DNA of 64,000 bases from Pararhizobium sp. IMCC21322 (GTDB lineage Bacteria; Pseudomonadota; Alphaproteobacteria; Rhizobiales; GCA-2746425). Each line of letters starts with the position of its first letter. Within the stretch, counting starts at the first letter, position 1. The notes beneath the pieces are model-generated. The model did not search any database. It was not told the DNA's origin and saw only the letters and a program-made list of their open reading frames with translations. The position numbers and the translations under genes were made by a program. The stretch covers positions 1,092,412 through 1,156,411 of the forward strand of contig NZ_CP132335.1 of the NCBI RefSeq assembly GCF_030758295.1, given 5' to 3'. Of the stretch, positions 1-64,000 are shown piece by piece.

Positions 1-618
1 GCCGTTGTCGAGATAATCTGATGGCAGAATTTGCAATTGCCCCAATTCGCCAGCCCACGCGCCCTGCATTTGCGCCGCCGACAAATCGCCCCGATCCAGC
101 AATTTCAGCGCCGCAATCAATTGCGGGCGAAACAGCTCCGGTCTGCGACAATCATAGGACAGGGTTGCCAGTGCATTCAGCGTGTTGAAATTGCCCAACA
201 CCGCGCCAAAATCCGTCTCCAGCGCCCAGAATGCGGAAATCACGGCACCCGGTACGCCATACTCCGCCTCAACATCCTGAAAAATCCTGGCATGACGTTT
301 TAACCGGTCACGCCCGCCACTGATGCGATAGGGCGCCACCATGCGGTCGGAAAACTGCAAAAAGCTTTGCGCAAACACACCCTGCTTGCGATCGGCTGCA
401 ATTACGCTGTTGGAATAGCTGAGCGATGGCACGATGCGGCGAATGATTGATGCATTGACACCTGCTGCCGCAGCTTCCTCCGCAATCCCCGCCTTGAAGC
501 TTTCAAAGCTGCCGCTCGGTTGGCAGCTTTGCCCATAGGCCGCGCCCGCCATCAACCCGGTCACAAGCAGTGAAATGCCGGTGGCAGAAATCAGTTTCAT
601 ACGCCGAAAAACGCCCAT
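1..618 (-). CDS. Lytic murein transglycosylase, MltB/SLT_2 type (3' end off window)
   Basis: Minus-strand reading gives a protein starting MGVFRRMKLISATG with a signal peptide ending near AAYG, then the sequence of a membrane-bound lytic murein transglycosylase B family enzyme. Typical segments are SFLQFSDRMVAPYRISGGR and the catalytic-Glu region GVPGAVISAFWALETDFG, followed by FNTLNALATLSYD. These enzymes cleave peptidoglycan glycan strands in the periplasm. Only the first 206 codons are in the window; the frame stays open to base 1. The start at 618 is preferred because a GAGG sequence lies about 11 bases upstream; an internal ATG at 600 is possible. This is the only clearly chromosomal housekeeping protein gene here. 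Confidence 0.85.
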   Translation of the reverse strand, partial: MGVFRRMKLISATGISLLVTGLMAGAAYGQSCQPSGSFESFKAGIAEEAAAAGVNASIIRRIVPSLSYSNSVIAADRKQGVFAQSFLQFSDRMVAPYRISGGRDRLKRHARIFQDVEAEYGVPGAVISAFWALETDFGAVLGNFNTLNALATLSYDCRRPELFRPQLIAALKLLDRGDLSAAQMQGAWAGELGQLQILPSDYLDNG

Positions 619-743
619 TCTATCACTCACCTCACCACAATTGCATTCACAGGCCTGAATCGCCTGAGATCAGAATCACAGCATACCAACTTAAAAGCAA
701 GAGTTTGACGGATCGAACCCCAATGCGCTATTTCCCGACCAGT

Positions 744-819
744 GCCGCTTTAGCTCAGTTGGTAGAGCACATCATTCGTAATGATGGGGTCGTAGGTTCG
801 AATCCTATAAGCGGCACCA
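744..819 (+). tRNA. tRNA-Thr (anticodon CGU)
   Basis: The sequence folds as a standard tRNA. The acceptor strand GCCGCTT pairs with AAGCGGC, the D arm contains TAGCTCAGTTGGTAGAGC, the anticodon loop is TTCGTAA with CGT in the middle, the T arm is GTAGG-TTCGAAT-CCTAT, and CCA is encoded. CGU reads the Thr codon ACG. The 3' half serves as an integration target: the neighbouring serine recombinase gene ends inside it, and 18 bases from its 3' end recur at 58505-58522 on the other strand. Confidence 0.97.
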
Positions 820-821
820 TT
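755..821. other. Probable left attachment junction in tRNA-Thr
   Basis: The recombinase coding frame continues into the 3' part of tRNA-Thr and stops only at 755. The tRNA stays intact, as expected when an element inserts at a tRNA 3' end. Bases 804-821 (CCTATAAGCGGCACCATT) are repeated in inverted orientation at 58505-58522. The exact crossover dinucleotide cannot be set from one junction. I found no long direct-orientation copy in the window, but serine integrases share only a few bases between attL and attR, so its absence says little. Confidence 0.7.
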
Positions 822-2353
822 TCAAACTTTCCCAGGCGAAAGTTCTCTAACACCTTGAATGGTAAGGTGGTTTTTGGTGTTCGATAGCCCTCTTTTCGGC
901 AGTAGGCAATTCGCTCAGAAAAAGCCAATCTGAGGACCAGCCTTTTCAAGTGATATTGACCGGAATCCCATATATTCCAAGGGTTTGCGAGAAAGGTCAT
1001 TGCGTGTTCGATAAATTCATCGAACCGGTCTTGAGAGACGGGCTTTTCTTGCAGTTTTTCGATTAGCAATTGCCGTTTGCGCTCTAGATTCTCCACTTTG
1101 CTTTCATATGCAGCGATCACAGTTGAATTGGAAGCATCCATGATGCGTTCCAAAGTTGTGTCAATCTGCCGTTGGATGTTCTTTTCATCCTGTTTCAGTG
1201 TTGCAATGGCACTTTCGGCCTGATTTCTGCGTTGGTTCCAAGCATCCCTGAACATAGCCTTGGCTATTTTGATCAGGTTTTGTGTTGGTTGCAGCGACCG
1301 CACGATGTCTGCAAATTCACCTTCGATTCTCTCTCGGGGAATAGACTTGCGATAGCTTTCACAAGCTTTGGTATCACACAGGTAATATGGGTATTTTTTG
1401 AGCTTACCTGCAGACCAGCAAGCCGTCAGTGGTTTGTGACAGTCATTGCAAAGCACGAAACCACGCAGGGGGAAATCGTGATTGAGATTCTTACGTGCTG
1501 GCGCTTTCGCCGAACCTTTGCGGCGCTCCTGAATCTTCTCAAAAGTCTCAAGTGTGATCAATGGATCATGCCGAGCTTTAACCCAGTTTATTCCCCAATC
1601 CTTATGGTTGAGATAACCGGCATGGATAGGTTGTGTTAGAATATCGGCCACGCGCTGATGCGTGACCACGCCGCTTTTGGGCTTTGGAAAAGCTGGTTGA
1701 GAGTTGAGAAATTCCCTAACCTCACCTTGGCTTTCAAAATGTCCCGCAGCGTATCCTTCCAGCGCTTCTTTCACAATTGGCGCCAGAATTGGGTCGAACT
1801 CAAGCACATGGCCGCCGCCTTTTGCTGCAACATAGTGATAGCCTTTGGGAGCAGGGAAGACCCAAAAACCTTGCTCCATACGCGCCATCATTTTTTGTGT
1901 CACCTGCCGTCCGTTTTGCTCACGTTCTAGAGTTCCAGCGGCGACTGCAATGGTTTCGGAAAATTTCCCTTCGGGGGAATCATCGAAAGGGAAGTTCAGG
2001 CATACGCGTATAGCGTTTCGAGCGGCCATTTCTCTTTTGAGTTTTAGATGAAACTCCGTGTCGCGAGAATAGCGCTTCAAATCATCAAATATCACGACAT
2101 ATTTCTTGGTGGGGTTTGCATCGAGATAGGCCAGAAGCGCAACCATGCCTGGGCGTTTCAAAAAATCACCGCCTCCACTCACATCATCAGGAAACACAGC
2201 TTCAACGTTGCAGCCAATTGCGTTCGCATGCTGCCTGCACCGATGCTCCTGGCTCTCAAGACCGCTGCCTTCCACTGTTTGTTTTTTGGTGGATACCCTG
2301 CAATAGATCAACGCCGCATCGGGTTTTGAAATCTTCTTTTTTTCTGTTGTCAT
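755..2353 (-). CDS. Large serine recombinase (integrase)
   Basis: A 532-residue site-specific recombinase. The N-terminal resolvase-type catalytic domain starts ALIYCRVSTKKQ, with the nucleophile at about Ser21 and the DDLKRYSRD segment. A recombinase domain follows (about 160-280), then a zinc ribbon with CNDC and a second Cys pair near 300-330, then a long coiled coil (about 370-430). Large serine recombinases integrate and excise mobile elements between attP and attB. The last 20 or so codons (ending LIGFEPTTPSLRMMCSTN) lie inside tRNA-Thr on the opposite strand, so the present C-terminus is partly encoded by host DNA at the junction. The start overlaps the stop of the upstream small gene by 4 bases. 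Confidence 0.93.
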   Translation of the reverse strand: MTTEKKKISKPDAALIYCRVSTKKQTVEGSGLESQEHRCRQHANAIGCNVEAVFPDDVSGGGDFLKRPGMVALLAYLDANPTKKYVVIFDDLKRYSRDTEFHLKLKREMAARNAIRVCLNFPFDDSPEGKFSETIAVAAGTLEREQNGRQVTQKMMARMEQGFWVFPAPKGYHYVAAKGGGHVLEFDPILAPIVKEALEGYAAGHFESQGEVREFLNSQPAFPKPKSGVVTHQRVADILTQPIHAGYLNHKDWGINWVKARHDPLITLETFEKIQERRKGSAKAPARKNLNHDFPLRGFVLCNDCHKPLTACWSAGKLKKYPYYLCDTKACESYRKSIPRERIEGEFADIVRSLQPTQNLIKIAKAMFRDAWNQRRNQAESAIATLKQDEKNIQRQIDTTLERIMDASNSTVIAAYESKVENLERKRQLLIEKLQEKPVSQDRFDEFIEHAMTFLANPWNIWDSGQYHLKRLVLRLAFSERIAYCRKEGYRTPKTTLPFKVLENFRLGKFEMVPLIGFEPTTPSLRMMCSTN

Positions 2354-2703
2354 TTTTGATTCCCTTTTTGTGATGCAAACGGTGACCCGTCGGCGGCGGT
2401 TAGAAATTCTGTTTTGGGATTATTGTTTGAGGTTATCACATCACTCGAATCCGGGGTGAGAATTTCAACTGGAATTCGATTTTGCTCACAGGCTTTCTGG
2501 AGCGGGGCTATCTTGATTCCGAGATCAACGAAGGCGACCATACTGTACCAAAGTGCTTGAAGAAATTCCTGCTTTTGTGCGTCCGTCAGATCGCACTCCT
2601 GGAGCATTTCGCCATAAAGATCCCAATCGATTTCAAGTGCCGGAAAAACGGTTAAATCGCCGCTTTGTTCGGGTTTGTCTGTCTTTTCCAGCTGTGTAGC
2701 CAT
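2350..2703 (-). CDS. Small protein coupled to the serine recombinase
   Basis: A 117-residue acidic, soluble protein with no recognised domain. Its stop overlaps the recombinase start (ATGA), so the two genes form one operon and are probably translationally coupled. An AGGAGAACG-type ribosome site precedes ATG at 2703. Small open frames directly upstream of large serine recombinases are common; a directionality or regulatory role would be a guess. The central part has a helical look (DLTDAQKQEFLQALWYSM). Confidence 0.7.
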   Translation of the reverse strand: MATQLEKTDKPEQSGDLTVFPALEIDWDLYGEMLQECDLTDAQKQEFLQALWYSMVAFVDLGIKIAPLQKACEQNRIPVEILTPDSSDVITSNNNPKTEFLTAADGSPFASQKGNQK

Positions 2704-3081
2704 GATCGTTCTCCTTTATGCTGTTGTTGCCCATCCTTTTTCCACGTAAGTGAACAAAAAGAGAACAGATTAGGTATAAAATCCTATATAGTCAAGTATA
2801 AACGACGTAATATTGTTGCTATTTTTAATATTAATGGATTATGTATTTACGGTTATTTATGCATAATCAGTCTTAGTTGTATTGAAGATGGTCGAACAGA
2901 GCGCTCCATCGCCTAAACTCGCTTTCGCTTATGCTTTTGAAGGAATAGGGATGCGTTTCAACGAGCCATTCACAGTGTATTGATGCCGCAGACGGTGCAT
3001 GTCGGTTCGGCAGGAGGCTGACCATCAGCCGCCTGCTTTGAACTCGACCTAGAGGATATTCCAAAGAGTCCCATCGTCGGT
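2704..3081. other. AT-rich intergenic region upstream of recombinase operon
   Basis: There is no convincing gene in this stretch. Bases about 2760-2880 are strongly AT-rich and should hold the promoter of the leftward recombinase operon. The rest (2880-3080) is the downstream side of the next leftward gene. Short open frames here lack ribosome sites. Confidence 0.5.
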
Positions 3082-3702
3082 CTAACGTGTTCGCGCATAA
3101 CCACGCGTCTGCTGCTGGCTTTGCCCAGCTTTGCGCGCCTGTTTTTCGGCTTCGATTTGCGGGGTGTAGAATTTCTTTTCCTGCTCCTTGCCCCAGTCAT
3201 AGAATTTCTCACCATTGACGGCCTCGAACTGCTGGGTCATCAAACGTTTTGCGCCCAGATCCGTAATATTGAGATCAGAGCCGAGGGCTCTGGCCTCGTG
3301 CGAAAACGCGCGGTGGAAAGAGATTTTATTGCCTTCTTCAATCATCTTGCCGACCTGCAAGGCCGCAGTGAATGCGCTTCTTTTCTGTGTGTCCGAAAGT
3401 GTTTCCTCACGCTTCACCAACAGTTCCCGCATGTCATTCATGCTCATGCCAGTACGTTCTTTGAACAAATCGCGTATGGCGACTTCGGCCTTGTGGGTTT
3501 CGAATTTTTCGGTTCTGGCAAAGGCAAAGGCGTAATCGCCAAGCTTTTCTTTGAACCTGCCGGTCTTTTGAATCTCTTTTTCAATGATGCCGGTAATTGT
3601 CATCGCTTCTTCGAATTGCGGGTCCGACAACAAACGACCGGAGAAGCTTTCGCGCGCTGATTTGACACGCTCCATTTCCTTGGGATCATACATGATTTGC
3701 AT
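3082..3702 (-). CDS. Hypothetical charged helical protein (mobile-element associated)
   Basis: A 206-residue protein rich in Lys, Glu and Arg, predicted mostly helical, with no signal peptide or membrane segment. It ends in a Gln/Arg-rich tail (KAGQSQQQTRGYARTR). A GGAGATG-like ribosome site lies just upstream of ATG at 3702. It is followed on the same strand by the recombinase operon and preceded by another charged helical protein, so it belongs to the leftward mobilization block. I do not recognise the family; a DNA-binding or relaxosome accessory role is possible but unproven. Confidence 0.7.
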   Translation of the reverse strand: MQIMYDPKEMERVKSARESFSGRLLSDPQFEEAMTITGIIEKEIQKTGRFKEKLGDYAFAFARTEKFETHKAEVAIRDLFKERTGMSMNDMRELLVKREETLSDTQKRSAFTAALQVGKMIEEGNKISFHRAFSHEARALGSDLNITDLGAKRLMTQQFEAVNGEKFYDWGKEQEKKFYTPQIEAEKQARKAGQSQQQTRGYARTR

Positions 3703-3730
3703 TGGTCATCTCCTTTTGGGCTAGTGGTAA

Positions 3731-4222
3731 TTATCTTGACCGTTTTCGGGATTGCGATTGGTGTCTGTCTTGCACGTGCCGACGATCAACGGTCCTGTTG
3801 AAGGCGCGCTCCGCTTTTCCCTGAAGCTGGTTTTCGCGTTTAGCCTCTGTCATCAAATTTGACAGGCCGCGCTCCTCATATTGGTTGATCTGCGCGATCC
3901 GGTTTTCATGTGCCTGCCTGACATCCTGTTGCGCCAGATACAGCGTTGCGGACTTGTCGAAGCGGTCATTTTGCGACCAGAAAGGCTTATATTCTCTGGT
4001 CTTTGACCCGGCTTCATCAATCAGCTTTTTCTGGACGACTCCGACACGCATAGGATATCGCTTGAAATTGAGCTCTTCGGCCTTCTGACGCGCCTGTGCA
4101 CACCGTTTGATCAACTCACCGCGCTTTTCCCACTGACGCCCAGTGAGCCGCGCTCCGGCTTCACGGCGAAGGGCGATTAGATTAAAAGTCTGTTTGACCC
4201 GCTCAGCGGTGGATAAAGCCAT
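3731..4222 (-). CDS. Hypothetical basic protein
   Basis: About 163 residues from the start MALSTAERVKQTFNL, strongly basic and helical, ending in an Arg/Gln/Ser-rich tail. A run of five G lies 8 bases upstream of ATG at 4222, which favours this start over ATG at 4228 or 4240. It is the 5' neighbour of 3082-3702 on the same strand with a 28-base gap, and the two are probably co-transcribed. The composition suits nucleic-acid binding. No known domain was recognised. Confidence 0.65.
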   Translation of the reverse strand: MALSTAERVKQTFNLIALRREAGARLTGRQWEKRGELIKRCAQARQKAEELNFKRYPMRVGVVQKKLIDEAGSKTREYKPFWSQNDRFDKSATLYLAQQDVRQAHENRIAQINQYEERGLSNLMTEAKRENQLQGKAERAFNRTVDRRHVQDRHQSQSRKRSR

Positions 4223-4284
4223 ACTCATGACCCCCTGCAAAAATAGGCTTGCACTCGGAATCGCAAATCTGATATTCTTAATTC

Positions 4285-4533
4285 ATGATAAAGTTCAATT
4301 ACATGCAGGAAGTCGAAGAGTGGCTTGCGCCGCTGACATACGAAGAGTTCTGGCGGGAAACTGATCCCAACGGCCTTCAATCCGAAGATCGCGATCACTA
4401 TGATTGCGAGATTGCCCGAGGCATTCCCAAAGCGACGATCCTCACAGTTCTGAAAGGGGAAAAGCGCCTTGAGATTATTGCCGAGCAGGATTTGAAATGC
4501 CGGCACCCGCATGATGAGATGCTGCTGCATTAA
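4285..4533 (+). CDS. Hypothetical 82-residue protein
   Basis: A short rightward frame with a natural acidic composition (EVEEWLAPLTYEEFWRETDP near the start, HPHDEMLLH at the end). It fills the gap between two leftward genes and overlaps the last 4 bases of 4530-4778. No ribosome site is obvious before ATG 4285 or before the alternative ATG 4303. It would be the only rightward gene in the left block, so it may be a regulator or a chance frame. No domain was recognised. Confidence 0.5.
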   Translation: MIKFNYMQEVEEWLAPLTYEEFWRETDPNGLQSEDRDHYDCEIARGIPKATILTVLKGEKRLEIIAEQDLKCRHPHDEMLLH

Positions 4534-4778
4534 TTCTCTCCGTCTTCGTAGTTGAAGAATTTGATGCGCGGGCAATTGCCATCACCGGGATGAATGGTGA
4601 TTTCAGTGCGGAAATTCGTATAGGTGCAGCGCGTATAATGCCGTTCGGCAAACGGATCATTGCCACCATCACTGTAAAAATCATACGACCAGTTGAGATA
4701 AGGCGTGCCGTAGATCTGATAGGCCAGATACAGTGCTATGGGTACGATAACCCAGACGAAATAAACGGGCCGGATCAT
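4530..4778 (-). CDS. Small membrane protein downstream of coupling protein
   Basis: An 82-residue protein with one N-terminal hydrophobic segment (VYFVWVIVPIALYLAYQIYG) followed by a polar, Cys-containing extracytoplasmic part. Its ATG overlaps the stop of the coupling-protein gene (ATGA), so it is the last gene of the leftward membrane-protein operon. A periplasmic or inner-membrane accessory to DNA transfer is an inference from position only. Confidence 0.65.
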   Translation of the reverse strand: MIRPVYFVWVIVPIALYLAYQIYGTPYLNWSYDFYSDGGNDPFAERHYTRCTYTNFRTEITIHPGDGNCPRIKFFNYEDGEN

Positions 4779-6258
4779 TTCTCCACCTCGAAATAATCTG
4801 CCAGATTGATTTTCACATCAGGTTCAAGCCGTCCGCCTTCGACGGGGTTATCACCCAGGTCGAAACAGGAAGGCGCAATCTCGTTCTGGCGAATTTTGAG
4901 GCAATGAATCCAGCCCACACCAGGGACGCGCAGAAATTGCTCACTCGGCGGCAAACTCATCAGTTCGTCGATGGTAAAAAGAGGCTCGCGCCCGGTCTGA
5001 AAAGTTGTTGTAAAATCCGGCTTGTCGGAACTGCCGCCAAGATTGAAATTGACGTTATCAATTTCGCCAATAGCTTTAGAAACGCGCTCGGCCTCTTCGA
5101 AATTGCCGAACTGGAGCCATTGGATGCAGCAATTGTCTTCCAATGTTTGAATCAGTTTTTCACCGTTCTGGCGGATCAGGTCGGCGCGCGATTGTGCGAT
5201 ATAAAGCACCTGTAATTTTGCACCGCGAAAAACCGTGACTTTTTCAATGAGTTCCTTGGCCGGAGTGTTTGCCACTTCATCAAAAATAATTGTTGTCTTG
5301 CCGCACTCACTGCTCAATTGGGCGGACAGGAAGGCATTGAACATGAGACCGTAATAAGTTCCAAGCCGCGCGGCATTCTTCGGATTTTGAACTACACAAA
5401 CGACGTATTTTTCCGCGAGAAGTTGCTCGTGTGTAACGTCAGCGTCCCGGCCTGCTTCGGCTAACGGACTGCCAGCCATGAACAGGCGAAGTGCCGACTG
5501 CGCGGCCAGCATATGCTGGCTGTAGTGCTCGGGGTCTTTGTCGCGAAGTTCTTTCAACTGCCTAGCACGATTGCGTGTGAGCTCCTCGCCTTCGTCCGCC
5601 TCGATATCAATGACAGAGTTGAAAGTCTCCGGGTCAGCAATCAAAGCGGCCAGCCCGCCCGGAGTTGTAAGTGCCGCGCTGTGTTCCAGCAGCGCCAAAA
5701 TTGCAAAGGCAAGAATTTCCCTTGGGACCTGCCGAAAGAAAAAATTCTTATCCAACCCCCCCTCGGGCTCTGGTATGATTGTGTTTGCCGCCGTTTCAAT
5801 TTCCAGCAGCAATTCGGGACTTTTTTTTGGTGAGCGTCAACCAGATTGCCAAACGTATTAACGCGGATGCAATAAGGATAATCGGCACCCAAAACAAAGT
5901 TGTCATCAATCACGGCGAACCTGCGGCCAAGCTTGATACATAGCGCGGCAATCTGGTGCGCGATTTCTCCAGACTTCACATCATTGATGACAAGTGCGCG
6001 CGTTTGATCCCAGATCAGGGATTGAACAGCGGGAATGCTGACACAAGTCGTCTTCCCGCTGCCTGCACCACCATAAATCACCCATGACTTATTTCCGGGC
6101 GGCTCGAAAACCGGGCTGCCATCTGCAATATCTCGCCCAATAACGCGGCGGATTTCCTGAAAATTTACTGCATTATCTTGAGAGAGTTTTCTCAGCCGGA
6201 TTGTGCGCCGGACAGCCTTTTGCGTGCCGCCAAAGAAGCTTTTGAGTTTTTCCCTCAT
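4775..6258 (-). CDS. VirD4/TraD-like type IV coupling protein, split by a -1 frameshift
   Basis: Two overlapping frames together encode one coupling ATPase of about 490 residues. The 5' frame (from ATG 6258) holds Walker A GGAGSGKTT near residue 64 in an FTsK/VirD4-type context. The 3' frame holds Walker B TIIFDEVAN and the downstream LYIAQSRADL motif. The join is at an A8 run (minus strand, 5828-5821): reading CAA AAA AAA then slipping back one base gives AGT CCC GAA and continues the protein. Coupling proteins feed relaxase-bound DNA to a secretion channel. The gene overlaps its upstream neighbour by ATGA. The break may be a sequencing slip, a real mutation or programmed frameshifting. Two transmembrane segments usual at the VirD4 N-terminus are not in this polypeptide; the neighbouring small membrane proteins may supply them. 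Confidence 0.8.
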
Positions 6259-6584
6259 GACTGCATCCCGCCATTTTGTTGAGCTTGCTTATTGGCAAGC
6301 CTCGCCTGCTTTGGCGCTTTGCCGCGCTTTTGAAATGCCCGCATTCTTTTGTAGTAGACGTGGAGTTGTCCCATTTGGCGCAGCGACTTGAAAACCAGAC
6401 CTCCTGCCGCAAGCCAGCAAATTATCGACATCGCGCCAAACGCCCACCAATGGGGATCAGACGGCCACATCAAGACGCCGGCGATCACCAAAAGCGTTCC
6501 ATAGCCAAGTTGAAAATTGATCTCAAAAATCGTGCCAGTGTTGTTGTGTGGCGGCCTGTTGTTGTCAGTTGGTGCCTTGCTCAT
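6255..6584 (-). CDS. Two-helix membrane protein upstream of coupling protein
   Basis: A 109-residue protein with two hydrophobic segments (about 28-42 and 48-66) and a basic C-terminal tail rich in Lys, Arg and Gln. It starts by ATGA overlap with the gene upstream and ends by overlap with the coupling-protein start. A GGAGAGG ribosome site precedes ATG 6584. Because the coupling protein lacks its usual membrane anchor, this small protein could provide one in trans; this is inference. Confidence 0.7.
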   Translation of the reverse strand: MSKAPTDNNRPPHNNTGTIFEINFQLGYGTLLVIAGVLMWPSDPHWWAFGAMSIICWLAAGGLVFKSLRQMGQLHVYYKRMRAFQKRGKAPKQARLANKQAQQNGGMQS

Positions 6585-6955
6585 GAGACCTCTCCAGTGT
6601 GGGAGTGATCAATCTTTTGGGCGATATCGGATCTGATTTTATTCAGATCAGCTATTTGACCCCACACAGCGCCTGATAGCTCGTTGCCATTCAATTCGCG
6701 GCTCAACAGTTTCAACTGCCCGATTTGTGAGGCAACCGCTATCGCAACAAAAACACTCGCCATGGTCGCGGCAATCTCATACCAATACAACAGATCGGCA
6801 AAGCTGATGATGAATCCGATGAGGGCGATACTGAGGGCAATCACCGGCACGAAAAACGGCAATTCCGTTGACACTGCCTTAAGCGATGAGAGGACATAAG
6901 ATCGTCTGCGGGTTTCCAGCATGCCGCCTGATATTTTGGCGTAACCAAAGATCAT
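6581..6955 (-). CDS. Membrane protein of the transfer operon
   Basis: About 124 residues starting MIFGYAKISGGML. Two long hydrophobic segments (centred near residues 40 and 65) are followed by a helical soluble tail. The start at 6955 is chosen because it overlaps the upstream stop as ATGA; a longer frame to 6973 would run into the preceding gene. No recognised domain. It is one of five consecutive overlapping membrane-protein genes. Confidence 0.7.
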   Translation of the reverse strand: MIFGYAKISGGMLETRRRSYVLSSLKAVSTELPFFVPVIALSIALIGFIISFADLLYWYEIAATMASVFVAIAVASQIGQLKLLSRELNGNELSGAVWGQIADLNKIRSDIAQKIDHSHTGEVS

Positions 6956-7485
6956 TGGAATTCCCCCCGGCAAACAGGTGAGTTCAAAGCCGTGAATAAT
7001 TCCGCATTCAAATTTTTGATTTCAGACGGAATCACGATTCTGAAGGAGCCGGAGTACAAACCCCAGAGTGTGCGGTTTTGGAGTTGAACATTTATGGCGC
7101 AAGTGCATCGGGAATTTGCGTTGCTCGCCGCGTTCTCAAGGCGTTTCGTATACGCTTCAACCAGCCTTTTGTTTTGGATTTTAATTTGGGATGCCAGTGG
7201 GTTCTCAAATAGGCCGCCAACGACATTACAAAGCGCTTTGCCATCCTGTCCGGCAAACATCCCCATGACGGCATTGCAGTCAGGTGTCGGTGCACTGAAT
7301 TGCAGATCAGGTTTTGTATCGTGGGCATGTTCGACAACGACCCGTTCGCAATGTGGTAACCACCCGGAGCGTTCTATTGTTCGCTGTCCGATAGTTTGTC
7401 CGCCGACCCCCCAGAAAAAGGCCGCATACAGAATGCCTGCAATCATGATACCGCCGCCAAACGGCAAGGCGTTTTGATCAATCAT
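6952..7485 (-). CDS. Membrane-anchored extracytoplasmic protein of the transfer operon
   Basis: The frame stays open upstream, but the credible start is MIDQNALPFGGG at 7485, which has a GGGAG ribosome site 7 bases away and lies 2 bases after the previous gene. The product is about 177 residues with an N-terminal hydrophobic segment (GGGIMIAGILYAAFFWGVGG) and a Cys-containing domain outside the membrane. The longer reading to 7752 is out-of-frame overlap with the upstream gene. No family was recognised. Confidence 0.68.
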   Translation of the reverse strand: MIDQNALPFGGGIMIAGILYAAFFWGVGGQTIGQRTIERSGWLPHCERVVVEHAHDTKPDLQFSAPTPDCNAVMGMFAGQDGKALCNVVGGLFENPLASQIKIQNKRLVEAYTKRLENAASNANSRCTCAINVQLQNRTLWGLYSGSFRIVIPSEIKNLNAELFTALNSPVCRGEFQ

Positions 7486-7486
7486 A

Positions 7487-8068
7487 TTATTGCTCCCGAT
7501 TTTGATCGCTTGCGCGTGTATCAAACACGCCGAAGCGGCAATTGGCTTTTGCGATAGAGGCAAGGCGCTCTGTGCTGATGCCAAGCTCAGACAAGACATC
7601 TGGCGGCACGGTCTGTAGATCGCTGTAAATTGGCCGGGACGCCCCGGCCTGCTTGCCAAGATCAATATGTCTGGTGGCAACACCATTGCCGAAGCCGACA
7701 TAGCACCACTGTTTCGCCACACGTTTTTCAATGACGTCTTCAGCGGACGCAAAGCTTGCTCCAGTCACGACGACGCCAAGCCCGGCGACAGTGACCCGCT
7801 TGAAGAAATTGATTTCGTCAACACCATCCAGCAAGTCGGTTTGTTGGGTTGTGTTTTCAGTATCTTCGGTTGGATGCCACTCACCAAACATTGCCAGCTT
7901 GAAATTCTCCCATTTGTCGCGGAAGACAAAGAAATCAGCATCCCACGCAATGAAAATCATCATGGCAACGAGGACAGCGCCGCCCAGCATCGTGAAGCCG
8001 ATAGTGCGCGCGAGGCGGTTGGCCCCGCGCACATATCGTTTGCGCTTTGGGGTCGCAGGGGTGTTCAT
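7487..8068 (-). CDS. Single-pass membrane protein of the transfer operon
   Basis: A 193-residue protein with a basic N-terminus, a transmembrane segment at about 24-42 (TIGFTMLGGAVLVAMMIFIA) and a soluble C-terminal domain. Start and upstream stop overlap as TAATG. A second weakly hydrophobic stretch (VTVAGLGVVVTGASFASA) lies in the middle. Function unknown; operon position suggests membrane assembly with the coupling protein. Confidence 0.7.
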   Translation of the reverse strand: MNTPATPKRKRYVRGANRLARTIGFTMLGGAVLVAMMIFIAWDADFFVFRDKWENFKLAMFGEWHPTEDTENTTQQTDLLDGVDEINFFKRVTVAGLGVVVTGASFASAEDVIEKRVAKQWCYVGFGNGVATRHIDLGKQAGASRPIYSDLQTVPPDVLSELGISTERLASIAKANCRFGVFDTRASDQNREQ

Positions 8069-9276
8069 TAGCGCGCATCCCCATCCAGAGGCGTCGTCTT
8101 GCCGTTCTTATAGGCTTGCGGAGGAGTAGCGTTGCCGGAGCCACTATTTTTTGCCGTATTCTGTGATTTGTATTTTTGCTGCTTGAGCGCCTGCTCAATG
8201 ATCCAGACTTCCTTGAGATAAGCCATGATCCAGACGGAGATCGGCAGTACGCCATCTATCGCGATGATCAGCAAAAACAGTGGCAAGAAATCCATGGCAT
8301 GGGTCACCGCCTCACCAACCCCGGGACGCGCCGGAAAGATCGGACGCATGACTGCGGTACCGCCGCTACTCTCCAGGATTGCTTCAAGATTCTTGCCATG
8401 TTCCGACAAAATGGCATTGATACGCTGTGCGACATCTGCCCGTCCTGACAGCTTAATGCCGTTCGACAATTCCTCCGCATATCGTTCGATAAGATGCAGC
8501 GGTACGGCATTGGACAGTTTTGCCGTTGCCTGGTGCAGCAGGTTGTCGGTCTGTTTCAGTGTGTTGCGGCGCTCCCAAATGCTGATCTCTGTCTGCCCAA
8601 CAATGCGCTGATAATCAGCAAAGTGATCGTTGATTTCTTCCAGCGCATGTTCACGCGCGGCTTCGCCCTGTTCATATTGCTGTTGAATGGCTTCTGCCTG
8701 TTCCGCCAGACCTTCTAGGACTACTGTGATAGACCCACGCCCCGTAGCGGCTGCTTTGCTCAAACAAGACTGGGACTGCTCGCAGGCGGCCCAGCCATGC
8801 AAATCCGATGCTATGACCCCGAGAGTCGCGCCACTTCTGCTGGCCTCAGTCGCGACTTGATTAACTTGCGAAATCTCTTGCGCTAGCTTGGTACCGTGAT
8901 CCTGCATTCGAAGAGCAGCAACATCGGGTAAAATGTTCCCGGAAAATGTTGCCAAGGCGAAACCCGCGCCGACAAACATTATCCCAACAATGCTGGCGAT
9001 CGCCGCCAACCTAAAGCGTTTGGCGGCATAAGGCGCACCAAAGCTAACAGCAAGGTGCATGACACCAAAACTCACTATCCCTGCACCAAGGGTCAGGGAT
9101 GCAATCTTCAAATTGTGAAAACCGCCTGATCCTGTGATGATGTTTGGCAGGCCAAGCGCCAGTGTCAGTGTTTGGGTTCCGACAAGAAGGGGTGGGACCC
9201 AATCCATCAATGGGCGGCTCGGCGGGCGTTCATGAACCTGTAAGTCATTGTCAAAAGTGTCGTTGTGAACGTTCAT
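8068..9276 (-). CDS. Multi-pass membrane protein with long periplasmic coiled coil
   Basis: A 402-residue protein heading the leftward membrane operon. Three hydrophobic segments lie at about 28-50, 57-80 and 88-112, then a long helical coiled-coil region (about 130-310), then a C-terminal hydrophobic segment (FLPLFLLIIAIDGVLPISVWIMAYL, about 328-352) and a basic cytoplasmic tail. A GGAG site precedes ATG 9276. The topology resembles membrane scaffold proteins more than enzymes. No named family was recognised. Confidence 0.7.
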   Translation of the reverse strand: MNVHNDTFDNDLQVHERPPSRPLMDWVPPLLVGTQTLTLALGLPNIITGSGGFHNLKIASLTLGAGIVSFGVMHLAVSFGAPYAAKRFRLAAIASIVGIMFVGAGFALATFSGNILPDVAALRMQDHGTKLAQEISQVNQVATEASRSGATLGVIASDLHGWAACEQSQSCLSKAAATGRGSITVVLEGLAEQAEAIQQQYEQGEAAREHALEEINDHFADYQRIVGQTEISIWERRNTLKQTDNLLHQATAKLSNAVPLHLIERYAEELSNGIKLSGRADVAQRINAILSEHGKNLEAILESSGGTAVMRPIFPARPGVGEAVTHAMDFLPLFLLIIAIDGVLPISVWIMAYLKEVWIIEQALKQQKYKSQNTAKNSGSGNATPPQAYKNGKTTPLDGDAR

Positions 9277-9387
9277 ATTATTCTCCGGTTTTGGGTGACA
9301 GCGACGAACGGGCCATGATTGCGGGCGTGCGGAAACAGCCGCGCAAAATCTGTCCGGTGGTACGGTGTCGATATATTTTGAAACTTT

Positions 9388-9426
9388 GACGGCTACGGAT
9401 TTGCCGAAGCCGTCAGGGTTTTTTGT
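9388..9426 (+). terminator. Strong hairpin with T-run
   Basis: GACGGCT at 9388-9394 pairs with AGCCGTC at 9408-9414, with extra CGG/CCG pairing inside the loop, followed by a run of six T. It looks like an intrinsic terminator for rightward transcription, yet no rightward gene precedes it. It sits about 110 bases upstream of the leftward membrane operon and just downstream of the leftward small gene 9439-9630, so it may work bidirectionally or end an antisense transcript. Confidence 0.6.
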
Positions 9427-9438
9427 CTGGGCGGTTCC

Positions 9439-9630
9439 CTAGATGGGAAATGATCCGCGACCACGACAGCTCCGGCAAAAGAACGAATGTCGCGTCATTC
9501 CCCATCCCCTGCATACTGGGCAGGATAATTTCTCAAGATCATGAGGAAATAGTGTCGGATCAGGAAGCGGTGATAATTCCAATTCACTGATTGACCCGCA
9601 GTCTCCCAAGGTAGATAAATTCGCAATCAT
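9439..9630 (-). CDS. Small DnaJ-like zinc-finger protein
   Basis: A 63-residue protein whose C-terminal half has two Cys pairs in a CxxCxGxG-like layout (CPVCRGWG and CRSCRGRG), as in DnaJ-type zinc fingers. The Cys spacing favours a real metal-binding peptide over a chance frame. The ribosome site is weak (AAGG about 12 bases before ATG). It lies alone between the membrane operon and the next block. Function unknown. Confidence 0.5.
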   Translation of the reverse strand: MIANLSTLGDCGSISELELSPLPDPTLFPHDLEKLSCPVCRGWGMTRHSFFCRSCRGRGSFPI

Positions 9631-10032
9631 CAGGTTTCAGCCTTCACGTTGATAGTTGATGAAAGGAGCCGGAGAGCCGCAACTCTCTGGCTCCAATTTC
9701 AGTTCTTCAAATGCCCGCCTGAAGAAAGGCCAAGCATATTGACGGATGTTCCGGTTGAATAACCGAGTTGTCCCAACATGAACTGATAGGTGGTATTATT
9801 TCTCATTCGCATTTTCATTCTCCTTGAATCTTTGTTGAGTTGATGAACACAAAGGAGGCACTGCGCCAAACGGAGCAGAACTCCTGAACGCAAGATAACA
9901 GATGCAACTTGATTTGATTGGGGCACAGTTGGGGTACGTTTTGAACGCACAGGAATCAACTTCAAAAAACCACAATCGCAAATAGAATTTTGTAATTCAC
10001 GCTCGAAAGGGTTCAATTGTGGTTCCCAAAAA
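9631..10032. other. Intergenic region between leftward and rightward blocks
   Basis: No gene with a ribosome site was found. Leftward frames here have poor composition. The region must contain promoters for the rightward pair beginning at 10033. Confidence 0.4.
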
Positions 10033-11016
10033 ATGAAATCAAAATTTATGATAGATAGCCAGCAACTGATCATACTGCCAATGACCTATGACTCTGAACG
10101 TCGAGAATTTATCCGTGACGCTTTCCGAATTGAATTCAACAGTCAGTCAGATACACAACAGCGTTATTTTAAAACTACAATAGTCCCGTTGCTCAATCAA
10201 AACGCTCACCGGTTTTCCATTCCTGGTGCAACGAAGGTTGAGTTTGAAATTGATGCATTTGTGAATGACAAAAACTTGATGAGGGATTTTCTGAAACAGA
10301 AAGACAAAGGCAAAAAACCGAGACGTTTCGGTGATCGTTTGGTTAAGGTTTTCGATGCTTTTCTTCAATTAAGAATTCCGGGCTATGATTCTGCATTTGA
10401 GAAGCAGGGCGCAGCGGATGGTGTCGGCCAAATATTAGGTACATATCTTCGCGACCAGTCGGCGCTTAAAGATCGCTATCAGCAGGCTCTCAATGTTGAA
10501 TCAATCTTTGGTCTTTACGAATATGACGAAGTGGACACCCATCATAAATATAGTGGTTCGACCCGAGTGTTGGCCTTTCTATCAGGTAAAAGCATCGACT
10601 ATTTGAAGGTAATAGACTTTTTCATGAATCAAAATAAACATGAAGGAACAGGGCAACGGGAACGGTTGAATATTATTTCTGGTTTTTGTATTCCCGGGCG
10701 TAGTTTTTCCCCGGTGATAATGCGGTCTGAGACATATAAAACTCGTCATCTAGGCCTGCTTTATACGCCGGGAAATCTCATAGATATGGTTGGCGGAGTC
10801 CTCGACGATCTTACTTATGAAGTTTTTACAACCGAAGAAAATAAGGAAAAAGTTACATTACCTACCAAATCTACCGCTCATGATGAGCTTTTTAAGAAAG
10901 CGCTAAATATTCATTACGGACCAAAGTTAAGAAGAAATTTGAGGGTAATTAAGGAAAAATCATATAAAATCGATATAGAAAGAAAAATAGACTTAATATT
11001 GTCGGATATGATATAA
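10033..11016 (+). CDS. Hypothetical 327-residue protein
   Basis: A soluble protein with a basic C-terminus and no signal peptide. It is AT-rich compared with the left block, which suggests a separate origin. Segments such as RFGDRLVKVFDAFLQLRIPGYD and an Arg/Lys-rich end (YGPKLRRNLRVIKEKSYK) do not match a family I can name. ATG 10048 is an alternative start. Its stop overlaps the start of the ankyrin-repeat gene, so the two are a coupled pair. Confidence 0.6.
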   Translation: MKSKFMIDSQQLIILPMTYDSERREFIRDAFRIEFNSQSDTQQRYFKTTIVPLLNQNAHRFSIPGATKVEFEIDAFVNDKNLMRDFLKQKDKGKKPRRFGDRLVKVFDAFLQLRIPGYDSAFEKQGAADGVGQILGTYLRDQSALKDRYQQALNVESIFGLYEYDEVDTHHKYSGSTRVLAFLSGKSIDYLKVIDFFMNQNKHEGTGQRERLNIISGFCIPGRSFSPVIMRSETYKTRHLGLLYTPGNLIDMVGGVLDDLTYEVFTTEENKEKVTLPTKSTAHDELFKKALNIHYGPKLRRNLRVIKEKSYKIDIERKIDLILSDMI

Positions 11017-11450
11017 TGTTTATTGTTTCTAATAACCTAATTGATAATTATAACCTATTGAACGAAGACAAACCTAATATTATTAGGGGAGCAATGAACG
11101 CGGATTTAGAGGAAGTTAAAGCTGCATTATTGGAAAACCCTGACTGTATCAACGAGGCCGACCCCGAAACTGGCCTGACAGCGATGCATATTGGGGGTGG
11201 CGAAGGCGATTATGCGCTTGTCGACTTGCTTTGCAATCAACCCGGGTTTGATATTAGCCTCCGCGATGCGTGGGGCCGCACGCCATACCTAATGGCTCGT
11301 GTCATAGGACGGCAAGATATCATCGATAGGATGTTTGAACAGATTAATGCCGAAATCAGCCGAAGATTAGAATTAGAAGATAGTGAAACAGAGGACTCTG
11401 CTAGCGTCACGCATTTTCGTCCACGCCGTCCGCCTTCTGGTCCGAGTTGA
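11016..11450 (+). CDS. Ankyrin-repeat protein
   Basis: A 144-residue protein with about two to three ankyrin repeats. The clearest are NADLEEVKAALLENPDCINEADPETGLTAMHIG (about 29-61, split here by reading) and the following GDYALVDLLCNQPGFDISLRDAWGRTPYLMA. The C-terminal tail is acidic then Pro/Arg-rich. Ankyrin repeats bind other proteins, so the likely partner is the product of the overlapping upstream gene. A toxin-immunity or regulator pair is possible but not shown. Confidence 0.75.
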   Translation: MFIVSNNLIDNYNLLNEDKPNIIRGAMNADLEEVKAALLENPDCINEADPETGLTAMHIGGGEGDYALVDLLCNQPGFDISLRDAWGRTPYLMARVIGRQDIIDRMFEQINAEISRRLELEDSETEDSASVTHFRPRRPPSGPS

Positions 11451-11572
11451 TAACAATCAACCGCATTTTTGAAATTTGATAATATTTTGCCACTTCGCGG
11501 TGAAGGATGTCTTGTACCTTAAGCTATCATTATCCTCTTGACCCAAGTTGAAGAAATCAAGAATTCCGATTA

Positions 11573-12413
11573 GGGGTTGGTGACGTTTACCTTGTGTGAA
11601 TGAGCGTTGCGGCGATTGAGATGAAGGCTTTAAAACTCTGGTCGGTTTTGCAAGAGCGCATTGCTGTCCCTCTGTTTTCCTTCAGTTTGCCAAAGTAGTT
11701 TTCGATCAATTGCCGCCATTTGTAGGTCTCCTTGTCGAATTCCGCCGGGAACCGCCGGTTGGATTTTGGCGGTATGACCGGGATTATGCCGCGATCCAGC
11801 AGGTCATTTCGCAGCCAATCCGCGTCAAAAGCCCTGTCCGCCAGTAAATGCCCGGCGGACAGGCCGCTGATCAATGCATCGGTCTCGCGCAGATCATGGG
11901 CTTGCCCGGGCACCACAGAGAAATCGACGAGATTGCCGAGCGCGTCAGTCAGGGCCAGTATCTTCGTCGTTATGCCGCCGCGAGAGCGTCCGATGGCCTG
12001 GCAAAGAGTCCCCCTTTTGCGCCTTGTCCCGAGCGATGAACCTTGACGATAGTACCGTCGATCATCGCGTATTCCAGGTCGGCTTCTGAGGCTAATGCTC
12101 TGAACATACGATAGAAAATATCTGCTTTGACCCATCTGCGGAACCGCTTGAATACTGAGTTCCATTTGCCGAACTCACCCGGCAGTTCGCGCCATTGAGC
12201 GCCCGTGCGGACAATCCAGAGGACTGCCTCCACGAAAAGCCGTGGGTCACGTCCGGTTTGTCCCGGATCGGTGGATTTGCCCAGGCAATAAGGTTCGATG
12301 ATCGCCCATTGCGAATTGGATAGGACTCTTCGGGTCAAGGTTGCTCTCCTCCGTTTGCAACCTTGATGAACCAGAAATCAGCTGATTTGGGAATCCCGAA
12401 CATCAACAGCCCC
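11573..12413. mobile_element. IS5-family insertion sequence, IS427 group (841 bp)
   Basis: The ends match as imperfect terminal inverted repeats: GGGGTTGGTGACGTTT on the left and, reversed, GGGGCTGTTGATGTTC on the right. Both ends are flanked by TA (11571-11572 and 12414-12415), the usual 2-bp target duplication of this group. The length and the split transposase fit IS427-type elements. Both ends are present and the element looks complete. Confidence 0.85.
11587..12338 (-). CDS. IS5-family (IS427 group) transposase, two overlapping frames
   Basis: orfA (12338-11970) starts MTRRVLSNSQWAIIEPYCLG and carries the DUF4096-like N-terminal region and the first DDE Asp in AMIDGTIVKVHRSGQ. orfB (to 11587) continues with GRSRGGITTKILALTDALGN, the second Asp in LLADRAFDADWLR, and Glu in the YKWRQLIENYFGKLKENR region. 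The frames join by a -1 shift near an A4G5 run about 12010, normal for this IS group. The full-length product would be a DDE transposase of about 250 residues. It appears intact. Confidence 0.85.
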
Positions 12414-12496
12414 TAGTTCGTGTTTTTTGCTGTATTTGCAGAAATCTCAAAAATCTCCACGATGCACGATTTCAGACGAACATCTTTATACCGCGC

Positions 12497-13537
12497 TCAG
12501 GATGAATTCGACTGGTTGTCTTTTACAATTTCACCAACAGTATCAATGTCCCGTATTAATTTTTTCGCTGACCCATCCATTCCAGTAGAGGCTTGTCTAT
12601 CCTTCACAACTGTGTTGAAAGTCGCATAATCGTATGCATATCGGTTCACACCAATTTCTTCAAAGACTTTCCGTAGCCGTCTATTTTCTTTTATGAACGG
12701 TATTTTGAACCATCTCTTGTCAATTAACCCATAATTTTGATCAATTTTATCTCTAGCAAGATCGGTGTAAATGTTCGTAACATCACCTATTTCTTTACCG
12801 CGCACCGCTAAATGAACCTCTATGACTTTTTCTAGATAATCATAATCATATGGTTGTTTGTTGTGTTCAGCATAGTGCATATAAATAAATGCCCTGGCTG
12901 CGGACAACTGAATGTCACTTGCAAATCCTGTAAGCGTTTTAACAAAGCGCCAAACAGCCCCAATAATTCCGAGCCGACCTTTGCTCTTGAATGATTTTGG
13001 GGCGTCCAACTTCCGCGCATAAGATGTAATCGCTTTGGTATTTTGTCCGTAGGCGAGATATGCAGGCGCTCTTAGAATCGACCATTCTTCTGTAAGTAAC
13101 CGCATTGCTAGTTCAGCCTCGTCGATAACTTGATAACCGAATACAAATTTCCACAATGATGGTAGATAGAATTCTTCCTTTGATTGCATTAGGTCATCGA
13201 CGAATGAGAGTGAAACAACACCATCGCCACCTGCTTTTATGGTGCTTTTGATGTTTTGTTGAGCATCATGCAATATAGCAAGTTGATCTATTCCAGAATT
13301 TCCGCCGTGAAAAACTTTTGGCCGCCCACCACTATTTATCGACCAATGTGTCGCATCCATATTCTCAACCACGTGCTTTACATGATTGAAATTCAACGGC
13401 AAATCATATGGGCCAAGATTTACTCGAATAAAAATCTGTTCAAACCCAAATGGGACGATAACATAGAGCCCGTCATCTATCTGCATTGGGTCGTTTTTAG
13501 TGGTTTGTAGATAGTTCTGATGAAATGGTCTAAACAT
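12497..13537 (-). CDS. Hypothetical 346-residue protein
   Basis: A soluble, AT-rich gene with no recognised domain. Start ATG 13537 is chosen; the frame opens at a TTG at 13555 and a later ATG (MQIDDGLYV) is also possible, with no clear ribosome site for any. Aromatic-rich segments (DYDYLEKVIEVHLAVRG, RWFKIPFIKENRRLRKVFEEIG) suggest a folded globular protein. It stands alone between the IS copy and the ardA leader, so it may be accessory cargo. Confidence 0.6.
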   Translation of the reverse strand: MFRPFHQNYLQTTKNDPMQIDDGLYVIVPFGFEQIFIRVNLGPYDLPLNFNHVKHVVENMDATHWSINSGGRPKVFHGGNSGIDQLAILHDAQQNIKSTIKAGGDGVVSLSFVDDLMQSKEEFYLPSLWKFVFGYQVIDEAELAMRLLTEEWSILRAPAYLAYGQNTKAITSYARKLDAPKSFKSKGRLGIIGAVWRFVKTLTGFASDIQLSAARAFIYMHYAEHNKQPYDYDYLEKVIEVHLAVRGKEIGDVTNIYTDLARDKIDQNYGLIDKRWFKIPFIKENRRLRKVFEEIGVNRYAYDYATFNTVVKDRQASTGMDGSAKKLIRDIDTVGEIVKDNQSNSS

Positions 13538-13559
13538 CAAAAATAGTGCTCGCAAATAA

Positions 13560-14311
13560 TTTGATTAGGCACCTCACAGAAAGGAGCCAATTATCAAGGT
13601 AATTATATTCTTTATTATTTGTCACAAGTAAAGCTGAACGCATAATTCATGCGATAATTGTTAGAATTCGACCTGCCTGTCCGAGCCGGGCACTATTTCA
13701 CTAAGCGCGTGCCTTGCTAAGCGAAATCGAACCAACGAGTTGTTTCGGCGCATGCGCGTCACGATCCCTGACAGAGAAAGACCAAGCGGACGGCAATCCA
13801 AGGGTGCTCTCGATCCCGCGGCTTTGGCCGCTCCTGCGGGAACACCGGGAACCTTGGCTCACCGATCGACGCGTCCCGCCACCTCAAATGTGGCTCCTGG
13901 CAGTCTTCATTTTTATGGTGCCGTCGTTGACGGCGTTTTTAAGGACTGGTGGAGGCGGCATATGTGCCGCCGCTTATAGTGATGCCCGGCACACCGGACA
14001 TGGAAACCCTAGGCCAGCTTACACCGACACAAAACACCTGATCCAATAGCCAAAATCCTCCGGCCCGCTCCATTCACCTCATTGCATTCGGCTCCCGTGT
14101 TGTCGGATCGGCTGGCGAGCAGCCGCCGCAAGCGGTGAGGCTTTGGGGCGTTTTGCTTTCGGCACAACCGTCCAAAGAGACGTCGCCCCCGATAAATCGG
14201 AGGCGGCTTTTTTCGTTTTTGGACGCTCGCCGCGAGCAAGGTTTCATGTGCGGGGTAGACAGAAGAAAGTCTGAAAACCTCGTTTTTGAAAACCAACATT
14301 GCGAGGAAAAA
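13560..14311. promoter_or_regulatory. Structured non-coding leader upstream of ardA
   Basis: About 750 bases without a credible gene but clearly structured. A hairpin GGCGGCA-TATG-TGCCGCC lies at 13954-13971, with GC-rich segments and short inverted sequences around 13800-13860 and 13980-14000. The segment 14100-14230 (CAGCCGCCGCAAGCGGTGAGG and following) resembles leader sequences I associate with antirestriction genes on alphaproteobacterial plasmids; that is from memory. It may contain a single-strand promoter or RNA element that allows early ardA expression. Confidence 0.4.
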
Positions 14312-14821
14312 ATGACCCTGATATTTTATGCACAACCCTATGATATTTCTGCCGAAGGCTTCTATTTTCGATCTGTCGATGAGTATGAGAGCCAAGCGTC
14401 AACCTTACGAAACAGCCACGGCCAAAAGGTCGAGGAATTTGAAATTCAATTCATTGACGGCGAGACTATTGACTGTGAGCTTGCCAAAGTCTGGGGCTTA
14501 AACCAATCCGATATCGCCAGATATTTCGAAGCGGCAACCGATTGGGATGATGACCAGAAAATCCGCTTCATTATTGCTGTTGGAGAATGTGGTTATTCCC
14601 ACTCTCAACTTAGCGACGATCCCGAAGATATTGAAATCGACATTTACGAACTCGATAGCCTGAAAGAGCTGGCGTATCAGTTTGTAGAAGAAGGACTGTT
14701 TGGCGACATCCCTGAACGCATCCAGCACTATCTGGATTATGACGCTATCGCACGCGATTTAGGTATCGATTACAGCGAAACAACAATCAACAGCACGAAC
14801 CTGATTTACAGGTGCGCTTGA
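14312..14821 (+). CDS. ardA: Antirestriction protein ArdA
   Basis: A 169-residue acidic protein starting MTLIFYAQPYD. The C-terminal part (LAYQFVEEGLFGDIP, then YLDYDAIARDLGIDYSET) is the characteristic ArdA end. ArdA mimics bent B-form DNA and blocks type I restriction enzymes, protecting incoming single-strand-derived DNA during conjugation. The acidic composition (many Asp and Glu, as in DDPEDIEIDIYEL) fits DNA mimicry. The start has a GAGG site 7 bases upstream; the open frame to 14135 is leader sequence. It supports a conjugative or mobilizable lifestyle for the element. Confidence 0.9.
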   Translation: MTLIFYAQPYDISAEGFYFRSVDEYESQASTLRNSHGQKVEEFEIQFIDGETIDCELAKVWGLNQSDIARYFEAATDWDDDQKIRFIIAVGECGYSHSQLSDDPEDIEIDIYELDSLKELAYQFVEEGLFGDIPERIQHYLDYDAIARDLGIDYSETTINSTNLIYRCA

Positions 14822-14833
14822 TGGCGTCCTTAA

Positions 14834-14856
14834 GCCCCTGCACTGTCGGGGGTTTT
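14834..14856 (+). terminator. Weak terminator after ardA
   Basis: CCCC at 14835-14838 can pair with GGGG at 14848-14852, followed by TTTT. The stem is short, so termination would be partial, and read-through into the ParB-like gene 50 bases further is likely. Confidence 0.35.
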
Positions 14857-14906
14857 GGGATGCAATCACGCATCATTTAATCCATTTATTGAAAAGGAAA
14901 ATTATC

Positions 14907-16610
14907 ATGGAGTTACAACATATTGACCTAAGCCAACTTAAAACCACAAAACTGAATGTCCGTAAAATCGGCGCAAAAGAAATTGATGACCTTGTGCCAA
15001 GCATTCAGTCTCTTGGCATTATTCAGCCGCTGTTGGTGCGCAAGAATTGCGAGGGCTTTGAAGTTGTCGCGGGACAGCGCCGCTATCATGCCTTGAGCAA
15101 AATTGCTGAAACGGGCGCTATCGAACCTGTACCCTGTATCATCATGCAAGAGGGGGACGATGCCAAAGCAATTGAGGCGTCCTTAGCTGAAAACATCGCC
15201 CGTCTGCCAATGAGAGAAATTGACCAGTACAAAGCGTTTTCTGCCCTGTCCAAAAAAGGGACAGGCGTTGAAGATATTGCCGCGCAATTTGGAATTACCG
15301 ACAGGCAGGTCAAACAGCGTCTTGCCCTTGGTAATTTACACGCGCCGATTTTAACTGCCTATGAAAAACAGGAAATAGGCGTCGATACAATCCGCTCCCT
15401 AACCTTGGCAACGCCGAAGCAGCAAAAAGCATGGTGGCAATTATTCAAGAGTGACGAATTCGCGCCCCAATTTCACGCGCTGAAAGCTTGGCTTTTTGGT
15501 GGGGCGAATATCCCGCTTGAAAATGCGTTGTTTGATGTCGCGGATTATGAGGGGCAGATTGTTTCCGACCTTTTTGGGGAGGAAAGCTATTTTGATGACG
15601 CAGAGAAATTCTGGACGCTTCAAAACCAAGCCATTGCCAAGCTGAAACAGGGTTTTCTGGATGAAGGCTGGCAGGAGGTGACTATCCTTGATGTCGGGGA
15701 GTTTTATTACAGATGGGATCATGTTGAAACGGGTAAAGACAATGGCGGCAGGGTCTATATTTCTGTCAGCAAGCTAGGTGAAGTCTCTCAGCATGTCGGT
15801 TATGTCACCCAAAAAGAAGCCAAGCGCAAACAGCAAGAGCTGAGCGGCGAAACGCCCGTTTCCAAAAACGGCGAACTCACCAAGTCCATGCAAAACTACC
15901 TTGGACTTCACCGCCATAGCGCCGTGAGAACCGAACTCCTGTCACATCAGGGCATTGCCCTGCGTTTGGCGGTGGCGCAGATGATTGCAGGGTCTTCGCT
16001 TTGGAGTGTTCAGGCCGACCCGCAAAAGTCCAATACGGACGCTATTGCAGAAAGCCTTGCAACCAATAAGGCGGAAAGCGTGTTTCAGGCAGAGCGCGAA
16101 CGGGTACAGAGCCTGTTAGACCTTTCTGGTGAAGAGGGCGAACCCATCGTACCGCGCAAAACCGATTGGGGTAAAAGTCCTGATCTTTACGCCATAGTCG
16201 CCAAGCTGCTGGAACTGGACGATGCCAGCGTCAATCTGGTTTTGACCTTTGTCGTTGCCGAAACCCTGCCAAGCGGTTCTGCCCTTGTCGAAGTTTTAGG
16301 CGAAAAACTGTCGGTGAACATGGCCGATCACTGGCAACCGGATCAAACCTTTTTTGATCTGTTGCGCGACAAGGAAACGCTCAACACCATTGTCAAACAA
16401 GTCGCTGGAAAGAGCACGGCAGACGCGCATGTTGCCTCCACCGCCAAAGTCCAGAGACAGATCATTCAGGACGGCTTGAGCGGCAAGCGCAAGAATGGCA
16501 AGCAGGACTGGCAACCGGGCTATATGAGTTTCCCCATGACCGCCTACACCAAAAAGGGCGGCATAGAAGCCATGGACAGCCGCAAAGCCCTCAAGAAGCT
16601 GTTTAAATAG
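14907..16610 (+). CDS. ParB/RepB/Spo0J-family ParB-like protein
   Basis: A 567-residue protein. The N-terminal ParB/sulfiredoxin fold (about 1-100) has LVPSIQSLGIIQPLLVRK and the GQRRYHAL box. An HTH region with EDIAAQFGITDRQVKQRLALG follows (about 130-155). The long C-terminal region is typical of plasmid ParB-like proteins of alphaproteobacteria that lie beside antirestriction genes and have no ParA partner. Such proteins bind DNA and may act as CTP switches or nucleases. No parA gene is adjacent. ATG 14907 has a GAAAAGGAAA-type site; the frame opens upstream at 14889. A strong terminator follows the stop. Confidence 0.88.
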   Translation: MELQHIDLSQLKTTKLNVRKIGAKEIDDLVPSIQSLGIIQPLLVRKNCEGFEVVAGQRRYHALSKIAETGAIEPVPCIIMQEGDDAKAIEASLAENIARLPMREIDQYKAFSALSKKGTGVEDIAAQFGITDRQVKQRLALGNLHAPILTAYEKQEIGVDTIRSLTLATPKQQKAWWQLFKSDEFAPQFHALKAWLFGGANIPLENALFDVADYEGQIVSDLFGEESYFDDAEKFWTLQNQAIAKLKQGFLDEGWQEVTILDVGEFYYRWDHVETGKDNGGRVYISVSKLGEVSQHVGYVTQKEAKRKQQELSGETPVSKNGELTKSMQNYLGLHRHSAVRTELLSHQGIALRLAVAQMIAGSSLWSVQADPQKSNTDAIAESLATNKAESVFQAERERVQSLLDLSGEEGEPIVPRKTDWGKSPDLYAIVAKLLELDDASVNLVLTFVVAETLPSGSALVEVLGEKLSVNMADHWQPDQTFFDLLRDKETLNTIVKQVAGKSTADAHVASTAKVQRQIIQDGLSGKRKNGKQDWQPGYMSFPMTAYTKKGGIEAMDSRKALKKLFK

Positions 16611-16623
16611 CCCTCACCAAAAC

Positions 16624-16657
16624 AAAACCGCCCGTTGGCTCCCCAACGGGCGGTTTT
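16624..16657. terminator. Strong bidirectional intrinsic terminator
   Basis: AAAACCGCCCGTTGG at 16624-16638 pairs perfectly with CCAACGGGCGGTTTT at 16643-16657, with a 4-base loop. A or T runs at both feet let it work in either direction. It ends the ardA/ParB transcript and insulates the toxin-antitoxin pair. Confidence 0.9.
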
Positions 16658-16721
16658 ACCGCTTTCGCGGCAGTTGTCGTTTTTTATGGATTTTTGCCCT
16701 TATTTTGCGTTACAATGGGGC

Positions 16722-16904
16722 ATGAGCGAAATCAAAGAAACATCATCATTGGCTGAGTTGACACAGCCTTGCGAACCGTCTTCCGACCCAAACTATCTGG
16801 CTTGGAAAGAGGCCAAGATACGCAAAGGCCTTGAGCAGTCAAAAGACCGATCAAACATGATTCCCGCCCATAAGGTTTGGGAGACATTCGGCTTTGAACG
16901 TTAA
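16722..16904 (+). CDS. Antitoxin of a ParE/RelE-type module
   Basis: A 60-residue acidic protein starting MSEIKETSSLAELTQ and ending AHKVWETFGFER. It is placed directly before and overlapping a RelE/ParE-superfamily toxin, the usual order for these modules. The C-terminal half (KEAKIRKGLEQSKDRSNMIPAHKVWE) is the kind of short helical tail that wraps the toxin. The DNA-binding N-terminus is minimal. The frame extends upstream to 16635 but only 16722 gives a sensible protein. Confidence 0.8.
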   Translation: MSEIKETSSLAELTQPCEPSSDPNYLAWKEAKIRKGLEQSKDRSNMIPAHKVWETFGFER

Positions 16905-17190
16905 TTTTACCCCCGAAGCCCTTTCTGACCTTAAACATATTCATACCTACATCGCTGAGTTTGATCCGTCTGCCGCTGACCGCGTTATATCGCGCATTCG
17001 TCAGGTCACGCAGATTTTTGAAAACTTCCCGCTTCTGGGGCGTGAGGGACTTGTCAAAGATACGCGGGAGTTCGCCGTAACGGGTTTGCCCTATACGATT
17101 ATCTACAAGATCACATCACCAACCGACATTGATATCCTGACCGTGATCCATCAGCGAATGCAATACCCTCCAGTAGAGCAAGACGATTAA
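16894..17190 (+). CDS. RelE/ParE-superfamily toxin
   Basis: A 98-residue protein with the family pattern FTPEALSDLKHIHTYIAEFDP at the N-terminus and FPLLGREG ... REFAVTGLPYTIIYKI in the middle, ending in ILTVIHQRMQYP. These toxins act on gyrase (ParE) or ribosome-bound mRNA (RelE). The TTG start at 16894 lies inside the antitoxin gene, giving an 11-base overlap and translational coupling. Likely role: stabilizing the element. ParE-like rather than RelE-like by the REFAV..LPY..IY motif. Confidence 0.88.
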   Translation: MNVNFTPEALSDLKHIHTYIAEFDPSAADRVISRIRQVTQIFENFPLLGREGLVKDTREFAVTGLPYTIIYKITSPTDIDILTVIHQRMQYPPVEQDD

Positions 17191-17196
17191 GACCAA

Positions 17197-17769
17197 TCAC
17201 TGATGAAGCGTCCGCTCCGGTGGTAAAGCCCGCATTCTGCGGGATAGCGTCCAAGGGTGCACTTTCAAAGAGGCCGCCGCATCTTTGATGGTTGTATCGG
17301 AGCTATCAATCAATGCTTTTGCATCACGCACCTGTTCATCGGTGATTTTGGGCGGCCTGCCTAACCGGCTTCCTCGCTTGCGTGCCAAGACCAGCCCTTC
17401 AATCGTGCGCTCCGATATCTTGCGCCGTTCCCATTCCGCCGCTGCCGCTCTGCTTTGATATTCGTGGTTTCCATCTGCCGTACTGGTGTCGATGTTCATG
17501 TTCATGGCCTTGAATTTTATGCCACGCCGCCGAAACTCCTTCTCATAGACAATCGCGTCATACGTCGTCCTGAAAACTCGATCCAAATCCCAGACAAGAA
17601 ACGTATCGCCGCGCTGTAGCTTTTGAACTATTTCTTCGAATATTGGCCGTTTTGCCGATACTGCAGATAGCACTTCAACGAAAAACGCGTCACATAAGCC
17701 TTTCAGCCCCTCAATTTGACGATCAGGCCTTTGCATTTTTGTACTGATCCGAAGATATCCATATATCAT
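17197..17769 (-). CDS. Serine resolvase/invertase
   Basis: About 190 residues from MIYGYLRISTKMQRPDRQ. The catalytic Ser lies in YLRIST, with the family segments QRGDTFLVWDLDRVFRT and FKAMN. The C-terminal HTH (ITDEQVRDAKALIDSS ... IKDAAASLKVHPWTLSRRM) fits Tn3/Gin-type small recombinases. Resolvases of this type resolve multimers or cointegrates of plasmids and elements. The start is set at 17769; the frame continues to 17811 without a ribosome site. It converges with the ParE toxin gene, 7 bases away. Confidence 0.88.
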   Translation of the reverse strand: MIYGYLRISTKMQRPDRQIEGLKGLCDAFFVEVLSAVSAKRPIFEEIVQKLQRGDTFLVWDLDRVFRTTYDAIVYEKEFRRRGIKFKAMNMNIDTSTADGNHEYQSRAAAAEWERRKISERTIEGLVLARKRGSRLGRPPKITDEQVRDAKALIDSSDTTIKDAAASLKVHPWTLSRRMRALPPERTLHQ

Positions 17770-17958
17770 GTTTTTCAATGCGTTAGCTACATATGGTCGG
17801 TGACAAGCCAACCAACAAAATCGGTCCTTTTTGTGTGATCCTGAATTTGTGATGAAGTGCCGGGATTGTGTCCGGTCAAGTCATTGAAATTGCACGATTA
17901 CAATTCAATTATAACAAAACCAAGGCATAAGAATCAAATTCCACAATATTGACCGATA

Positions 17959-18318
17959 ATGTTGAATAGAAAAGTTAATATATTAAGTAAGTATAAACAA
18001 ATATCTGTAATAATACTGTTATGTATATTTGGAAACACTGCCAGGGCGCAGGAAGACGTGATAAATGCCGGGTTTGTGTTACATAAAATGGCGGTTGCAG
18101 AGCAGTTCGCTTATGTTTCAGGGGTCGTGGAAGGCTTGGCCTACGCACGGTTTTTGCGGGATAAGCCAAATGAGGATGGGATGAAGTGTATTTATGACTG
18201 GTATTATGCGGATAGTGACCGACAGTGGGCGCGAATTGAAACGGTTTTTAGCGCACACTTGGAAAAACCAGTTGGAGTGTTGCTCCACGTCCTCATCAAA
18301 AAAAAGTGTGGTGCGTAG
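17959..18318 (+). CDS. Secreted small protein, possibly Rap1a-like
   Basis: A 119-residue protein with a signal peptide (ISVIILLCIFGNTARAQ, cleavage near residue 30). The mature part has YVSGVVEGLAYARF and two Cys. The layout resembles Rap1a/Tai-type immunity proteins (a YxxGV..G segment, paired Cys, a helical end), but the match is weak. Its stop is followed immediately by the ATG of the coiled-coil gene at 18319, so the two are probably co-transcribed. Confidence 0.6.
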   Translation: MLNRKVNILSKYKQISVIILLCIFGNTARAQEDVINAGFVLHKMAVAEQFAYVSGVVEGLAYARFLRDKPNEDGMKCIYDWYYADSDRQWARIETVFSAHLEKPVGVLLHVLIKKKCGA

Positions 18319-19197
18319 ATGATTGAATTGGTGAGCCATTTTGCAAGCAAGGAACGAAGTCGCAATTTAGAGCCACTTCGCCAAAAGCAATGGTTCATCA
18401 AGGCAAAACAGGAAGCCAAACAACGCACGGACGTTGAAGATAGACTTGAAGGCGATGTTCTGGCGTTTGCAGCCGAAACCATCACCGCTACACAAATTCA
18501 GATTGAAGCATTTGAAGCCCGTCTTGATAGCTACGGTTCACAGCTTGATAAGAACGAAGCACAGCTGCTTGCATATGACACAGCTATTGTTGAGGCGTTG
18601 ATGGAAAATCGACGACGTTTAGATCAAATTGGAGACGAACTGAACGAAGTTGACGCTGAACTGGAAAGCTTGCTTGAACAAGCCCATGTCCATGAAGACG
18701 GACGCCGCCTTTTTAAATCGCGAGATGGCTTGTCTGTCATTGATGAAACTGGTGAGAACGTCTCACTTGATGAGATTGATGTAGATTCTGTTTTTAGTCC
18801 TGCCTCTGAATTATATACGGATGGACTTGCTCGAAGGCGCGATTTACAGGGACAACAGTTGCTTGCCGAACAAGAACGCAGTGAACTTCTAGACGCACAG
18901 GAAGATATTGCCGTTGAACTTGAAGGGATTTCTGAATCCCGCGAAAATCTTGGTCAGGCGCGGGAACGCGCCGCTTCCGGCGACATGACAGTCAAAGAGA
19001 TGGAAGAATTCGACGCCGAGCTTGAGGACGCCATGTCCCTGCCAATGCCAAAGATTCCAGCTTCTGCCATGAAACATATCACTGGAATTGAAAGCGCGAT
19101 TGACACGCCAAATGCCACAACCGCCTTTACCAGCAATGCCGATCCAGCCGCAGCATTGCAGTCTCCAAATCATAATCCAGCCTTTCAACCTGGCTAG
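18319..19197 (+). CDS. Coiled-coil protein
   Basis: A 292-residue acidic protein that is largely coiled coil (about 10-125 and 155-215, Glu/Gln/Leu-rich) with a Pro/Ala/Asn-rich tail. There is no signal peptide or membrane segment. It starts one base after the stop of the secreted protein. Coiled-coil proteins of this type occur in conjugative regions (mating-pair or accessory proteins), but no family can be named. The C-terminus repeats Asn-Pro-rich short segments. Confidence 0.65.
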   Translation: MIELVSHFASKERSRNLEPLRQKQWFIKAKQEAKQRTDVEDRLEGDVLAFAAETITATQIQIEAFEARLDSYGSQLDKNEAQLLAYDTAIVEALMENRRRLDQIGDELNEVDAELESLLEQAHVHEDGRRLFKSRDGLSVIDETGENVSLDEIDVDSVFSPASELYTDGLARRRDLQGQQLLAEQERSELLDAQEDIAVELEGISESRENLGQARERAASGDMTVKEMEEFDAELEDAMSLPMPKIPASAMKHITGIESAIDTPNATTAFTSNADPAAALQSPNHNPAFQPG

Positions 19198-19210
19198 ATG
19201 CAAAGAAGTT

Positions 19211-19591
19211 TTACGCCGCGTCTTTGCTGCGCTTTTCGTCCCACCGGATGATGGAGCGCACAAGATGAAAAACGCTTTTGCGGATATTCTCGTCCGGCAA
19301 CTCCATGATCTCAGCCGCCAGCAACAAGCCGACTTTGTTCGTGTTCGAAGCTGCCGGATGCTGGTCAGTCTCGCCATAGAAAAAGCCGACAGGCGTATTC
19401 AGCGATGCGGCGCATTTGCCGATTGCCTCCGCAGTCAAAGGGATTTCACCCGCTTCATAGCGTTGCATTGTCGGGGTTGAAACACCCAGTCTCTCGCCCA
19501 GAACCTCTTGCGACCACTTGTTGAGACTTCGTATCTGCCGGACACGAAAGCCCAGCTCGACATTGAATTTGTTTTTCTGTTTCTTTTTCAT
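19211..19591 (-). CDS. XRE-family HTH regulator
   Basis: About 126 residues from MKKKQKNKFNVELGF. The HTH_3 domain (about 12-65) reads VRQIRSLNKWSQEVLGERLGVSTPTMQRYEAGEIPLTAE in consecutive short parts. A run of five G 5 bases upstream supports ATG 19591 over the longer TTG frame at 19621. It is downstream of, and just outside, the 19611-20051 gene on the same strand. Likely a repressor of neighbouring accessory genes. Confidence 0.82.
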   Translation of the reverse strand: MKKKQKNKFNVELGFRVRQIRSLNKWSQEVLGERLGVSTPTMQRYEAGEIPLTAEAIGKCAASLNTPVGFFYGETDQHPAASNTNKVGLLLAAEIMELPDENIRKSVFHLVRSIIRWDEKRSKDAA

Positions 19592-19610
19592 TGCGACCCC
19601 CATCATCTGA

Positions 19611-20051
19611 TCAGGCAGCAAACGCCTGGCACAGGGGAGTGCCAGACGTTTGCGGGGAAAGCCGCCTTGAAAGGTATGACGGCTTTGACAGTGCCGTTTT
19701 AACCTTGTGGTATAATGCGTGGTGCAGTTTCATGCTTGTCCAGTAGAGCCGGAAGACACGGTTGAACTCGATCTCAAGCGTGCGCTCGGCAATGTAGGCG
19801 ATTTTACCCTCTTTGCGGCTTCGGCGCATTTTTCTCAACTCTTTGGATAAGTCCTGCGCTTCCCCACGGAACAGCTCCAGCATTTCAGTGCTGGCTTTGA
19901 AGGGCATATAGTCCGGCACTGTCGTTTCCGCCGTTGCGCGTTCGATTTGATCCATGATTTCCTGGGCTACAGCCTCGCCATAGCGTTTTTCGAGCTCTGC
20001 TCTGAGCGCCTCATTGTCTTCTTTTTCAGTATTCTTATTAGTATTACTCAT
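19611..20051 (-). CDS. Hypothetical helical protein
   Basis: A 146-residue protein, helical and charged, ending in a basic segment (KTALSKPSYLSRRLSPQ). The N-terminus is Asn/Glu-rich (MSNTNKNTEKEDNEALRAELEKRYG). Upstream DNA (20052-20177) is AT-rich and shared with the divergent HTH gene at 20178, a likely regulatory intergenic region. No domain was recognised. Confidence 0.6.
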   Translation of the reverse strand: MSNTNKNTEKEDNEALRAELEKRYGEAVAQEIMDQIERATAETTVPDYMPFKASTEMLELFRGEAQDLSKELRKMRRSRKEGKIAYIAERTLEIEFNRVFRLYWTSMKLHHALYHKVKTALSKPSYLSRRLSPQTSGTPLCQAFAA

Positions 20052-20177
20052 AATAAACCCCCGTGTGTCTCAACTAATTAAATATGTAAATTAATAATAT
20101 GTTGTACTTTCTACAGATATATGGTTAAAGAATGGTTAATATATAGTAATAATAGAAATTAAATTCCGGTATAGACA

Positions 20178-20834
20178 ATGATTACTAAAGAACAATTACG
20201 CGCAGCAAGAGGTTTGGCGGGCTTCGAGCAAAAATTCGTTGCTGAGAATATCGGCGTAGACCCGAAAACTATTTCCAATATCGAAAATGGAAAGGGCAAT
20301 GTTTCAAGCCCCCATGCTGCAAAGCTCGTCAATTTCTATGAAACCCGCGGCGTCGAATTTACCGATCACAATGGGGTCCGGCAAATCCCTTCGGGTGTTC
20401 GGGTCTATCGTGGAAACGCTGAGTTCCGCCAATTCTATGACGATATCTACGAAACAGCCCGGAAGGTCGGCGGCGAGATATGCCTTTACAATGCCGCATC
20501 ACACCTTGTCATCGGCGCTTTGGGTGCTGACTTCGTGAAGGTTCAACAAGAACGTATGCTGGCGTTGAAAGACAAGAAGCCCAATCAGTTTAGATACCGG
20601 GTCATTTTTGCGGAAGGTGACGGCACATTTTTTGGCGCGTCCTATTGCGAATATCGCTGGATAAATCCCGAACACTTCAATGATACGGCTACCTTTGTCT
20701 ACGGCGATAAAGTGGGCATTGCCACGTTTGAGAATAACGACGTCATGGTTGTTGTTATCAAGAATGCCGGTTTTGCCGAGTCCCTGAAAAAGCAGTTCAG
20801 CTTGCAGTGGCAATTGACGCATGAGCCAAAGTGA
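20178..20834 (+). CDS. XRE-type regulator with C-terminal sensor-like domain
   Basis: A 218-residue protein. The N-terminal HTH_3 (about 3-58) has LRAARGLAGFEQKFVAENIGV, then DPKTISNIENGKG. The C-terminal domain (about 70-215) has a compact alpha/beta look and no family I can name. It is translationally coupled (TGATG) to a GNAT gene, a pairing common in conditional regulatory or toxin-antitoxin-like modules. The upstream AT-rich gap is shared with 19611-20051. Confidence 0.75.
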   Translation: MITKEQLRAARGLAGFEQKFVAENIGVDPKTISNIENGKGNVSSPHAAKLVNFYETRGVEFTDHNGVRQIPSGVRVYRGNAEFRQFYDDIYETARKVGGEICLYNAASHLVIGALGADFVKVQQERMLALKDKKPNQFRYRVIFAEGDGTFFGASYCEYRWINPEHFNDTATFVYGDKVGIATFENNDVMVVVIKNAGFAESLKKQFSLQWQLTHEPK

Positions 20835-21397
20835 TGCTCGGGACAATCAAACGCACGCATTTCTTGAAGACCAGAGATCAGTTCAATGCGCGTGGCGTTT
20901 GCGCGAAACACAGATTGGTTGAAGTCACCCCAAATCCGAAGAATATTGTTGACCGTGTGTCGAGCATTCCATGGAATTGGATCAACAAGGAACTTTACGA
21001 TGTTGATGTTTTAACCGCGCGGATCAAAAAACAAAATATGCGCTTGTTTGATTTTGTTGAGGTTGGAAAACAGATTGGCTATTGCATCGCTGTGATCCCG
21101 GATCAAAATGTTACCAGGACGTTTCTTTCGGCGGCAAAACCGAAAAATCCGATTGAGATCGAGAACGTCGCCCTGTTCCCGGAACATGCGGGCAATGGCA
21201 GAGGCCGTAGCGTGGTAAATCTCATGATGGGTAAGTTGTTTGAAGACGGTCATGATGTTGTGTGTCTGAATACCAGCGAAACAAACTATCCAACATTATC
21301 CGCATTCTATGAGCGCATCGGAATGACCAATGTGGGGCAGGATGAAATTCCGGACTTCAACATCAGGACGCGTCAGCCAGAATGCATCGTGGCTTGA
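20834..21397 (+). CDS. GNAT-family N-acetyltransferase
   Basis: A 187-residue protein with GNAT signature segments. The acetyl-CoA loop is at ALFPEHAGNGRGRSVVNLMMGKLF, and VVCLNTSETNYPTLSAFYERIGM matches the C-terminal beta-strand/helix motif. The start is set at ATG 20834 because the preceding stop overlaps as TGATG; a GTG at 20831 is the alternative. The substrate is unknown. Coupling with an XRE regulator suggests a controlled activity, perhaps a toxin or aminoacyl-tRNA acetyltransferase, but nothing here proves it. Confidence 0.78.
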   Translation: MLGTIKRTHFLKTRDQFNARGVCAKHRLVEVTPNPKNIVDRVSSIPWNWINKELYDVDVLTARIKKQNMRLFDFVEVGKQIGYCIAVIPDQNVTRTFLSAAKPKNPIEIENVALFPEHAGNGRGRSVVNLMMGKLFEDGHDVVCLNTSETNYPTLSAFYERIGMTNVGQDEIPDFNIRTRQPECIVA

Positions 21398-21706
21398 TCT
21401 GATTGCTGAATTGCGTCCTGCGCAAATCCCACTTTCAAAGGTTACGCAAGAATTTGCGTGGAGCGCAACGGTGCTATGTTGGCAACCGCGCAACACGCAC
21501 AAAATGCTGCCTATGGATGGTTTGTCTTGAGCTTTGATCTGGAGATCTGCGATTATCTTTTGATGAGCGAAACAAAAACCATCAACCAATTTCACAGAAC
21601 AATGCGATATTTCCCCATCGCTTGTGCAGATCGGGGGAAAGCCAGCCGAAAGCGATTTGGGGTGTGTAGGCTTTCCTCCGGTTTCATGCGCTTTTGAAGG
21701 CCTGAA
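21398..21706. other. Intergenic region
   Basis: No gene with a credible start was found. Rightward frames (21458-21697) have no ribosome site, and the region is about 310 bases. A GAAGG site at its right end serves the HTH gene at 21707. Confidence 0.4.
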
Positions 21707-22096
21707 ATGCGTCTGGTAGATCAAGATATTGAAAAACTAATCGGGCAACGCCTAAAGAAGGCGCGCCTCGAGGCAGGTCTGACGCAAGCCGCTCTAGCTG
21801 AAAAAATTGGTATCAAATTTCAACAACTTCAAAAATATGAGTCTGGCAAGAACAGGATTTCATCATCCAAATTGTTACAATCCGCTATCATCCTGGATCA
21901 GCCGGTTAGTTATTTTTTGTGTGATGCGCGTGCCGTTTTGACCGGCAGGCAATTATTATCAGAGCCGCGAAGTTTAGATGATGATGAAACGATTTTCGGC
22001 TACGGCCTTATCGTTCATGAAATACGCGACCCCGAATTCAGGCGGTCTTTTATCAATCTCATTGACCGCCACAATAAAATTGCTGAAATCAATTAA
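21707..22096 (+). CDS. XRE-family HTH regulator
   Basis: A 129-residue protein with HTH_3 at about 10-65 (IGQRLKKARLEAGLTQAALA then EKIGIKFQQLQKYESGKNRI). A GAAGG ribosome site 7 bases before ATG 21707 supports the start. The C-terminal half is short and helical. It converges with the SRAP gene, the stops overlapping by 4 bases. Probably a phage- or element-type repressor. Confidence 0.85.
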   Translation: MRLVDQDIEKLIGQRLKKARLEAGLTQAALAEKIGIKFQQLQKYESGKNRISSSKLLQSAIILDQPVSYFLCDARAVLTGRQLLSEPRSLDDDETIFGYGLIVHEIRDPEFRRSFINLIDRHNKIAEIN

Positions 22097-22779
22097 ATTA
22101 ATTCCAGCCCATCCTGTTTTGCTCCGCGCGCAACAATCTTGAGACTGTTATCTGGCAGAGGCCGTTGTACTGAAACGGCCTCGACCCATGGTGCATTCAG
22201 CCAAGTATCAGCCTCTTCGCTTGTTCTTAAAATCACCGGCATGGCCTTTGGATGAATAGCACCGACTTCCTTATTGGCTTCCGTTGTCAAAAACGCAAAA
22301 ATATCTGCGGAGATTTCACCTTCCTTGAGTTTTCTTACACCTGTCCAATTTGTCCAAACTCCCGCAAAGAACTGCAGTGGCCTGTCATCGTTTGCCGCAA
22401 ACCAGACAGGCGGGCGCGACCCATCCTGCAAGACTTCATTTTCGCTAAAGGAGTTAAACGGCACTACGCATCTGTTTTCGACCCCGAACCATCGGCGCCA
22501 ATGCGGGCTTTTGGTGTTGCGGATATTGGTAATGCCTTTATCGGTGCCTTTCCGTTTCCCGGTCTTTTTACTGATAAGTGCAAATTCAGGTGACGGCATT
22601 CCCCAACGCGCCATTGAAAGCTGACGCTGATTTTCAAAGTTTCGTACAATTGGCGCGGTATAATCGGGGAAGACACCCGGTATTGGCGGGAAATTGCCAA
22701 CGCCTTCTGCAACGCTAACGGCTTTGACAAAATCTATGATTGCCTGCCGATTGGTCGTGACCGAGTAAAGATTGCACAT
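22093..22779 (-). CDS. SRAP-domain (YedK/HMCES-like) protein
   Basis: A 228-residue protein starting MCNLYS. Met removal exposes Cys2, the catalytic residue that crosslinks abasic sites in single-stranded DNA. Other family marks are RWGM near 60, NIRNTKSP (about 85), the RCVVPFNSFSE block (about 103) and HPKAMPVIL (about 175). SRAP proteins protect replication forks and are often found on mobile elements that pass through single-stranded DNA. The gene lies among regulators of the maintenance block. Confidence 0.92.
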   Translation of the reverse strand: MCNLYSVTTNRQAIIDFVKAVSVAEGVGNFPPIPGVFPDYTAPIVRNFENQRQLSMARWGMPSPEFALISKKTGKRKGTDKGITNIRNTKSPHWRRWFGVENRCVVPFNSFSENEVLQDGSRPPVWFAANDDRPLQFFAGVWTNWTGVRKLKEGEISADIFAFLTTEANKEVGAIHPKAMPVILRTSEEADTWLNAPWVEAVSVQRPLPDNSLKIVARGAKQDGLELI

Positions 22780-22870
22780 CGAGAAAATCTACGCGTTCTT
22801 GCGCGGCCTCGCAAGGCGTGCAATGTTCTGTTTTTGTTCTTATGTGAAACTCCAATGACTCGGCGCATGA

Positions 22871-23203
22871 ATGCCTCCCTCTTATCGACGTGAGCTTAAC
22901 CACCCTGGCAACAAGGAGCATCGCTTGTGTGATGCTGCCAAAGCGGGGCAGTTGATACTGGTAAAATGCAATTTATGCCGACGTGCCATTTATTTTTTAG
23001 CGTCTGATTTGGTCAATGTACTAAACCCGAACAACCCCGCCCGCAACGTCCCGTTTCCGTGCTCGAAATGTGGTAAAACAGATTATATCAATGTGACATT
23101 GCGCTTTCCTGCAATGGGCGATTACGGACATTTGAAACTTCGCCGACCCGATGAAGTCAAACATATCCAGACATGGCGCACCGTGAAACTTGGTGATCCA
23201 TGA
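22871..23203 (+). CDS. Small zinc-ribbon-like protein
   Basis: A 110-residue protein with Cys pairs CNLC and CSKCG about 30 residues apart, typical of a zinc ribbon, and a basic C-terminus (HLKLRRPDEVKHIQTWRTV). It lies divergently to the SRAP gene with a 92-base gap. No family name is available. Short proteins like this are common on alphaproteobacterial elements. Confidence 0.6.
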   Translation: MPPSYRRELNHPGNKEHRLCDAAKAGQLILVKCNLCRRAIYFLASDLVNVLNPNNPARNVPFPCSKCGKTDYINVTLRFPAMGDYGHLKLRRPDEVKHIQTWRTVKLGDP

Positions 23204-23487
23204 CCCATGCTTGATGCGCCTCACGACACAACATCTCCTGGCACAAAAGAAAATACCGCAGCATCCTACGAGACAATCAGAATTGCCTGAACACTTTCGG
23301 CCCATTCCTGCCGTTCGTCGGGCAAGATCAGCTCCCCCGATTGCAGTCATTCGCCGCATTTGCGAACAATAACTGGGTCAGACGACCGCAATGCGGACTT
23401 TTGAGACCTTCAAAGCCTGTCGCTATCTGAAGGTTGCAAACATCACTAACGAGAAAAACGACTACAAACGCAGAATTCTCATAATAA

Positions 23488-24159
23488 TCAACAACTCTGT
23501 GGGTTGACGCCGGACATGGACAAGTCAAAGTTATCAATGTTATCCAAGTCGGATTTATCAATAAAATCAATTGCTTTAGTAGCGTACATAGAGCCCCCGC
23601 AATCACTAATTATAGCGACGGATTCAGTGTTTTTCTTATCAATATAGCTCCCGCTTTTGTCTTTCATCGGATTACCAGCCTTGTCGAAAATAGAGATTAG
23701 AACCCACGGGGCATTGCCGTTGGTAGGAAATTTCTGATTGCCAGACCGCGCTCCTGCTGAATAGCGGAGATAGATATTGCAATTCTTGTCGATATTCAAA
23801 AAAGCCCTATTAACAGGCATTGTCCCACCGCCGCCGAGGCTAATTCCGACGTTTCTGTTTGTATCGCTCCAGTATGTTTCTTCAGCAGCCAACACACGTC
23901 GCTCCTCACATTCCGGTGCGGTAGTCGGCGTATTTTCTTCAGGAGGTACGAGGGGAGCTATCTCGCCGTTTATGGGAAGAAAAATAACTGCTACGTAGAT
24001 TGCGACAATTACGAGTAGCAGAGCTACGCGAATAACTACAGGAGCGCCTTTCAGTAAAGCCAACGCGAGACCAGCAATTAGCAACATTGCCAATGTCGTC
24101 AAACCTGTATGATCTCTTATCGCCTCAAACAATTGCGGATTGAGTATTCCGTCCAGCAT
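23488..24159 (-). CDS. Membrane-anchored extracytoplasmic protein
   Basis: A 223-residue protein with two N-terminal hydrophobic segments (about 20-38 and 41-62) followed by a Cys-containing, beta-rich extracytoplasmic domain (about 80-223). Six Cys could form disulfides. The middle has GISLGGGGTMPVNRAFLNID. No family is recognised. It is followed by about 300 bases without a gene (23204-23487). Confidence 0.65.
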   Translation of the reverse strand: MLDGILNPQLFEAIRDHTGLTTLAMLLIAGLALALLKGAPVVIRVALLLVIVAIYVAVIFLPINGEIAPLVPPEENTPTTAPECEERRVLAAEETYWSDTNRNVGISLGGGGTMPVNRAFLNIDKNCNIYLRYSAGARSGNQKFPTNGNAPWVLISIFDKAGNPMKDKSGSYIDKKNTESVAIISDCGGSMYATKAIDFIDKSDLDNIDNFDLSMSGVNPQSC

Positions 24160-24854
24160 TTGATTCTCTTTAACAATCTATCAATTTAGATATGAAAATA
24201 TGCATTATCATATAGCATGTAAAAAGCCATTATATAATGAGCGCAATACTAGACATGAGATTGCACCATGATGGGTCTGACATTGAGTTGGATCAATGCC
24301 GAGTTGGTCAGTTTGCGGCGTGCGCAGTTTTGTATTTTTGGGCTCATTGCGGCCTGATGCGGTGCAACATTTGGCGGCGCTCACAGCCGACCAGGGTCGA
24401 CGTTTCCGGCCGAGGCTGTGTGAAAACTCAAAATTCTTCAGAGCAGCTAGAATGAATTTCCGGATTTGAGTGATTTCACGAGTGTTGGCGAAATGCATGT
24501 TTTGTCTGGGGTTGAGCAGGGGAATGGCGTTCTATCAGAGTTTTCCAAGATGGTGTTTTTACACAGCCTCGGCCCATTCCCGACCTTCGATGCATCGTTC
24601 GCATTTTGCGACTGCGAACCCGTTTCCAGACATTCGTAAATGGTACTCAAGTAGGCTTCAATCCCACGAGTTGCGTTTACTTGTTTGGGCCCTGAACGGC
24701 GTCCTCGGTCAGCATGTGGCGAATTTTGTATGGTTGCTGCGAGGAGTGCCGCGTTAGTGTCCGCTTCATAAGGGGGCATCGTAAATATGCAGAATCCGCT
24801 TGTCAGGGTATGGTTTGGGCCGGTACGAAGATTTATTGTCAAGGCCATTTCAGA
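24160..24854. other. Intergenic region holding a MITE-like repeat
   Basis: About 700 bases without a credible gene. It contains the inverted-repeat element at 24408-24573 described separately. The short leftward frame at 24447-24848 has no ribosome site. Confidence 0.4.
24408..24573. repeat. MITE-like element, 20-bp imperfect terminal inverted repeats
   Basis: GGCCGAGGCTGTGTGAAAAC at the left end and its complement at the right (GTTTTTACACAGCCTCGGCC, one mismatch) enclose a 166-bp non-coding insert. The terminal repeat and small size suggest a non-autonomous transposon remnant. Its parent transposase is not in this window. A similarly built element with different ends lies at 26097-26270. 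Confidence 0.65.
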
Positions 24855-25979
24855 ATGCGTTCAATTGGGAGCATGCTTGTGTCAAAGTTCTGTGTATTTT
24901 GTGGAAACCCACCAGAAAATAAGAACAAAGAGCACGTTTTGCCACAGTGGCTTTTGAAAGAAACTGGTGACCCAAAACGCGTTGTGAAAATGTGTTTCAA
25001 TTATAGAACGAAGCAGCACATTGAGTTTTCATGGAACAGCTTGACGATGCCGTCGTGCACAACCTGCAACGACGAGTTTTCTGGCCTCGAAGGTCAGATC
25101 AAACCGATCATCCAAGCGTTGCTCCGCCGTGAGGGCGTTTCCGTCGAAAACTACATTTCGTTAATGGACTGGATGGACAAAGTTCGGGTCGGGCTTTGGC
25201 TGAACTACCATATTCTCCAAGGAAACCCGACTGGTATAGATCCCAATTTTCATATCAAGGAAAGGATCGGTCGGAAGGATCGATACCTTGCAGTTCACTC
25301 AATTGATACAGACAAGATGGGTCTAAACGCATTCGGCGTAGAGAGCCTTGTGTTCCATAACGCGCCCATATGTTTTGGCCTAAAAATCAACAGCATACTT
25401 CTGGTCAACATTTCAGCCGATTTCATCTTCTCCGAACGGGCAGGATTCCCGTACCCAACACGCTGTGAGTACATAAGTGTAGGTGATTTCATGGGCGCTC
25501 ATAAATTGGCTGATTTCGAGATGAACAAGCACATCGAGCATCCCGTACTTCACCCTAGAATGCACAAGGCTTCAATTGAGTTGGTGCAACCAATTTTGCA
25601 AGCAGACGTGAAGACTAGTGCATCGGTGGGGCCTCAAAAAACAATGAGAAACTTCTTGGGTGTAAACTGGGACGTCGATTCATATCTTACACCACGCACC
25701 TATCCACCACACTTTCAGGCTCAAGGCGTCTTGTTGCGCCAGCTTCAGGACCAGACCATCTCGTTGCCTGAATTGGCGCAGGTGATTGAGTTTGACTCAG
25801 TGACCGGGGACGAGTCCCAGCCAATCGGCGAGCTCGTAGCTCAGATTTACGAGTATCAAAACATGCTGTTTGAAAAGGCCGTGCCAGATGGCGTCAGCGT
25901 CGATGATGAGCCTTGGAAGGGAATTCTAAGTTTCAATTCAGCCGTCGCAGAAGAATACCGAAAACGCTCAGGGGGCTGA
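24855..25979 (+). CDS. HNH-endonuclease-like protein
   Basis: About 374 residues from MRSIGSMLVSKF. The N-terminal part has CVFCGNPPENKNKEHVLPQWLL and, about 45 residues on, CTTCNDEFSGLE. The paired Cys, EH and N arrangement fits an HNH/zinc-stabilized nuclease. The rest has no named domain. ATG 24873 is an alternative start and neither has an ideal ribosome site. It is the first gene of a group (HNH, HEPN-like, HD-GHKL) that looks defence-related. Confidence 0.7.
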   Translation: MRSIGSMLVSKFCVFCGNPPENKNKEHVLPQWLLKETGDPKRVVKMCFNYRTKQHIEFSWNSLTMPSCTTCNDEFSGLEGQIKPIIQALLRREGVSVENYISLMDWMDKVRVGLWLNYHILQGNPTGIDPNFHIKERIGRKDRYLAVHSIDTDKMGLNAFGVESLVFHNAPICFGLKINSILLVNISADFIFSERAGFPYPTRCEYISVGDFMGAHKLADFEMNKHIEHPVLHPRMHKASIELVQPILQADVKTSASVGPQKTMRNFLGVNWDVDSYLTPRTYPPHFQAQGVLLRQLQDQTISLPELAQVIEFDSVTGDESQPIGELVAQIYEYQNMLFEKAVPDGVSVDDEPWKGILSFNSAVAEEYRKRSGG

Positions 25980-26096
25980 TCTGGTAGCAGGCTCGCCCCT
26001 AATCCGACCTTGGGCCGGGCAATAGCCGCCGTTTGCTCACGGCGCAACGAACTTCCGCTCTCCATCCGAAGTTACCATACCTTCATTGGTACTTTC

Positions 26097-26270
26097 GGCC
26101 GATAGTGTTGAAAAGCTCCGCCTATCGACAATCAACGCCAGACTTGTAGCACCGCATTCCGCAGTCAAGTTCAGAATGAAATTCAATTTCGGTCAACCGC
26201 GAAGGCAGGGATCAAATTCTAAAAAATTGGCTGCGAATTTCGGTAACGGACTTTTTCAACACTATCGGCC
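26097..26270. repeat. MITE-like element, 18-bp perfect terminal inverted repeats
   Basis: GGCCGATAGTGTTGAAAA at 26097-26114 is the exact complement of 26253-26270. The 174-bp interior has no gene. The ends resemble those of insertion sequences, but the parent cannot be named. It fills most of the non-coding gap between the HNH gene and the HEPN-like gene. Confidence 0.7.
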
Positions 26271-26360
26271 CTAAGTTGCTCATGATATCGGTTCGTTATG
26301 CTGCGGTGCGGCCCGTCAAAGGAGACATCCGATTATAACTCTTAGGAGGGGCCATCTGCC

Positions 26361-26900
26361 TTAGTATTGCATTACACGACAAAACTCGCGGAAATTTTTC
26401 TGGAAGGTCATTCGAGAACTAGCCAAAAAATGAACACCCAGATTTGACTTGCCTAGCTCTTCCACAACGGTTCTGGCACTTCGCAGAAAAACGTCGATTT
26501 CGCCGTTTTTTATGTTCGCGAAATTGGCCCACTCCGCCTGCTTCCTCTTGGTGTTGACGTGCGCCGTTACATTGTTGCGGTATGTCGCGATCTTGGTCCT
26601 CAAACCGAGGCAGTTTTCGCACTCCATTTTGGCCAATGGCGAGACGATCAGGTCCGGGTCGTTGATGGCATGGTGCATCGAGTAAGAACGTTTTCCTGAC
26701 TCCACAGACGCATAACAAGCAGACATAAAACTATGGCTAAGCAGGGCCCTAATAGTTGCATATCCATTGTACTCTGGGCTGTCTTGTCGCTCTACTGGCC
26801 AAACAGAGAATTTGTCGTACGCCGCGATGTAGATGCGCCAGGACGCGGTGGCCGTCGACACAACTTCATCCAACAACCAGATTTTGTCGCTAGGTGACAT
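26361..26900 (-). CDS. HEPN/AbiU2-like protein
   Basis: About 180 residues from MSPSDKIWLLDEVV; the longer frame to 26960 lacks a ribosome site. The motif TYRNNVTAHVN (R then five residues then H) matches the Rx4-6H signature of HEPN ribonucleases. A conserved-looking WRIYIAAYDKF segment lies near the N-terminus. Such proteins include AbiU2-type abortive infection factors that cut RNA. Its leftward orientation opposes the flanking genes. Function is inferred from the motif only. Confidence 0.65.
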   Translation of the reverse strand: MSPSDKIWLLDEVVSTATASWRIYIAAYDKFSVWPVERQDSPEYNGYATIRALLSHSFMSACYASVESGKRSYSMHHAINDPDLIVSPLAKMECENCLGLRTKIATYRNNVTAHVNTKRKQAEWANFANIKNGEIDVFLRSARTVVEELGKSNLGVHFLASSRMTFQKNFREFCRVMQY

Positions 26901-27280
26901 AATGGATGCTTCCCTTTGCCTGCCTCTCACTCGAACCTGCATCAAATCGGATGTGGGCAATAGATGCCAGATTTAATTGAGCGCAGACAACCTCGGCCCA
27001 TACCGGCCACTGGGGAAAGGTGGTGATGCTGCAACAGCACTCCGGTTTGCGGACATTCATCCTGTCGTGCCAATGCATGAGTCCTCAGGCTATAGTACAA
27101 TGCTAAAGACAAGCCGGAAGTTTTCGGTCGGGCTAGCTGGTGAAGCTGGAGAAGGCCACGTCCATAAAGACTATTGCACGCATATCGAAAGAATAAGTCC
27201 GATCTCACAAGGGACCTTGCGATTGGAAAATCTAAATCTTATGACTAAATCTAAGGGTGCAGCTCCAAGGATTTATAAAA
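26901..27280. other. Intergenic region upstream of the HD-GHKL gene
   Basis: About 380 bases without a supported gene. The rightward frame 26977-27291 has no ribosome site and reads like a decayed remnant. Divergent promoters for 26361-26900 and 27281-30265 are expected here. Confidence 0.4.
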
Positions 27281-30265
27281 ATGAGAATTAGCGAAGTCAT
27301 TCTAGAACGGATCAACAGCAACCATGCGCTCGACGGATACGTCAAAAGTTCAGTTGCTCGAATTTCTGACCATATCGTTTCAAACAAATTGGTGTTTTTT
27401 CCAGAATATACCGACCATGATGTCACTCACTTTGAGGCGGTTCTGGAAACGGCGGTTGACCTAGCAACCGACAAATCCTTGGAACTCATGACCGACCTCG
27501 ACTTTGCCGCCCTGACTACATCAGTCATGCTGCACGACCTAGGTATGCACCTTACAAAGGACGGGTTTGAGACGCTGGTAAGTGCGAAAAGCCCGATGGT
27601 TCCCATTGAGGATTTCGGCGATTTACCTTGGAATGAGCTTTGGGTCTCCTTTCTGGCTGAAGCCAAACGTTTTGATGCCAAGAAACTGGAAGCGCTATTC
27701 GGCTCAAATTACGAACCAGTAACTGCGTTCCCCTCGTTCAGCGAACCATGGGACGAGTTTGACATACTGCTAGTTGGTGAGTTCCTTCGACGACACCACC
27801 CGCGCTTAGCGCATGAAATTGCCTTGTCCGGAATGCCCTCCAAAGACGGAACTCTCATCCAATTCTGCAACAACACCTCTGACCAAGACAGATTTCTGAA
27901 TGACATCAGTGGACTAATTGCTCGTAGTCACGGCATGTCTCTTCGAGACACCTTTTCGTATCTGGAAAAGCACTACAACAATAAGATTGAGACGCGCTCT
28001 GCGCATCCTGTCTTCCTCATGGCTCTTCTCAGGGTCGCAGATTACCTGCAAATTCAAAGCGCAAGAGCACCTTCCGCTAAAACGGACGTTTCAAAGTTAA
28101 AGAGTCCCGTCTCGTCTCGGGAATGGTCTGTTCATCAATGCGTTACAGACATAACCAACATCGCCGACCCTGAGGCAATCGACATTATTGCCCATCCGCA
28201 AGACATCGACACATTCTTGCGGTTGGAGTTCTGGATACGCGACCTTCAACGCGAACTCGATATGTCTTGGGCCGTACTCGGCGAAGTTTATGGCCTTCAT
28301 GCACATAGTGGGCTGAACAAGCTTGGCCTCAAAATACGTAGACTGAGGTCAAACATTGATGATGTCGAGGACTTCTCCCAAACTGTAGCTTATCTTCCGG
28401 AGCAAATCGCGTTTACAACAGCGGGAAGCGAACTCTTAAAACTACTTGTGGGACCACTCTATGCCAATGACATCACAGTTGGTCTTCGCGAACTGGTCCA
28501 GAACGCGACCGATGCAGTCAAAGAGTTAGACAGCCTGGTCGATGAAGGTTCAATCGAACCAACCAAAGGTCGAACTGACATATCAGCTGACGTGCAAGTG
28601 GACTTTGTGCAAGACGGCGAAAGTCGTGAGCATCTCATTCCCAACATTGTTGAAATCACAATCACGGACCGAGGTGTCGGAATGACCGCCGACATTGTAA
28701 AAAACTACTTCTTAAAAGCTGGGGCCTCATTTAGAAGCTCAGACGTTTGGAAGGAGCAATTCGAAAAAGCCGACGGTACTATTCGCGTCCAGAGAAGTGG
28801 GCGTTTCGGCGTTGGCGCGCTCGCAGCTTTTTTGATCGGTGAAGAAATCGAGGTAGACACTCGACATTATTCTGAACCTACCGAAAATGGGCTTCGGTTT
28901 TCAGCCAGCATTGAGACAACCTCGATAAACGTTGTGAAAGTTGCCTGTGCTGTCGGAACAAAAATAAGAATAAAGGTACCAAAACACCTCCAAAATCAAG
29001 TCGGCCAACTTCTCGGCGATACCCAAGGACGAGGAGTTGACCTGTATCACGGGATAAGCCAGTATTTTGGCCGAGAACCAAGCCTAAACTATACAGTTGA
29101 TGGCAAGAACATCCCATGGGACGAGAAGTGCTTTCTACCTACGAAGGTCAGTTCATTTGAGGGAGGTTGGAATTACTTTGACACCGATGATTACGAAATA
29201 AATTGGTCATATGAAAGCGGGAAGCCAGCTCTCTCAGTCAATCAAATTCGGGTTTCGGGCACTTTCGCAGACCAATTAGTATCAGGCGAAAGCAACAACG
29301 CCGGGATAATACTGAGGACCGTCATTTTTAGTACCCCCGCCCTCTCAATCGGGGACAAGTCTGGTTCATTCCCGTTAAACCTGCAGAGAAACACGTACGC
29401 CGGAAACGAAATGCCATTTCAGAGTGAGTTGGCAACAGAGGTCACTGATGAGCTTCTGTTCTCCTGTCTTTGGCATCTATCGATCAAAAAGCAAAGCACG
29501 TTCCCCAAGTACGCAGGCTTTGAGCAAGGTAAATATTGGCGAGGTCATCGCCCCAAGTGGTTGCACTGCTCTGACGGAATGATTCTCAACATTCCAATGT
29601 TTTTGCGGGCTTACAATCCCCAGTTTGCTCTTGCTCGCTACGGGGGAACTGACGACTGGACTATCGCACAAGAGATAGTTGATGTCCTTCCAAAACAGTC
29701 ACTTTTTGTTCACGAAGCCGACGATGAGTTCGCTAGGCGAAACTTCACGATGAAAGGGAAACTCACCAGAACTCTTCAGGGTGAAGCCCACGAATTCACA
29801 AGAAATGCCACTAAATCACAAACAGTGTTCGTGCCAAGTTCATTTGTTGATTTGATAAGAAACAAGATGAAGCCGGGCAGAGACGCAACCGTAGCTCTGG
29901 ACAGTTTGGTGCAAGATACTGTCCCCAATTGGCTAGTTCACAACGCTTCAGGCGTCAAAGAACCCGATGAAGCTCAAAAATGGCGAAAGAAACTTAGTCA
30001 TGACGGGACAGATACTTCGGTTGTTAGCTTGCATGAGCTAGCTTGTTCAAAACGGCCTGACAAGGAAGGCTTCGATAAGGTATTTTTTGAACGCTGGATG
30101 GAACTCATTGGTCACCCTCACCTACCAAAGTCGCCTTCCAAGGCGAAAGAGCTCCAGAAAGCACTCATGGGCAAGCTGGGAGAAAAATATAAATTCTTCG
30201 AGCAACGCGCTAATGAAAAAATCAAGAAGAAAAGAGATAAAGCAAAAGAACAAGGCGTTGGTTAG
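27281..30265 (+). CDS. HD-domain plus GHKL (Hsp90-like) ATPase, conflict-system type
   Basis: A 994-residue protein with two enzymatic modules. The N-terminal HD part (about 40-300) carries DHDVTHFEAV and VMLHDLGMHL, the metal-binding HD pattern of HD-CE-type phosphohydrolases. The middle and C-terminal part holds a GHKL ATPase: N-box ELVQNATDAV, G1 DRGVGM and G2 GRFGVGALAAFLIG (about 405-530). HD plus Hsp90-like ATPase architectures are described in prokaryotic conflict systems. A long C-terminal region of unknown fold ends in a Lys-rich tail. AAGGA 9 bases upstream of ATG 27281 supports the start over GTG 27257. Neighbours (HNH, HEPN-like) support a defence role, which is inference. Confidence 0.8.
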   Translation: MRISEVILERINSNHALDGYVKSSVARISDHIVSNKLVFFPEYTDHDVTHFEAVLETAVDLATDKSLELMTDLDFAALTTSVMLHDLGMHLTKDGFETLVSAKSPMVPIEDFGDLPWNELWVSFLAEAKRFDAKKLEALFGSNYEPVTAFPSFSEPWDEFDILLVGEFLRRHHPRLAHEIALSGMPSKDGTLIQFCNNTSDQDRFLNDISGLIARSHGMSLRDTFSYLEKHYNNKIETRSAHPVFLMALLRVADYLQIQSARAPSAKTDVSKLKSPVSSREWSVHQCVTDITNIADPEAIDIIAHPQDIDTFLRLEFWIRDLQRELDMSWAVLGEVYGLHAHSGLNKLGLKIRRLRSNIDDVEDFSQTVAYLPEQIAFTTAGSELLKLLVGPLYANDITVGLRELVQNATDAVKELDSLVDEGSIEPTKGRTDISADVQVDFVQDGESREHLIPNIVEITITDRGVGMTADIVKNYFLKAGASFRSSDVWKEQFEKADGTIRVQRSGRFGVGALAAFLIGEEIEVDTRHYSEPTENGLRFSASIETTSINVVKVACAVGTKIRIKVPKHLQNQVGQLLGDTQGRGVDLYHGISQYFGREPSLNYTVDGKNIPWDEKCFLPTKVSSFEGGWNYFDTDDYEINWSYESGKPALSVNQIRVSGTFADQLVSGESNNAGIILRTVIFSTPALSIGDKSGSFPLNLQRNTYAGNEMPFQSELATEVTDELLFSCLWHLSIKKQSTFPKYAGFEQGKYWRGHRPKWLHCSDGMILNIPMFLRAYNPQFALARYGGTDDWTIAQEIVDVLPKQSLFVHEADDEFARRNFTMKGKLTRTLQGEAHEFTRNATKSQTVFVPSSFVDLIRNKMKPGRDATVALDSLVQDTVPNWLVHNASGVKEPDEAQKWRKKLSHDGTDTSVVSLHELACSKRPDKEGFDKVFFERWMELIGHPHLPKSPSKAKELQKALMGKLGEKYKFFEQRANEKIKKKRDKAKEQGVG

Positions 30266-30410
30266 TCTTGGCGTTGCCTCCTACTCAATCGAGAGTGCAT
30301 GGAAAGCTAAAAATGTCGTTCAGTAGATTGCAAGCCAATGTCTCCTCTCATCCAGGATCTGCCTTGACTTCGCATCCGCAGCGAAAGTCCAGTTTTCGCC
30401 CAACTTCGCC

Positions 30411-30618
30411 GTTTGTTGCGTTGCAATAGGTATGGCCAGAGAATTTCCCTTCTTGGTAAAGACACTTGAATTTAGAAAAGCTCTATTCCCGATTGGCTTC
30501 GCTCATATGGATTTGCAAGAAAACATTAGAGCCCCGTGAACCAAATTTGCGACGGGTCATGACCGCAACGAAAGTGGAAATGAGCCGAGAAAGAAGAAAT
30601 ACCGCATAGCGCAATGCG
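30411..30618. repeat. Degenerate intergenic repeat, copy 1
   Basis: About 205 bases that align collinearly with 33580-33788. Shared blocks include TGCGTTGC, TTTAGAAAAA/G, ATTCCCGATTG and TGCAAGAAAA, interspersed with diverged bases. It is non-coding. The pair points to an old dispersed repeat or decayed gene copy in this lineage. Confidence 0.6.
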
Positions 30619-30687
30619 CTCCGATAATTCTACCACCCATTGACATGCCTTTGAAAATTTATTCAAAGTTGCATCGGGAGGTTGAGT

Positions 30688-31410
30688 ATGGCTAGAAAGA
30701 AATCAGTTTGGCCATGGGTGTTTGGATTGGTTGCTATTGCGTGGCTCTCGCAAGATAACAGCCCCGATTCCACATTGCCCTCTCGATCCACAGATAATCC
30801 TCTTCCCAGCTCGATTGAGATTGGAATATCAAGTCCGAACTCGCCCCAGCAGCCGATCAGAAATACGAGAGAAACTGAATCCCCTAAACCACCGAAATTC
30901 GATATAGTAAGATCGGCGCCGCCTTCATCACCCTCATCTCCCGCAATCGGCGGTCGCACCATGTATGTGGACGCGTCGAGACTTAATGTCCGAAATGGAC
31001 CCAGCAAAACCGACAAGGTCATTTGGACAGTCAAACAAGATGAAGCCGTCTCGGTTACAAAGACGGCAGGTGAATGGTCGTTTATCCGGGGCGCGAGATA
31101 TGAAGGCTGGGTCTACAGTGGATATCTGACACCCAACCGATCTCCAATGGTCACGGTGACACTGGAACCCAAAAACCAACAACCAATCCGCCGAACCCAG
31201 CAATTGTCGGAGGCGGCAATAGCACAAATTTTGATCGACAGATCGAAAGCCTATTACTCTGGAAACTGCCCTTGCCCCTACAATACCGACAGGGCTGGAC
31301 GGCGCTGTGGTGGTCGTAGCGCGTACTCACGCCCGGGCGGGGCTTCACCGCTCTGTTATCCGCGTGATGTATCATTGCAAATGATCGCTGACTATCGGGC
31401 GAGACAGTGA
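30688..31410 (+). CDS. SH3b-domain secreted or membrane-anchored protein
   Basis: A 240-residue protein with an N-terminal hydrophobic anchor (VWPWVFGLVAIAWL), a Ser/Pro-rich linker (about 25-85), an SH3b domain at about 90-150 (YVDASRLNVRNGPSKTDKVI then EGWVYSGYLTP), and a C-terminal CxC-containing region with CPCPYNTDRAGRRCGGRSAY. SH3b domains bind cell-wall or peptide ligands. CGGGAGG 6 bases upstream supports ATG 30688. It opens a run of secreted proteins. Confidence 0.85.
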   Translation: MARKKSVWPWVFGLVAIAWLSQDNSPDSTLPSRSTDNPLPSSIEIGISSPNSPQQPIRNTRETESPKPPKFDIVRSAPPSSPSSPAIGGRTMYVDASRLNVRNGPSKTDKVIWTVKQDEAVSVTKTAGEWSFIRGARYEGWVYSGYLTPNRSPMVTVTLEPKNQQPIRRTQQLSEAAIAQILIDRSKAYYSGNCPCPYNTDRAGRRCGGRSAYSRPGGASPLCYPRDVSLQMIADYRARQ

Positions 31411-31483
31411 TGCCCCAAAACGTGACTTCTAGAACCAAATGTTTTCCAGAAACCGAATTGCCACAATCCTGAGGGAGAAAGAC

Positions 31484-32596
31484 ATGAAAGTTACAAGCTC
31501 TTTAATGATCATTTTAGCAATGACCATTGGTGGGACGCATTCGAGTTTCGCGAAAGACACCATTGATATTGTCGCATTTAATGCAGAGAATTTGTTCGAC
31601 ACAATCGACGACATCGACAATCCGCGTGATGACACTTATTTGCCATTGAGCGTAAAGGCCATCATGCAACCCTCGCATGATCAAAAGTGCGATCAATACA
31701 ACGGCAGCGGTTCATTCTACGCAAAGCAGTGCAAAACACTTGATTGGAGCCTTGCGACCTATAACCAAAAACTAAAAAGATATGGCGATGTACTGAAGGC
31801 CATGCCCGCGACCCCAGACATAATCGTCATCTCCGAAACAGAGAACAAACAGGTTTTGCTGGATTTGACCCAACAGGAGTTGTCCAGCGAAAACTACAAC
31901 ATCGTACAACTCGATAGCAGCGATGAGCCAGATAGCAGAGGAATTGATGTTGGCATCCTCAGCAAGTTTCCAGTCGTGGGAGATCCAGTTGCTCACACAA
32001 TTGACTTTGGTAATGATGAAAGGACCTGTGGGAAAACACGTGACATTGTGCAAGCAAGCTTTGAACTTCCAGACGGTGAACCTCTTCATGTTTTCGGGGT
32101 TCACTTTCCATCAGGCAGAAGTCCATTCATATGCCGAATCAAAGCGTTTCAAAATCTGAATGAAATCGTCAAGACTCTACCGGCAAACTCATTGGCAATC
32201 GCAGCAGGTGACTTCAACATAAACTGCGTTGAAGCGCCCAGTGACGCCTTTACACGCTTGCTCGTGCGCAACGGCTGGTATGCTTCACCGCTGATCAGCA
32301 GCGGCTGCAGAGCGCCTGGATCAAGCAAGTTTATCGAACGCTCAATTGACAATTGGAATACATGGTCTTTTCTGGACATGATCATTGTATCTTCAGAGCT
32401 CAGTCCAACCAGACCGTCCGCGAAAAACTGGTTCGCGGATTTGGGTAGCTTCAGCACCCTAGTGGTTCAAAGCGAACAGATAATGGTTGATGAGGACGAC
32501 AAGGGATACATTGAACCCAGACGCTTCGATCCCGTTTCTGGGAGGGGTGTCAGTGATCATTTTCCAGTCGGAATTCGTTTGGTCAATAGGCGTTAG
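31484..32596 (+). CDS. Secreted endonuclease/exonuclease/phosphatase-family protein (copy 1)
   Basis: A 370-residue protein with a signal peptide (MKVTSSLMIILAMTIGGTHSSFA). The EEP catalytic marks are NAENLFD (about 32), SETENKQ (about 118), GVHFPSG, GDFNINC and SDHFP near the C-terminus. This metal-dependent fold includes DNase I-like nucleases, phosphatases and sphingomyelinases. A GGGAG site lies 6 bases upstream. A second EEP gene lies at 35885-37213. The substrate cannot be told from sequence; a secreted nuclease or lipase is most likely. Confidence 0.88.
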   Translation: MKVTSSLMIILAMTIGGTHSSFAKDTIDIVAFNAENLFDTIDDIDNPRDDTYLPLSVKAIMQPSHDQKCDQYNGSGSFYAKQCKTLDWSLATYNQKLKRYGDVLKAMPATPDIIVISETENKQVLLDLTQQELSSENYNIVQLDSSDEPDSRGIDVGILSKFPVVGDPVAHTIDFGNDERTCGKTRDIVQASFELPDGEPLHVFGVHFPSGRSPFICRIKAFQNLNEIVKTLPANSLAIAAGDFNINCVEAPSDAFTRLLVRNGWYASPLISSGCRAPGSSKFIERSIDNWNTWSFLDMIIVSSELSPTRPSAKNWFADLGSFSTLVVQSEQIMVDEDDKGYIEPRRFDPVSGRGVSDHFPVGIRLVNRR

Positions 32597-32734
32597 TGTC
32601 AGCATAACGGCCTAAAGGTGACTTTGTGTTATCTGCAGCAAAAGACCGCAAGGAGCCTCATACGACTGCTGTGCAATGCATCAACGGCTACTAATCTGCA
32701 TAAATGATTACAGCATTTAATTAGGAGATAAAAA

Positions 32735-33391
32735 TTGCCAGGAAGAAATAGCTATGGCACAGCTTTTGTTGCCCTCATCGTTGGTGCTATTGCAAGTGCT
32801 GGCTACACCGTTGCAGCGTATTTTTTCCCAATCATAATATTTGGCACCATAGTGCCTATGGTTATAGCTTGTGTAACCATTATCGCTTTCCAGTCCGCAA
32901 TGAAGGGTAGCAGCCTTTTTCGACTTAGTGTTTGCCTTGTAACTACTATTCTAAACGTAAGTGCAATTTGGTTTACATATTTTTTCATATTGTGGGGGCT
33001 AGACGGTGCTCTGAAAATATTTTCATCGGGTCCGATTAAAATTATTGAGGAAATCTATTTGAGCTCGCTCGAATCAAGCTTCGAGTTTTTCAAAGATTTC
33101 GGGAGCCTCGCAACCGACTCTGGCATAACTATTACCGGGACATTTCTCCTCATCTTATGGGGCCTTGAAGCTTTGATCTTCAGTACTTCGGCAATCGTTG
33201 GTTACGGAATAGGAAGAGAGAGTCAGGAGGAGTATTCCAAAGATCAGCTAGTTGATATTGCGGATAACTTGCGTAGTGAGGGCTTGCCGATTCTAGCCGT
33301 ACTTTTCTTCAATTTTCTGAAAGGTCTAGTGCCAGTTGCTATCGTATTTGGGGCTATTTATGTTGCGTCGGAGGTGTTCGATCTATTCTGA
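32735..33391 (+). CDS. Multi-pass membrane protein
   Basis: A 218-residue protein with about five to six hydrophobic segments (near 10-45, 70-90, 120-150 and 180-215). The start is a TTG at 32735 with AGGAG 8 bases upstream; no ATG fits. No family was recognised. It lies between the two secreted EEP genes, so it may be cargo of the same block. Confidence 0.65.
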   Translation: MPGRNSYGTAFVALIVGAIASAGYTVAAYFFPIIIFGTIVPMVIACVTIIAFQSAMKGSSLFRLSVCLVTTILNVSAIWFTYFFILWGLDGALKIFSSGPIKIIEEIYLSSLESSFEFFKDFGSLATDSGITITGTFLLILWGLEALIFSTSAIVGYGIGRESQEEYSKDQLVDIADNLRSEGLPILAVLFFNFLKGLVPVAIVFGAIYVASEVFDLF

Positions 33392-33579
33392 ACCTGCTCT
33401 ACCGAAGTGAGGAACTATGATTAGATGGCATCCTTAATATTGACACTGAAAGGCAGAAGTCCCCCTTGTTTAAAAAAGGAAACCGGATTTAAAAACCAAC
33501 CGGATGATATTAAATTTTGCCCGCAAATTGACCGTTTGCGCAATGCGCAGCCAATGACTGCTTTCCGCCCACAAACGTC

Positions 33580-33788
33580 TTTTTTGCGTTGCGATAGCTC
33601 CCGGTCGGGGAATTTCGCTCAGTGCATAAGAAACTCCATTTTAGAAAAACTTCATTCCCGATTGCCTTCATGCACGTGGTTCTGCAAGAAAATAATGGGG
33701 TTACGGGAACCGAATACGCAACGGGCCAACATTGGTGCAAAGCGAAGAGATTAGGAAGAGAAGAACGATTAACGCAGAGCGCATATAC
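33580..33788. repeat. Degenerate intergenic repeat, copy 2
   Basis: Collinear with 30411-30618. The right edge overlaps the palindromic element at 33783-33811. No gene is supported in the whole gap 33392-33972; rightward frames here lack ribosome sites. Confidence 0.6.
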
Positions 33789-33847
33789 GTAATGTCAGAC
33801 ATTACGTATATGGCAAGGGAGACGCTGGCGCTCTTCCGTTGCATCCC
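33783..33847. repeat. Palindrome plus hairpin element, copy A
   Basis: A perfect 14-bp inverted repeat around one base (33783-33811, ATATACGTAATGTC with its complement) is followed by TGGCAAGGG, a second weak hairpin and CCGTTGCATCCC. The same order of parts occurs at 37542-37595. It lies downstream of a gene end and could be a transcription terminator-like or RNA element. Confidence 0.55.
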
Positions 33848-33972
33848 GTCTAGCCCGACGATTTAAAACGTTGCAATTGGTCTGAACACCGACCACCTTC
33901 AGTTGCATTCTTCAAAAAAATTCGCAATTGTGGTATATTGAATATGAACCATAGTTTTCGGTTGGGGGTTAC

Positions 33973-35253
33973 ATGCGTAAAACAATAGTTTTCTTTATTG
34001 CATCAATTTCTATATTTTTGTCCCAAAACACAATGGCAGGTTTCCGTATTCCTATTGTGTCTGATGTCGTTGACAAAGCAGTCGATGTTGCAAAGGACGT
34101 AGCGAAGGTTACGGTTCCGACTCAAGCCGCCATTGATGTCGTTAGAGGAAAGAAAACACCGGACGAGGCCATTACGGGCATTATGAATGATGCACAAACA
34201 GCTGCAACCGGAACGGGTGAAGTTGTTCAGATGGTCAATCAGGTGACACGAGACGTAACAAATATTCCGGATCAAACTTTTGAAAAGTTGGCCGAAAGTA
34301 TTGGTGGTGACGTTGGAAAGGTAATTTATCAAATAGGGACAGGCCCAAATAGACTGGTCAGAGAGTTCGGATTTACTTCCGTGGATGCTGGCGCAGCAAT
34401 ATTGCAGGGTCGAGACCCTGCTATCATAATCGCGATGCCATTGGCTGCCGCCATACGAGATGCACGCAATAAACATATCGATGCAGCTCTACCGCTTCCT
34501 GATGATATTAAAAAAGTTCTCACACCAATAATTCCTCGTCATGTGCTTGATCGTGCAAGATATACGGTCGGCTCCGTAAAAATGTCTTTGCCTGGAATTA
34601 TTGATAAATTTGGAGATCAAGATGCGGTTACGTTAGATGATGTAATAGTCTTCTTTCAGGAGCCGGAATTACAAAACGCTTCCCAGATTGAATTGTTAGC
34701 TCACGAACTCTATCATGTTTATCAGTATTCGGAATGGGGAGTAGATTTATTCGCATATCGATATCTCATAAACCATGGTAAGGTTGAGGCTGAGGCCGAG
34801 CAGGCAGGTGGCTATGCTAAAAACTATTGGCAGAAAATCAATTCGAATAACGCGATGGTGCAGCCCGCGATGTCGTTTGCAGGGGTAAAAAATAGCCTCT
34901 CCGCACCAGTGAACATTAACACTCCGTTTGGTCCTCTCGCGATCAATCGCCCTGTCGCCCAGAACAACATGGCAGCTACGGTAGGCGGTGGATCTTTCAC
35001 AGATCGATGTGTCGTGCAAGGCGAATACGTCGTGGTAACATCATCAAACCAAGTGATGTCCATTTCGCAAAATGGAATGCTCGTTGGGAGACGATTTCCG
35101 CCTTCTGTGCCCGGTTGCGTTTTTGAAATGCAAGGTTTAACAGGACAGCGCTTTTGCGTAGGCAATCAAAGTGCAGGTTTTGTTTATACTCCAGGATACA
35201 ATGGTCCCGTAGGCCAATGTCAACCTTGCTTGAACGAAAGTTGTTTTTACTGA
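33973..35253 (+). CDS. Secreted HExxH protein (DUF4157-like)
   Basis: A 426-residue protein with a signal peptide (IVFFIASISIFLSQNTMAGF). The centre has LLAHELYHVYQYSEWG (near residue 245), the HELxHVxQ pattern of DUF4157-type putative metallopeptidases often found in toxin and secreted effector contexts. The N-terminal half is Val/Asp-rich and helical; the C-terminal 100 residues are Cys-rich (about six Cys). GGGGG 6 bases upstream supports ATG 33973. It may be an active zinc peptidase; a downstream third ligand was not identified. Confidence 0.75.
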   Translation: MRKTIVFFIASISIFLSQNTMAGFRIPIVSDVVDKAVDVAKDVAKVTVPTQAAIDVVRGKKTPDEAITGIMNDAQTAATGTGEVVQMVNQVTRDVTNIPDQTFEKLAESIGGDVGKVIYQIGTGPNRLVREFGFTSVDAGAAILQGRDPAIIIAMPLAAAIRDARNKHIDAALPLPDDIKKVLTPIIPRHVLDRARYTVGSVKMSLPGIIDKFGDQDAVTLDDVIVFFQEPELQNASQIELLAHELYHVYQYSEWGVDLFAYRYLINHGKVEAEAEQAGGYAKNYWQKINSNNAMVQPAMSFAGVKNSLSAPVNINTPFGPLAINRPVAQNNMAATVGGGSFTDRCVVQGEYVVVTSSNQVMSISQNGMLVGRRFPPSVPGCVFEMQGLTGQRFCVGNQSAGFVYTPGYNGPVGQCQPCLNESCFY

Positions 35254-35884
35254 GTAGTAGTGACGAATTGAATTGCCCATGGCTCGGGAAGAATATGGTT
35301 GGTTCAAGATTAGCTGTCGAGACGGTTATGCGTTCAGCCAGAAAATTTGCCGACCCACAGAGGAAGCATTCAGTTAGTTCGAATTCCAGTCTAACACTTC
35401 TTCCGACTGTGCAAACGGCTTGTTCGGCGGTATTGATCGCAGCTTTGCGGCAGATCTCTACGACAGACGTACCTTTTTGCCTTGCCTGATGATGAGCGCC
35501 TTCTGCGCACTCGTGAACTTGGATGCTTTGATGCCTTCCCACTCCTCTCCCTACCAGGAAAACTCTAACCAAAAATGAGGACGCTTTAAGGGGGCACGTC
35601 ACTTTCCATGCGGTGATTTTAATTCGCACTTCGCCGAATGATGAGAACAGAGTTATGATGAGGCACTCATCGCGGAAGCTGTCACGATATCATAGGCTGC
35701 AAGGTTCTATAAACGCCCGTTTTACTTGCATCATAATGTAAGGCGGCTTAGGGTAATTTTGGGTCACCCTTGTAAAGCTGCGACACACACATGGCGCCCG
35801 TTGAATGACGACAACTAGTTGCTGGTCATTTGCTTGATTTTTATCTGTGCATTGATTATCGGCGATAGCGAAAAAGGTGAAATC
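35254..35884. other. Intergenic region, decayed sequence
   Basis: About 630 bases with short open frames in several phases but no ribosome site or recognisable domain. It resembles decayed coding or insertion-sequence material. The promoter for the second EEP gene should be near its right end. Confidence 0.4.
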
Positions 35885-37213
35885 ATGAAGCTGATACTAT
35901 CTTTAATGTTACTAGCTTTAACTTTTATTAGTAGCGCTCACAGTGAACCCGTTTCATTTGTTGCATGGAACGTTGAAGACTACGACTTTGGCGGCCGTGA
36001 ACCGCAAAATGGGAGTGATGGTGCGATCATTGCGACGCAATTGAGGGATGATTTCAATGGCATCGACATCTTTGGCCTAACTGAGGTGCACAGTGAATCT
36101 GCCATGCAAGTCTACGCAACTATGGCAGCGGCGGACGAAGATATCAGTTACCAATATATTTTCACTCGATCAGGGGGGTGGCTGCGTATGGGTATGATTT
36201 TCAATGCAGATCGCTTTGATGTCATCAACAGTCAGGAGCTCGATTTCGGTCTGAGCTCTGTCAGAACTAGATTTCCACTCGCGGTCACATTTAAAGACAA
36301 GACCAGAGATGTTACCTTTGTAGCTGTGCTGGTGCATTTGGCGCGGGGTAACTCTGATGTCCGTGAATTGCAGGCTCGACGTCTGGCGGAATGGGCGGCT
36401 GAAAATTCAGAACCCGTCATAGCCTTTGGTGACTTCAACTTCGACTACAATGTGACCAACGACTCTCACAATGGCGGTTATAGCGCCTTATTGGATAGCG
36501 GATATTTCAGCTGGCTCGAACCCGCCAACCGAGCCGATACCTCGTGGTCAGGCGACATTATCGATCAATATCCAGACTCCATTTTGGATTTTGTGTTTGC
36601 AGGTGGCGAAGCAAAAAACTGGTTGTATGAGTCGTTTGTGTACGTACGTGATGGAGATTTTCCGGATAACAGCGATACAGCAGATCATCGTCCGGTCGTC
36701 GCAGTGGTGGAACCAGCCGTTGGCAATGCATTGGAGCCTGACTTTAGTTATTTATTGCCGAAGCTTAATCTGGATGAAGTGATGGTATCAGAACTTAGTG
36801 CAGGGGCGCCGAGTGTCACGCGTGTCGAAACAACACGGCCCGAAGCGCTAAAGAGCGCTCAGGCAACACTGCAAGGGAGCAAGCTCGAAGACTTCAATCT
36901 CAATGGTGGAAGTGGCAGCGGAGGGGGTGGGCCAACAGGCGAACAGTTAGCGCGTCTCCGGTCAGCTGCAGCGAACTATCAGAGTGTTTTGGGTGAATTA
37001 GGTTACCTTACACCAGATGCGAACCCAGGTGATTATCCACCTAGTTTATTACCGTATATTAGGTCAGAGCAGAGAGAAAAATTTATCCAAGATCTTGGTT
37101 TGCATGGCTATATTACGCCAGACGCGGACCCAAACGACTTTCCTTCAAGTTTGTTACCCTACATTCGCGGTTTGCAAAACCGTCCGCTTCTCGATGGTGA
37201 TAATGGGCGCTGA
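35885..37213 (+). CDS. Secreted endonuclease/exonuclease/phosphatase-family protein (copy 2)
   Basis: A 442-residue protein with a signal peptide (MKLILSLMLLALTFISSAHS). EEP marks are WNVEDYD, LTEVHSE, VHLARG, GDFNFDYN and ADHRPV. Compared with copy 1, it has an extra C-terminal part: a Gly/Ser linker (GGSGSGGGGP) and two tandem repeats (LGYLTPDANPGDYPPSLLPY and LHGYITPDADPNDFPSSLLPY) of unknown role. AAGGTG upstream of ATG 35885 supports the start. Likely a secreted nuclease or phosphatase with a repeat module. Confidence 0.88.
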   Translation: MKLILSLMLLALTFISSAHSEPVSFVAWNVEDYDFGGREPQNGSDGAIIATQLRDDFNGIDIFGLTEVHSESAMQVYATMAAADEDISYQYIFTRSGGWLRMGMIFNADRFDVINSQELDFGLSSVRTRFPLAVTFKDKTRDVTFVAVLVHLARGNSDVRELQARRLAEWAAENSEPVIAFGDFNFDYNVTNDSHNGGYSALLDSGYFSWLEPANRADTSWSGDIIDQYPDSILDFVFAGGEAKNWLYESFVYVRDGDFPDNSDTADHRPVVAVVEPAVGNALEPDFSYLLPKLNLDEVMVSELSAGAPSVTRVETTRPEALKSAQATLQGSKLEDFNLNGGSGSGGGGPTGEQLARLRSAAANYQSVLGELGYLTPDANPGDYPPSLLPYIRSEQREKFIQDLGLHGYITPDADPNDFPSSLLPYIRGLQNRPLLDGDNGR

Positions 37214-37673
37214 GCATTTGACGCTCAATAGGTCGCGCTATCGAGGTAATATGCTGTTTGGATCACAAAGCAGGCTGCTTAACTGAGTCAGTAAGCGAAG
37301 TGCAAAAAGTGCCCATTGTTGCTATCTGCTTCGAAAAGTCTTCGCGATAGCAGCGGATGACTACTTCGACGAACGTGCCAAGTCAGCAACAATCGGCAGC
37401 TACGGGCCGAAACTCCCATTTTCCAGACACAATTCATTTGATCAAATCAGATCGGATTGAACCTACTTGACCCAAATTTGGAACCTTGACCGAAGAAACC
37501 CTTTGACCATGCCCGAACGCTTATCTCTATTCGCAAGCTGTGTGTTGTAATACAACACCGACTTGGCAAGGGGGCTGAGCCCCCCGTTGCATCCCCGCCT
37601 CAATTTGGCACCTCAATTGAGCCCATAGCAATCCAGCAGGCATCACGAAGCACTAATCCCGGGCTGGTGGCCG
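37214..37673. other. Intergenic region between EEP gene and HlyD-like gene
   Basis: About 460 bases without a gene. It contains the palindrome/hairpin element (37542-37595), which may end rightward transcription from the EEP gene and leftward transcription from the HlyD-like gene. Confidence 0.45.
37542..37595. repeat. Palindrome plus hairpin element, copy B
   Basis: A perfect palindrome GTGTTGTA-A-TACAACAC (37542-37558) is followed by TTGGCAAGG and a GC-rich hairpin GGGGGCT-GA-GCCCCC, then CCGTTGCATCCCC. The order and flanking bases match 33783-33847. It sits between convergent genes, as a terminator would. Confidence 0.55.
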
Positions 37674-39017
37674 CTATCTCTCCCGAATAGCTTCATCCCT
37701 GTATCGCAGAAGCGGCGACAGGAAGAACTCTATAATGCGCCTTTTGCCGGTTTTGACCTCTGTAGATGCGTTCATGCCCGGGCTCAGCGACAATTGCTTG
37801 CCCTCAATACGAATGAATTGTGCGTCCAGTTGAACTTTCGCGCGATAAACAGGCCCTAGTCTTTCATCAATGGCCACATCGTTTGAAATTGAACTTATCC
37901 TGCCATCAAGGACACCGTATCGTGTGAATGGGAAGGCCTCGAGTTTGATTTCAGCAATTTGTCCAACTTCAATAAAACCAATATCCTTGTTAAGAATGAG
38001 CGCTTCTATTTCAAGCGGTGTGTCTGCTGGCACGACGGTAAGAACTTGGGTGCCAGCCTCGACAACGGCTCCAATTGTTGAAATGGAAAGTTTGTCTACA
38101 AACCCAGTAACGGGCGAACGTAGTTCACGATATTTCTGCCGTTGAGCGGCTTTTTTTAATTCCTGTTCGATAGAAGATAATTTGTTCAATGCAGAATGCC
38201 GGTTTTGCGCAGCGGTTGAACGATATGTCGAAACTGCTTCGGCACGCTTGGCACTCAGACTGGCAATTGCAGCTTCAGCTTCGTGCACGCTTTCCTCAAC
38301 GAACTGTTGCTGATGCAATGCCTCAATAAGGCTCTCACGCAGCTCCAGAACGAGTGGTTTTTGTGTGATGCCTTTTGCGAGAAGGTTTTCCTGCGCTGCC
38401 AACCGTTCCTGCAGCAAGGGCAATTTCTGTTCAAGCATCGATTTTTGAATGTGCGCCGAAGTTATTGCACTTTTTTGCCGCTCGATCTCGGCCTCAATTG
38501 ATTTCAGCCCGGCAGAGTGACTATTCATCATGCCAGCCAAAAGTACCTGCGTATTGGCTCTTATGAGGCTTGGCGTACTGTCCGGGAGTTTTAGCTCACC
38601 AGTAACCTCTCTTAGAAGCGCTCCACCCAGTTCCGCTTCGACACTTGCCTGTATCCACTGGGCCTGAAGGGCATCCAAATTAGCGACAGTTTCTGTAGGG
38701 TCCATCTCAATAACAAGATCGCCCTTTTCCACATATTGACCATCTTCGATGTGAACCGCGCGCACCACGCCAGTTTCAAGCGTTTGGAGCGTTTTTACTT
38801 TGCCAGTGGGGACAGTTTGTCCCTGCGCGATGACCACAATATCAATTGTTCCTAAAGTCGCCCAAAACACTGCAAATACAAAGAAGCCACCAAGGATAAA
38901 CGCCATGTATCTCCCTGATCGGGAGGGTGGTGTTTCCAGCACCTCCAAAGCTGCTGGTAGAAACTCATGCTCATCAGATTTTTTCAAGTTCTGATTGAAG
39001 CTTTTCCACACCGTCAC
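37674..39017 (-). CDS. HlyD-family type I secretion adaptor
   Basis: A 447-residue membrane-fusion protein. It has a cytoplasmic N-terminus, a transmembrane segment (YMAFILGGFFVFAVFWATLG, about 37-57), biotinyl-lipoyl-like and long coiled-coil regions (about 150-300), and the C-terminal beta domain RSPVTGFVDKLS ... EAFPFTRYGVLDGRISSISND. HlyD proteins bridge the inner-membrane ABC transporter and TolC. It is divergent from the HlyB-like gene across 94 bases, probably a shared promoter region. No TolC-like outer-membrane gene is in the window. Confidence 0.93.
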   Translation of the reverse strand: MTVWKSFNQNLKKSDEHEFLPAALEVLETPPSRSGRYMAFILGGFFVFAVFWATLGTIDIVVIAQGQTVPTGKVKTLQTLETGVVRAVHIEDGQYVEKGDLVIEMDPTETVANLDALQAQWIQASVEAELGGALLREVTGELKLPDSTPSLIRANTQVLLAGMMNSHSAGLKSIEAEIERQKSAITSAHIQKSMLEQKLPLLQERLAAQENLLAKGITQKPLVLELRESLIEALHQQQFVEESVHEAEAAIASLSAKRAEAVSTYRSTAAQNRHSALNKLSSIEQELKKAAQRQKYRELRSPVTGFVDKLSISTIGAVVEAGTQVLTVVPADTPLEIEALILNKDIGFIEVGQIAEIKLEAFPFTRYGVLDGRISSISNDVAIDERLGPVYRAKVQLDAQFIRIEGKQLSLSPGMNASTEVKTGKRRIIEFFLSPLLRYRDEAIRER

Positions 39018-39111
39018 AAAATTGTCTCCAAAAACTCGTTGAGCAAAAAGAATATTTCAACTATACCGATTAGATAAAAATAGTAAAAGGCAACGTGGAA
39101 AAAATACATAT

Positions 39112-41274
39112 ATGCTTGATCGGGTGGCTTCTTCGGGGGAAGAAAACCAACCAAGTTCGGACAACGCTCCACTTGGTGGCAGCGGTGCGCAAAGTCTTGC
39201 TATGTTGTTGGCTTTTCATGAAATTCGAGCATCTCCTGATCAGATTCAACATGATTTCTCTGATGAAACGGGTCAGCTGAGCGTCATCAATATGGTCCGC
39301 GCAGCACGACAGAACGGGCTTAAGGCAAAGTCCGTTTTCAGCGGTGTTAAGAAGCTTCATTCATCTCCACTTCCAGCACTGGCTTCAACCCATGAGGGTG
39401 ACTGGTTTGTGCTCGCAAAGGTTGCTAACGACAAAGCTTTGATCCAAAGCCCCGGTCAGCCGCCAGAAACCCTGTCGATTGAAGATCTCAATAAGGTTTG
39501 GAACGGAACCCTTGTATTGGCCGCCCGGCGGGCCGGGCAAATGGTTGCAGACCTGCAATTTGGAATGCGTTGGTTTGTTCCGGTTCTTTACAAATATCGC
39601 AAGCTCTTTACCGAAGTGTTGGTCGCGTCGTTCTTCATTCAGTGCTTTGCGCTGATAACGCCTCTTTTCTTCCAGGTTGTCGTTGACAAGGTTCTGGTCC
39701 ACAGGGGCATCACAACGCTGGATGTTCTCATTATCGGCCTGGGTGCCATTGCCGTATTCGACACGCTTCTTGGCTTCCTGCGCACCTACATATTTTCCCA
39801 CACAACCAGTCGTGTAGATGTACAGCTTGGCGCTCAGCTCTATCGGCACCTCTTGGGACTGCCAATCAGCTATTTTGAAAGCCGGCCTACCGGGCAAACC
39901 GTTGCGCGTGTTCATGAACTGCAGACAGTCAGGGACTTTATTACATCATCATCCCTGACGGTGGTCATAGATCTGTTGTTCACGTTCGTGTTCTTCGCAG
40001 TCATGTGGGTGTTTTCACCGCAACTGACGCTCATCGTGCTGGCATCGGTTCCCATCTACGTTCTGCTTTCTGTTGCCATTACGCCCGAGCTACGCCGACG
40101 GGTTGAGGAAAAATTCTATCGAGGGGCTGCCAACCAGTCATTTTTGGTGGAGAGTATTTCTGGCGCGGAAACGCTCAAATCAATGGCAGTTGAACCCCAG
40201 ATGCATAATCGCTGGGATGAAAATCTGGCGGCCTATGTGAAAGCATCTTTTCGCACGATCACCCTTGGCGCTTTTGGCTCGCAATTCGTTCAGCTGATCA
40301 ACAAGCTTGTGATGGGTTTAATCCTCTGGCTTGGCGCGAAAGCTGTGATGGCAGGAGAGCTGACAGTTGGCCAATTGGTGGCATTTAACATGTTGGCTGG
40401 TCAGGTGAACCAACCCATTTTGAGGTTGGCCCAGCTTTGGCAAGATTTTCAGCAGTTCAGAATATCAATTCAGCGCCTTGGAGATATTCTCAACACGAAG
40501 ACAGAGTTGACCAACTCTGCACCTGAAAACCTTCCGCCGCTGAAAGGTGGAATTGAGTTCAAAAATGTCACTTTCAGATACCGACCCGATGAAGCGGAAA
40601 TACTCAAAAACCTGTCTCTGAAAATAGAACCTGGCCAGACAATTGGACTTGTCGGGCGCTCCGGATCTGGCAAGTCGACCATCACCAAATTGATACAACG
40701 GCTTCATATGCCCGAGAGCGGTCGTGTTTTGCTGGACGGCATAGAAATAGGGATGTTGAATCCCTCCTGGCTGCGGCGGCAGATCGGGATGGTTCTTCAG
40801 GAGAACATTCTTTTCAACAGAACCGTCAGAGACAACATCGCCCTTGCCAATCCGGCAATGCCGATGAAAGCTGTCATTCAGGCAGCTGAATTCGCTGGCG
40901 CGCACGAATTCATCCTGCAACTGCCAAAGGGGTATGACACTCAGCTCGAAGAACGGGGTTCAAATCTGTCGGGTGGGCAGCGTCAACGCATAGCAATTGC
41001 CAGGGCACTGGTCACCAATCCGCAAATTCTCATACTGGATGAGGCAACAGCAGCGCTCGACTATGAGTCAGAACGTATTTTCCAGCGCAATTTACAGCAT
41101 ATTTCAAAAGGGCGGACGGTGCTGATCATCGCCCATAGATTGTCCACGGTGCGCAATGCGGACCGCATTCTGGTCATGGATCAGGGGCAATTGGTTGAAG
41201 ACGGCACCCACAGCGTATTGATGGCACAAAACGGTCTTTATGCCGAGTTACATCGCATAGCGGAGGCGGATTGA
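39112..41274 (+). CDS. Type I secretion ABC transporter, HlyB-like
   Basis: A 720-residue permease-ATPase. The N-terminal C39-like domain (about 1-130) lacks the catalytic Cys (SGAQSLAML at the usual position), so it is a non-cleaving C39-like domain as in HlyB. Transmembrane segments lie at about 150-430. The ATPase has Walker A GRSGSGKST (about 517), LSGGQRQRIAIARAL (about 619) and Walker B ILILDEATAALD (about 640), then the H-loop in LIIAHRLST. It exports RTX proteins without a cleaved leader. The adjacent giant RTX protein is the likely substrate. The start at 39112 is TTG-like/ATG by frame and has no ideal ribosome site. Confidence 0.94.
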   Translation: MLDRVASSGEENQPSSDNAPLGGSGAQSLAMLLAFHEIRASPDQIQHDFSDETGQLSVINMVRAARQNGLKAKSVFSGVKKLHSSPLPALASTHEGDWFVLAKVANDKALIQSPGQPPETLSIEDLNKVWNGTLVLAARRAGQMVADLQFGMRWFVPVLYKYRKLFTEVLVASFFIQCFALITPLFFQVVVDKVLVHRGITTLDVLIIGLGAIAVFDTLLGFLRTYIFSHTTSRVDVQLGAQLYRHLLGLPISYFESRPTGQTVARVHELQTVRDFITSSSLTVVIDLLFTFVFFAVMWVFSPQLTLIVLASVPIYVLLSVAITPELRRRVEEKFYRGAANQSFLVESISGAETLKSMAVEPQMHNRWDENLAAYVKASFRTITLGAFGSQFVQLINKLVMGLILWLGAKAVMAGELTVGQLVAFNMLAGQVNQPILRLAQLWQDFQQFRISIQRLGDILNTKTELTNSAPENLPPLKGGIEFKNVTFRYRPDEAEILKNLSLKIEPGQTIGLVGRSGSGKSTITKLIQRLHMPESGRVLLDGIEIGMLNPSWLRRQIGMVLQENILFNRTVRDNIALANPAMPMKAVIQAAEFAGAHEFILQLPKGYDTQLEERGSNLSGGQRQRIAIARALVTNPQILILDEATAALDYESERIFQRNLQHISKGRTVLIIAHRLSTVRNADRILVMDQGQLVEDGTHSVLMAQNGLYAELHRIAEAD

Positions 41275-41320
41275 TGGCAGCAGGTCCCGGAATGCATCTG
41301 GCCCATTATGGAGGCCTAAT

Positions 41321-41920
41321 ATGAATTCAGAAATGCAGATCACCGTGCCTGAGGGTGACGATTTAACTGCGGAGGATGTTTCTTCCGGGGCTGCGGCTTC
41401 GAGTAACACTGAACCGGTTGCTCATGGCACAAGCGTATCGGACGGGTTGGTTATTTACCGGGCCAGACATGTCGATGAAATTCCGAATGTCAGAGATATC
41501 GTCTGCGAATTTCATGCTGAAGGCCGCTTTTCCCACCTGCCTTTCTCGGAGGAAAAGTTCATTCGCTTTTATACCAAGGCACTCAGCAATCCGCACAACA
41601 CGTTCTTGATTTACATTCAATACAAAAGCAAAACGATTGGGGTGCTCCATGCCTGCGTGGGGGATTATTATCTGGGCATTGGCGGGCGCATGGTGACGGT
41701 CTACGGGATATATGTATCAGCCAAAGTGCGCGGCACGTATTTGGGTGGCAAGGTGGGGGTCAAGCTGCTGAGGCTCGTTTCGGAATGGGCCAAATCGCAG
41801 GATGCCGAGGAAATCCACATTCATTCCACATCTGGTATTGAACCGGAACGCACCAACAAAATGCTGACGCGCATGGGGTTTGAAGCCTATGGTGGAAACT
41901 ATGGGGCGCGGTTGATATGA
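41321..41920 (+). CDS. GNAT-family acetyltransferase next to RTX gene
   Basis: A 199-residue protein with an acidic N-terminal extension (about 1-45) and a GNAT core: SHLPFSEEKFIRFY, GVLHACVGDYYLG, VYGIYVSAKVRGTYLGGKVGVKLLRLV (acetyl-CoA loop) and MLTRMGFEAYGGNYGARLI. GNAT proteins of this type are often found beside T1SS substrates in alphaproteobacteria. It may acetylate or otherwise modify the RTX protein or its partner; this is inference from position. Confidence 0.85.
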   Translation: MNSEMQITVPEGDDLTAEDVSSGAAASSNTEPVAHGTSVSDGLVIYRARHVDEIPNVRDIVCEFHAEGRFSHLPFSEEKFIRFYTKALSNPHNTFLIYIQYKSKTIGVLHACVGDYYLGIGGRMVTVYGIYVSAKVRGTYLGGKVGVKLLRLVSEWAKSQDAEEIHIHSTSGIEPERTNKMLTRMGFEAYGGNYGARLI

Positions 41921-42122
41921 GTGAAATACTGTTGTTTCGACTTGATCATGAAAAGCGAGTTGGCTCTGGAATGCAGATCAAGATGACCACCTAAGCTGCG
42001 AAAGGGCGTGGGATGTATGCAAAAAAACAGAACGTGACGTCAGGCGTACGCGATGGTGCAACAGTTCGGCTATACGGATCATCTAATGCGGAAAATGCAC
42101 TTGAATACGATCGGTGAAAACT

Positions 42123-42518
42123 ATGAACTCAAAATTAAAATTGAAGATCTTATCGCTAATACTTATTTTTTTTACTTCTACCGCAGAATTAACGGCGTTA
42201 GAGGTATCTGATTTTGTGGCTAACGATGGTTCGCCATTTTATCAAGAAATTTTAGAAATGTCCGATCCCCGAATAGCAGTTGTTGGTTCTTTAAGTTACT
42301 TGTTTGACCGTTCAAAATGCGACAACCAAGGGTGTCACGTATTTATCATATGCAATGATTTCGGCGGCCAGGATAAGGACACTCATTGTCATAACTCCCT
42401 CGGAGAAATACTAGCTAAGGTATTTATATCAAGTCAATATTTTCCAGTTCGAGAGAGTGCAAATAAGTCAGAATTAGACGAGTGTCGTGTCAGATTTTCA
42501 GGAATTTGTTTGAGGTAA
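42123..42518 (+). CDS. Small secreted protein upstream of the RTX gene
   Basis: A protein of about 131 residues with a signal peptide (LKILSLILIFFTSTAELTALE). The mature part has six Cys and an acidic, Ser-rich composition. It ends 6 bases before the RTX start, so the two are almost certainly co-transcribed. A GTG at 42114 is an alternative start. Immunity, chaperone or co-secreted factor are possible; no family was recognised. Confidence 0.65.
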   Translation: MNSKLKLKILSLILIFFTSTAELTALEVSDFVANDGSPFYQEILEMSDPRIAVVGSLSYLFDRSKCDNQGCHVFIICNDFGGQDKDTHCHNSLGEILAKVFISSQYFPVRESANKSELDECRVRFSGICLR

Positions 42519-42524
42519 CTTAAG

Positions 42525-45500
42525 ATGGATATTGCGGATGTTAGAGTAAAGATCACTGGGTCATCTGATTTTCAGGACGCGGTCAATCGTGTGCGATCAA
42601 CCGGTTCGTATGACAAACTCAACCGGATGATGACTGACCGAGGGATTGCCTACATGGAAGTCCGGGAATCTGCCAGCTTCATGGGTTCCCCTGGAAGTGC
42701 AGTGTTTTCCCAAAATAGAGGTCTGCTCGCCACCATTGATACTTCTTCTAGGTATCCTAATGGGAGGCGGAATGGATTTATGTCTGTGGAAGAGGTAATC
42801 TTCCACGAAATTTCTCATTTTGCTCTAGGACATGTGTTTCAAACTAGAGAACTTGCAATGGAATATGCGTCCGTTACTTTTACTAATCAGACGTTTCGTA
42901 AAGAATTAGGCCTGAGCTCGCGTGTTGGTTACGAATTTAACCCTCTTTCTGTAAGGCCAGGTGCTCGTTACCTTGAACCTGCAGAGTGTTTTCCTGGGTT
43001 TGTTGAAATTTCGACGCCCAAAGGCATTATGAAAATTTCTGATATTAAAGTCGGCGATACTGTTTGGTCTTTTTCTGGTTCGAGTCTGATCCCGGCTAAA
43101 GTGTCCCGTCTTTATCGCAACGGTACAATAGAGTGGGTCAGGCTGAGGTGGCAGGAGCGGGACGAAACTGATACGCTTGTTAGTCGTGAGCTTGTTGCCA
43201 CTCCCGGTCACCATTTCCTTGACCGTTTCGGCAATTTCCGAACCATAGAAGAGATGATCGAAAACGGTGAAGCCACCGTTATTCTTGCAAATGGCGAAGA
43301 AGCGCGAGTAAAAGCTGAGCGCATAGTGTATTCTGAAGAGACTGCGCATCTATTTGAGCAGGCCCAGTCCGTTACATCCGTTTCCAGTAATTTGGCCGTG
43401 AAGCCAGAATCTGTTGAGGGTTGGCAAACCTACAATTTCGAAGTTGAAGAACTCCACACCTACATCGCGGGAGGTGTGCGTGTTCATAATATGTCTTACA
43501 ACACAACTATTCAACCTGGTGACACGCTTTCTGAAATCGCATTGAAAAATGGGACAACGGTGGCCGCTCTGTTGGAGGACAATGAATATATTCAGGATCC
43601 AAACAAGATTTATGCCGGAAACACGCTGCATATCACGCCCGGAGTCCGCGCAACCTATTCCTCTTATGGCAACGCTGGAAATACTTATAGTATCCAGAGC
43701 GGTGACACGCTGTCTGAAATTGCGCAGAGAAACGGAACCACCGTTGCCGCACTGATGCGAGACAACCGCCATATTACGGATCCAAACAAGATATATGCGG
43801 GTAACCGACTATACATTACGCCGGGGGGAAGCGTTAACTCCACCTATGGCAATAGCTCTAATGGTTACAACATTCAGAGCGGCGACACGCTGTCTGAAAT
43901 CGCACAAAGAAACGGAACAACAGTAAGTGCATTGCTACGGGCTAATCCGCAGATTTCCGACCCCAACAGAATTAATGCGGGCGATAGGATTTCTTTTGGA
44001 TCAACATCTTCTCGTACAGTCAATCGTGGTTCGACAAATTCATATAGCACCAGCTCAGACAGCGGCGGGCCTTATTCCGGGCAGTCTTGGCGCGATACAT
44101 CGACTGGTGGAACACGTGTATTCAATCCTTCTTCACGCCAGTTCGAAGACATAGGTGGCAGCAGGGCTGGTCAACGTTCAACAAACCAGACCGTAGGCAG
44201 CGGTGACAGTGACAGTGGCGGTAGTGATACCAAGCCTGTTTTGATGGATCTTGACGGTGACGGGGTCAACATCACGCCGCTTCAATCGTCGAATTTCTTC
44301 TATGACACTGATGGTGATGGACAGAAAAACCGGACGGCGTGGGCGGCGGCTGGTGACGGTGTGCTGGTGCGTGATGCGGGCGATGACGGTATTATTGAAC
44401 TCAAGGAAGAAATTGACTTCACGTCCTGGGCGCCCTCCGCCAAAAGTGACCTGGAAGCCCTACGGCTGGCATTTGATACGAATGATGACGACAAGCTGAG
44501 TGCGACAGATTCCGAATGGTCTCTGTTTAAGGTGCTTGTAACGAATGCAGATGGAACAACAATCCTCAAGACGCTTGGTGAACTCGGCATTACCGAGATT
44601 GACCTGATCAGCAACAATCAGGAAATCACGTTTGAGGATGGTTCCAAAATTGTTGGCTCAACCACTTTTACGAAAAGCGATGGCAGTACGGGTATTGTCG
44701 GTGATGTGCAATTGGCGAATGACGCGGCGGGTTATGTTGTCGCTGAAACCGTGACCAACAATGCTAATGGGTCAACGACGATTGAGAATGTAGCGTCACG
44801 TACAGATGGAACCATTGCTCATAAAACGACAACCACGACCAGTTCGGATGGTAACAGCCGTACAATAGATTTCGATGATGATGGTGATGGTGTTCTGGAC
44901 CGCAAGCAGACAGAAGTGCGTGTGGTGAATGGCGATGGGTCTGTTACCAAAACGCTGGAAGATTATGATGGCAGCGGCACGATTCTGACGCGCCGACAGA
45001 TCACCGACACAAGTGCAGATGGCAAGACGGTTACGGTCAACCGTGACACTGATGGATCAGGGGTTAATGATCAGGTTGAAACCCGTGTCACCGGTGTTGA
45101 TGGCACTCTTACCCTGACTATCACCAATTTGAACGATGATGGCACAACAAACAGTGAAGAGGTCGCCATCACGAGTGCCGATGGCTTGAGCAAAACCGTT
45201 ACGGTTGATTCAACAGGCGATGGGGTTGTAAACGCCACACGGGTTGTCTCTATCTCCGTTGCCGTTGATGGCACACGCACCGAGACAGAAACAGACTATG
45301 CGGGCGACGGTGTAACGGCAGCGCATCGTGTCAAGACAGCTGTGATCGTAACCAATCCCGATGGCAGCAGCAGAACAGTGGATACTGATCTGGACGGCGA
45401 TGGCACCACTGACATCTCGACCATCAGCACCATTTTAAATAATGCGGATGGGAGTAGAACAACTTCAGACGATGTGTCGAACAATGATGGGTCACTGCGC

Positions 45501-48500
45501 GGCAAGACATTAACACTTGTGAGTGCGGATGGTAAAACCGAGACAGCAAGCATTGATCTGGACGGCGACGGTATTTTTGACCGGGTCAGTGCTGATGGCA
45601 CAGTGGAGAATGTGGATGGTTCCAGCACACGCTCCATTATTCAGAGCTTTGCAAATGGGCAGACGGCCAGCAGTTCGATTGAGACATGGAGCGCTGACAA
45701 CAAAACCCGCACAACAAATATCGATAGTGATGGTGATGGTGCAGTTGATCAGGTTCAGACGGTTGAGATTATTGGCACGGATTCTGTTGAAACCAATTCG
45801 GTTTATTCGGCTGACGGGACGACGCTGTTGTCCCGGTCTGTTGCAACCACCAGTGCGGATGGCCTGACGCAACTGACTCAGACTGATGTGAATGGCGACG
45901 GAACCTTTGATGGATCTGAGAATGTGGTCAAAGTCATCAATCCTGATCAATCCTCAACTGTGACGATTGAGAACAAAAGCAGTGATGGGTCGATTATCAG
46001 TAAAACCATTACCACGACAAGTGCAGACGGCCTCTCCACAACAACCGAAATGTATCTGAACGGTGAAGCCAATCCTTATCAGCGTCAAGTCAGCGTTACG
46101 GTGTTAAATGTCGATGACTCAATTACCCAAACACAGACACTGTTTGCCGGAACCAACCAGATTCAGGTTTCACGGGCTGTTATCACAACCAGTGCCGACA
46201 AACTGTCTCAGACCGTTGAAGGGTTTTTGGGCACGAACGCAGCGCCGCAATCTGTTGTGACCAGTGTAACTTCCATCGATGGGATCGTTACGGAAACGGA
46301 GTTCACATATTCTCCTGATGGTACAATGTTGCTTGGCAAAACCGTTGCGACACTCAGTGCAGATGGCCTGACACAAACCACCGCCACGGATGCAGATGGT
46401 GACGGAGATATTGATGAAACCAGCATCGCTGTAAAATCTCTTAACACTGATGGAACCACCACCACCACCACAATCAACTATGCGGGTACCGGGACAGATG
46501 TAACTGATCAGACCGGGCGGTCTGTTGTGACCGTGAGCGGCAATGGTCTGTTGATCACGTCACAGAACGACGCCAATGGTGATGGAATTTTTGACGAGAA
46601 AAACACCGACGAAACTGTTCTGAACATTGACGGGTCCACGACAAATACCATTACCACCTTCAATGGTGATGGCACTATACAGACCGGTAAAGTCATCACC
46701 ACAATCAGCGATGACGGCCTTGAGACGACGACTTCGACCTTTGTGGGCACTGACAGCATCCCACATCTGGTAGCAACGGAAGTCAGTGTTCTTGGCTCGG
46801 ATGGTTCAACGACCAAAACCACGTCATCCTATAGCGCCGATGACACATTGATATCTCGGCAGGTTGCGACGAATAGCGGCGATGGGCTGAGTTCCAACAT
46901 AAGCACAGATACAAACGGCGACGGTGTTGATGATCAGGTCACTGTCACAAACACGAATGCCGATGGTTCTGTCACTGAATTCACGTCAATCTATGATGCG
47001 GGTGTTCTGGGCTCCCGAACAACACGCACAGTCAGCGGGGACGGCCTAAGCTCAACAATAACCACTGATCTGGATGGAGATGGTGTCACTGATCAGTCAT
47101 CAAGCGAGTTGGTGACGCTGAATGCAGACGGATCCCGGCAGACAACCACGTCCAACTTCAATTCCGATGGGTCCCTGCGGGATCGGATATTGATCACAAT
47201 CAGTGCTGATACTTTGACGACGACGACAATCTGGAAGGGGGCGGATGACAGCACAACAAAGACGGAAACAAAGTCAGATGTTGTAAACGCAGACGGTTCC
47301 TCAACACAGACCGTTACAACTTTGAAGGCTGATGGGACGCTGCAGGACGAGACAATTTCCGTCACGAGTGCTGATGGAACAAATGCCCGGACAACCATCG
47401 ATATTGATGGCGACGGGACCGTAGATCAGACCTTCGTTGATACAACACATACGGACGGGACAACAACGAGTTCCAGCATGAATGGAACCGTTCAGTCAGC
47501 CTCAGGGCGCGAGTTTGGGGCCGATGGTGGGCGATATCTTTCAACCAGCGCAGACGGACTTGTTTCGACAACGCAGTATGACGCGGATGGCGACGGCCTG
47601 GCGGAAACTCAGACAATTGTTGCAATTGTACTCAATGCAGATGGCACCAGTACAAGCACAACAACTCGAGCCGATTTGACTGGTGGCAATGCCGGCTCTG
47701 CCACGCCGGTTTATACAGAAACGGTGGCTGATATCACTATCGTCACCACCAGCGCTGACGACAGAACTGTCACGACAACCTGGGATGTTGACGGCAATGG
47801 TGTTGCAGAGACCAGCAGCACCATGCAATCCATTTTGAATAGTGACGGCACCACCACAGATACAACAGAGTATTTTGAAGGCACAACGCTCACGTCACAC
47901 TTCGTTACGAGCACAAGTGCAGATGGTCAGACGGTCACGACTGAGCGCGATATAGACGGGTCCGGTACGATTGATGAGGTGTCTACAAAAACGTTCAGCT
48001 ATGAATCTGACGGCACAGTGGTTGAGCTTGTCACCAACACTGATTCAAGCGGCACCTTGGTTTCGAAGAAGGAAACAACCACAAGTGTAGATGGGCAGAC
48101 TGTAACTGTACAATGCGACCCGGAAGGGACAGGGGCATACACTGAATCCATGACTACAAGGATTGTACTCCGGGCAGATGGATCCAGCATCGTCACACGG
48201 TCCGCTTACGATGGAACAGTTTTGCGCGATCAAAGTACAAACACCACCAGCGCTGATGGTTACACGACAACAATTGAACGTGACACAGATGGCGATGGTT
48301 ACATTGACCAAACAGAAACAATTACGCAATTCGTTGATGGGAGTTCTGAAACTGTCATCTCAGATTTTGATGGGTCAGGAACACTTACGAGCGAGAATAT
48401 AGGCCTCTTGTCCATGGACGGCCTGATCCTCAACTCGGAAAACGATGAAAACGGCGATGGAATCATTGATCAGACCACATCGCATACCTGGCATAATGCA

Positions 48501-51500
48501 GCTGATGGCTCTTCCATAGAGGTTCTGAAGGTTTACAGAGTCAGTGAGGAAGCGAACAACGGAACGTTTTCGACTATTTCACCTGAGCTTGAACGCGAAG
48601 TTAAGATCACCACAAGCGCGGATGGCCTGACTCAAACCTCTACCGTTGATGTCAATGGCGATGGTACCGTGGATGAAACGACAATAGTGGCACAAGGTAT
48701 TGATGGATCAACAGTTACTACAGCCACTGCAAATGCTTTAGCGCGATCGGTAAAAACTGATCCAGATGAGGTCAAATGGGCCTCTACCATTGCATCGGGT
48801 AGCCCAATAATAGCTGCCGCCACGACCACTACGACAAGTGCAGATGGTTTGACAAAAACCGTTGAATCCGACTTCGACGGCAACGGCACCTATGAGCACA
48901 AGCAGGTCTGGAAAAGCAATATTGACGGTTCCCAGATAGCCACCATTACTGACTCGAATGGAAGCGGTAGCATTATTGCCTCGGGCACAATTATAGTCTC
49001 GGCAGATCAGCGCACGACTGTTCTGACCAGAGACAAGAACAACGATGGCACCATCGATGGTAGTGAAGTGACTGTCAGAGAAATCGATGGAAATGTGATC
49101 AAGACAATCATAGGTAGTTCAGGCAACGAAACGCTTACTGGTGGAGACGGAGATCAAATTCTGATTGGTGGTGGCGGAACTGATAAACTCAAGGGCGACG
49201 ACGGAACAGACACGGCCAGTTATGCGACGTCTTTGGCTGGGCTTACCGCTAATTTGACTACCAGATCAGCTAACACTGGTGATGCTTCGGGTGACAGATA
49301 CTTTTCAATTGAAAATCTTATCGGTACCGACTTTGATGACGAAATGGTCGGCAATTCCAGCGACAACGAAATTCAAGGTGGCGCCGGGGACGATTCCCTT
49401 GACGGTCGTGCCGGCAACGATACTCTTTTGGGTGGTGCGGGGGCCGATCATTTAATTGGTGACGCTGGGGATGATCGCCTAACTGGCGGAGCAGGGGCCG
49501 ATATTCTTGATGGTGGTGCTGGTGACGATATAGCCATTTACAGGGCCTCATTTGAGAGCGTATCCATTGATCTTGAGTCTGGACTTGTATCCGGTGGAGA
49601 TGCTGCCGGTGATGTTTTGACGGATATTGAATCACTGGAAGGGTCAGGGTTTGATGACACGCTTTCCGGTGATGGCAGTGACAACAGTATCGCTGGTGGT
49701 TTTGGTGATGATATTCTCGCAGGCCGTGGCGGGGCTGATGCGCTGGATGGCGGAGCGGGTACAGACGTTGCTATTTATGATGGGGCTTTGTCAGAGTATG
49801 AAGTCCTTCGCCATGGCGATATAATCCGTGTAACGCGCCTGTCTGATAGCTCCGATGTCGACGAGTTGACGAATATCGAGACGTTACGATTTGCTGACAG
49901 TGATGTTGATCTGGCATCTGCGTTCCCCGATATTAACCCTGCCGCAGCGCAAATATGGGTTGGCACATCAGCCGACGGGCGTTTTACAACTGCCGTGTCT
50001 AGCATGAACTATGCGCTTGAGAATGGCCCTGAACATGGCTCTGTTACTATCAATGCAGATGGTAGCTACAGCCTGACGGCGGCTTCTGATTACAGCGGGT
50101 CTGACAGCTTTACGGTGAGGATGACAAATGCAAATGGCTTGGTCGAGCTGATCACCATTGACGTAACGGTTGTAACCACCGAGTTTGCTGCCGGTGCTGA
50201 GACACAGGTGAATACCAACACACCCGGTACTCAATATTCGAGTCACGTGGCGGGCCTTCCAGGTGGTGGCCATGTAGTTGTATGGCGGGACAACAATGGT
50301 CCGGATGGCAGTCTAGCTTCGGTTCGCGGCCAGCTTTATGGGGCTGACGGGTCTGTCCTTGGTTCTGAGTTCCAGGTCAACACATATGGTGCGAGCCTTC
50401 AGATTGATTCATCTGTCACCGGTCTTTTAGATGGTGGTTTTGTGGTCAGCTGGTCATCGTGGGTTCAGGACGGTTCTGGCTACGGCATTTATGGCCAGCG
50501 CTATGATGCTTCTGGGGCTACTATAGGGTCAGAGTTCGCAATCAACACCAGTCAAACCTCAAAGGACCAGAGGTATTCAAGTATCGCCTCCCTTTCTAGC
50601 GGTGGCTTTGTTGTAACATGGTATAATGCTAGTGGGTCATCTATTCGTGGTCGTGTGTTTGATTCCAATGGTGCGGAGACCGGCTCTGAGTTCCAGGTCA
50701 ACACATATAATTCAGACACGCAGATTACGCCTCATGTTACGGGTTTGGCGGATGGCGGTTTTGTGGTGATCTGGAAATCCAATGGTCAAGACGGTTCTTC
50801 TTGGGGGATTTTTGGTCAGCGCTATAATGCCGCCGGGGTAACAATTGGGTCAGAGTTCGCTGTAAACACCGGTATAACCTCATCCAGCCAGAGAGAGGCG
50901 CGTATCGCTTCTCTGTCTGGTGGTGGTTTTGTTGTGACGTGGTATGATGCCAGTGGCTCAGATGGCGATGGGCTATCGGTTCGTGGCCGGATGTTTGATG
51001 CCAATGGTGCGCAGACTGGCTCAGAGTTTCAGGTTAATACCTACAGTACAAACCACCAGTCTCAGTCCACTGTTACGGGTCTGGTTGATGGTGGCTTTGT
51101 GGTCAGCTGGGCATCCGCTGGTCAGGACGGTTCCGACTATGGGATCTTTGGTCAGCGTTATGATGCCTCTGGTGCTGTTGTTGGCTCTGAGTTCCAGATC
51201 AGTGACTACACGTCAGGCAAGCAGTACCTGCCGTCTATAGCAGCGTTACCGCAAGGCGGTTTTGTGGTCAACTGGACATCCGAAGGTCAGGACGGTTCTG
51301 GTTATGGGATTTACCGCAAAGTCTACACCCTCAAAGATGAGGTGCTAATTGGCAGTTCGGGCTTCGACCTTTTGGTTGGTGGTGATGGCGATGGCCGGTT
51401 AACTGGTGGTGACGGAATAGATAATATTGATGGGGGAGCGGGCGATGATGTACTGAACGGTGAGGGCGGCAACGACATACTGATAGGGGGAGACGGTCGT

Positions 51501-53459
51501 GACGAATTTCACGGCGGTGCAGGTAATGATAAACTTCACATCGACGATGACGATTTTGATGTAAATGGATTGCTTAATGTTGACGGTGGAGAGGGTTCCG
51601 ACACTCTGGTCTTTGAAGGCGCAACGGATCTCACTCTGGATTTGTCGCTCTACAACATGGAAAACATGAACTCCGGTTCCGGAGACGACACGATAACTAC
51701 CGGCGATGCAGATGCCGTTCTTGAGCTTGGTGCTGGGAATGACACCGCACAAGCGGGAAGCGGGAATGACGAAATCCACGGTGAAGCGGGCGACGACACC
51801 CTCAACGGAAATCTCGGCAATGACACGCTGATTGGTGGCGATGGCACCGATACTCTGAATGGCGGCGATGGCGACGATCGGATTGTCTCGGACGGCCAAG
51901 ACACATGGATAGGTGGCGATGGCGGCTGGGATACGGTTGTGTTTGAAACGACATCCGACATTTCCTATTCGCTCGCGCAGGGTAGTTTTGAAGAAGCTGA
52001 CGGTGGCTCGGGTAATGACACGTTCTGGGGCACAGCCGACGACAATATTTTGACCATGAATGATGGCGATGATACAGCCTTCGGCTACGCCGGGAATGAC
52101 ACCATCATTGGCGGGGCCGGTGCAGACAATCTGAATGGTGGCGATGGCGACGATCGGATTGTCTCGGACGGCCAAGACACATGGATAGGTGGCGATGGCG
52201 GCTGGGATACGGTTGTGTTTGAAACGACATCCGACATTTCCTATTCGCTCGCGCAGGGTAGTTTTGAAGAAGCTGAAGGTGGCTCGGGCAATGACACGTT
52301 CTGGGGCACAGCCGACGACAATATTTTGACCATGAATGATGGCGATGATACAGCCTTCGGCTACGCCGGGAATGACACCATCATTGGCGGGGCCGGTGCA
52401 GACAATCTGAATGGTGGCGATGGTGATGACCTGATCATTTCAGATGGCCTGGACAGCTGGATCAGTGGTGGCACTGGCTGGGATACGGTTGTATTCGATA
52501 CCACGGTCGGCGTTTCCTATTCGCTCGCGCAGGGTAGTTTTGAAGAAGTTGAAGGTGGCTCCGGCAATGACACGTTCTGGGGCACAGCCGACGACAATAT
52601 TTTGACCATGAATGATGGCGATGATACAGCCTTCGGCTACGCCGGGAATGACACCATCATTGGCGGGGCCGGTGCAGACAATCTGAATGGTGGCGATGGT
52701 GATGACCTGATCATTTCAGATGGCCTGGACAGCTGGATCAGTGGTGGCACTGGCTGGGATACGGTTGTATTCGATACCACGGTCGACGTTTCCTATTCGC
52801 TCGCGCAGGGTAGTTTTGAAGAAGTTGAAGGTGGCTCCGGCAATGACACGTTCTGGGGCACAGCCGATGACAACATTTTGACCATGAATGATGGCGATGA
52901 CACAGCCTTCGGCCACGCGGGGAATGACACCCTCAACGGTGGTGCAGGTAATGATTATCTCAATGGTGGTGATGACAGTGATACCATCGACGGTGGCGAC
53001 GGCAATGACAATATATTGGGCGCTGACGGCAACGATACACTCATCGCAAGTCAAGGTGTTGATGATTACGAGTTCGCCCGCGGTGAAGGTCAGGATGCCT
53101 ATATCGGAAGCGACACAGCTGGCATGTCGGATGATGATGTGTTTTCCTTCACCGATGGAATATCGAAGGAAGAACTTTGGTTTTCCCGCTCCATTGAAGA
53201 TCTTGAGATCACAATTGTTGGGTCAACAGACAAGGTCACCCTGCAGGACTGGTTCAGCAGCAATTTGTCCTCAGACACACCTGAGTACACTATTGATGAA
53301 ATCTGGGCCGGGTCCGAAAAACTGGAATCCACGGATATCAACTCATTGATTTCGGCAATGGCGGCCTTCACGCCAGATGACGGAAATGGAAACGGGGGCG
53401 TTACGTCGACCAATTTACCGCAATCATTGCAATTGGCAGTGGACGCGGCCTGGGCATAA
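42525..53459 (+). CDS. Giant RTX protein with HExxH, Hint, LysM and RTX repeats (3644 residues)
   Basis: Order of parts: a HEISH segment (about 94-98) in EVIFHEISHFALGHVF, a zinc-peptidase-like motif; a Hint (hedgehog/intein-like) module about 155-322 starting CFPGFVEIS and ending VHNM, with the block-B-like TPGHHF; three LysM domains (about 325-372, 387-434, 447-493); an EF-hand-like Asp-rich region (about 566-700); a long array of Asp/Ser/Thr-rich repeats with the SADGLT and DGDG motifs (about 700-2190); RTX nonapeptides (GGAGDDxL type, about 2196-2420); a cadherin-like part; about seven repeats of the GFVVTW/GQRYDA type (about 2560-2940); a second RTX block (about 2940-3500); and a C-terminal secretion-signal region ending DAAWA. 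Calcium-binding RTX folding outside the cell is expected. LysM suggests cell-wall or chitin binding. The N-terminal Hint may self-process. A GAGG site 9 bases upstream supports ATG 42525. Confidence 0.93.
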   Translation: MDIADVRVKITGSSDFQDAVNRVRSTGSYDKLNRMMTDRGIAYMEVRESASFMGSPGSAVFSQNRGLLATIDTSSRYPNGRRNGFMSVEEVIFHEISHFALGHVFQTRELAMEYASVTFTNQTFRKELGLSSRVGYEFNPLSVRPGARYLEPAECFPGFVEISTPKGIMKISDIKVGDTVWSFSGSSLIPAKVSRLYRNGTIEWVRLRWQERDETDTLVSRELVATPGHHFLDRFGNFRTIEEMIENGEATVILANGEEARVKAERIVYSEETAHLFEQAQSVTSVSSNLAVKPESVEGWQTYNFEVEELHTYIAGGVRVHNMSYNTTIQPGDTLSEIALKNGTTVAALLEDNEYIQDPNKIYAGNTLHITPGVRATYSSYGNAGNTYSIQSGDTLSEIAQRNGTTVAALMRDNRHITDPNKIYAGNRLYITPGGSVNSTYGNSSNGYNIQSGDTLSEIAQRNGTTVSALLRANPQISDPNRINAGDRISFGSTSSRTVNRGSTNSYSTSSDSGGPYSGQSWRDTSTGGTRVFNPSSRQFEDIGGSRAGQRSTNQTVGSGDSDSGGSDTKPVLMDLDGDGVNITPLQSSNFFYDTDGDGQKNRTAWAAAGDGVLVRDAGDDGIIELKEEIDFTSWAPSAKSDLEALRLAFDTNDDDKLSATDSEWSLFKVLVTNADGTTILKTLGELGITEIDLISNNQEITFEDGSKIVGSTTFTKSDGSTGIVGDVQLANDAAGYVVAETVTNNANGSTTIENVASRTDGTIAHKTTTTTSSDGNSRTIDFDDDGDGVLDRKQTEVRVVNGDGSVTKTLEDYDGSGTILTRRQITDTSADGKTVTVNRDTDGSGVNDQVETRVTGVDGTLTLTITNLNDDGTTNSEEVAITSADGLSKTVTVDSTGDGVVNATRVVSISVAVDGTRTETETDYAGDGVTAAHRVKTAVIVTNPDGSSRTVDTDLDGDGTTDISTISTILNNADGSRTTSDDVSNNDGSLRGKTLTLVSADGKTETASIDLDGDGIFDRVSADGTVENVDGSSTRSIIQSFANGQTASSSIETWSADNKTRTTNIDSDGDGAVDQVQTVEIIGTDSVETNSVYSADGTTLLSRSVATTSADGLTQLTQTDVNGDGTFDGSENVVKVINPDQSSTVTIENKSSDGSIISKTITTTSADGLSTTTEMYLNGEANPYQRQVSVTVLNVDDSITQTQTLFAGTNQIQVSRAVITTSADKLSQTVEGFLGTNAAPQSVVTSVTSIDGIVTETEFTYSPDGTMLLGKTVATLSADGLTQTTATDADGDGDIDETSIAVKSLNTDGTTTTTTINYAGTGTDVTDQTGRSVVTVSGNGLLITSQNDANGDGIFDEKNTDETVLNIDGSTTNTITTFNGDGTIQTGKVITTISDDGLETTTSTFVGTDSIPHLVATEVSVLGSDGSTTKTTSSYSADDTLISRQVATNSGDGLSSNISTDTNGDGVDDQVTVTNTNADGSVTEFTSIYDAGVLGSRTTRTVSGDGLSSTITTDLDGDGVTDQSSSELVTLNADGSRQTTTSNFNSDGSLRDRILITISADTLTTTTIWKGADDSTTKTETKSDVVNADGSSTQTVTTLKADGTLQDETISVTSADGTNARTTIDIDGDGTVDQTFVDTTHTDGTTTSSSMNGTVQSASGREFGADGGRYLSTSADGLVSTTQYDADGDGLAETQTIVAIVLNADGTSTSTTTRADLTGGNAGSATPVYTETVADITIVTTSADDRTVTTTWDVDGNGVAETSSTMQSILNSDGTTTDTTEYFEGTTLTSHFVTSTSADGQTVTTERDIDGSGTIDEVSTKTFSYESDGTVVELVTNTDSSGTLVSKKETTTSVDGQTVTVQCDPEGTGAYTESMTTRIVLRADGSSIVTRSAYDGTVLRDQSTNTTSADGYTTTIERDTDGDGYIDQTETITQFVDGSSETVISDFDGSGTLTSENIGLLSMDGLILNSENDENGDGIIDQTTSHTWHNAADGSSIEVLKVYRVSEEANNGTFSTISPELEREVKITTSADGLTQTSTVDVNGDGTVDETTIVAQGIDGSTVTTATANALARSVKTDPDEVKWASTIASGSPIIAAATTTTTSADGLTKTVESDFDGNGTYEHKQVWKSNIDGSQIATITDSNGSGSIIASGTIIVSADQRTTVLTRDKNNDGTIDGSEVTVREIDGNVIKTIIGSSGNETLTGGDGDQILIGGGGTDKLKGDDGTDTASYATSLAGLTANLTTRSANTGDASGDRYFSIENLIGTDFDDEMVGNSSDNEIQGGAGDDSLDGRAGNDTLLGGAGADHLIGDAGDDRLTGGAGADILDGGAGDDIAIYRASFESVSIDLESGLVSGGDAAGDVLTDIESLEGSGFDDTLSGDGSDNSIAGGFGDDILAGRGGADALDGGAGTDVAIYDGALSEYEVLRHGDIIRVTRLSDSSDVDELTNIETLRFADSDVDLASAFPDINPAAAQIWVGTSADGRFTTAVSSMNYALENGPEHGSVTINADGSYSLTAASDYSGSDSFTVRMTNANGLVELITIDVTVVTTEFAAGAETQVNTNTPGTQYSSHVAGLPGGGHVVVWRDNNGPDGSLASVRGQLYGADGSVLGSEFQVNTYGASLQIDSSVTGLLDGGFVVSWSSWVQDGSGYGIYGQRYDASGATIGSEFAINTSQTSKDQRYSSIASLSSGGFVVTWYNASGSSIRGRVFDSNGAETGSEFQVNTYNSDTQITPHVTGLADGGFVVIWKSNGQDGSSWGIFGQRYNAAGVTIGSEFAVNTGITSSSQREARIASLSGGGFVVTWYDASGSDGDGLSVRGRMFDANGAQTGSEFQVNTYSTNHQSQSTVTGLVDGGFVVSWASAGQDGSDYGIFGQRYDASGAVVGSEFQISDYTSGKQYLPSIAALPQGGFVVNWTSEGQDGSGYGIYRKVYTLKDEVLIGSSGFDLLVGGDGDGRLTGGDGIDNIDGGAGDDVLNGEGGNDILIGGDGRDEFHGGAGNDKLHIDDDDFDVNGLLNVDGGEGSDTLVFEGATDLTLDLSLYNMENMNSGSGDDTITTGDADAVLELGAGNDTAQAGSGNDEIHGEAGDDTLNGNLGNDTLIGGDGTDTLNGGDGDDRIVSDGQDTWIGGDGGWDTVVFETTSDISYSLAQGSFEEADGGSGNDTFWGTADDNILTMNDGDDTAFGYAGNDTIIGGAGADNLNGGDGDDRIVSDGQDTWIGGDGGWDTVVFETTSDISYSLAQGSFEEAEGGSGNDTFWGTADDNILTMNDGDDTAFGYAGNDTIIGGAGADNLNGGDGDDLIISDGLDSWISGGTGWDTVVFDTTVGVSYSLAQGSFEEVEGGSGNDTFWGTADDNILTMNDGDDTAFGYAGNDTIIGGAGADNLNGGDGDDLIISDGLDSWISGGTGWDTVVFDTTVDVSYSLAQGSFEEVEGGSGNDTFWGTADDNILTMNDGDDTAFGHAGNDTLNGGAGNDYLNGGDDSDTIDGGDGNDNILGADGNDTLIASQGVDDYEFARGEGQDAYIGSDTAGMSDDDVFSFTDGISKEELWFSRSIEDLEITIVGSTDKVTLQDWFSSNLSSDTPEYTIDEIWAGSEKLESTDINSLISAMAAFTPDDGNGNGGVTSTNLPQSLQLAVDAAWA
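51864..52967 (+). repeat. Four 276-bp tandem repeats inside the RTX gene
   Basis: The block beginning GGCGATGG recurs at 51864, 52140, 52416 and 52692, a period of exactly 276 bases (92 codons). Copies are nearly identical at the DNA level, copies 1-2 and 3-4 being closest. Each encodes an RTX-containing unit with WGTADDNILTMNDGDDTAFG. The identity suggests recent unequal recombination and predicts length variation between strains. Confidence 0.9.
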
Positions 53460-53767
53460 CCTGCGTTATACTGTCTGCACAAAATGAATTAGTCGAATCG
53501 AGCTTCCAAGACTCATAACAGGAAGGTGGCACTTTCGAAGAATGAGTGCCGCCTGCCATTCTATCCAGCGCGCGCGTGGCACGCGGGTGGAACTGATCTG
53601 ATCCATGAAAATGCCCACGTTTATGGTTAGAGGCTTCCGCAGAGATTCCTTAGCGGGAGAGGAGCGAATTGCTATGAAAGCATCGAAGTTTCGCAATTAG
53701 CACCAATCATACGCTTGCTGCAAAATAGATAATTTGATGGAGTGTCCAATAACCTCGTTCATTGCTG
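53460..53767. other. Intergenic region after the RTX gene
   Basis: About 310 bases without a supported gene between the RTX stop and the relaxase gene end. Convergent transcription meets here. No strong hairpin terminator was seen. Confidence 0.4.
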
Positions 53768-56545
53768 TCAACTAAGGGTCGGCACTCTTGATCGCCTTGG
53801 TGACAGCATACGCTCAATTTCGCTCGCCCGCTTCCGAGAGTTATCGACATAGAGTTTCGCGGTGTCTCTGTGTCTGGACATGGCAACATACGTTAAGTGA
53901 TGATCCATTTTGCCCGACGACAGCACAAAAGTATCATCAACCGTCGCGCCCTGGCTCTTGTGAATCGTCGTCGCATATCCATGATCGATGGAAGCATATT
54001 GTCTCGGTGAGAATGTCAGGCGGCGCGTCTGGCTTTGGTCATTACCATCAAGCAAGACGGTGAGGTTGTTTTCTTCAAAATTCTCAACAGTACCAAGAGT
54101 GCCGTTCTTAACGCCAAGGTCGGTATTGTTATTCGTGAAGATAATACGATCCCCGACAGCAAAAGCGCGGGGGCCATGATTGGTTTTGAACAGCTTTTCT
54201 TCCGCCAATTCCCCACCGGATTGACGCGCTTTGCGGACAGCCTGATTGAGCGTGTGAACGTCCTTGCGGCGATAAGCCAACGCCAAGCGAGACGCAGACG
54301 CACCCCGCAATTCAAAATCCGCCATGTAATCTTGCATTAGTGCAGTAATGGCATCAGATTTGGTGTCGTACTGCTCTACCGCGCCACGATCCGCATAGGC
54401 TTTAAGGGCAGCACTCGTTTTGTTTTGTGCAAAGTCTCGGGTGGCCTGACGTTGCCAGTCTTCATTCTGACGGCGAATTTCTGTCAGCTCGGCCTTGCCT
54501 ATTTGCTTAAGAACATCACGGAAAGGCGTGCCGGCATTTATGGGTTGCAATTGCTCGGGATCTCCGACCAAGACAAGCTTGGCACCCCGAAGGCGTGTTT
54601 CCTTGATAAATCGTAGCATTTGGCGGGTGCCAACCATTCCGGCTTCATCAATCACCAGCACATCGCCGCGTTGAAGTTGATTGAACCCATTATTCCAGCT
54701 TGTTTCAAATGATGCGAGCGTGCGACTTGCGATACCAGAAGCATCTTGCAGTCCATCGGCGGCCTTGCCGGAGAGCGCCGCGCCAAGAACGCGGTATCCT
54801 TGTTTTGCCCAAGCATCATTGGCGGCTGCAAGCATCGTACTTTTACCGGAACCGGCAAATCCGACAACCGCGCTCAATTGGTTATCTTCGAGCACATGGT
54901 TGATTGCCTGACATTGCTCATCGCTTAAGCTCGCACCCACGGCTTTTTGAAGCTTCGCATTCTGGTGATGAATGGCAGCGTGGATAGCCCGTGACCCAAC
55001 ATTATGAGTTCTTTGTCGTGCCATTGTTTTTGCATGATCGTTTAGCGATGTATGAAGGCGTTCCATCTCCTGCGTTGAATAAATTGGTTTTGGCGTATCG
55101 GAGAGTTTGACCAACTCGCTTGAAGCCAGCACGTCATCACAGGCAATGCGCAACTTGGCCGGGTCATCAATGTACTCTGCCAGCTTTCGCACAATGTCAT
55201 TACGGCTGAACCTGGCTTCCTTATCGGTGATAACATCGAGAATTCGTTCCGGAACGCTTCTGATTTGTTCAGCGCTCCAGATGATGTCCCATTCCTCAGG
55301 CGGGATAAAATATTGTCTTGGATCAAACGCAAGATCGTCGCTGCGTAAAAGCGTTCCGGTATCGCGATAGAATTTCGCCAGTGCGATGGATTGATGATGC
55401 CGCAGAATGTGAATGTCATGCTGCAGAACCTGTCGCTCATTAAGCTGGCGCTCAATCAGTTTTTGCGCCTTTGCCTGATCGCGTAGGTCGCAAGCGTGCG
55501 CCTCTGCTTCAATCTCCTGGCGCAGTGTTTGATAGTGGCCTGACAGCTTAGCCCAAACAGCCTTAATGCCTGTCGGAAGCCCTTCAGAACGCGCTTTGAT
55601 CTCGGCGATGCGCCGGGCTTCATGTTCTTGTCGGAGCGTCTCACGGGCGGCTCTATGGCGAGCAACCATATCAGCGCGCTTGCCCTGCAATTCCAGATGA
55701 CGGCGATCATATGAGGCAATTGCCTCTTCGTGGATTTCTCGCGCCTCGTGGGAAATTTCGTTTGCGACTTTGCGCTTTACATCATCAACCGAGGGCAGAG
55801 TGTCAGGATCACCCAGTTTTGCCCGAACATCTTTTGCTTTGACGCCGACCCATCGCGAGATTGAATAGATTTCACCGCGCCAATCAACCGCCACATGGCC
55901 GCGTCTATCGCCTTTCGCCAAAGTGAATCCGCGCTCGGCCAGAGCATTGGCAAACGCATCTTGCGAGTCCGACACCGCCCAGCAATCGTGAAACAGCTTC
56001 TTGAGAACCCGTACGTCATGTTTCGTGCGCTTGGCTTGTTGCCATTCAGCGCGCTTGAAATTCAGCGGATCACGGTCTTTGTAATTCTCTAACCCAGGTG
56101 GCATTTGCCAATCATGTTCAAGGAAAAGATCACGGGAAATTTCGGTCAGCTTTTCCTTGTAGAGCGACAGATTGATCGCTTTCATCTGATCAATGTTGAT
56201 GCGTGAGAAAACACAATGCACGTGACGACGGCCTTCCTTTTCGTGAAAGACAATCGCGCGGGGCTGCCCCACCAGCCCCAGCTTCTTTTCAATTCTCTCA
56301 ATTGCGTCCTCGAAAACTTTGACGGGGACATTTTTATTGCTTGGAGGATTGAGGCTTATCGAAAACAGATAATTTTTGGCTCTTGTCCCCATGGAAACGG
56401 CCTGAATTTCTTTGAACGCGCCGAACAGATTATTGGAGACAAAACCTCGCAAATCATGGATTTCAACATGATCATTATCCATCGTATTCATAAGATGCCG
56501 AGCCAGGCGCGATCCCCCGGCACGCTCATTTGCTTCGAGGATCAT
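53768..56545 (-). CDS. TraA/MobA-type relaxase-helicase
   Basis: A 925-residue protein. The N-terminal relaxase domain (about 1-260) carries EGRRHVHCVFSRIN with the metal-binding His pair H108 and H110. A middle charged coiled-coil part follows, then a TraI/RecD-like superfamily 1 helicase: Walker A GFAGSGKSTML (about 562), DEAGMVGTRQM (about 630), VGDPEQLQPI and TTIHKSQGATVDD (about 860). It nicks oriT and unwinds the transferred strand. Its start overlaps the MobC stop (ATGA). With the coupling protein at 4.8-6.3 kb it makes a mobilization set. The catalytic Tyr cannot be assigned with certainty. MOB class is not set; MOBQ-like architecture is likely. Confidence 0.9.
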   Translation of the reverse strand: MILEANERAGGSRLARHLMNTMDNDHVEIHDLRGFVSNNLFGAFKEIQAVSMGTRAKNYLFSISLNPPSNKNVPVKVFEDAIERIEKKLGLVGQPRAIVFHEKEGRRHVHCVFSRINIDQMKAINLSLYKEKLTEISRDLFLEHDWQMPPGLENYKDRDPLNFKRAEWQQAKRTKHDVRVLKKLFHDCWAVSDSQDAFANALAERGFTLAKGDRRGHVAVDWRGEIYSISRWVGVKAKDVRAKLGDPDTLPSVDDVKRKVANEISHEAREIHEEAIASYDRRHLELQGKRADMVARHRAARETLRQEHEARRIAEIKARSEGLPTGIKAVWAKLSGHYQTLRQEIEAEAHACDLRDQAKAQKLIERQLNERQVLQHDIHILRHHQSIALAKFYRDTGTLLRSDDLAFDPRQYFIPPEEWDIIWSAEQIRSVPERILDVITDKEARFSRNDIVRKLAEYIDDPAKLRIACDDVLASSELVKLSDTPKPIYSTQEMERLHTSLNDHAKTMARQRTHNVGSRAIHAAIHHQNAKLQKAVGASLSDEQCQAINHVLEDNQLSAVVGFAGSGKSTMLAAANDAWAKQGYRVLGAALSGKAADGLQDASGIASRTLASFETSWNNGFNQLQRGDVLVIDEAGMVGTRQMLRFIKETRLRGAKLVLVGDPEQLQPINAGTPFRDVLKQIGKAELTEIRRQNEDWQRQATRDFAQNKTSAALKAYADRGAVEQYDTKSDAITALMQDYMADFELRGASASRLALAYRRKDVHTLNQAVRKARQSGGELAEEKLFKTNHGPRAFAVGDRIIFTNNNTDLGVKNGTLGTVENFEENNLTVLLDGNDQSQTRRLTFSPRQYASIDHGYATTIHKSQGATVDDTFVLSSGKMDHHLTYVAMSRHRDTAKLYVDNSRKRASEIERMLSPRRSRVPTLS

Positions 56546-56988
56546 TAAGCTGACTCGGTCAACCCAAGCGCATTGATCAGATCGCCGCGCATGGAAACGA
56601 TATGTCCGTAAGCCTCATGGATTTCTTTGGTACATTGTTCATCAACCACCAAGGAGCCGACATTTGCCTGATAGGCGATCTGGTTTAGATTGTTGGCAAT
56701 CCGGGATTGACCGAGCATTCCTAAAACCCGTGCAAGGGCCAACTCATCTTTGACCGGAACACGAGAGCGCACCTTTCGCGGGGCTGTATCATTGCCAAAT
56801 AAGCATTTGCGGATATAGGCGCTCAAAGACATCCCAGCGGCCAAATCCTTTAGCATCGCCCGTTCTTCGTCCGTCAGCCGCAAGGTTATCGGGGAAGGAT
56901 GCCTCTTGGACTGCTTTTGCGATTTGGCGGCCCGTTTAAATGAATTGCGGCGTTCGCTGTCGCTCGCCGAGCTTTCCTGATTTCTCAT
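56545..56988 (-). CDS. mobC: MobC-like relaxosome protein
   Basis: A 147-residue protein with a basic N-terminus and the MobC core: PITLRLTDEERAMLKDLAAG, MSLSAYIRKCLFG and LARVLGMLGQSRIANNLNQIA. MobC proteins help the relaxase open oriT. The gene overlaps the relaxase gene and faces the intergenic region 56989-57121 where oriT would be expected. Confidence 0.88.
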   Translation of the reverse strand: MRNQESSASDSERRNSFKRAAKSQKQSKRHPSPITLRLTDEERAMLKDLAAGMSLSAYIRKCLFGNDTAPRKVRSRVPVKDELALARVLGMLGQSRIANNLNQIAYQANVGSLVVDEQCTKEIHEAYGHIVSMRGDLINALGLTESA

Positions 56989-57121
56989 GGCCTTGGCCCT
57001 TGAAACGGGACTTTAGGCGTGTCTGGGGATAGTTCCTCAAAGCCAATGTTTTCTTGTTTGAGGTGTGTGTTCCAGTCTTCTAATGTCTCAAATAAGGTGT
57101 TCGAAGTTTCTCCTTCGAGGT
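56989..57121. other. Candidate oriT region upstream of mobC
   Basis: The non-coding stretch between mobC and the integrase repeat has two inverted sequences: CCTCAAA (57035-57041) with TTTGAGG (57057-57063), and TCGAAG (57101-57106) with CTTCGA (57113-57118). Relaxase origins often lie upstream of mobC and contain such hairpins. No nick-site consensus was identified. Confidence 0.4.
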
Positions 57122-57201
57122 GCACCATTCACCCTAGGTGAACCCGCAGTAACCCTCTGATTTATAATGGTTTAACCGTTGGAACTCACCCGGAGGGATG
57201 T
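57122..57201. repeat. Left arm of 80-bp perfect inverted repeat
   Basis: Bases 57122-57201 (GCACCATTCACCCTAGG ... GGAGGGATGT) are the exact reverse complement of 58433-58512. The arm contains the ribosome site of the integrase gene. Confidence 0.95.
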
Positions 57202-57205
57202 ACAT

Positions 57206-58378
57206 ATGGATGTACAAAATACACGCCATCTCTATACCAAACGTGGCATCTACTATTTTAGCCGTCGTGTCCCCAGAGACTTGAAGGCACACTACAAGCA
57301 ATCACGAATTTCATTGTCGTTGGGCACAAAGTCCCAAAAAGTCGCTGGGGCAAGGGCAAGGACCCTTGTGGCGAAATTGGATGATGACTGGATTACACTG
57401 CGATGGAGAGCCTCCAGTGATCCGATTCGGCGCTTTCTTGTGGACCACACAGCTCCTAATGTCGCACTCACGTCCGATGCCCCCACTCTTGCAGAAGCAA
57501 TGGATCACTATCTCCAGGCTAAGAGCAAAGGCAGATCAGTAACCTTCCGCCAGGCTGCAGAGCGGTCTGTTGGCTACCTTACTGGACTTCTGGGCGACCG
57601 ACCCATTGATACCTATGCTCGTGCGGATGTGAACCGATTCCGAGATTCATTGTTTGAACGCGGTCTAAGTGCTGCAAGCGTGCGTCGCACCTTCAACAAT
57701 GTACGTGCATTGATCAACTTCGCCGCCCGTGAGCACGGTCTTCCAGAGATCAGGAGTTTCTCCGGGGTTTATCTGGGAGAGGAACAGCATCAGTCTGAAT
57801 CCAAACGCCAAACCATTCCCGTCGATGTCATCACGTCTATTCAAGCTCAGTGTCGGCAGCTTGATGATGAAGCGCGTTGGCTCATTGCGTTGATTAGTGA
57901 CAGCGGGATGCGTTTGAGCGAGGCAGTAGGACTCACGAAGGATGATGTTCATCTCAGCGGCACCCACCCACATCTCACGCTCAAGGCGCACCCATGGCGA
58001 AGACTGAAGACGCGTGGCAGCGAAAGGGTGATACCACTCGTGGGAGCTTCGCTTTGGGCAGCGCAGAGAGCCACATCAACTTCTCAGGGCGATTTCTTGT
58101 TTCCGAAGTACTGCAGCAAGGACGGTTGCAAAGCCAATTCGGCCAGTGGGGCATTGAATAAGTGGCTATCAGCAAGGGTGCCCAAGGGCTGTGTCATCCA
58201 CTCCTTCCGGCACAGTATAAGAGATCGCCTTCGGGCTGTTGAATGTCCATCGGATATGATCGATCGTATTGGCGGTTGGAGCATCGCAAGCATCGGTGAA
58301 GGCTACGGCTCTGGTTACCCAGTTGCAGTGGTTTCCAAATGGATGCTTAAGATTCAGATCAGCGCCAAAACGTTATAG
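57206..58378 (+). CDS. Tyrosine integrase (DUF6538-type) inside an inverted repeat
   Basis: A 390-residue integrase starting MDVQNTRHLYTKRGIYYFSRRVP (DUF6538 N-terminus common in alphaproteobacterial integrases). A SAM-like core-binding domain follows (about 90-180), then the catalytic domain: R236 in MRLSEAVGL, K268 in RLKTRG, H332 and R335 in HSFRHSIRDR, W358 in GGWS and Tyr367 in GEGYGSGY. All six positions are intact (W in place of the second His is common). ATG 57206 with GGAGGG 8 bases upstream is chosen over the TTG frame at 57179. Enclosure in an 80-bp inverted repeat with a tRNA core at one end suggests an att-associated or self-inverting module. Confidence 0.93.
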   Translation: MDVQNTRHLYTKRGIYYFSRRVPRDLKAHYKQSRISLSLGTKSQKVAGARARTLVAKLDDDWITLRWRASSDPIRRFLVDHTAPNVALTSDAPTLAEAMDHYLQAKSKGRSVTFRQAAERSVGYLTGLLGDRPIDTYARADVNRFRDSLFERGLSAASVRRTFNNVRALINFAAREHGLPEIRSFSGVYLGEEQHQSESKRQTIPVDVITSIQAQCRQLDDEARWLIALISDSGMRLSEAVGLTKDDVHLSGTHPHLTLKAHPWRRLKTRGSERVIPLVGASLWAAQRATSTSQGDFLFPKYCSKDGCKANSASGALNKWLSARVPKGCVIHSFRHSIRDRLRAVECPSDMIDRIGGWSIASIGEGYGSGYPVAVVSKWMLKIQISAKTL

Positions 58379-58432
58379 TCTGCATGGCGGTCATGAAACA
58401 GACTGCAATCTCGTGGTTGAGAGCTTGTGGGA

Positions 58433-58512
58433 ACATCCCTCCGGGTGAGTTCCAACGGTTAAACCATTATAAATCAGAGGGTTACTGCGGGTTCACCTAG
58501 GGTGAATGGTGC
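58433..58512. repeat. Right arm of 80-bp perfect inverted repeat
   Basis: Exact reverse complement of 57122-57201. Its outer 8 bases are part of the tRNA-Thr-like core at 58505-58522. Confidence 0.95.
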
Positions 58513-58522
58513 CGCTTATAGG
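58505..58522 (-). other. 18-bp copy of tRNA-Thr 3' end (putative att core)
   Basis: Reading the minus strand gives CCTATAAGCGGCACCATT, identical to 804-821 at the tRNA-Thr 3' end. The bases beyond do not continue the tRNA, so this is a core copy, not a second gene. A match of this length to a tRNA 3' end beside an integrase strongly suggests an attachment site. Confidence 0.8.
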
Positions 58523-59700
58523 GATTGGTTCCCATCACAGGCATCGCAGCGACCCTGACTTCTAATGTAATCAATGACTTAGCAGATAGGCAGTTCGATG
58601 TGAAGGGGCAAGAATGTACATCCGTTTGTACATCCGCCCCATAGGCCTCCCTGAGTGACCTGAAGTTACCCTGGGTGGACTCTTCGGCGGACCGTCGTTG
58701 GTATAGGAACTGCCAGACACCTCGAAGGGGGGGGTACCGGGGGAAACTGGAAACACAGACACATACATTCATGCTCCCACATTTTTTGGTCAAAATGCCC
58801 GCACCCCAAGGTTACACCCTGGTTGCCTCTCAGTCTGCCATTGCTGTCGTCGCATTGAGTCACAGAGAGCCGTTAGTGCTTTCTAGGCAGCTGCCGCCGC
58901 GGAAGTTGAGAACGCTCTCCACAGCCCCATGGTAGGAGTCACAAAGGGCACTCTGGGTACCGAGGGTCTTGCTAGTGAGGAGTGATGTGAATGAAGTACG
59001 ACATACTAGCCCACGGCAACCAGCGCCCCACGGTGTCCTGAAGGAGACCACTGGGTTGCACCAGCAGGGGCACCTGATGGGAAGCCCAAAAGAGGACCCA
59101 CACCCAGCCGCCTAACCAAGACACAAAACAATGGTCATGAACATCAGTCGTGACCGTCGCTCACAGGACGTGTCTCAGGTTGCGTAAGGCATCGGTGTCT
59201 GCCTTCTCCCTCGTCTTCGTATGTGAGGTGGACTGCGATCCGGTTGGACCCAAGGTAACCTTGAGGTGCGTTGCGTCAGCCAGGATAACTGTGAGTTAAA
59301 CCTAGGGGCACCGGGGGAAACCAAACGACCGATATGTACAATCGGGGTCACATATTTTATCTGGAAATGCCCGCCGGAATCATGAGCAGGGAAGCTTCAG
59401 AGTGACTCACAGAGAGGCGTTTCGGTCACCGTAGGGGCAAGGTCATTTGGGCAGCTAAACGGCTCTGAGGGACTCACTGTGTGTGCTGCAAACGATGGAT
59501 GGTCGACGGGAGCACTTGGGGTGGACTAGGGGTGGAGAGCGGAAGCCCGCTGCTTGTACGAAAATGGCAGCAGCGAGGCGGTTTATCCCTTGGCAAAAAG
59601 TATCTCGCTCAAAAACCTAATTAGAGTGACTTCGTCCAAATGCAACTTCCAAACGAATGGAATGCATCTTATGTTGTGCTGGAATAATGTCGGAGCACGT
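58523..59700. other. Gene-poor region with degenerate direct repeats
   Basis: About 1.2 kb without a supported protein gene. An imperfect direct repeat is visible: CCGGGGGAAAC at 58737-58747 and 59311-59321, each followed about 55 bases later by AAATGCCCGC (58793 and 59365) and then by CACAGAGAG (58861 and 59408). The sequence is rich in short CCTGAAGG, GGTACC and GACTCAC-like words. A 16-residue frame with a good ribosome site (58991-59041) is noted but not called. The repeats could be promoters, iterons or phage-type regulatory units. Confidence 0.5.
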
Positions 59701-61311
59701 ATGTCATTCAACCTGAGTTTCCCAGGACAGAACACTGATATTTCAAACCTTAAGCTTGAAGCTGACCAAATGCTCTTTGTGTTGGGCGCGAACGGCACGG
59801 GCAAGTCGAGCATGATGCATCGCTTTGCCACACAAAACGCAAACCATGTAAGGAAAATCGCGGCACACCGTCAAACGTGGATGAGCACAGACGCCCTAGA
59901 TATGACGCCTCAAAATAAGCTTCAAACTGAAGAACAAATCAGAACAAACGATGCTCATAAGAGGTCACGTTATACCGACCGCTTTGCCGCGCAACGTGCG
60001 AGCATGACCGTTTATGATTTGATTGACGCGGAGAACGTTCGCGCCCGGGCAATGCAGACTGCCTACGATGCGGGTAGGATGGATGATGTGGAAGAAGCGG
60101 CAAAAAAAGAAGCCCCAATCACGATCATCAATGAATTGCTTCGGCAATCTAATATCCCAATCACGATCAATATAAGAGCAAATGAACGGGTAATGGCGAG
60201 CAAGGAAGGCGGACCAGAATACAGTGCAGTGGAACTTTCAGACGGTGAGCGTAACGCACTGCTGATTGCGGGGAGCGTACTCACAGCTCCGCCCGGTACT
60301 CTGCTGATTATTGACGAACCGGAGCGGCATCTGCATCGTTCGATCACTGCGCCGCTTTTAAGCCAGCTGTTTGCGCTCCGTTCTGATTGTGGATTCGTTA
60401 TCTCGACGCATGATCACGACCTGCCCCTTGAAGTGCCCGGAGCTCGCACGCTTCTTGTCCGTGCATGTAACTTCGAGGGTCAAAATGCGCAGAGTTGGGA
60501 GGCAGACGAACTACCATTCGATTCTCCAATTGACGACACTCTAAAGCGTGACCTCCTCGGCGCTCGTCGTAAAGTATTATTTGTCGAGGGCACGGAAAGC
60601 AGTTTAGACAAGCCCCTCTACAGCCTAATCTTCCCGATGGTTTCCGTGATTCCTAAAGGCAGTTGTCGCGAAGTCGAGAACTCGGTTGCCGGTAGCCGCG
60701 CGGGAGACGGCTTCCACTGGCTTCGCGCCTACGGGATTGCTGACGGTGACGGCTATGACGAGCAACAGATCGAAAGCAAGCGCCATGGAGGCGTATACGC
60801 TTTGCCCTTCTATTCGGTGGAAGCAATCTACTTTCATCCAGAGGTTATATCAAGGATTGCAGCACGCCAGACAGCCATCTTGGGGGGCAACTCAGCAGCC
60901 TTAGCGCAGAAGGCGATTGAGAGTGGGGTTGCGGGAGTCGCAGGATATACGGATCGTCTCAGCAAGAACGTGGCGAAGAAAGCGGTACGGAAACTGATAA
61001 TGGATCAAATACCAAACGACGACGATCTTTTGGCGGGGCATGAGGTGGAGGTTGTGAACAACGCGCCAAACATCCACGCAACCTGTAAGGCGGAACTCGA
61101 CGCGGCAGTTTCAACAAAAGACTGGGGAGCCATCTTGACCCGTTGCCCTGTCCGAGACTCGCCAGCTCTTGGAAACATCTCAGTAGCATTGCGTTTCCGC
61201 AATATTGAAGATTATGAAAAAGCGGTTCGTCATATGTTGACAGTGGACGCAAACGCACTGGCCTTCGTCAGAAGTCTGTTTGGTAATCTGCCAAGCCAAC
61301 TTGATGGGTAA
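59701..61311 (+). CDS. OLD-like AAA ATPase with C-terminal TOPRIM/DUF4435-like domain
   Basis: A 536-residue protein. The N-terminal ABC-type ATPase has Walker A VLGANGTGKSSMM (about 30), the signature-like ELSDGERNALLIAG (about 180), Walker B TLLIIDEPERHLHRS (about 200) and ISTHDHDL. The C-terminal half has VLFVEGTES and ADGDG with LPFYSVEAIYFHP, as in TOPRIM or DUF4435 nuclease-like domains of OLD-type proteins. Such proteins act in phage defence and DNA processing. ATG 59701 has CGGAG 5-6 bases upstream and gives the expected N-terminus; longer frames start at TTG 59554 or ATG 59662. Confidence 0.8.
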   Translation: MSFNLSFPGQNTDISNLKLEADQMLFVLGANGTGKSSMMHRFATQNANHVRKIAAHRQTWMSTDALDMTPQNKLQTEEQIRTNDAHKRSRYTDRFAAQRASMTVYDLIDAENVRARAMQTAYDAGRMDDVEEAAKKEAPITIINELLRQSNIPITINIRANERVMASKEGGPEYSAVELSDGERNALLIAGSVLTAPPGTLLIIDEPERHLHRSITAPLLSQLFALRSDCGFVISTHDHDLPLEVPGARTLLVRACNFEGQNAQSWEADELPFDSPIDDTLKRDLLGARRKVLFVEGTESSLDKPLYSLIFPMVSVIPKGSCREVENSVAGSRAGDGFHWLRAYGIADGDGYDEQQIESKRHGGVYALPFYSVEAIYFHPEVISRIAARQTAILGGNSAALAQKAIESGVAGVAGYTDRLSKNVAKKAVRKLIMDQIPNDDDLLAGHEVEVVNNAPNIHATCKAELDAAVSTKDWGAILTRCPVRDSPALGNISVALRFRNIEDYEKAVRHMLTVDANALAFVRSLFGNLPSQLDG

Positions 61312-61459
61312 CCATAGTGGCCTACACTTATGGCTTAGCCCTAAATGCCAGATTTACTCAGGCTGTTATCGTTCATGCATCTCGCGGCATAAGTCAACAA
61401 GGACTCACTTTTGCGATTGGCAACACCGCCCGCAAAGGTCAACAACGTGCTCTGATATA

Positions 61460-62035
61460 TTAGTAGATTCCGCTGAAACTTGTTCGAAGCCCCTCGTCCT
61501 CTTGGAGAATCTGATCAATGACAAACAGCGCCGCTAAATAAAGCATGGCGTTTCGATCAGCATCCGGGTCGCCGCTCTTTCCTCCGTGAAACAGGTTGTT
61601 CCGCACACGTCTCATCGCAGCTATTAGCTCTTGAATGGACGAAACTGCACCTGATTTTCTCCAATGCAAATTGCCATAGTTGTCAGCAATCTGTTTCATA
61701 GGTGGGGTTTCGATCAACGGCTCAGCGTCGGCGGCATCTTTAATCTTTTCCCAGAAAGCTAAACCAAGCCTTTCATTAACATAGCGTTCCCAGTGAACCT
61801 CAGCAACTTGCCGTCGACCTGGAGTGCAGAAGCCAATATCTTTCAGTGCGAATTCTAAGCGCATCATAATCTTGAAAAGACGTATGCCGTCATCAAGTAC
61901 CTCTTCAGTTTTTGAATAGTTCACACCTTGTGCGGTCAAAACCAATCCTCCGCTGTCGGTCAAGCGTCTCGACACCATACCTATGTGATAGTGGATTTTG
62001 TAAGGGCTTAATGGGTCGATAATAAAATACTTCAC
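61460..62035 (-). CDS. HEPN-type protein
   Basis: A 191-residue, mainly helical protein. Near the C-terminus RVRNNLFHGGK carries the Rx4H motif of HEPN ribonucleases, followed by a helix (LYLAALFVIDQILQEDEGL). The layout fits the Apea-like/HEPN group. It converges with the ATPase gene, 150 bases away. A paired defence function with the ATPase is possible but the genes are not in one operon. Confidence 0.68.
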   Translation of the reverse strand: MKYFIIDPLSPYKIHYHIGMVSRRLTDSGGLVLTAQGVNYSKTEEVLDDGIRLFKIMMRLEFALKDIGFCTPGRRQVAEVHWERYVNERLGLAFWEKIKDAADAEPLIETPPMKQIADNYGNLHWRKSGAVSSIQELIAAMRRVRNNLFHGGKSGDPDADRNAMLYLAALFVIDQILQEDEGLRTSFSGIY

Positions 62036-62397
62036 ACACCGCCACTGGTGCCCAACTTAGGTTCAAATAACAACATATTCATTGAGAGTCGCTCGGCGTC
62101 CCACGCACGGACGAAAGGCTTCTCTCGAACGGCGTCTTCAGGATGTCCTGTCGGCGGGATTTCTGGAACGTTCTGCCACGTGATTTAGCAAAGAGATTGA
62201 TTCGCCTGTTTGTTGATCTTAAGCGGCTTGATTGAGATATAGAAAATGCTGTTTTTTGAACATTTGGCGTTCAAATAAGATTATCTGGACGTGTCGAAAA
62301 TAGACGTCAGCGGGAGTTAGGCTTCTCAGTTTTCCGTCTGCCAATGGATGCCTCCAGTTTTCACTGGGAGCTATAATGATAGTTTTCAATGTCGTTC
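62036..62397. other. Intergenic region
   Basis: About 360 bases with no supported gene. It contains the promoter side of the HEPN gene and the end of the helicase-like gene. No notable repeat was seen. Confidence 0.4.
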
Positions 62398-63675
62398 TCA
62401 TGCAGCCAACTGCTGTGAAACCTTGTGCTCTATATTGCTGGCACCTGCATCCAACCAAGTATTTAGAAGCCGCCTCATCCGTTTACTGGGCAGGTATAAG
62501 ACAATGGGTTCACCCCGCCTTACCCTTGAGCGGTAGACCCACTGGATGAGTTCAGTGAGCGCATAACGATCCTGCGCATTTGTGTCTGAATTTGGACCCA
62601 ACCAGTTCTTGATGTAGGTATTCATGTACTGATCGTATAGGTAAATCAGATGAGTGCAGTCGATATAGTCGTTAGTCCCCCTTGTCGTATTTGCGACCCA
62701 TTGGGCACGATCGAACATCCTTGAATTCTTTGCGAAGTGACCAGTTTTGATTTTATCGCCTGTAGATTTTCCGTTGTGGAACCAGTTTGCTTTGGCACAA
62801 GTGATCATCACCCTGGACATATCGGATTGACCGTCCTGTTTTATTATCTGGCGCTGTTTGATATTCTTTAGGGCAGATCCGACGATCCTCCCATATTTCT
62901 TTTGGTTATTAGGATCGGTTTGTTTTGTGTAGGATAAATTAAATTTTCCAAGAGCAGGTATGTCTCTGATTTCGATAAGTTCCTTGGCTCGCTTCCGAAA
63001 CTCTAGGTCCACTGGAGGGTCTTTATCGACATCAACGCCGAGCTTCTTCAGATAGGGTACCAGCATCGACCCATCTGCCATGTATGTGTAGACAGTAAAA
63101 CTACTTGCCTTGGTAAGCAGTTCAATTGGCAAGGCCCACATAAAGAACTTCCCACTGACAAGGTGGAGCATTCCAGCATTGGCAAGCTTGAATAGCTCTG
63201 GGGACAAGGTGTCTGATGTGTTATCGCAGTCATTCATCCACTTCTCGGTCGCTAAAATTCGATTGTCTGGAGACAAGGTTGCATAGCCACGTCCAAGGTA
63301 GAACTCTTGGAAGGACGTTGTTGTGACCCCTGCAACACTGGCACACGTGTCAGGGACCTCATCGATGATGATGTGGTAATCCTCAAGTTTCCCGCTGCGG
63401 GCAAGACAGGCTACTCTCTGGTACATGGCATGAGTCGTGACAATGTTCAGGCCTTCGTCAAGGTGGGTCTCAAGGCTTTCTCTTTTGGTACCAGAAGCAT
63501 CCTTTGGTTCAACAAAGGGAACGCAAGCGCCTTTGATGACCCTTTTGACTTCACTTAGTAAGGGCACTACGACGAGGTATTTATATTTGGGATTGAAGGA
63601 TTGCAGCAGTTTGGTGGTCTTTCCAGAACCGCAGGGTTGATCGACAATGCGTATGGGTTTCCGAGTTGATGTCAT
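62398..63675 (-). CDS. Superfamily 2-like helicase/ATPase
   Basis: A 425-residue protein. Walker A QPCGSGKTTKLL lies near the N-terminus (about 13-25), then LVVVPLLSEVKR (motif Ia-like), VTTHAMYQRV and Walker B HIIIDEVPDT (DExx box, about 103). Near the C-terminus QWVYRSRVRRGEPIVLYLP resembles motif VI. It is shorter than most SF2 helicases and looks phage-like, though no exact family can be named. AAGGAG 6 bases before ATG 63675 is a strong ribosome site and favours this start over 63681. The gene is the rightmost in the window. Confidence 0.75.
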   Translation of the reverse strand: MTSTRKPIRIVDQPCGSGKTTKLLQSFNPKYKYLVVVPLLSEVKRVIKGACVPFVEPKDASGTKRESLETHLDEGLNIVTTHAMYQRVACLARSGKLEDYHIIIDEVPDTCASVAGVTTTSFQEFYLGRGYATLSPDNRILATEKWMNDCDNTSDTLSPELFKLANAGMLHLVSGKFFMWALPIELLTKASSFTVYTYMADGSMLVPYLKKLGVDVDKDPPVDLEFRKRAKELIEIRDIPALGKFNLSYTKQTDPNNQKKYGRIVGSALKNIKQRQIIKQDGQSDMSRVMITCAKANWFHNGKSTGDKIKTGHFAKNSRMFDRAQWVANTTRGTNDYIDCTHLIYLYDQYMNTYIKNWLGPNSDTNAQDRYALTELIQWVYRSRVRRGEPIVLYLPSKRMRRLLNTWLDAGASNIEHKVSQQLAA

Positions 63676-64000
63676 AAACATCTCCTTGGTTTGAGTGATT
63701 TTATTTTAAGGGGGAGGTCAATAAACCACAACTTTTCAATGGCTTACGAGTCGGTTGATCCGTGAGAAACGGCTCAGCGGTAACAAGGCTTGAACTCAGA
63801 GATAAGTTAAGTCGACCCAGGGGCGTCTGTGATGGTCTGTGATTGGTCATCACCCGAAAACAACAAATTTATATGGTCATTACCTGGGGTGAAACCTGAA
63901 GGTACTGAAGGTTAACTCAATGGGAAGGTGCTTACTGTGTGCTTTACGGTCCACTTAGTTAAATGGTGCTGTTCCACACCCCTTCAGAACCATCCAAACC
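63676..64000. other. Non-coding upstream region of helicase gene (window end)
   Basis: No gene was supported. The sequence has short repeated words (CTGAAGGT twice near 63890) and resembles 58523-59700 in style. It should contain the promoter of the helicase-like gene. Confidence 0.4.

Follow-up and report, generated by a model that had tools for sequence, protein, structure and literature searches.

This locus raises the question of why a copy of a tRNA end lies inverted beside a tyrosine integrase gene. In the window (the whole stretch of 64,000 nucleotides of Pararhizobium sp. IMCC21322 that was analysed), positions 58505-58522 are the reverse complement of positions 804-821 (CCTATAAGCGGCACCATT), and the latter were identified as the 3' end plus two bases of a tRNA-Thr(CGT) gene (744..819, plus strand; ARAGORN, Rfam RF00005 and exact-match comparison). 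The copy at the tRNA, the presumed target of integration, is called core c1 and the inverted copy (minus strand) core c2. Our recomputation showed that the match is exact over 18 bp and extends no further. Within the window, only two other exact inverted matches reach 18 bp or more, and the calculated chance expectation for one named 18-mer in 64 kb is about 1e-6. The initial annotation of this DNA had therefore rightly regarded the match as real and as very unlikely to have arisen by chance. It had also located the match at the outer edge of an inverted repeat, and we found that c2 shares 8 bp with the outer end of a perfect inverted repeat of 80 bp (57122-57201 / 58433-58512). It also opens a second perfect inverted repeat, of 1028 bp (58505-59532 / 69025-70052), whose second arm lies beyond the window. 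That c2 is a chance match or an assembly artefact has a negligible probability. The source genome is one contig of 5.25 Mb, and the recurrence of the layout at many tRNAs in many genomes already refutes it.

The end of the inserted DNA was then located. The initial annotation took 58505-58522 as the far end of the element. When 57100-58560 was used as the query, a further inverted copy of 58505-58560 was detected about 6 kb beyond the window end. The tRNA-Thr end itself is present there as a direct 19-bp copy (804-822 / 70035-70053, core c3), 6 kb past the window edge, which means that a direct repeat of the tRNA 3' end is present at both ends of the inserted DNA. In G003, a genome of the same genus, the sequence after tRNA-Thr resembles that after c3 at 70053 (28 bp at 93%), and G003 represents an empty site, though the flank match there is no longer than 28 bp. 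In G001 and G002, tRNA-Thr is followed by other sequence, unlike that after c3. The direct core together with the G003 flank makes 70035-70053 the likely right end of the inserted DNA. The foreign DNA would accordingly extend from about 820 to 70052, with the inverted 18-mer inside it rather than at its end.

The part of this DNA next to the tRNA has the content of a mobilisable element with a serine recombinase. The large serine recombinase ORF (755..2353, minus strand; Pfam Resolvase, Recombinase and Zn_ribbon_recom) runs into the tRNA gene. The element carrying it (820..57129) also encodes a relaxase-helicase (53768..56545, minus strand; Pfam Relaxase and AAA_30), a MobC/NikA-like mobilisation protein (56545..56988, minus strand; Pfam) and a TraD/TraG-like protein. 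At the junction, the serine and tyrosine elements have only GCACCATT in common, so the exact boundary between them, including the right edge given here, is inferred from this shared core. Among the best-scoring matches to the serine recombinase (own locus excluded), a tRNA 3' end lies at the recombinase C-terminus in 13 of 14 loci. This result indicates that the serine recombinase beside tRNA-Thr is in its normal place. Judged from the sequence, the gene order at tRNA-Thr is accounted for by two putative tRNA-targeting elements in tandem, the serine-recombinase element having probably inserted between c1 and the integrase-side arm of the other element in Pararhizobium sp. IMCC21322.

Several further features of the serine element were observed. 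The tRNAs abutted by this recombinase family (L197-L210) are Thr, Leu, Arg, Met, Ala and Ser, and serine integrases that use tRNA ends merit a separate study. A small gene ahead of mobC (MVHLEGETSNTLF..., 57000-57130; L013) begins within the GCACCATT att core. A similar frame is present at 4611799 of the genome, about 3 kb from a tRNA-Leu(GAG) that has a second, short DUF6538 frame beside it. Direct repeats of 276 bp (51864-52624) lie within a 3644-aa ORF (42525-53459), which adjoins an ABC exporter with a C39 domain and an HlyD-like gene. A 1002-aa protein with HD-CE and histidine-kinase-like ATPase parts (27257-30265) is a possible defence gene.

The tyrosine-integrase element occupies 57122-70052 (12.9 kb). 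We denote the core derived from the tRNA by c, the arm on the integrase side by P' and the distal arm by Q. In this notation the element has the layout c-P'-int-P'(inverted)-c2(inverted)-Q(inverted)-cargo-Q-c3, in which two perfect inverted repeats are nested, P' of 80 bp and Q of 1028 bp. The left P' arm (57122..57201, plus strand) begins in the core GCACCATT, and the right, inverted P' arm (58433..58512, minus strand) is 100% identical to it. Only one ORF is found between the P' arms, that of the integrase (57206..58378, plus strand; frame open from 57179). It contains an N-terminal DUF6538 domain and the catalytic domain Phage_integrase (Pfam, 2.9e-10), and the Arg, His-x-x-Arg and Tyr motifs, which we take to be those of tyrosine recombinases, were invariant in an alignment of three sequences. 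An arm-like direct repeat (GGATGTACA; 57196..57216, plus strand) lies over the integrase start, and a matching motif is inverted in Q, where the arm-like direct repeat is at 58615..58635 on the minus strand. The Q arm next to c2 (58505..59532, minus strand) is repeated perfectly, in inverted orientation, at 69025-70052, which ends in the direct core c3. Around c2 the minus strand reads Q-core-P'. This is the form required of the attP of a circle, suggesting that the integrated element keeps a whole inverted attP with c2 at its centre. The three sites can thus be assigned from their arms: c1 as attL (B-core-P'), c2 as whole attP (Q-core-P') and c3 as attR (Q-core-B').

Homologues of the integrase were drawn from genomes, GTDB contigs, plasmids and IMG/VR, and 56 distinct loci were tested. 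In this set only the two Maritalea integrases are at least 93% alike, and G140 was excluded because it represents the L056 locus a second time. In 40 of the 56 loci, the integrase lies between the arms of an inverted repeat that measures at least 30 bp. It reaches at least 55 bp in 38 loci, where it is perfect in 26 and imperfect in 12. Where the repeat measures 55 bp or more and a tRNA was detected, it nearly always contains 13-21 nt of the local tRNA 3' end (27/29 loci). Counting loci both with and without the repeat, 42 have a tRNA, and ARAGORN assigns these tRNAs to 17 types. Twenty other DUF6538 integrases served as controls, and a flanking repeat of at least 30 bp was detected in only one of them (L215, from G224), which has a 160-bp repeat and a second one of 705 bp. 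In a quick tree, from which L080 was excluded as too short, the main clade has 52 rows (SH-aLRT 98) and the repeat is present in 40 of its 46 uncut rows. Among the 16 loci lacking the repeat, five (G152a, L053, L072, L075 and L076) reach less than 200 nt beyond the integrase match, L070 is without upstream sequence, and L073, L074 and L080 are partial matches. L078, L079 and L081 lie outside the clade, L144 has 17 bp and G316e stops 781 nt after the integrase. No flanking repeat was found in G188a despite 4 kb of downstream sequence, and G240a has only the 18-bp inverted core, yet a Q repeat of 383 bp.

Both repeats were resolved in the window, Ruegeria sp. TM1040, G441b, G240b, G240c, G380c and G224. 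The TM1040 element (NC_008043), at tRNA-Phe, has a P' of 85 bp and a Q of 1148 bp holding a duplicated BRO-family gene, and its far end carries a direct core. Such a core was likewise present in G441b and G240b, and no tRNA was detected in G240c and G380c. In G441a and G380e the repeats are interrupted and the direct far core is present. Each of the two Maritalea drafts has Q at the end of the integrase contig, Q plus the direct core (attR) at the start or end of another contig, and a further contig, carrying cargo (9.3 kb and 17.1 kb), that is flanked by Q on either side; these contig breaks are as predicted for this layout in a short-read assembly. Among plasmids, the only strong match was TM1040, with 49.5% identity over 95% of the query. 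The phage search gave weak matches only (3 records), the IMG/VR search one distant contig only, and the PDB profile search nothing at E 0.001.

Two loci are described separately. L241 (G224 685000-704999, reversed: 1434-8687) has the same layout at a tRNA-Ser, with perfect inverted repeats of 160 bp and 705 bp. The DUF6538 integrase of G224 is outside the main clade, and its layout is perhaps of independent origin. L132 (G316 contig 22) contains two tyrosine-integrase elements on one strand, separated by about 11 kb, which suggests tandem stacking of this integrase family.

The orientation of the integrase relative to the tRNA was compared across the 56 loci. The tRNA lies upstream on the integrase strand in 42 loci, and no tRNA at all was found in the other 14. 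In up to 6 kb of sequence downstream, which measures at least 1 kb in 40 loci, no locus shows a tRNA that faces the integrase; in G380d, another tRNA lies 2.4 kb downstream on the same strand. Of the two orientations that a DNA-inversion switch would give the integrase, only one was thus seen, in the 42 loci with a tRNA. We considered whether pointing away from the tRNA could be an absorbing off-state. This idea was rejected, because the other DUF6538 integrases near tRNAs point the same way (11/11), including ten without the repeat and one with it, and the orientation is therefore no evidence for such a state.

These data bear on the proposal of the initial annotation that the window may represent either of two states, interconverted by an inversion of 57.7 kb whose ends are the tRNA-Thr core and c2; this inversion would bring the tyrosine integrase to its normal position. 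The exact inverted 18-bp match speaks for this inversion, and an intact attP facing the tRNA end could in principle recombine with it. However, a matching direct core exists at 70035-70053 with a similar flank at the tRNA-Thr of G003, serine recombinases of this family usually adjoin tRNAs, and the same inverted core is also present where no serine recombinase separates the tRNA from the integrase, for example in Ruegeria sp. TM1040. Moreover, the inversion would make the integrase face tRNA-Thr, an arrangement found at none of the 56 relatives. We conclude that the two-state reading is very improbable. What stands of the earlier interpretation is that the 18-mer is a tRNA-derived att core of the tyrosine integrase and that the cores are inverted.

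The cores, the two nested perfect inverted repeats, their recurrence at many tRNA sites and the differing cargo are directly observed. To explain them, we lean towards the reading that c2 is an inverted intact attP kept in the integrated element, by which the integrase and cargo modules could flip or be swapped without deletion of the cargo. The integrated form would be tRNA-c1-[P' int P'inv]-c2(inv)-[Qinv cargo Q]-c3-chromosome. As a general rule, also given in PMC8371274, tyrosine recombinases excise the DNA between direct cores and invert the DNA between inverted cores. Recombination of c1 with c3 would release a circle with two near-identical attPs inverted to each other, that of c1 with c2 would only flip the integrase module, and that of c2 with c3 would only flip the cargo. 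Each predicted outcome preserves the att layout and none deletes the cargo alone; since the latter two reactions only flip, the integrase by itself should be unable to delete the cargo. Related elements could swap cargo in two ways, through integrase action at a pair of inverted sites or through homologous recombination within Q. As the layout would be kept and the cargo never deleted alone, cargo exchange is the most economical use of it that we see. Gene conversion would hold the arms identical and could extend Q into the cargo ends. Because no locus has a tRNA facing the integrase, flipping is presumably rare, unstable or absent in stable genomes.

The arms beside the cores were compared among elements. 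Q beside the core aligns across elements and contains a pair of direct repeats of about 10 bp, a TTGACA-like box, TAAC..ATTGAT and GTGCCTG. The core and the P arm next to c2 were recognisable by eye in 31 of 33 aligned Q regions; single boxes are absent in some (e.g. G316d), and in L066 and L069 the sequence past c2 differs from the usual P arm. The longest word common to the inner end of P' and Q averaged 10.7 nt within elements versus 7.2 nt between elements (n=34), and in G316b, G221 and G222 it did not exceed the length seen between elements. We take the direct repeats of both arms as putative integrase arm sites. Between elements the P' identity has a median of 52% (tRNA part removed), and the two P' arms within one element are identical in 26 of 38. 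In the two closest pairs of elements, substitutions are mirrored in both P' arms, at one site in L058/L059 and at three sites in G380d/G316b. A conserved promoter in Q that switches the integrase on was also considered. TTGACA-like boxes recur, but the scores are barely above those of shuffles (8.4 versus 7.5; window, 7 versus 7.5), and for this reason no Q promoter is claimed.

The c2-side P' ends within the first arm-like repeat in the window and after the first in many other elements, and it holds both repeats in L061 and L062 (all by eye). Since it stops at the first arm-like repeat, c2 may be less active in the window and in many other elements. It may even be recombinationally inert, the paired arms being regulatory or structural and kept identical through gene conversion. 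Antisense transcription from Q could then pass through the integrase gene, or an RNA or DNA hairpin could hide the integrase start. Such a role would fit the absence of the second arm-like repeat from the c2-side P' in the window and many other elements, the P' repeat of the window stopping 5 bp before the integrase ATG, and the lack of any integrase facing a tRNA in the 56 loci. In contrast, the core and P arm kept in 31/33 Q regions go beyond the needs of a hairpin, and promoter-like sequences in Q score only slightly above shuffles. We therefore regard an inert c2 as possible but rather unlikely.

In the window, the cargo includes an AriAB-like (PARIS-type) ATPase/DUF4435 protein (59554..61311, plus strand; PADLOC AriAB 1.2e-54, Pfam AAA_21 and DUF4435) and a gene for which no family was found by Pfam or PADLOC (62398..63681, minus strand). 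Outside the window, PADLOC identified HamB (65191-67815) and HamA (67817-68785) of Hachiman. The cargo of the Maritalea elements contains type ISP and type I restriction systems (PADLOC, Pfam), that of G240c Mza proteins and a cytosine methylase (PADLOC, Pfam), and that of TM1040 type I restriction by annotation. Defence genes were present in 5 of the 7 elements examined for cargo. No clear system was detected by PADLOC in G240b (three proteins; weak PrimPol match) or G224 (two proteins).

Of the 12 related pairs listed, 9 have data 450-600 bp beyond c2, and the similarity there was within the background range in all 9; in G441a/G240b it climbs again at 600-900 bp beyond c2. Most related pairs that possess a stretch between integrase and c2 differ there too, so the cargo is not the only variable part. 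In the Maritalea pair the integrases are 95.4% identical and the cargoes have no blastn match. Vertical inheritance with an in-place cargo swap was considered for this pair and is unsupported, given an integrase identity of 95.4% against about 80% for the chromosome. Overall, the cargo differs between related integrases, and the similarity ends in Q, not at the core. An end inside Q fits homologous recombination as well as exchange by the integrase.

We compared the element with known systems. It resembles tRNA-targeting islands of tyrosine integrases, with their P4/ICE-like attL-int layout, in the integrase by the tRNA 3' end, the direct end cores, the empty site and the DUF6538 plus Phage_integrase domains. 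It differs from them by an additional whole attP, which lies inverted behind the integrase, and by a nested pair of perfect inverted repeats. In engineered recombinase-mediated cassette exchange, inverted loxP sites bound a cassette that can flip or be swapped and is not deleted. The cargo here is likewise bounded by identical inverted sites, whereas the system is natural, the similarity ends in Q and the exchange by integrase would be an inferred step. The yeast 2-micron plasmid carries the Flp gene between inverted FRT sites within long inverted repeats. The circle predicted from the integrated form also has its recombinase gene between two inverted sites in long inverted repeats, and it could be a bacterial counterpart that, by flipping between the inverted attPs while it replicates, is amplified ahead of transfer. 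We consider this improbable; the element integrates into tRNA genes, and the likeness lies in the predicted circle geometry. RIT elements, with three tandem tyrosine recombinase genes, were ruled out by the single ORF between the P' arms.

Like strand-biased circularizing integrative elements, GInt and RIT, the element is integrative and presumably moved by a tyrosine recombinase. Strand-biased elements require intA, tfp, intB and srap at one of their ends (PMC10214605), whereas the present element has a single integrase gene between inverted att sites and is located at tRNAs. The archaeal integrase IntpTN3 is similarly tied to inversion; there, chromosomal inversions come from low-specificity recombination between chromosomal segments and not from a built-in inverted attP (PMC8371274). 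In the open-access full texts searched, we found this layout described nowhere, which is weak evidence of absence, because subscription papers and preprints were outside the scope and some queries were narrow. DUF6538 was mentioned in no paper of the open-access full-text collection searched. The layout is also easily overlooked in drafts, since long inverted repeats break short-read assemblies, as in Maritalea.

Defence genes at tRNA sites turn over fast. How cargo is swapped without loss of the mobility module is, to our knowledge, not well explained. The internal inverted attP offers a concrete and testable geometry, in which flipping and swapping would be allowed and deletion forbidden. 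We tentatively suggest, as a broader proposal that is doubtful at present, that these elements form a widespread family in which a permanent inverted attP splits the integrase from the defence cargo, with inverted att sites on both sides of each module. The cargo could be flipped or exchanged by the integrase but would never be lost, and the excised circle would be 2-micron-like. Such elements may thus perform a natural cassette exchange of anti-phage genes.
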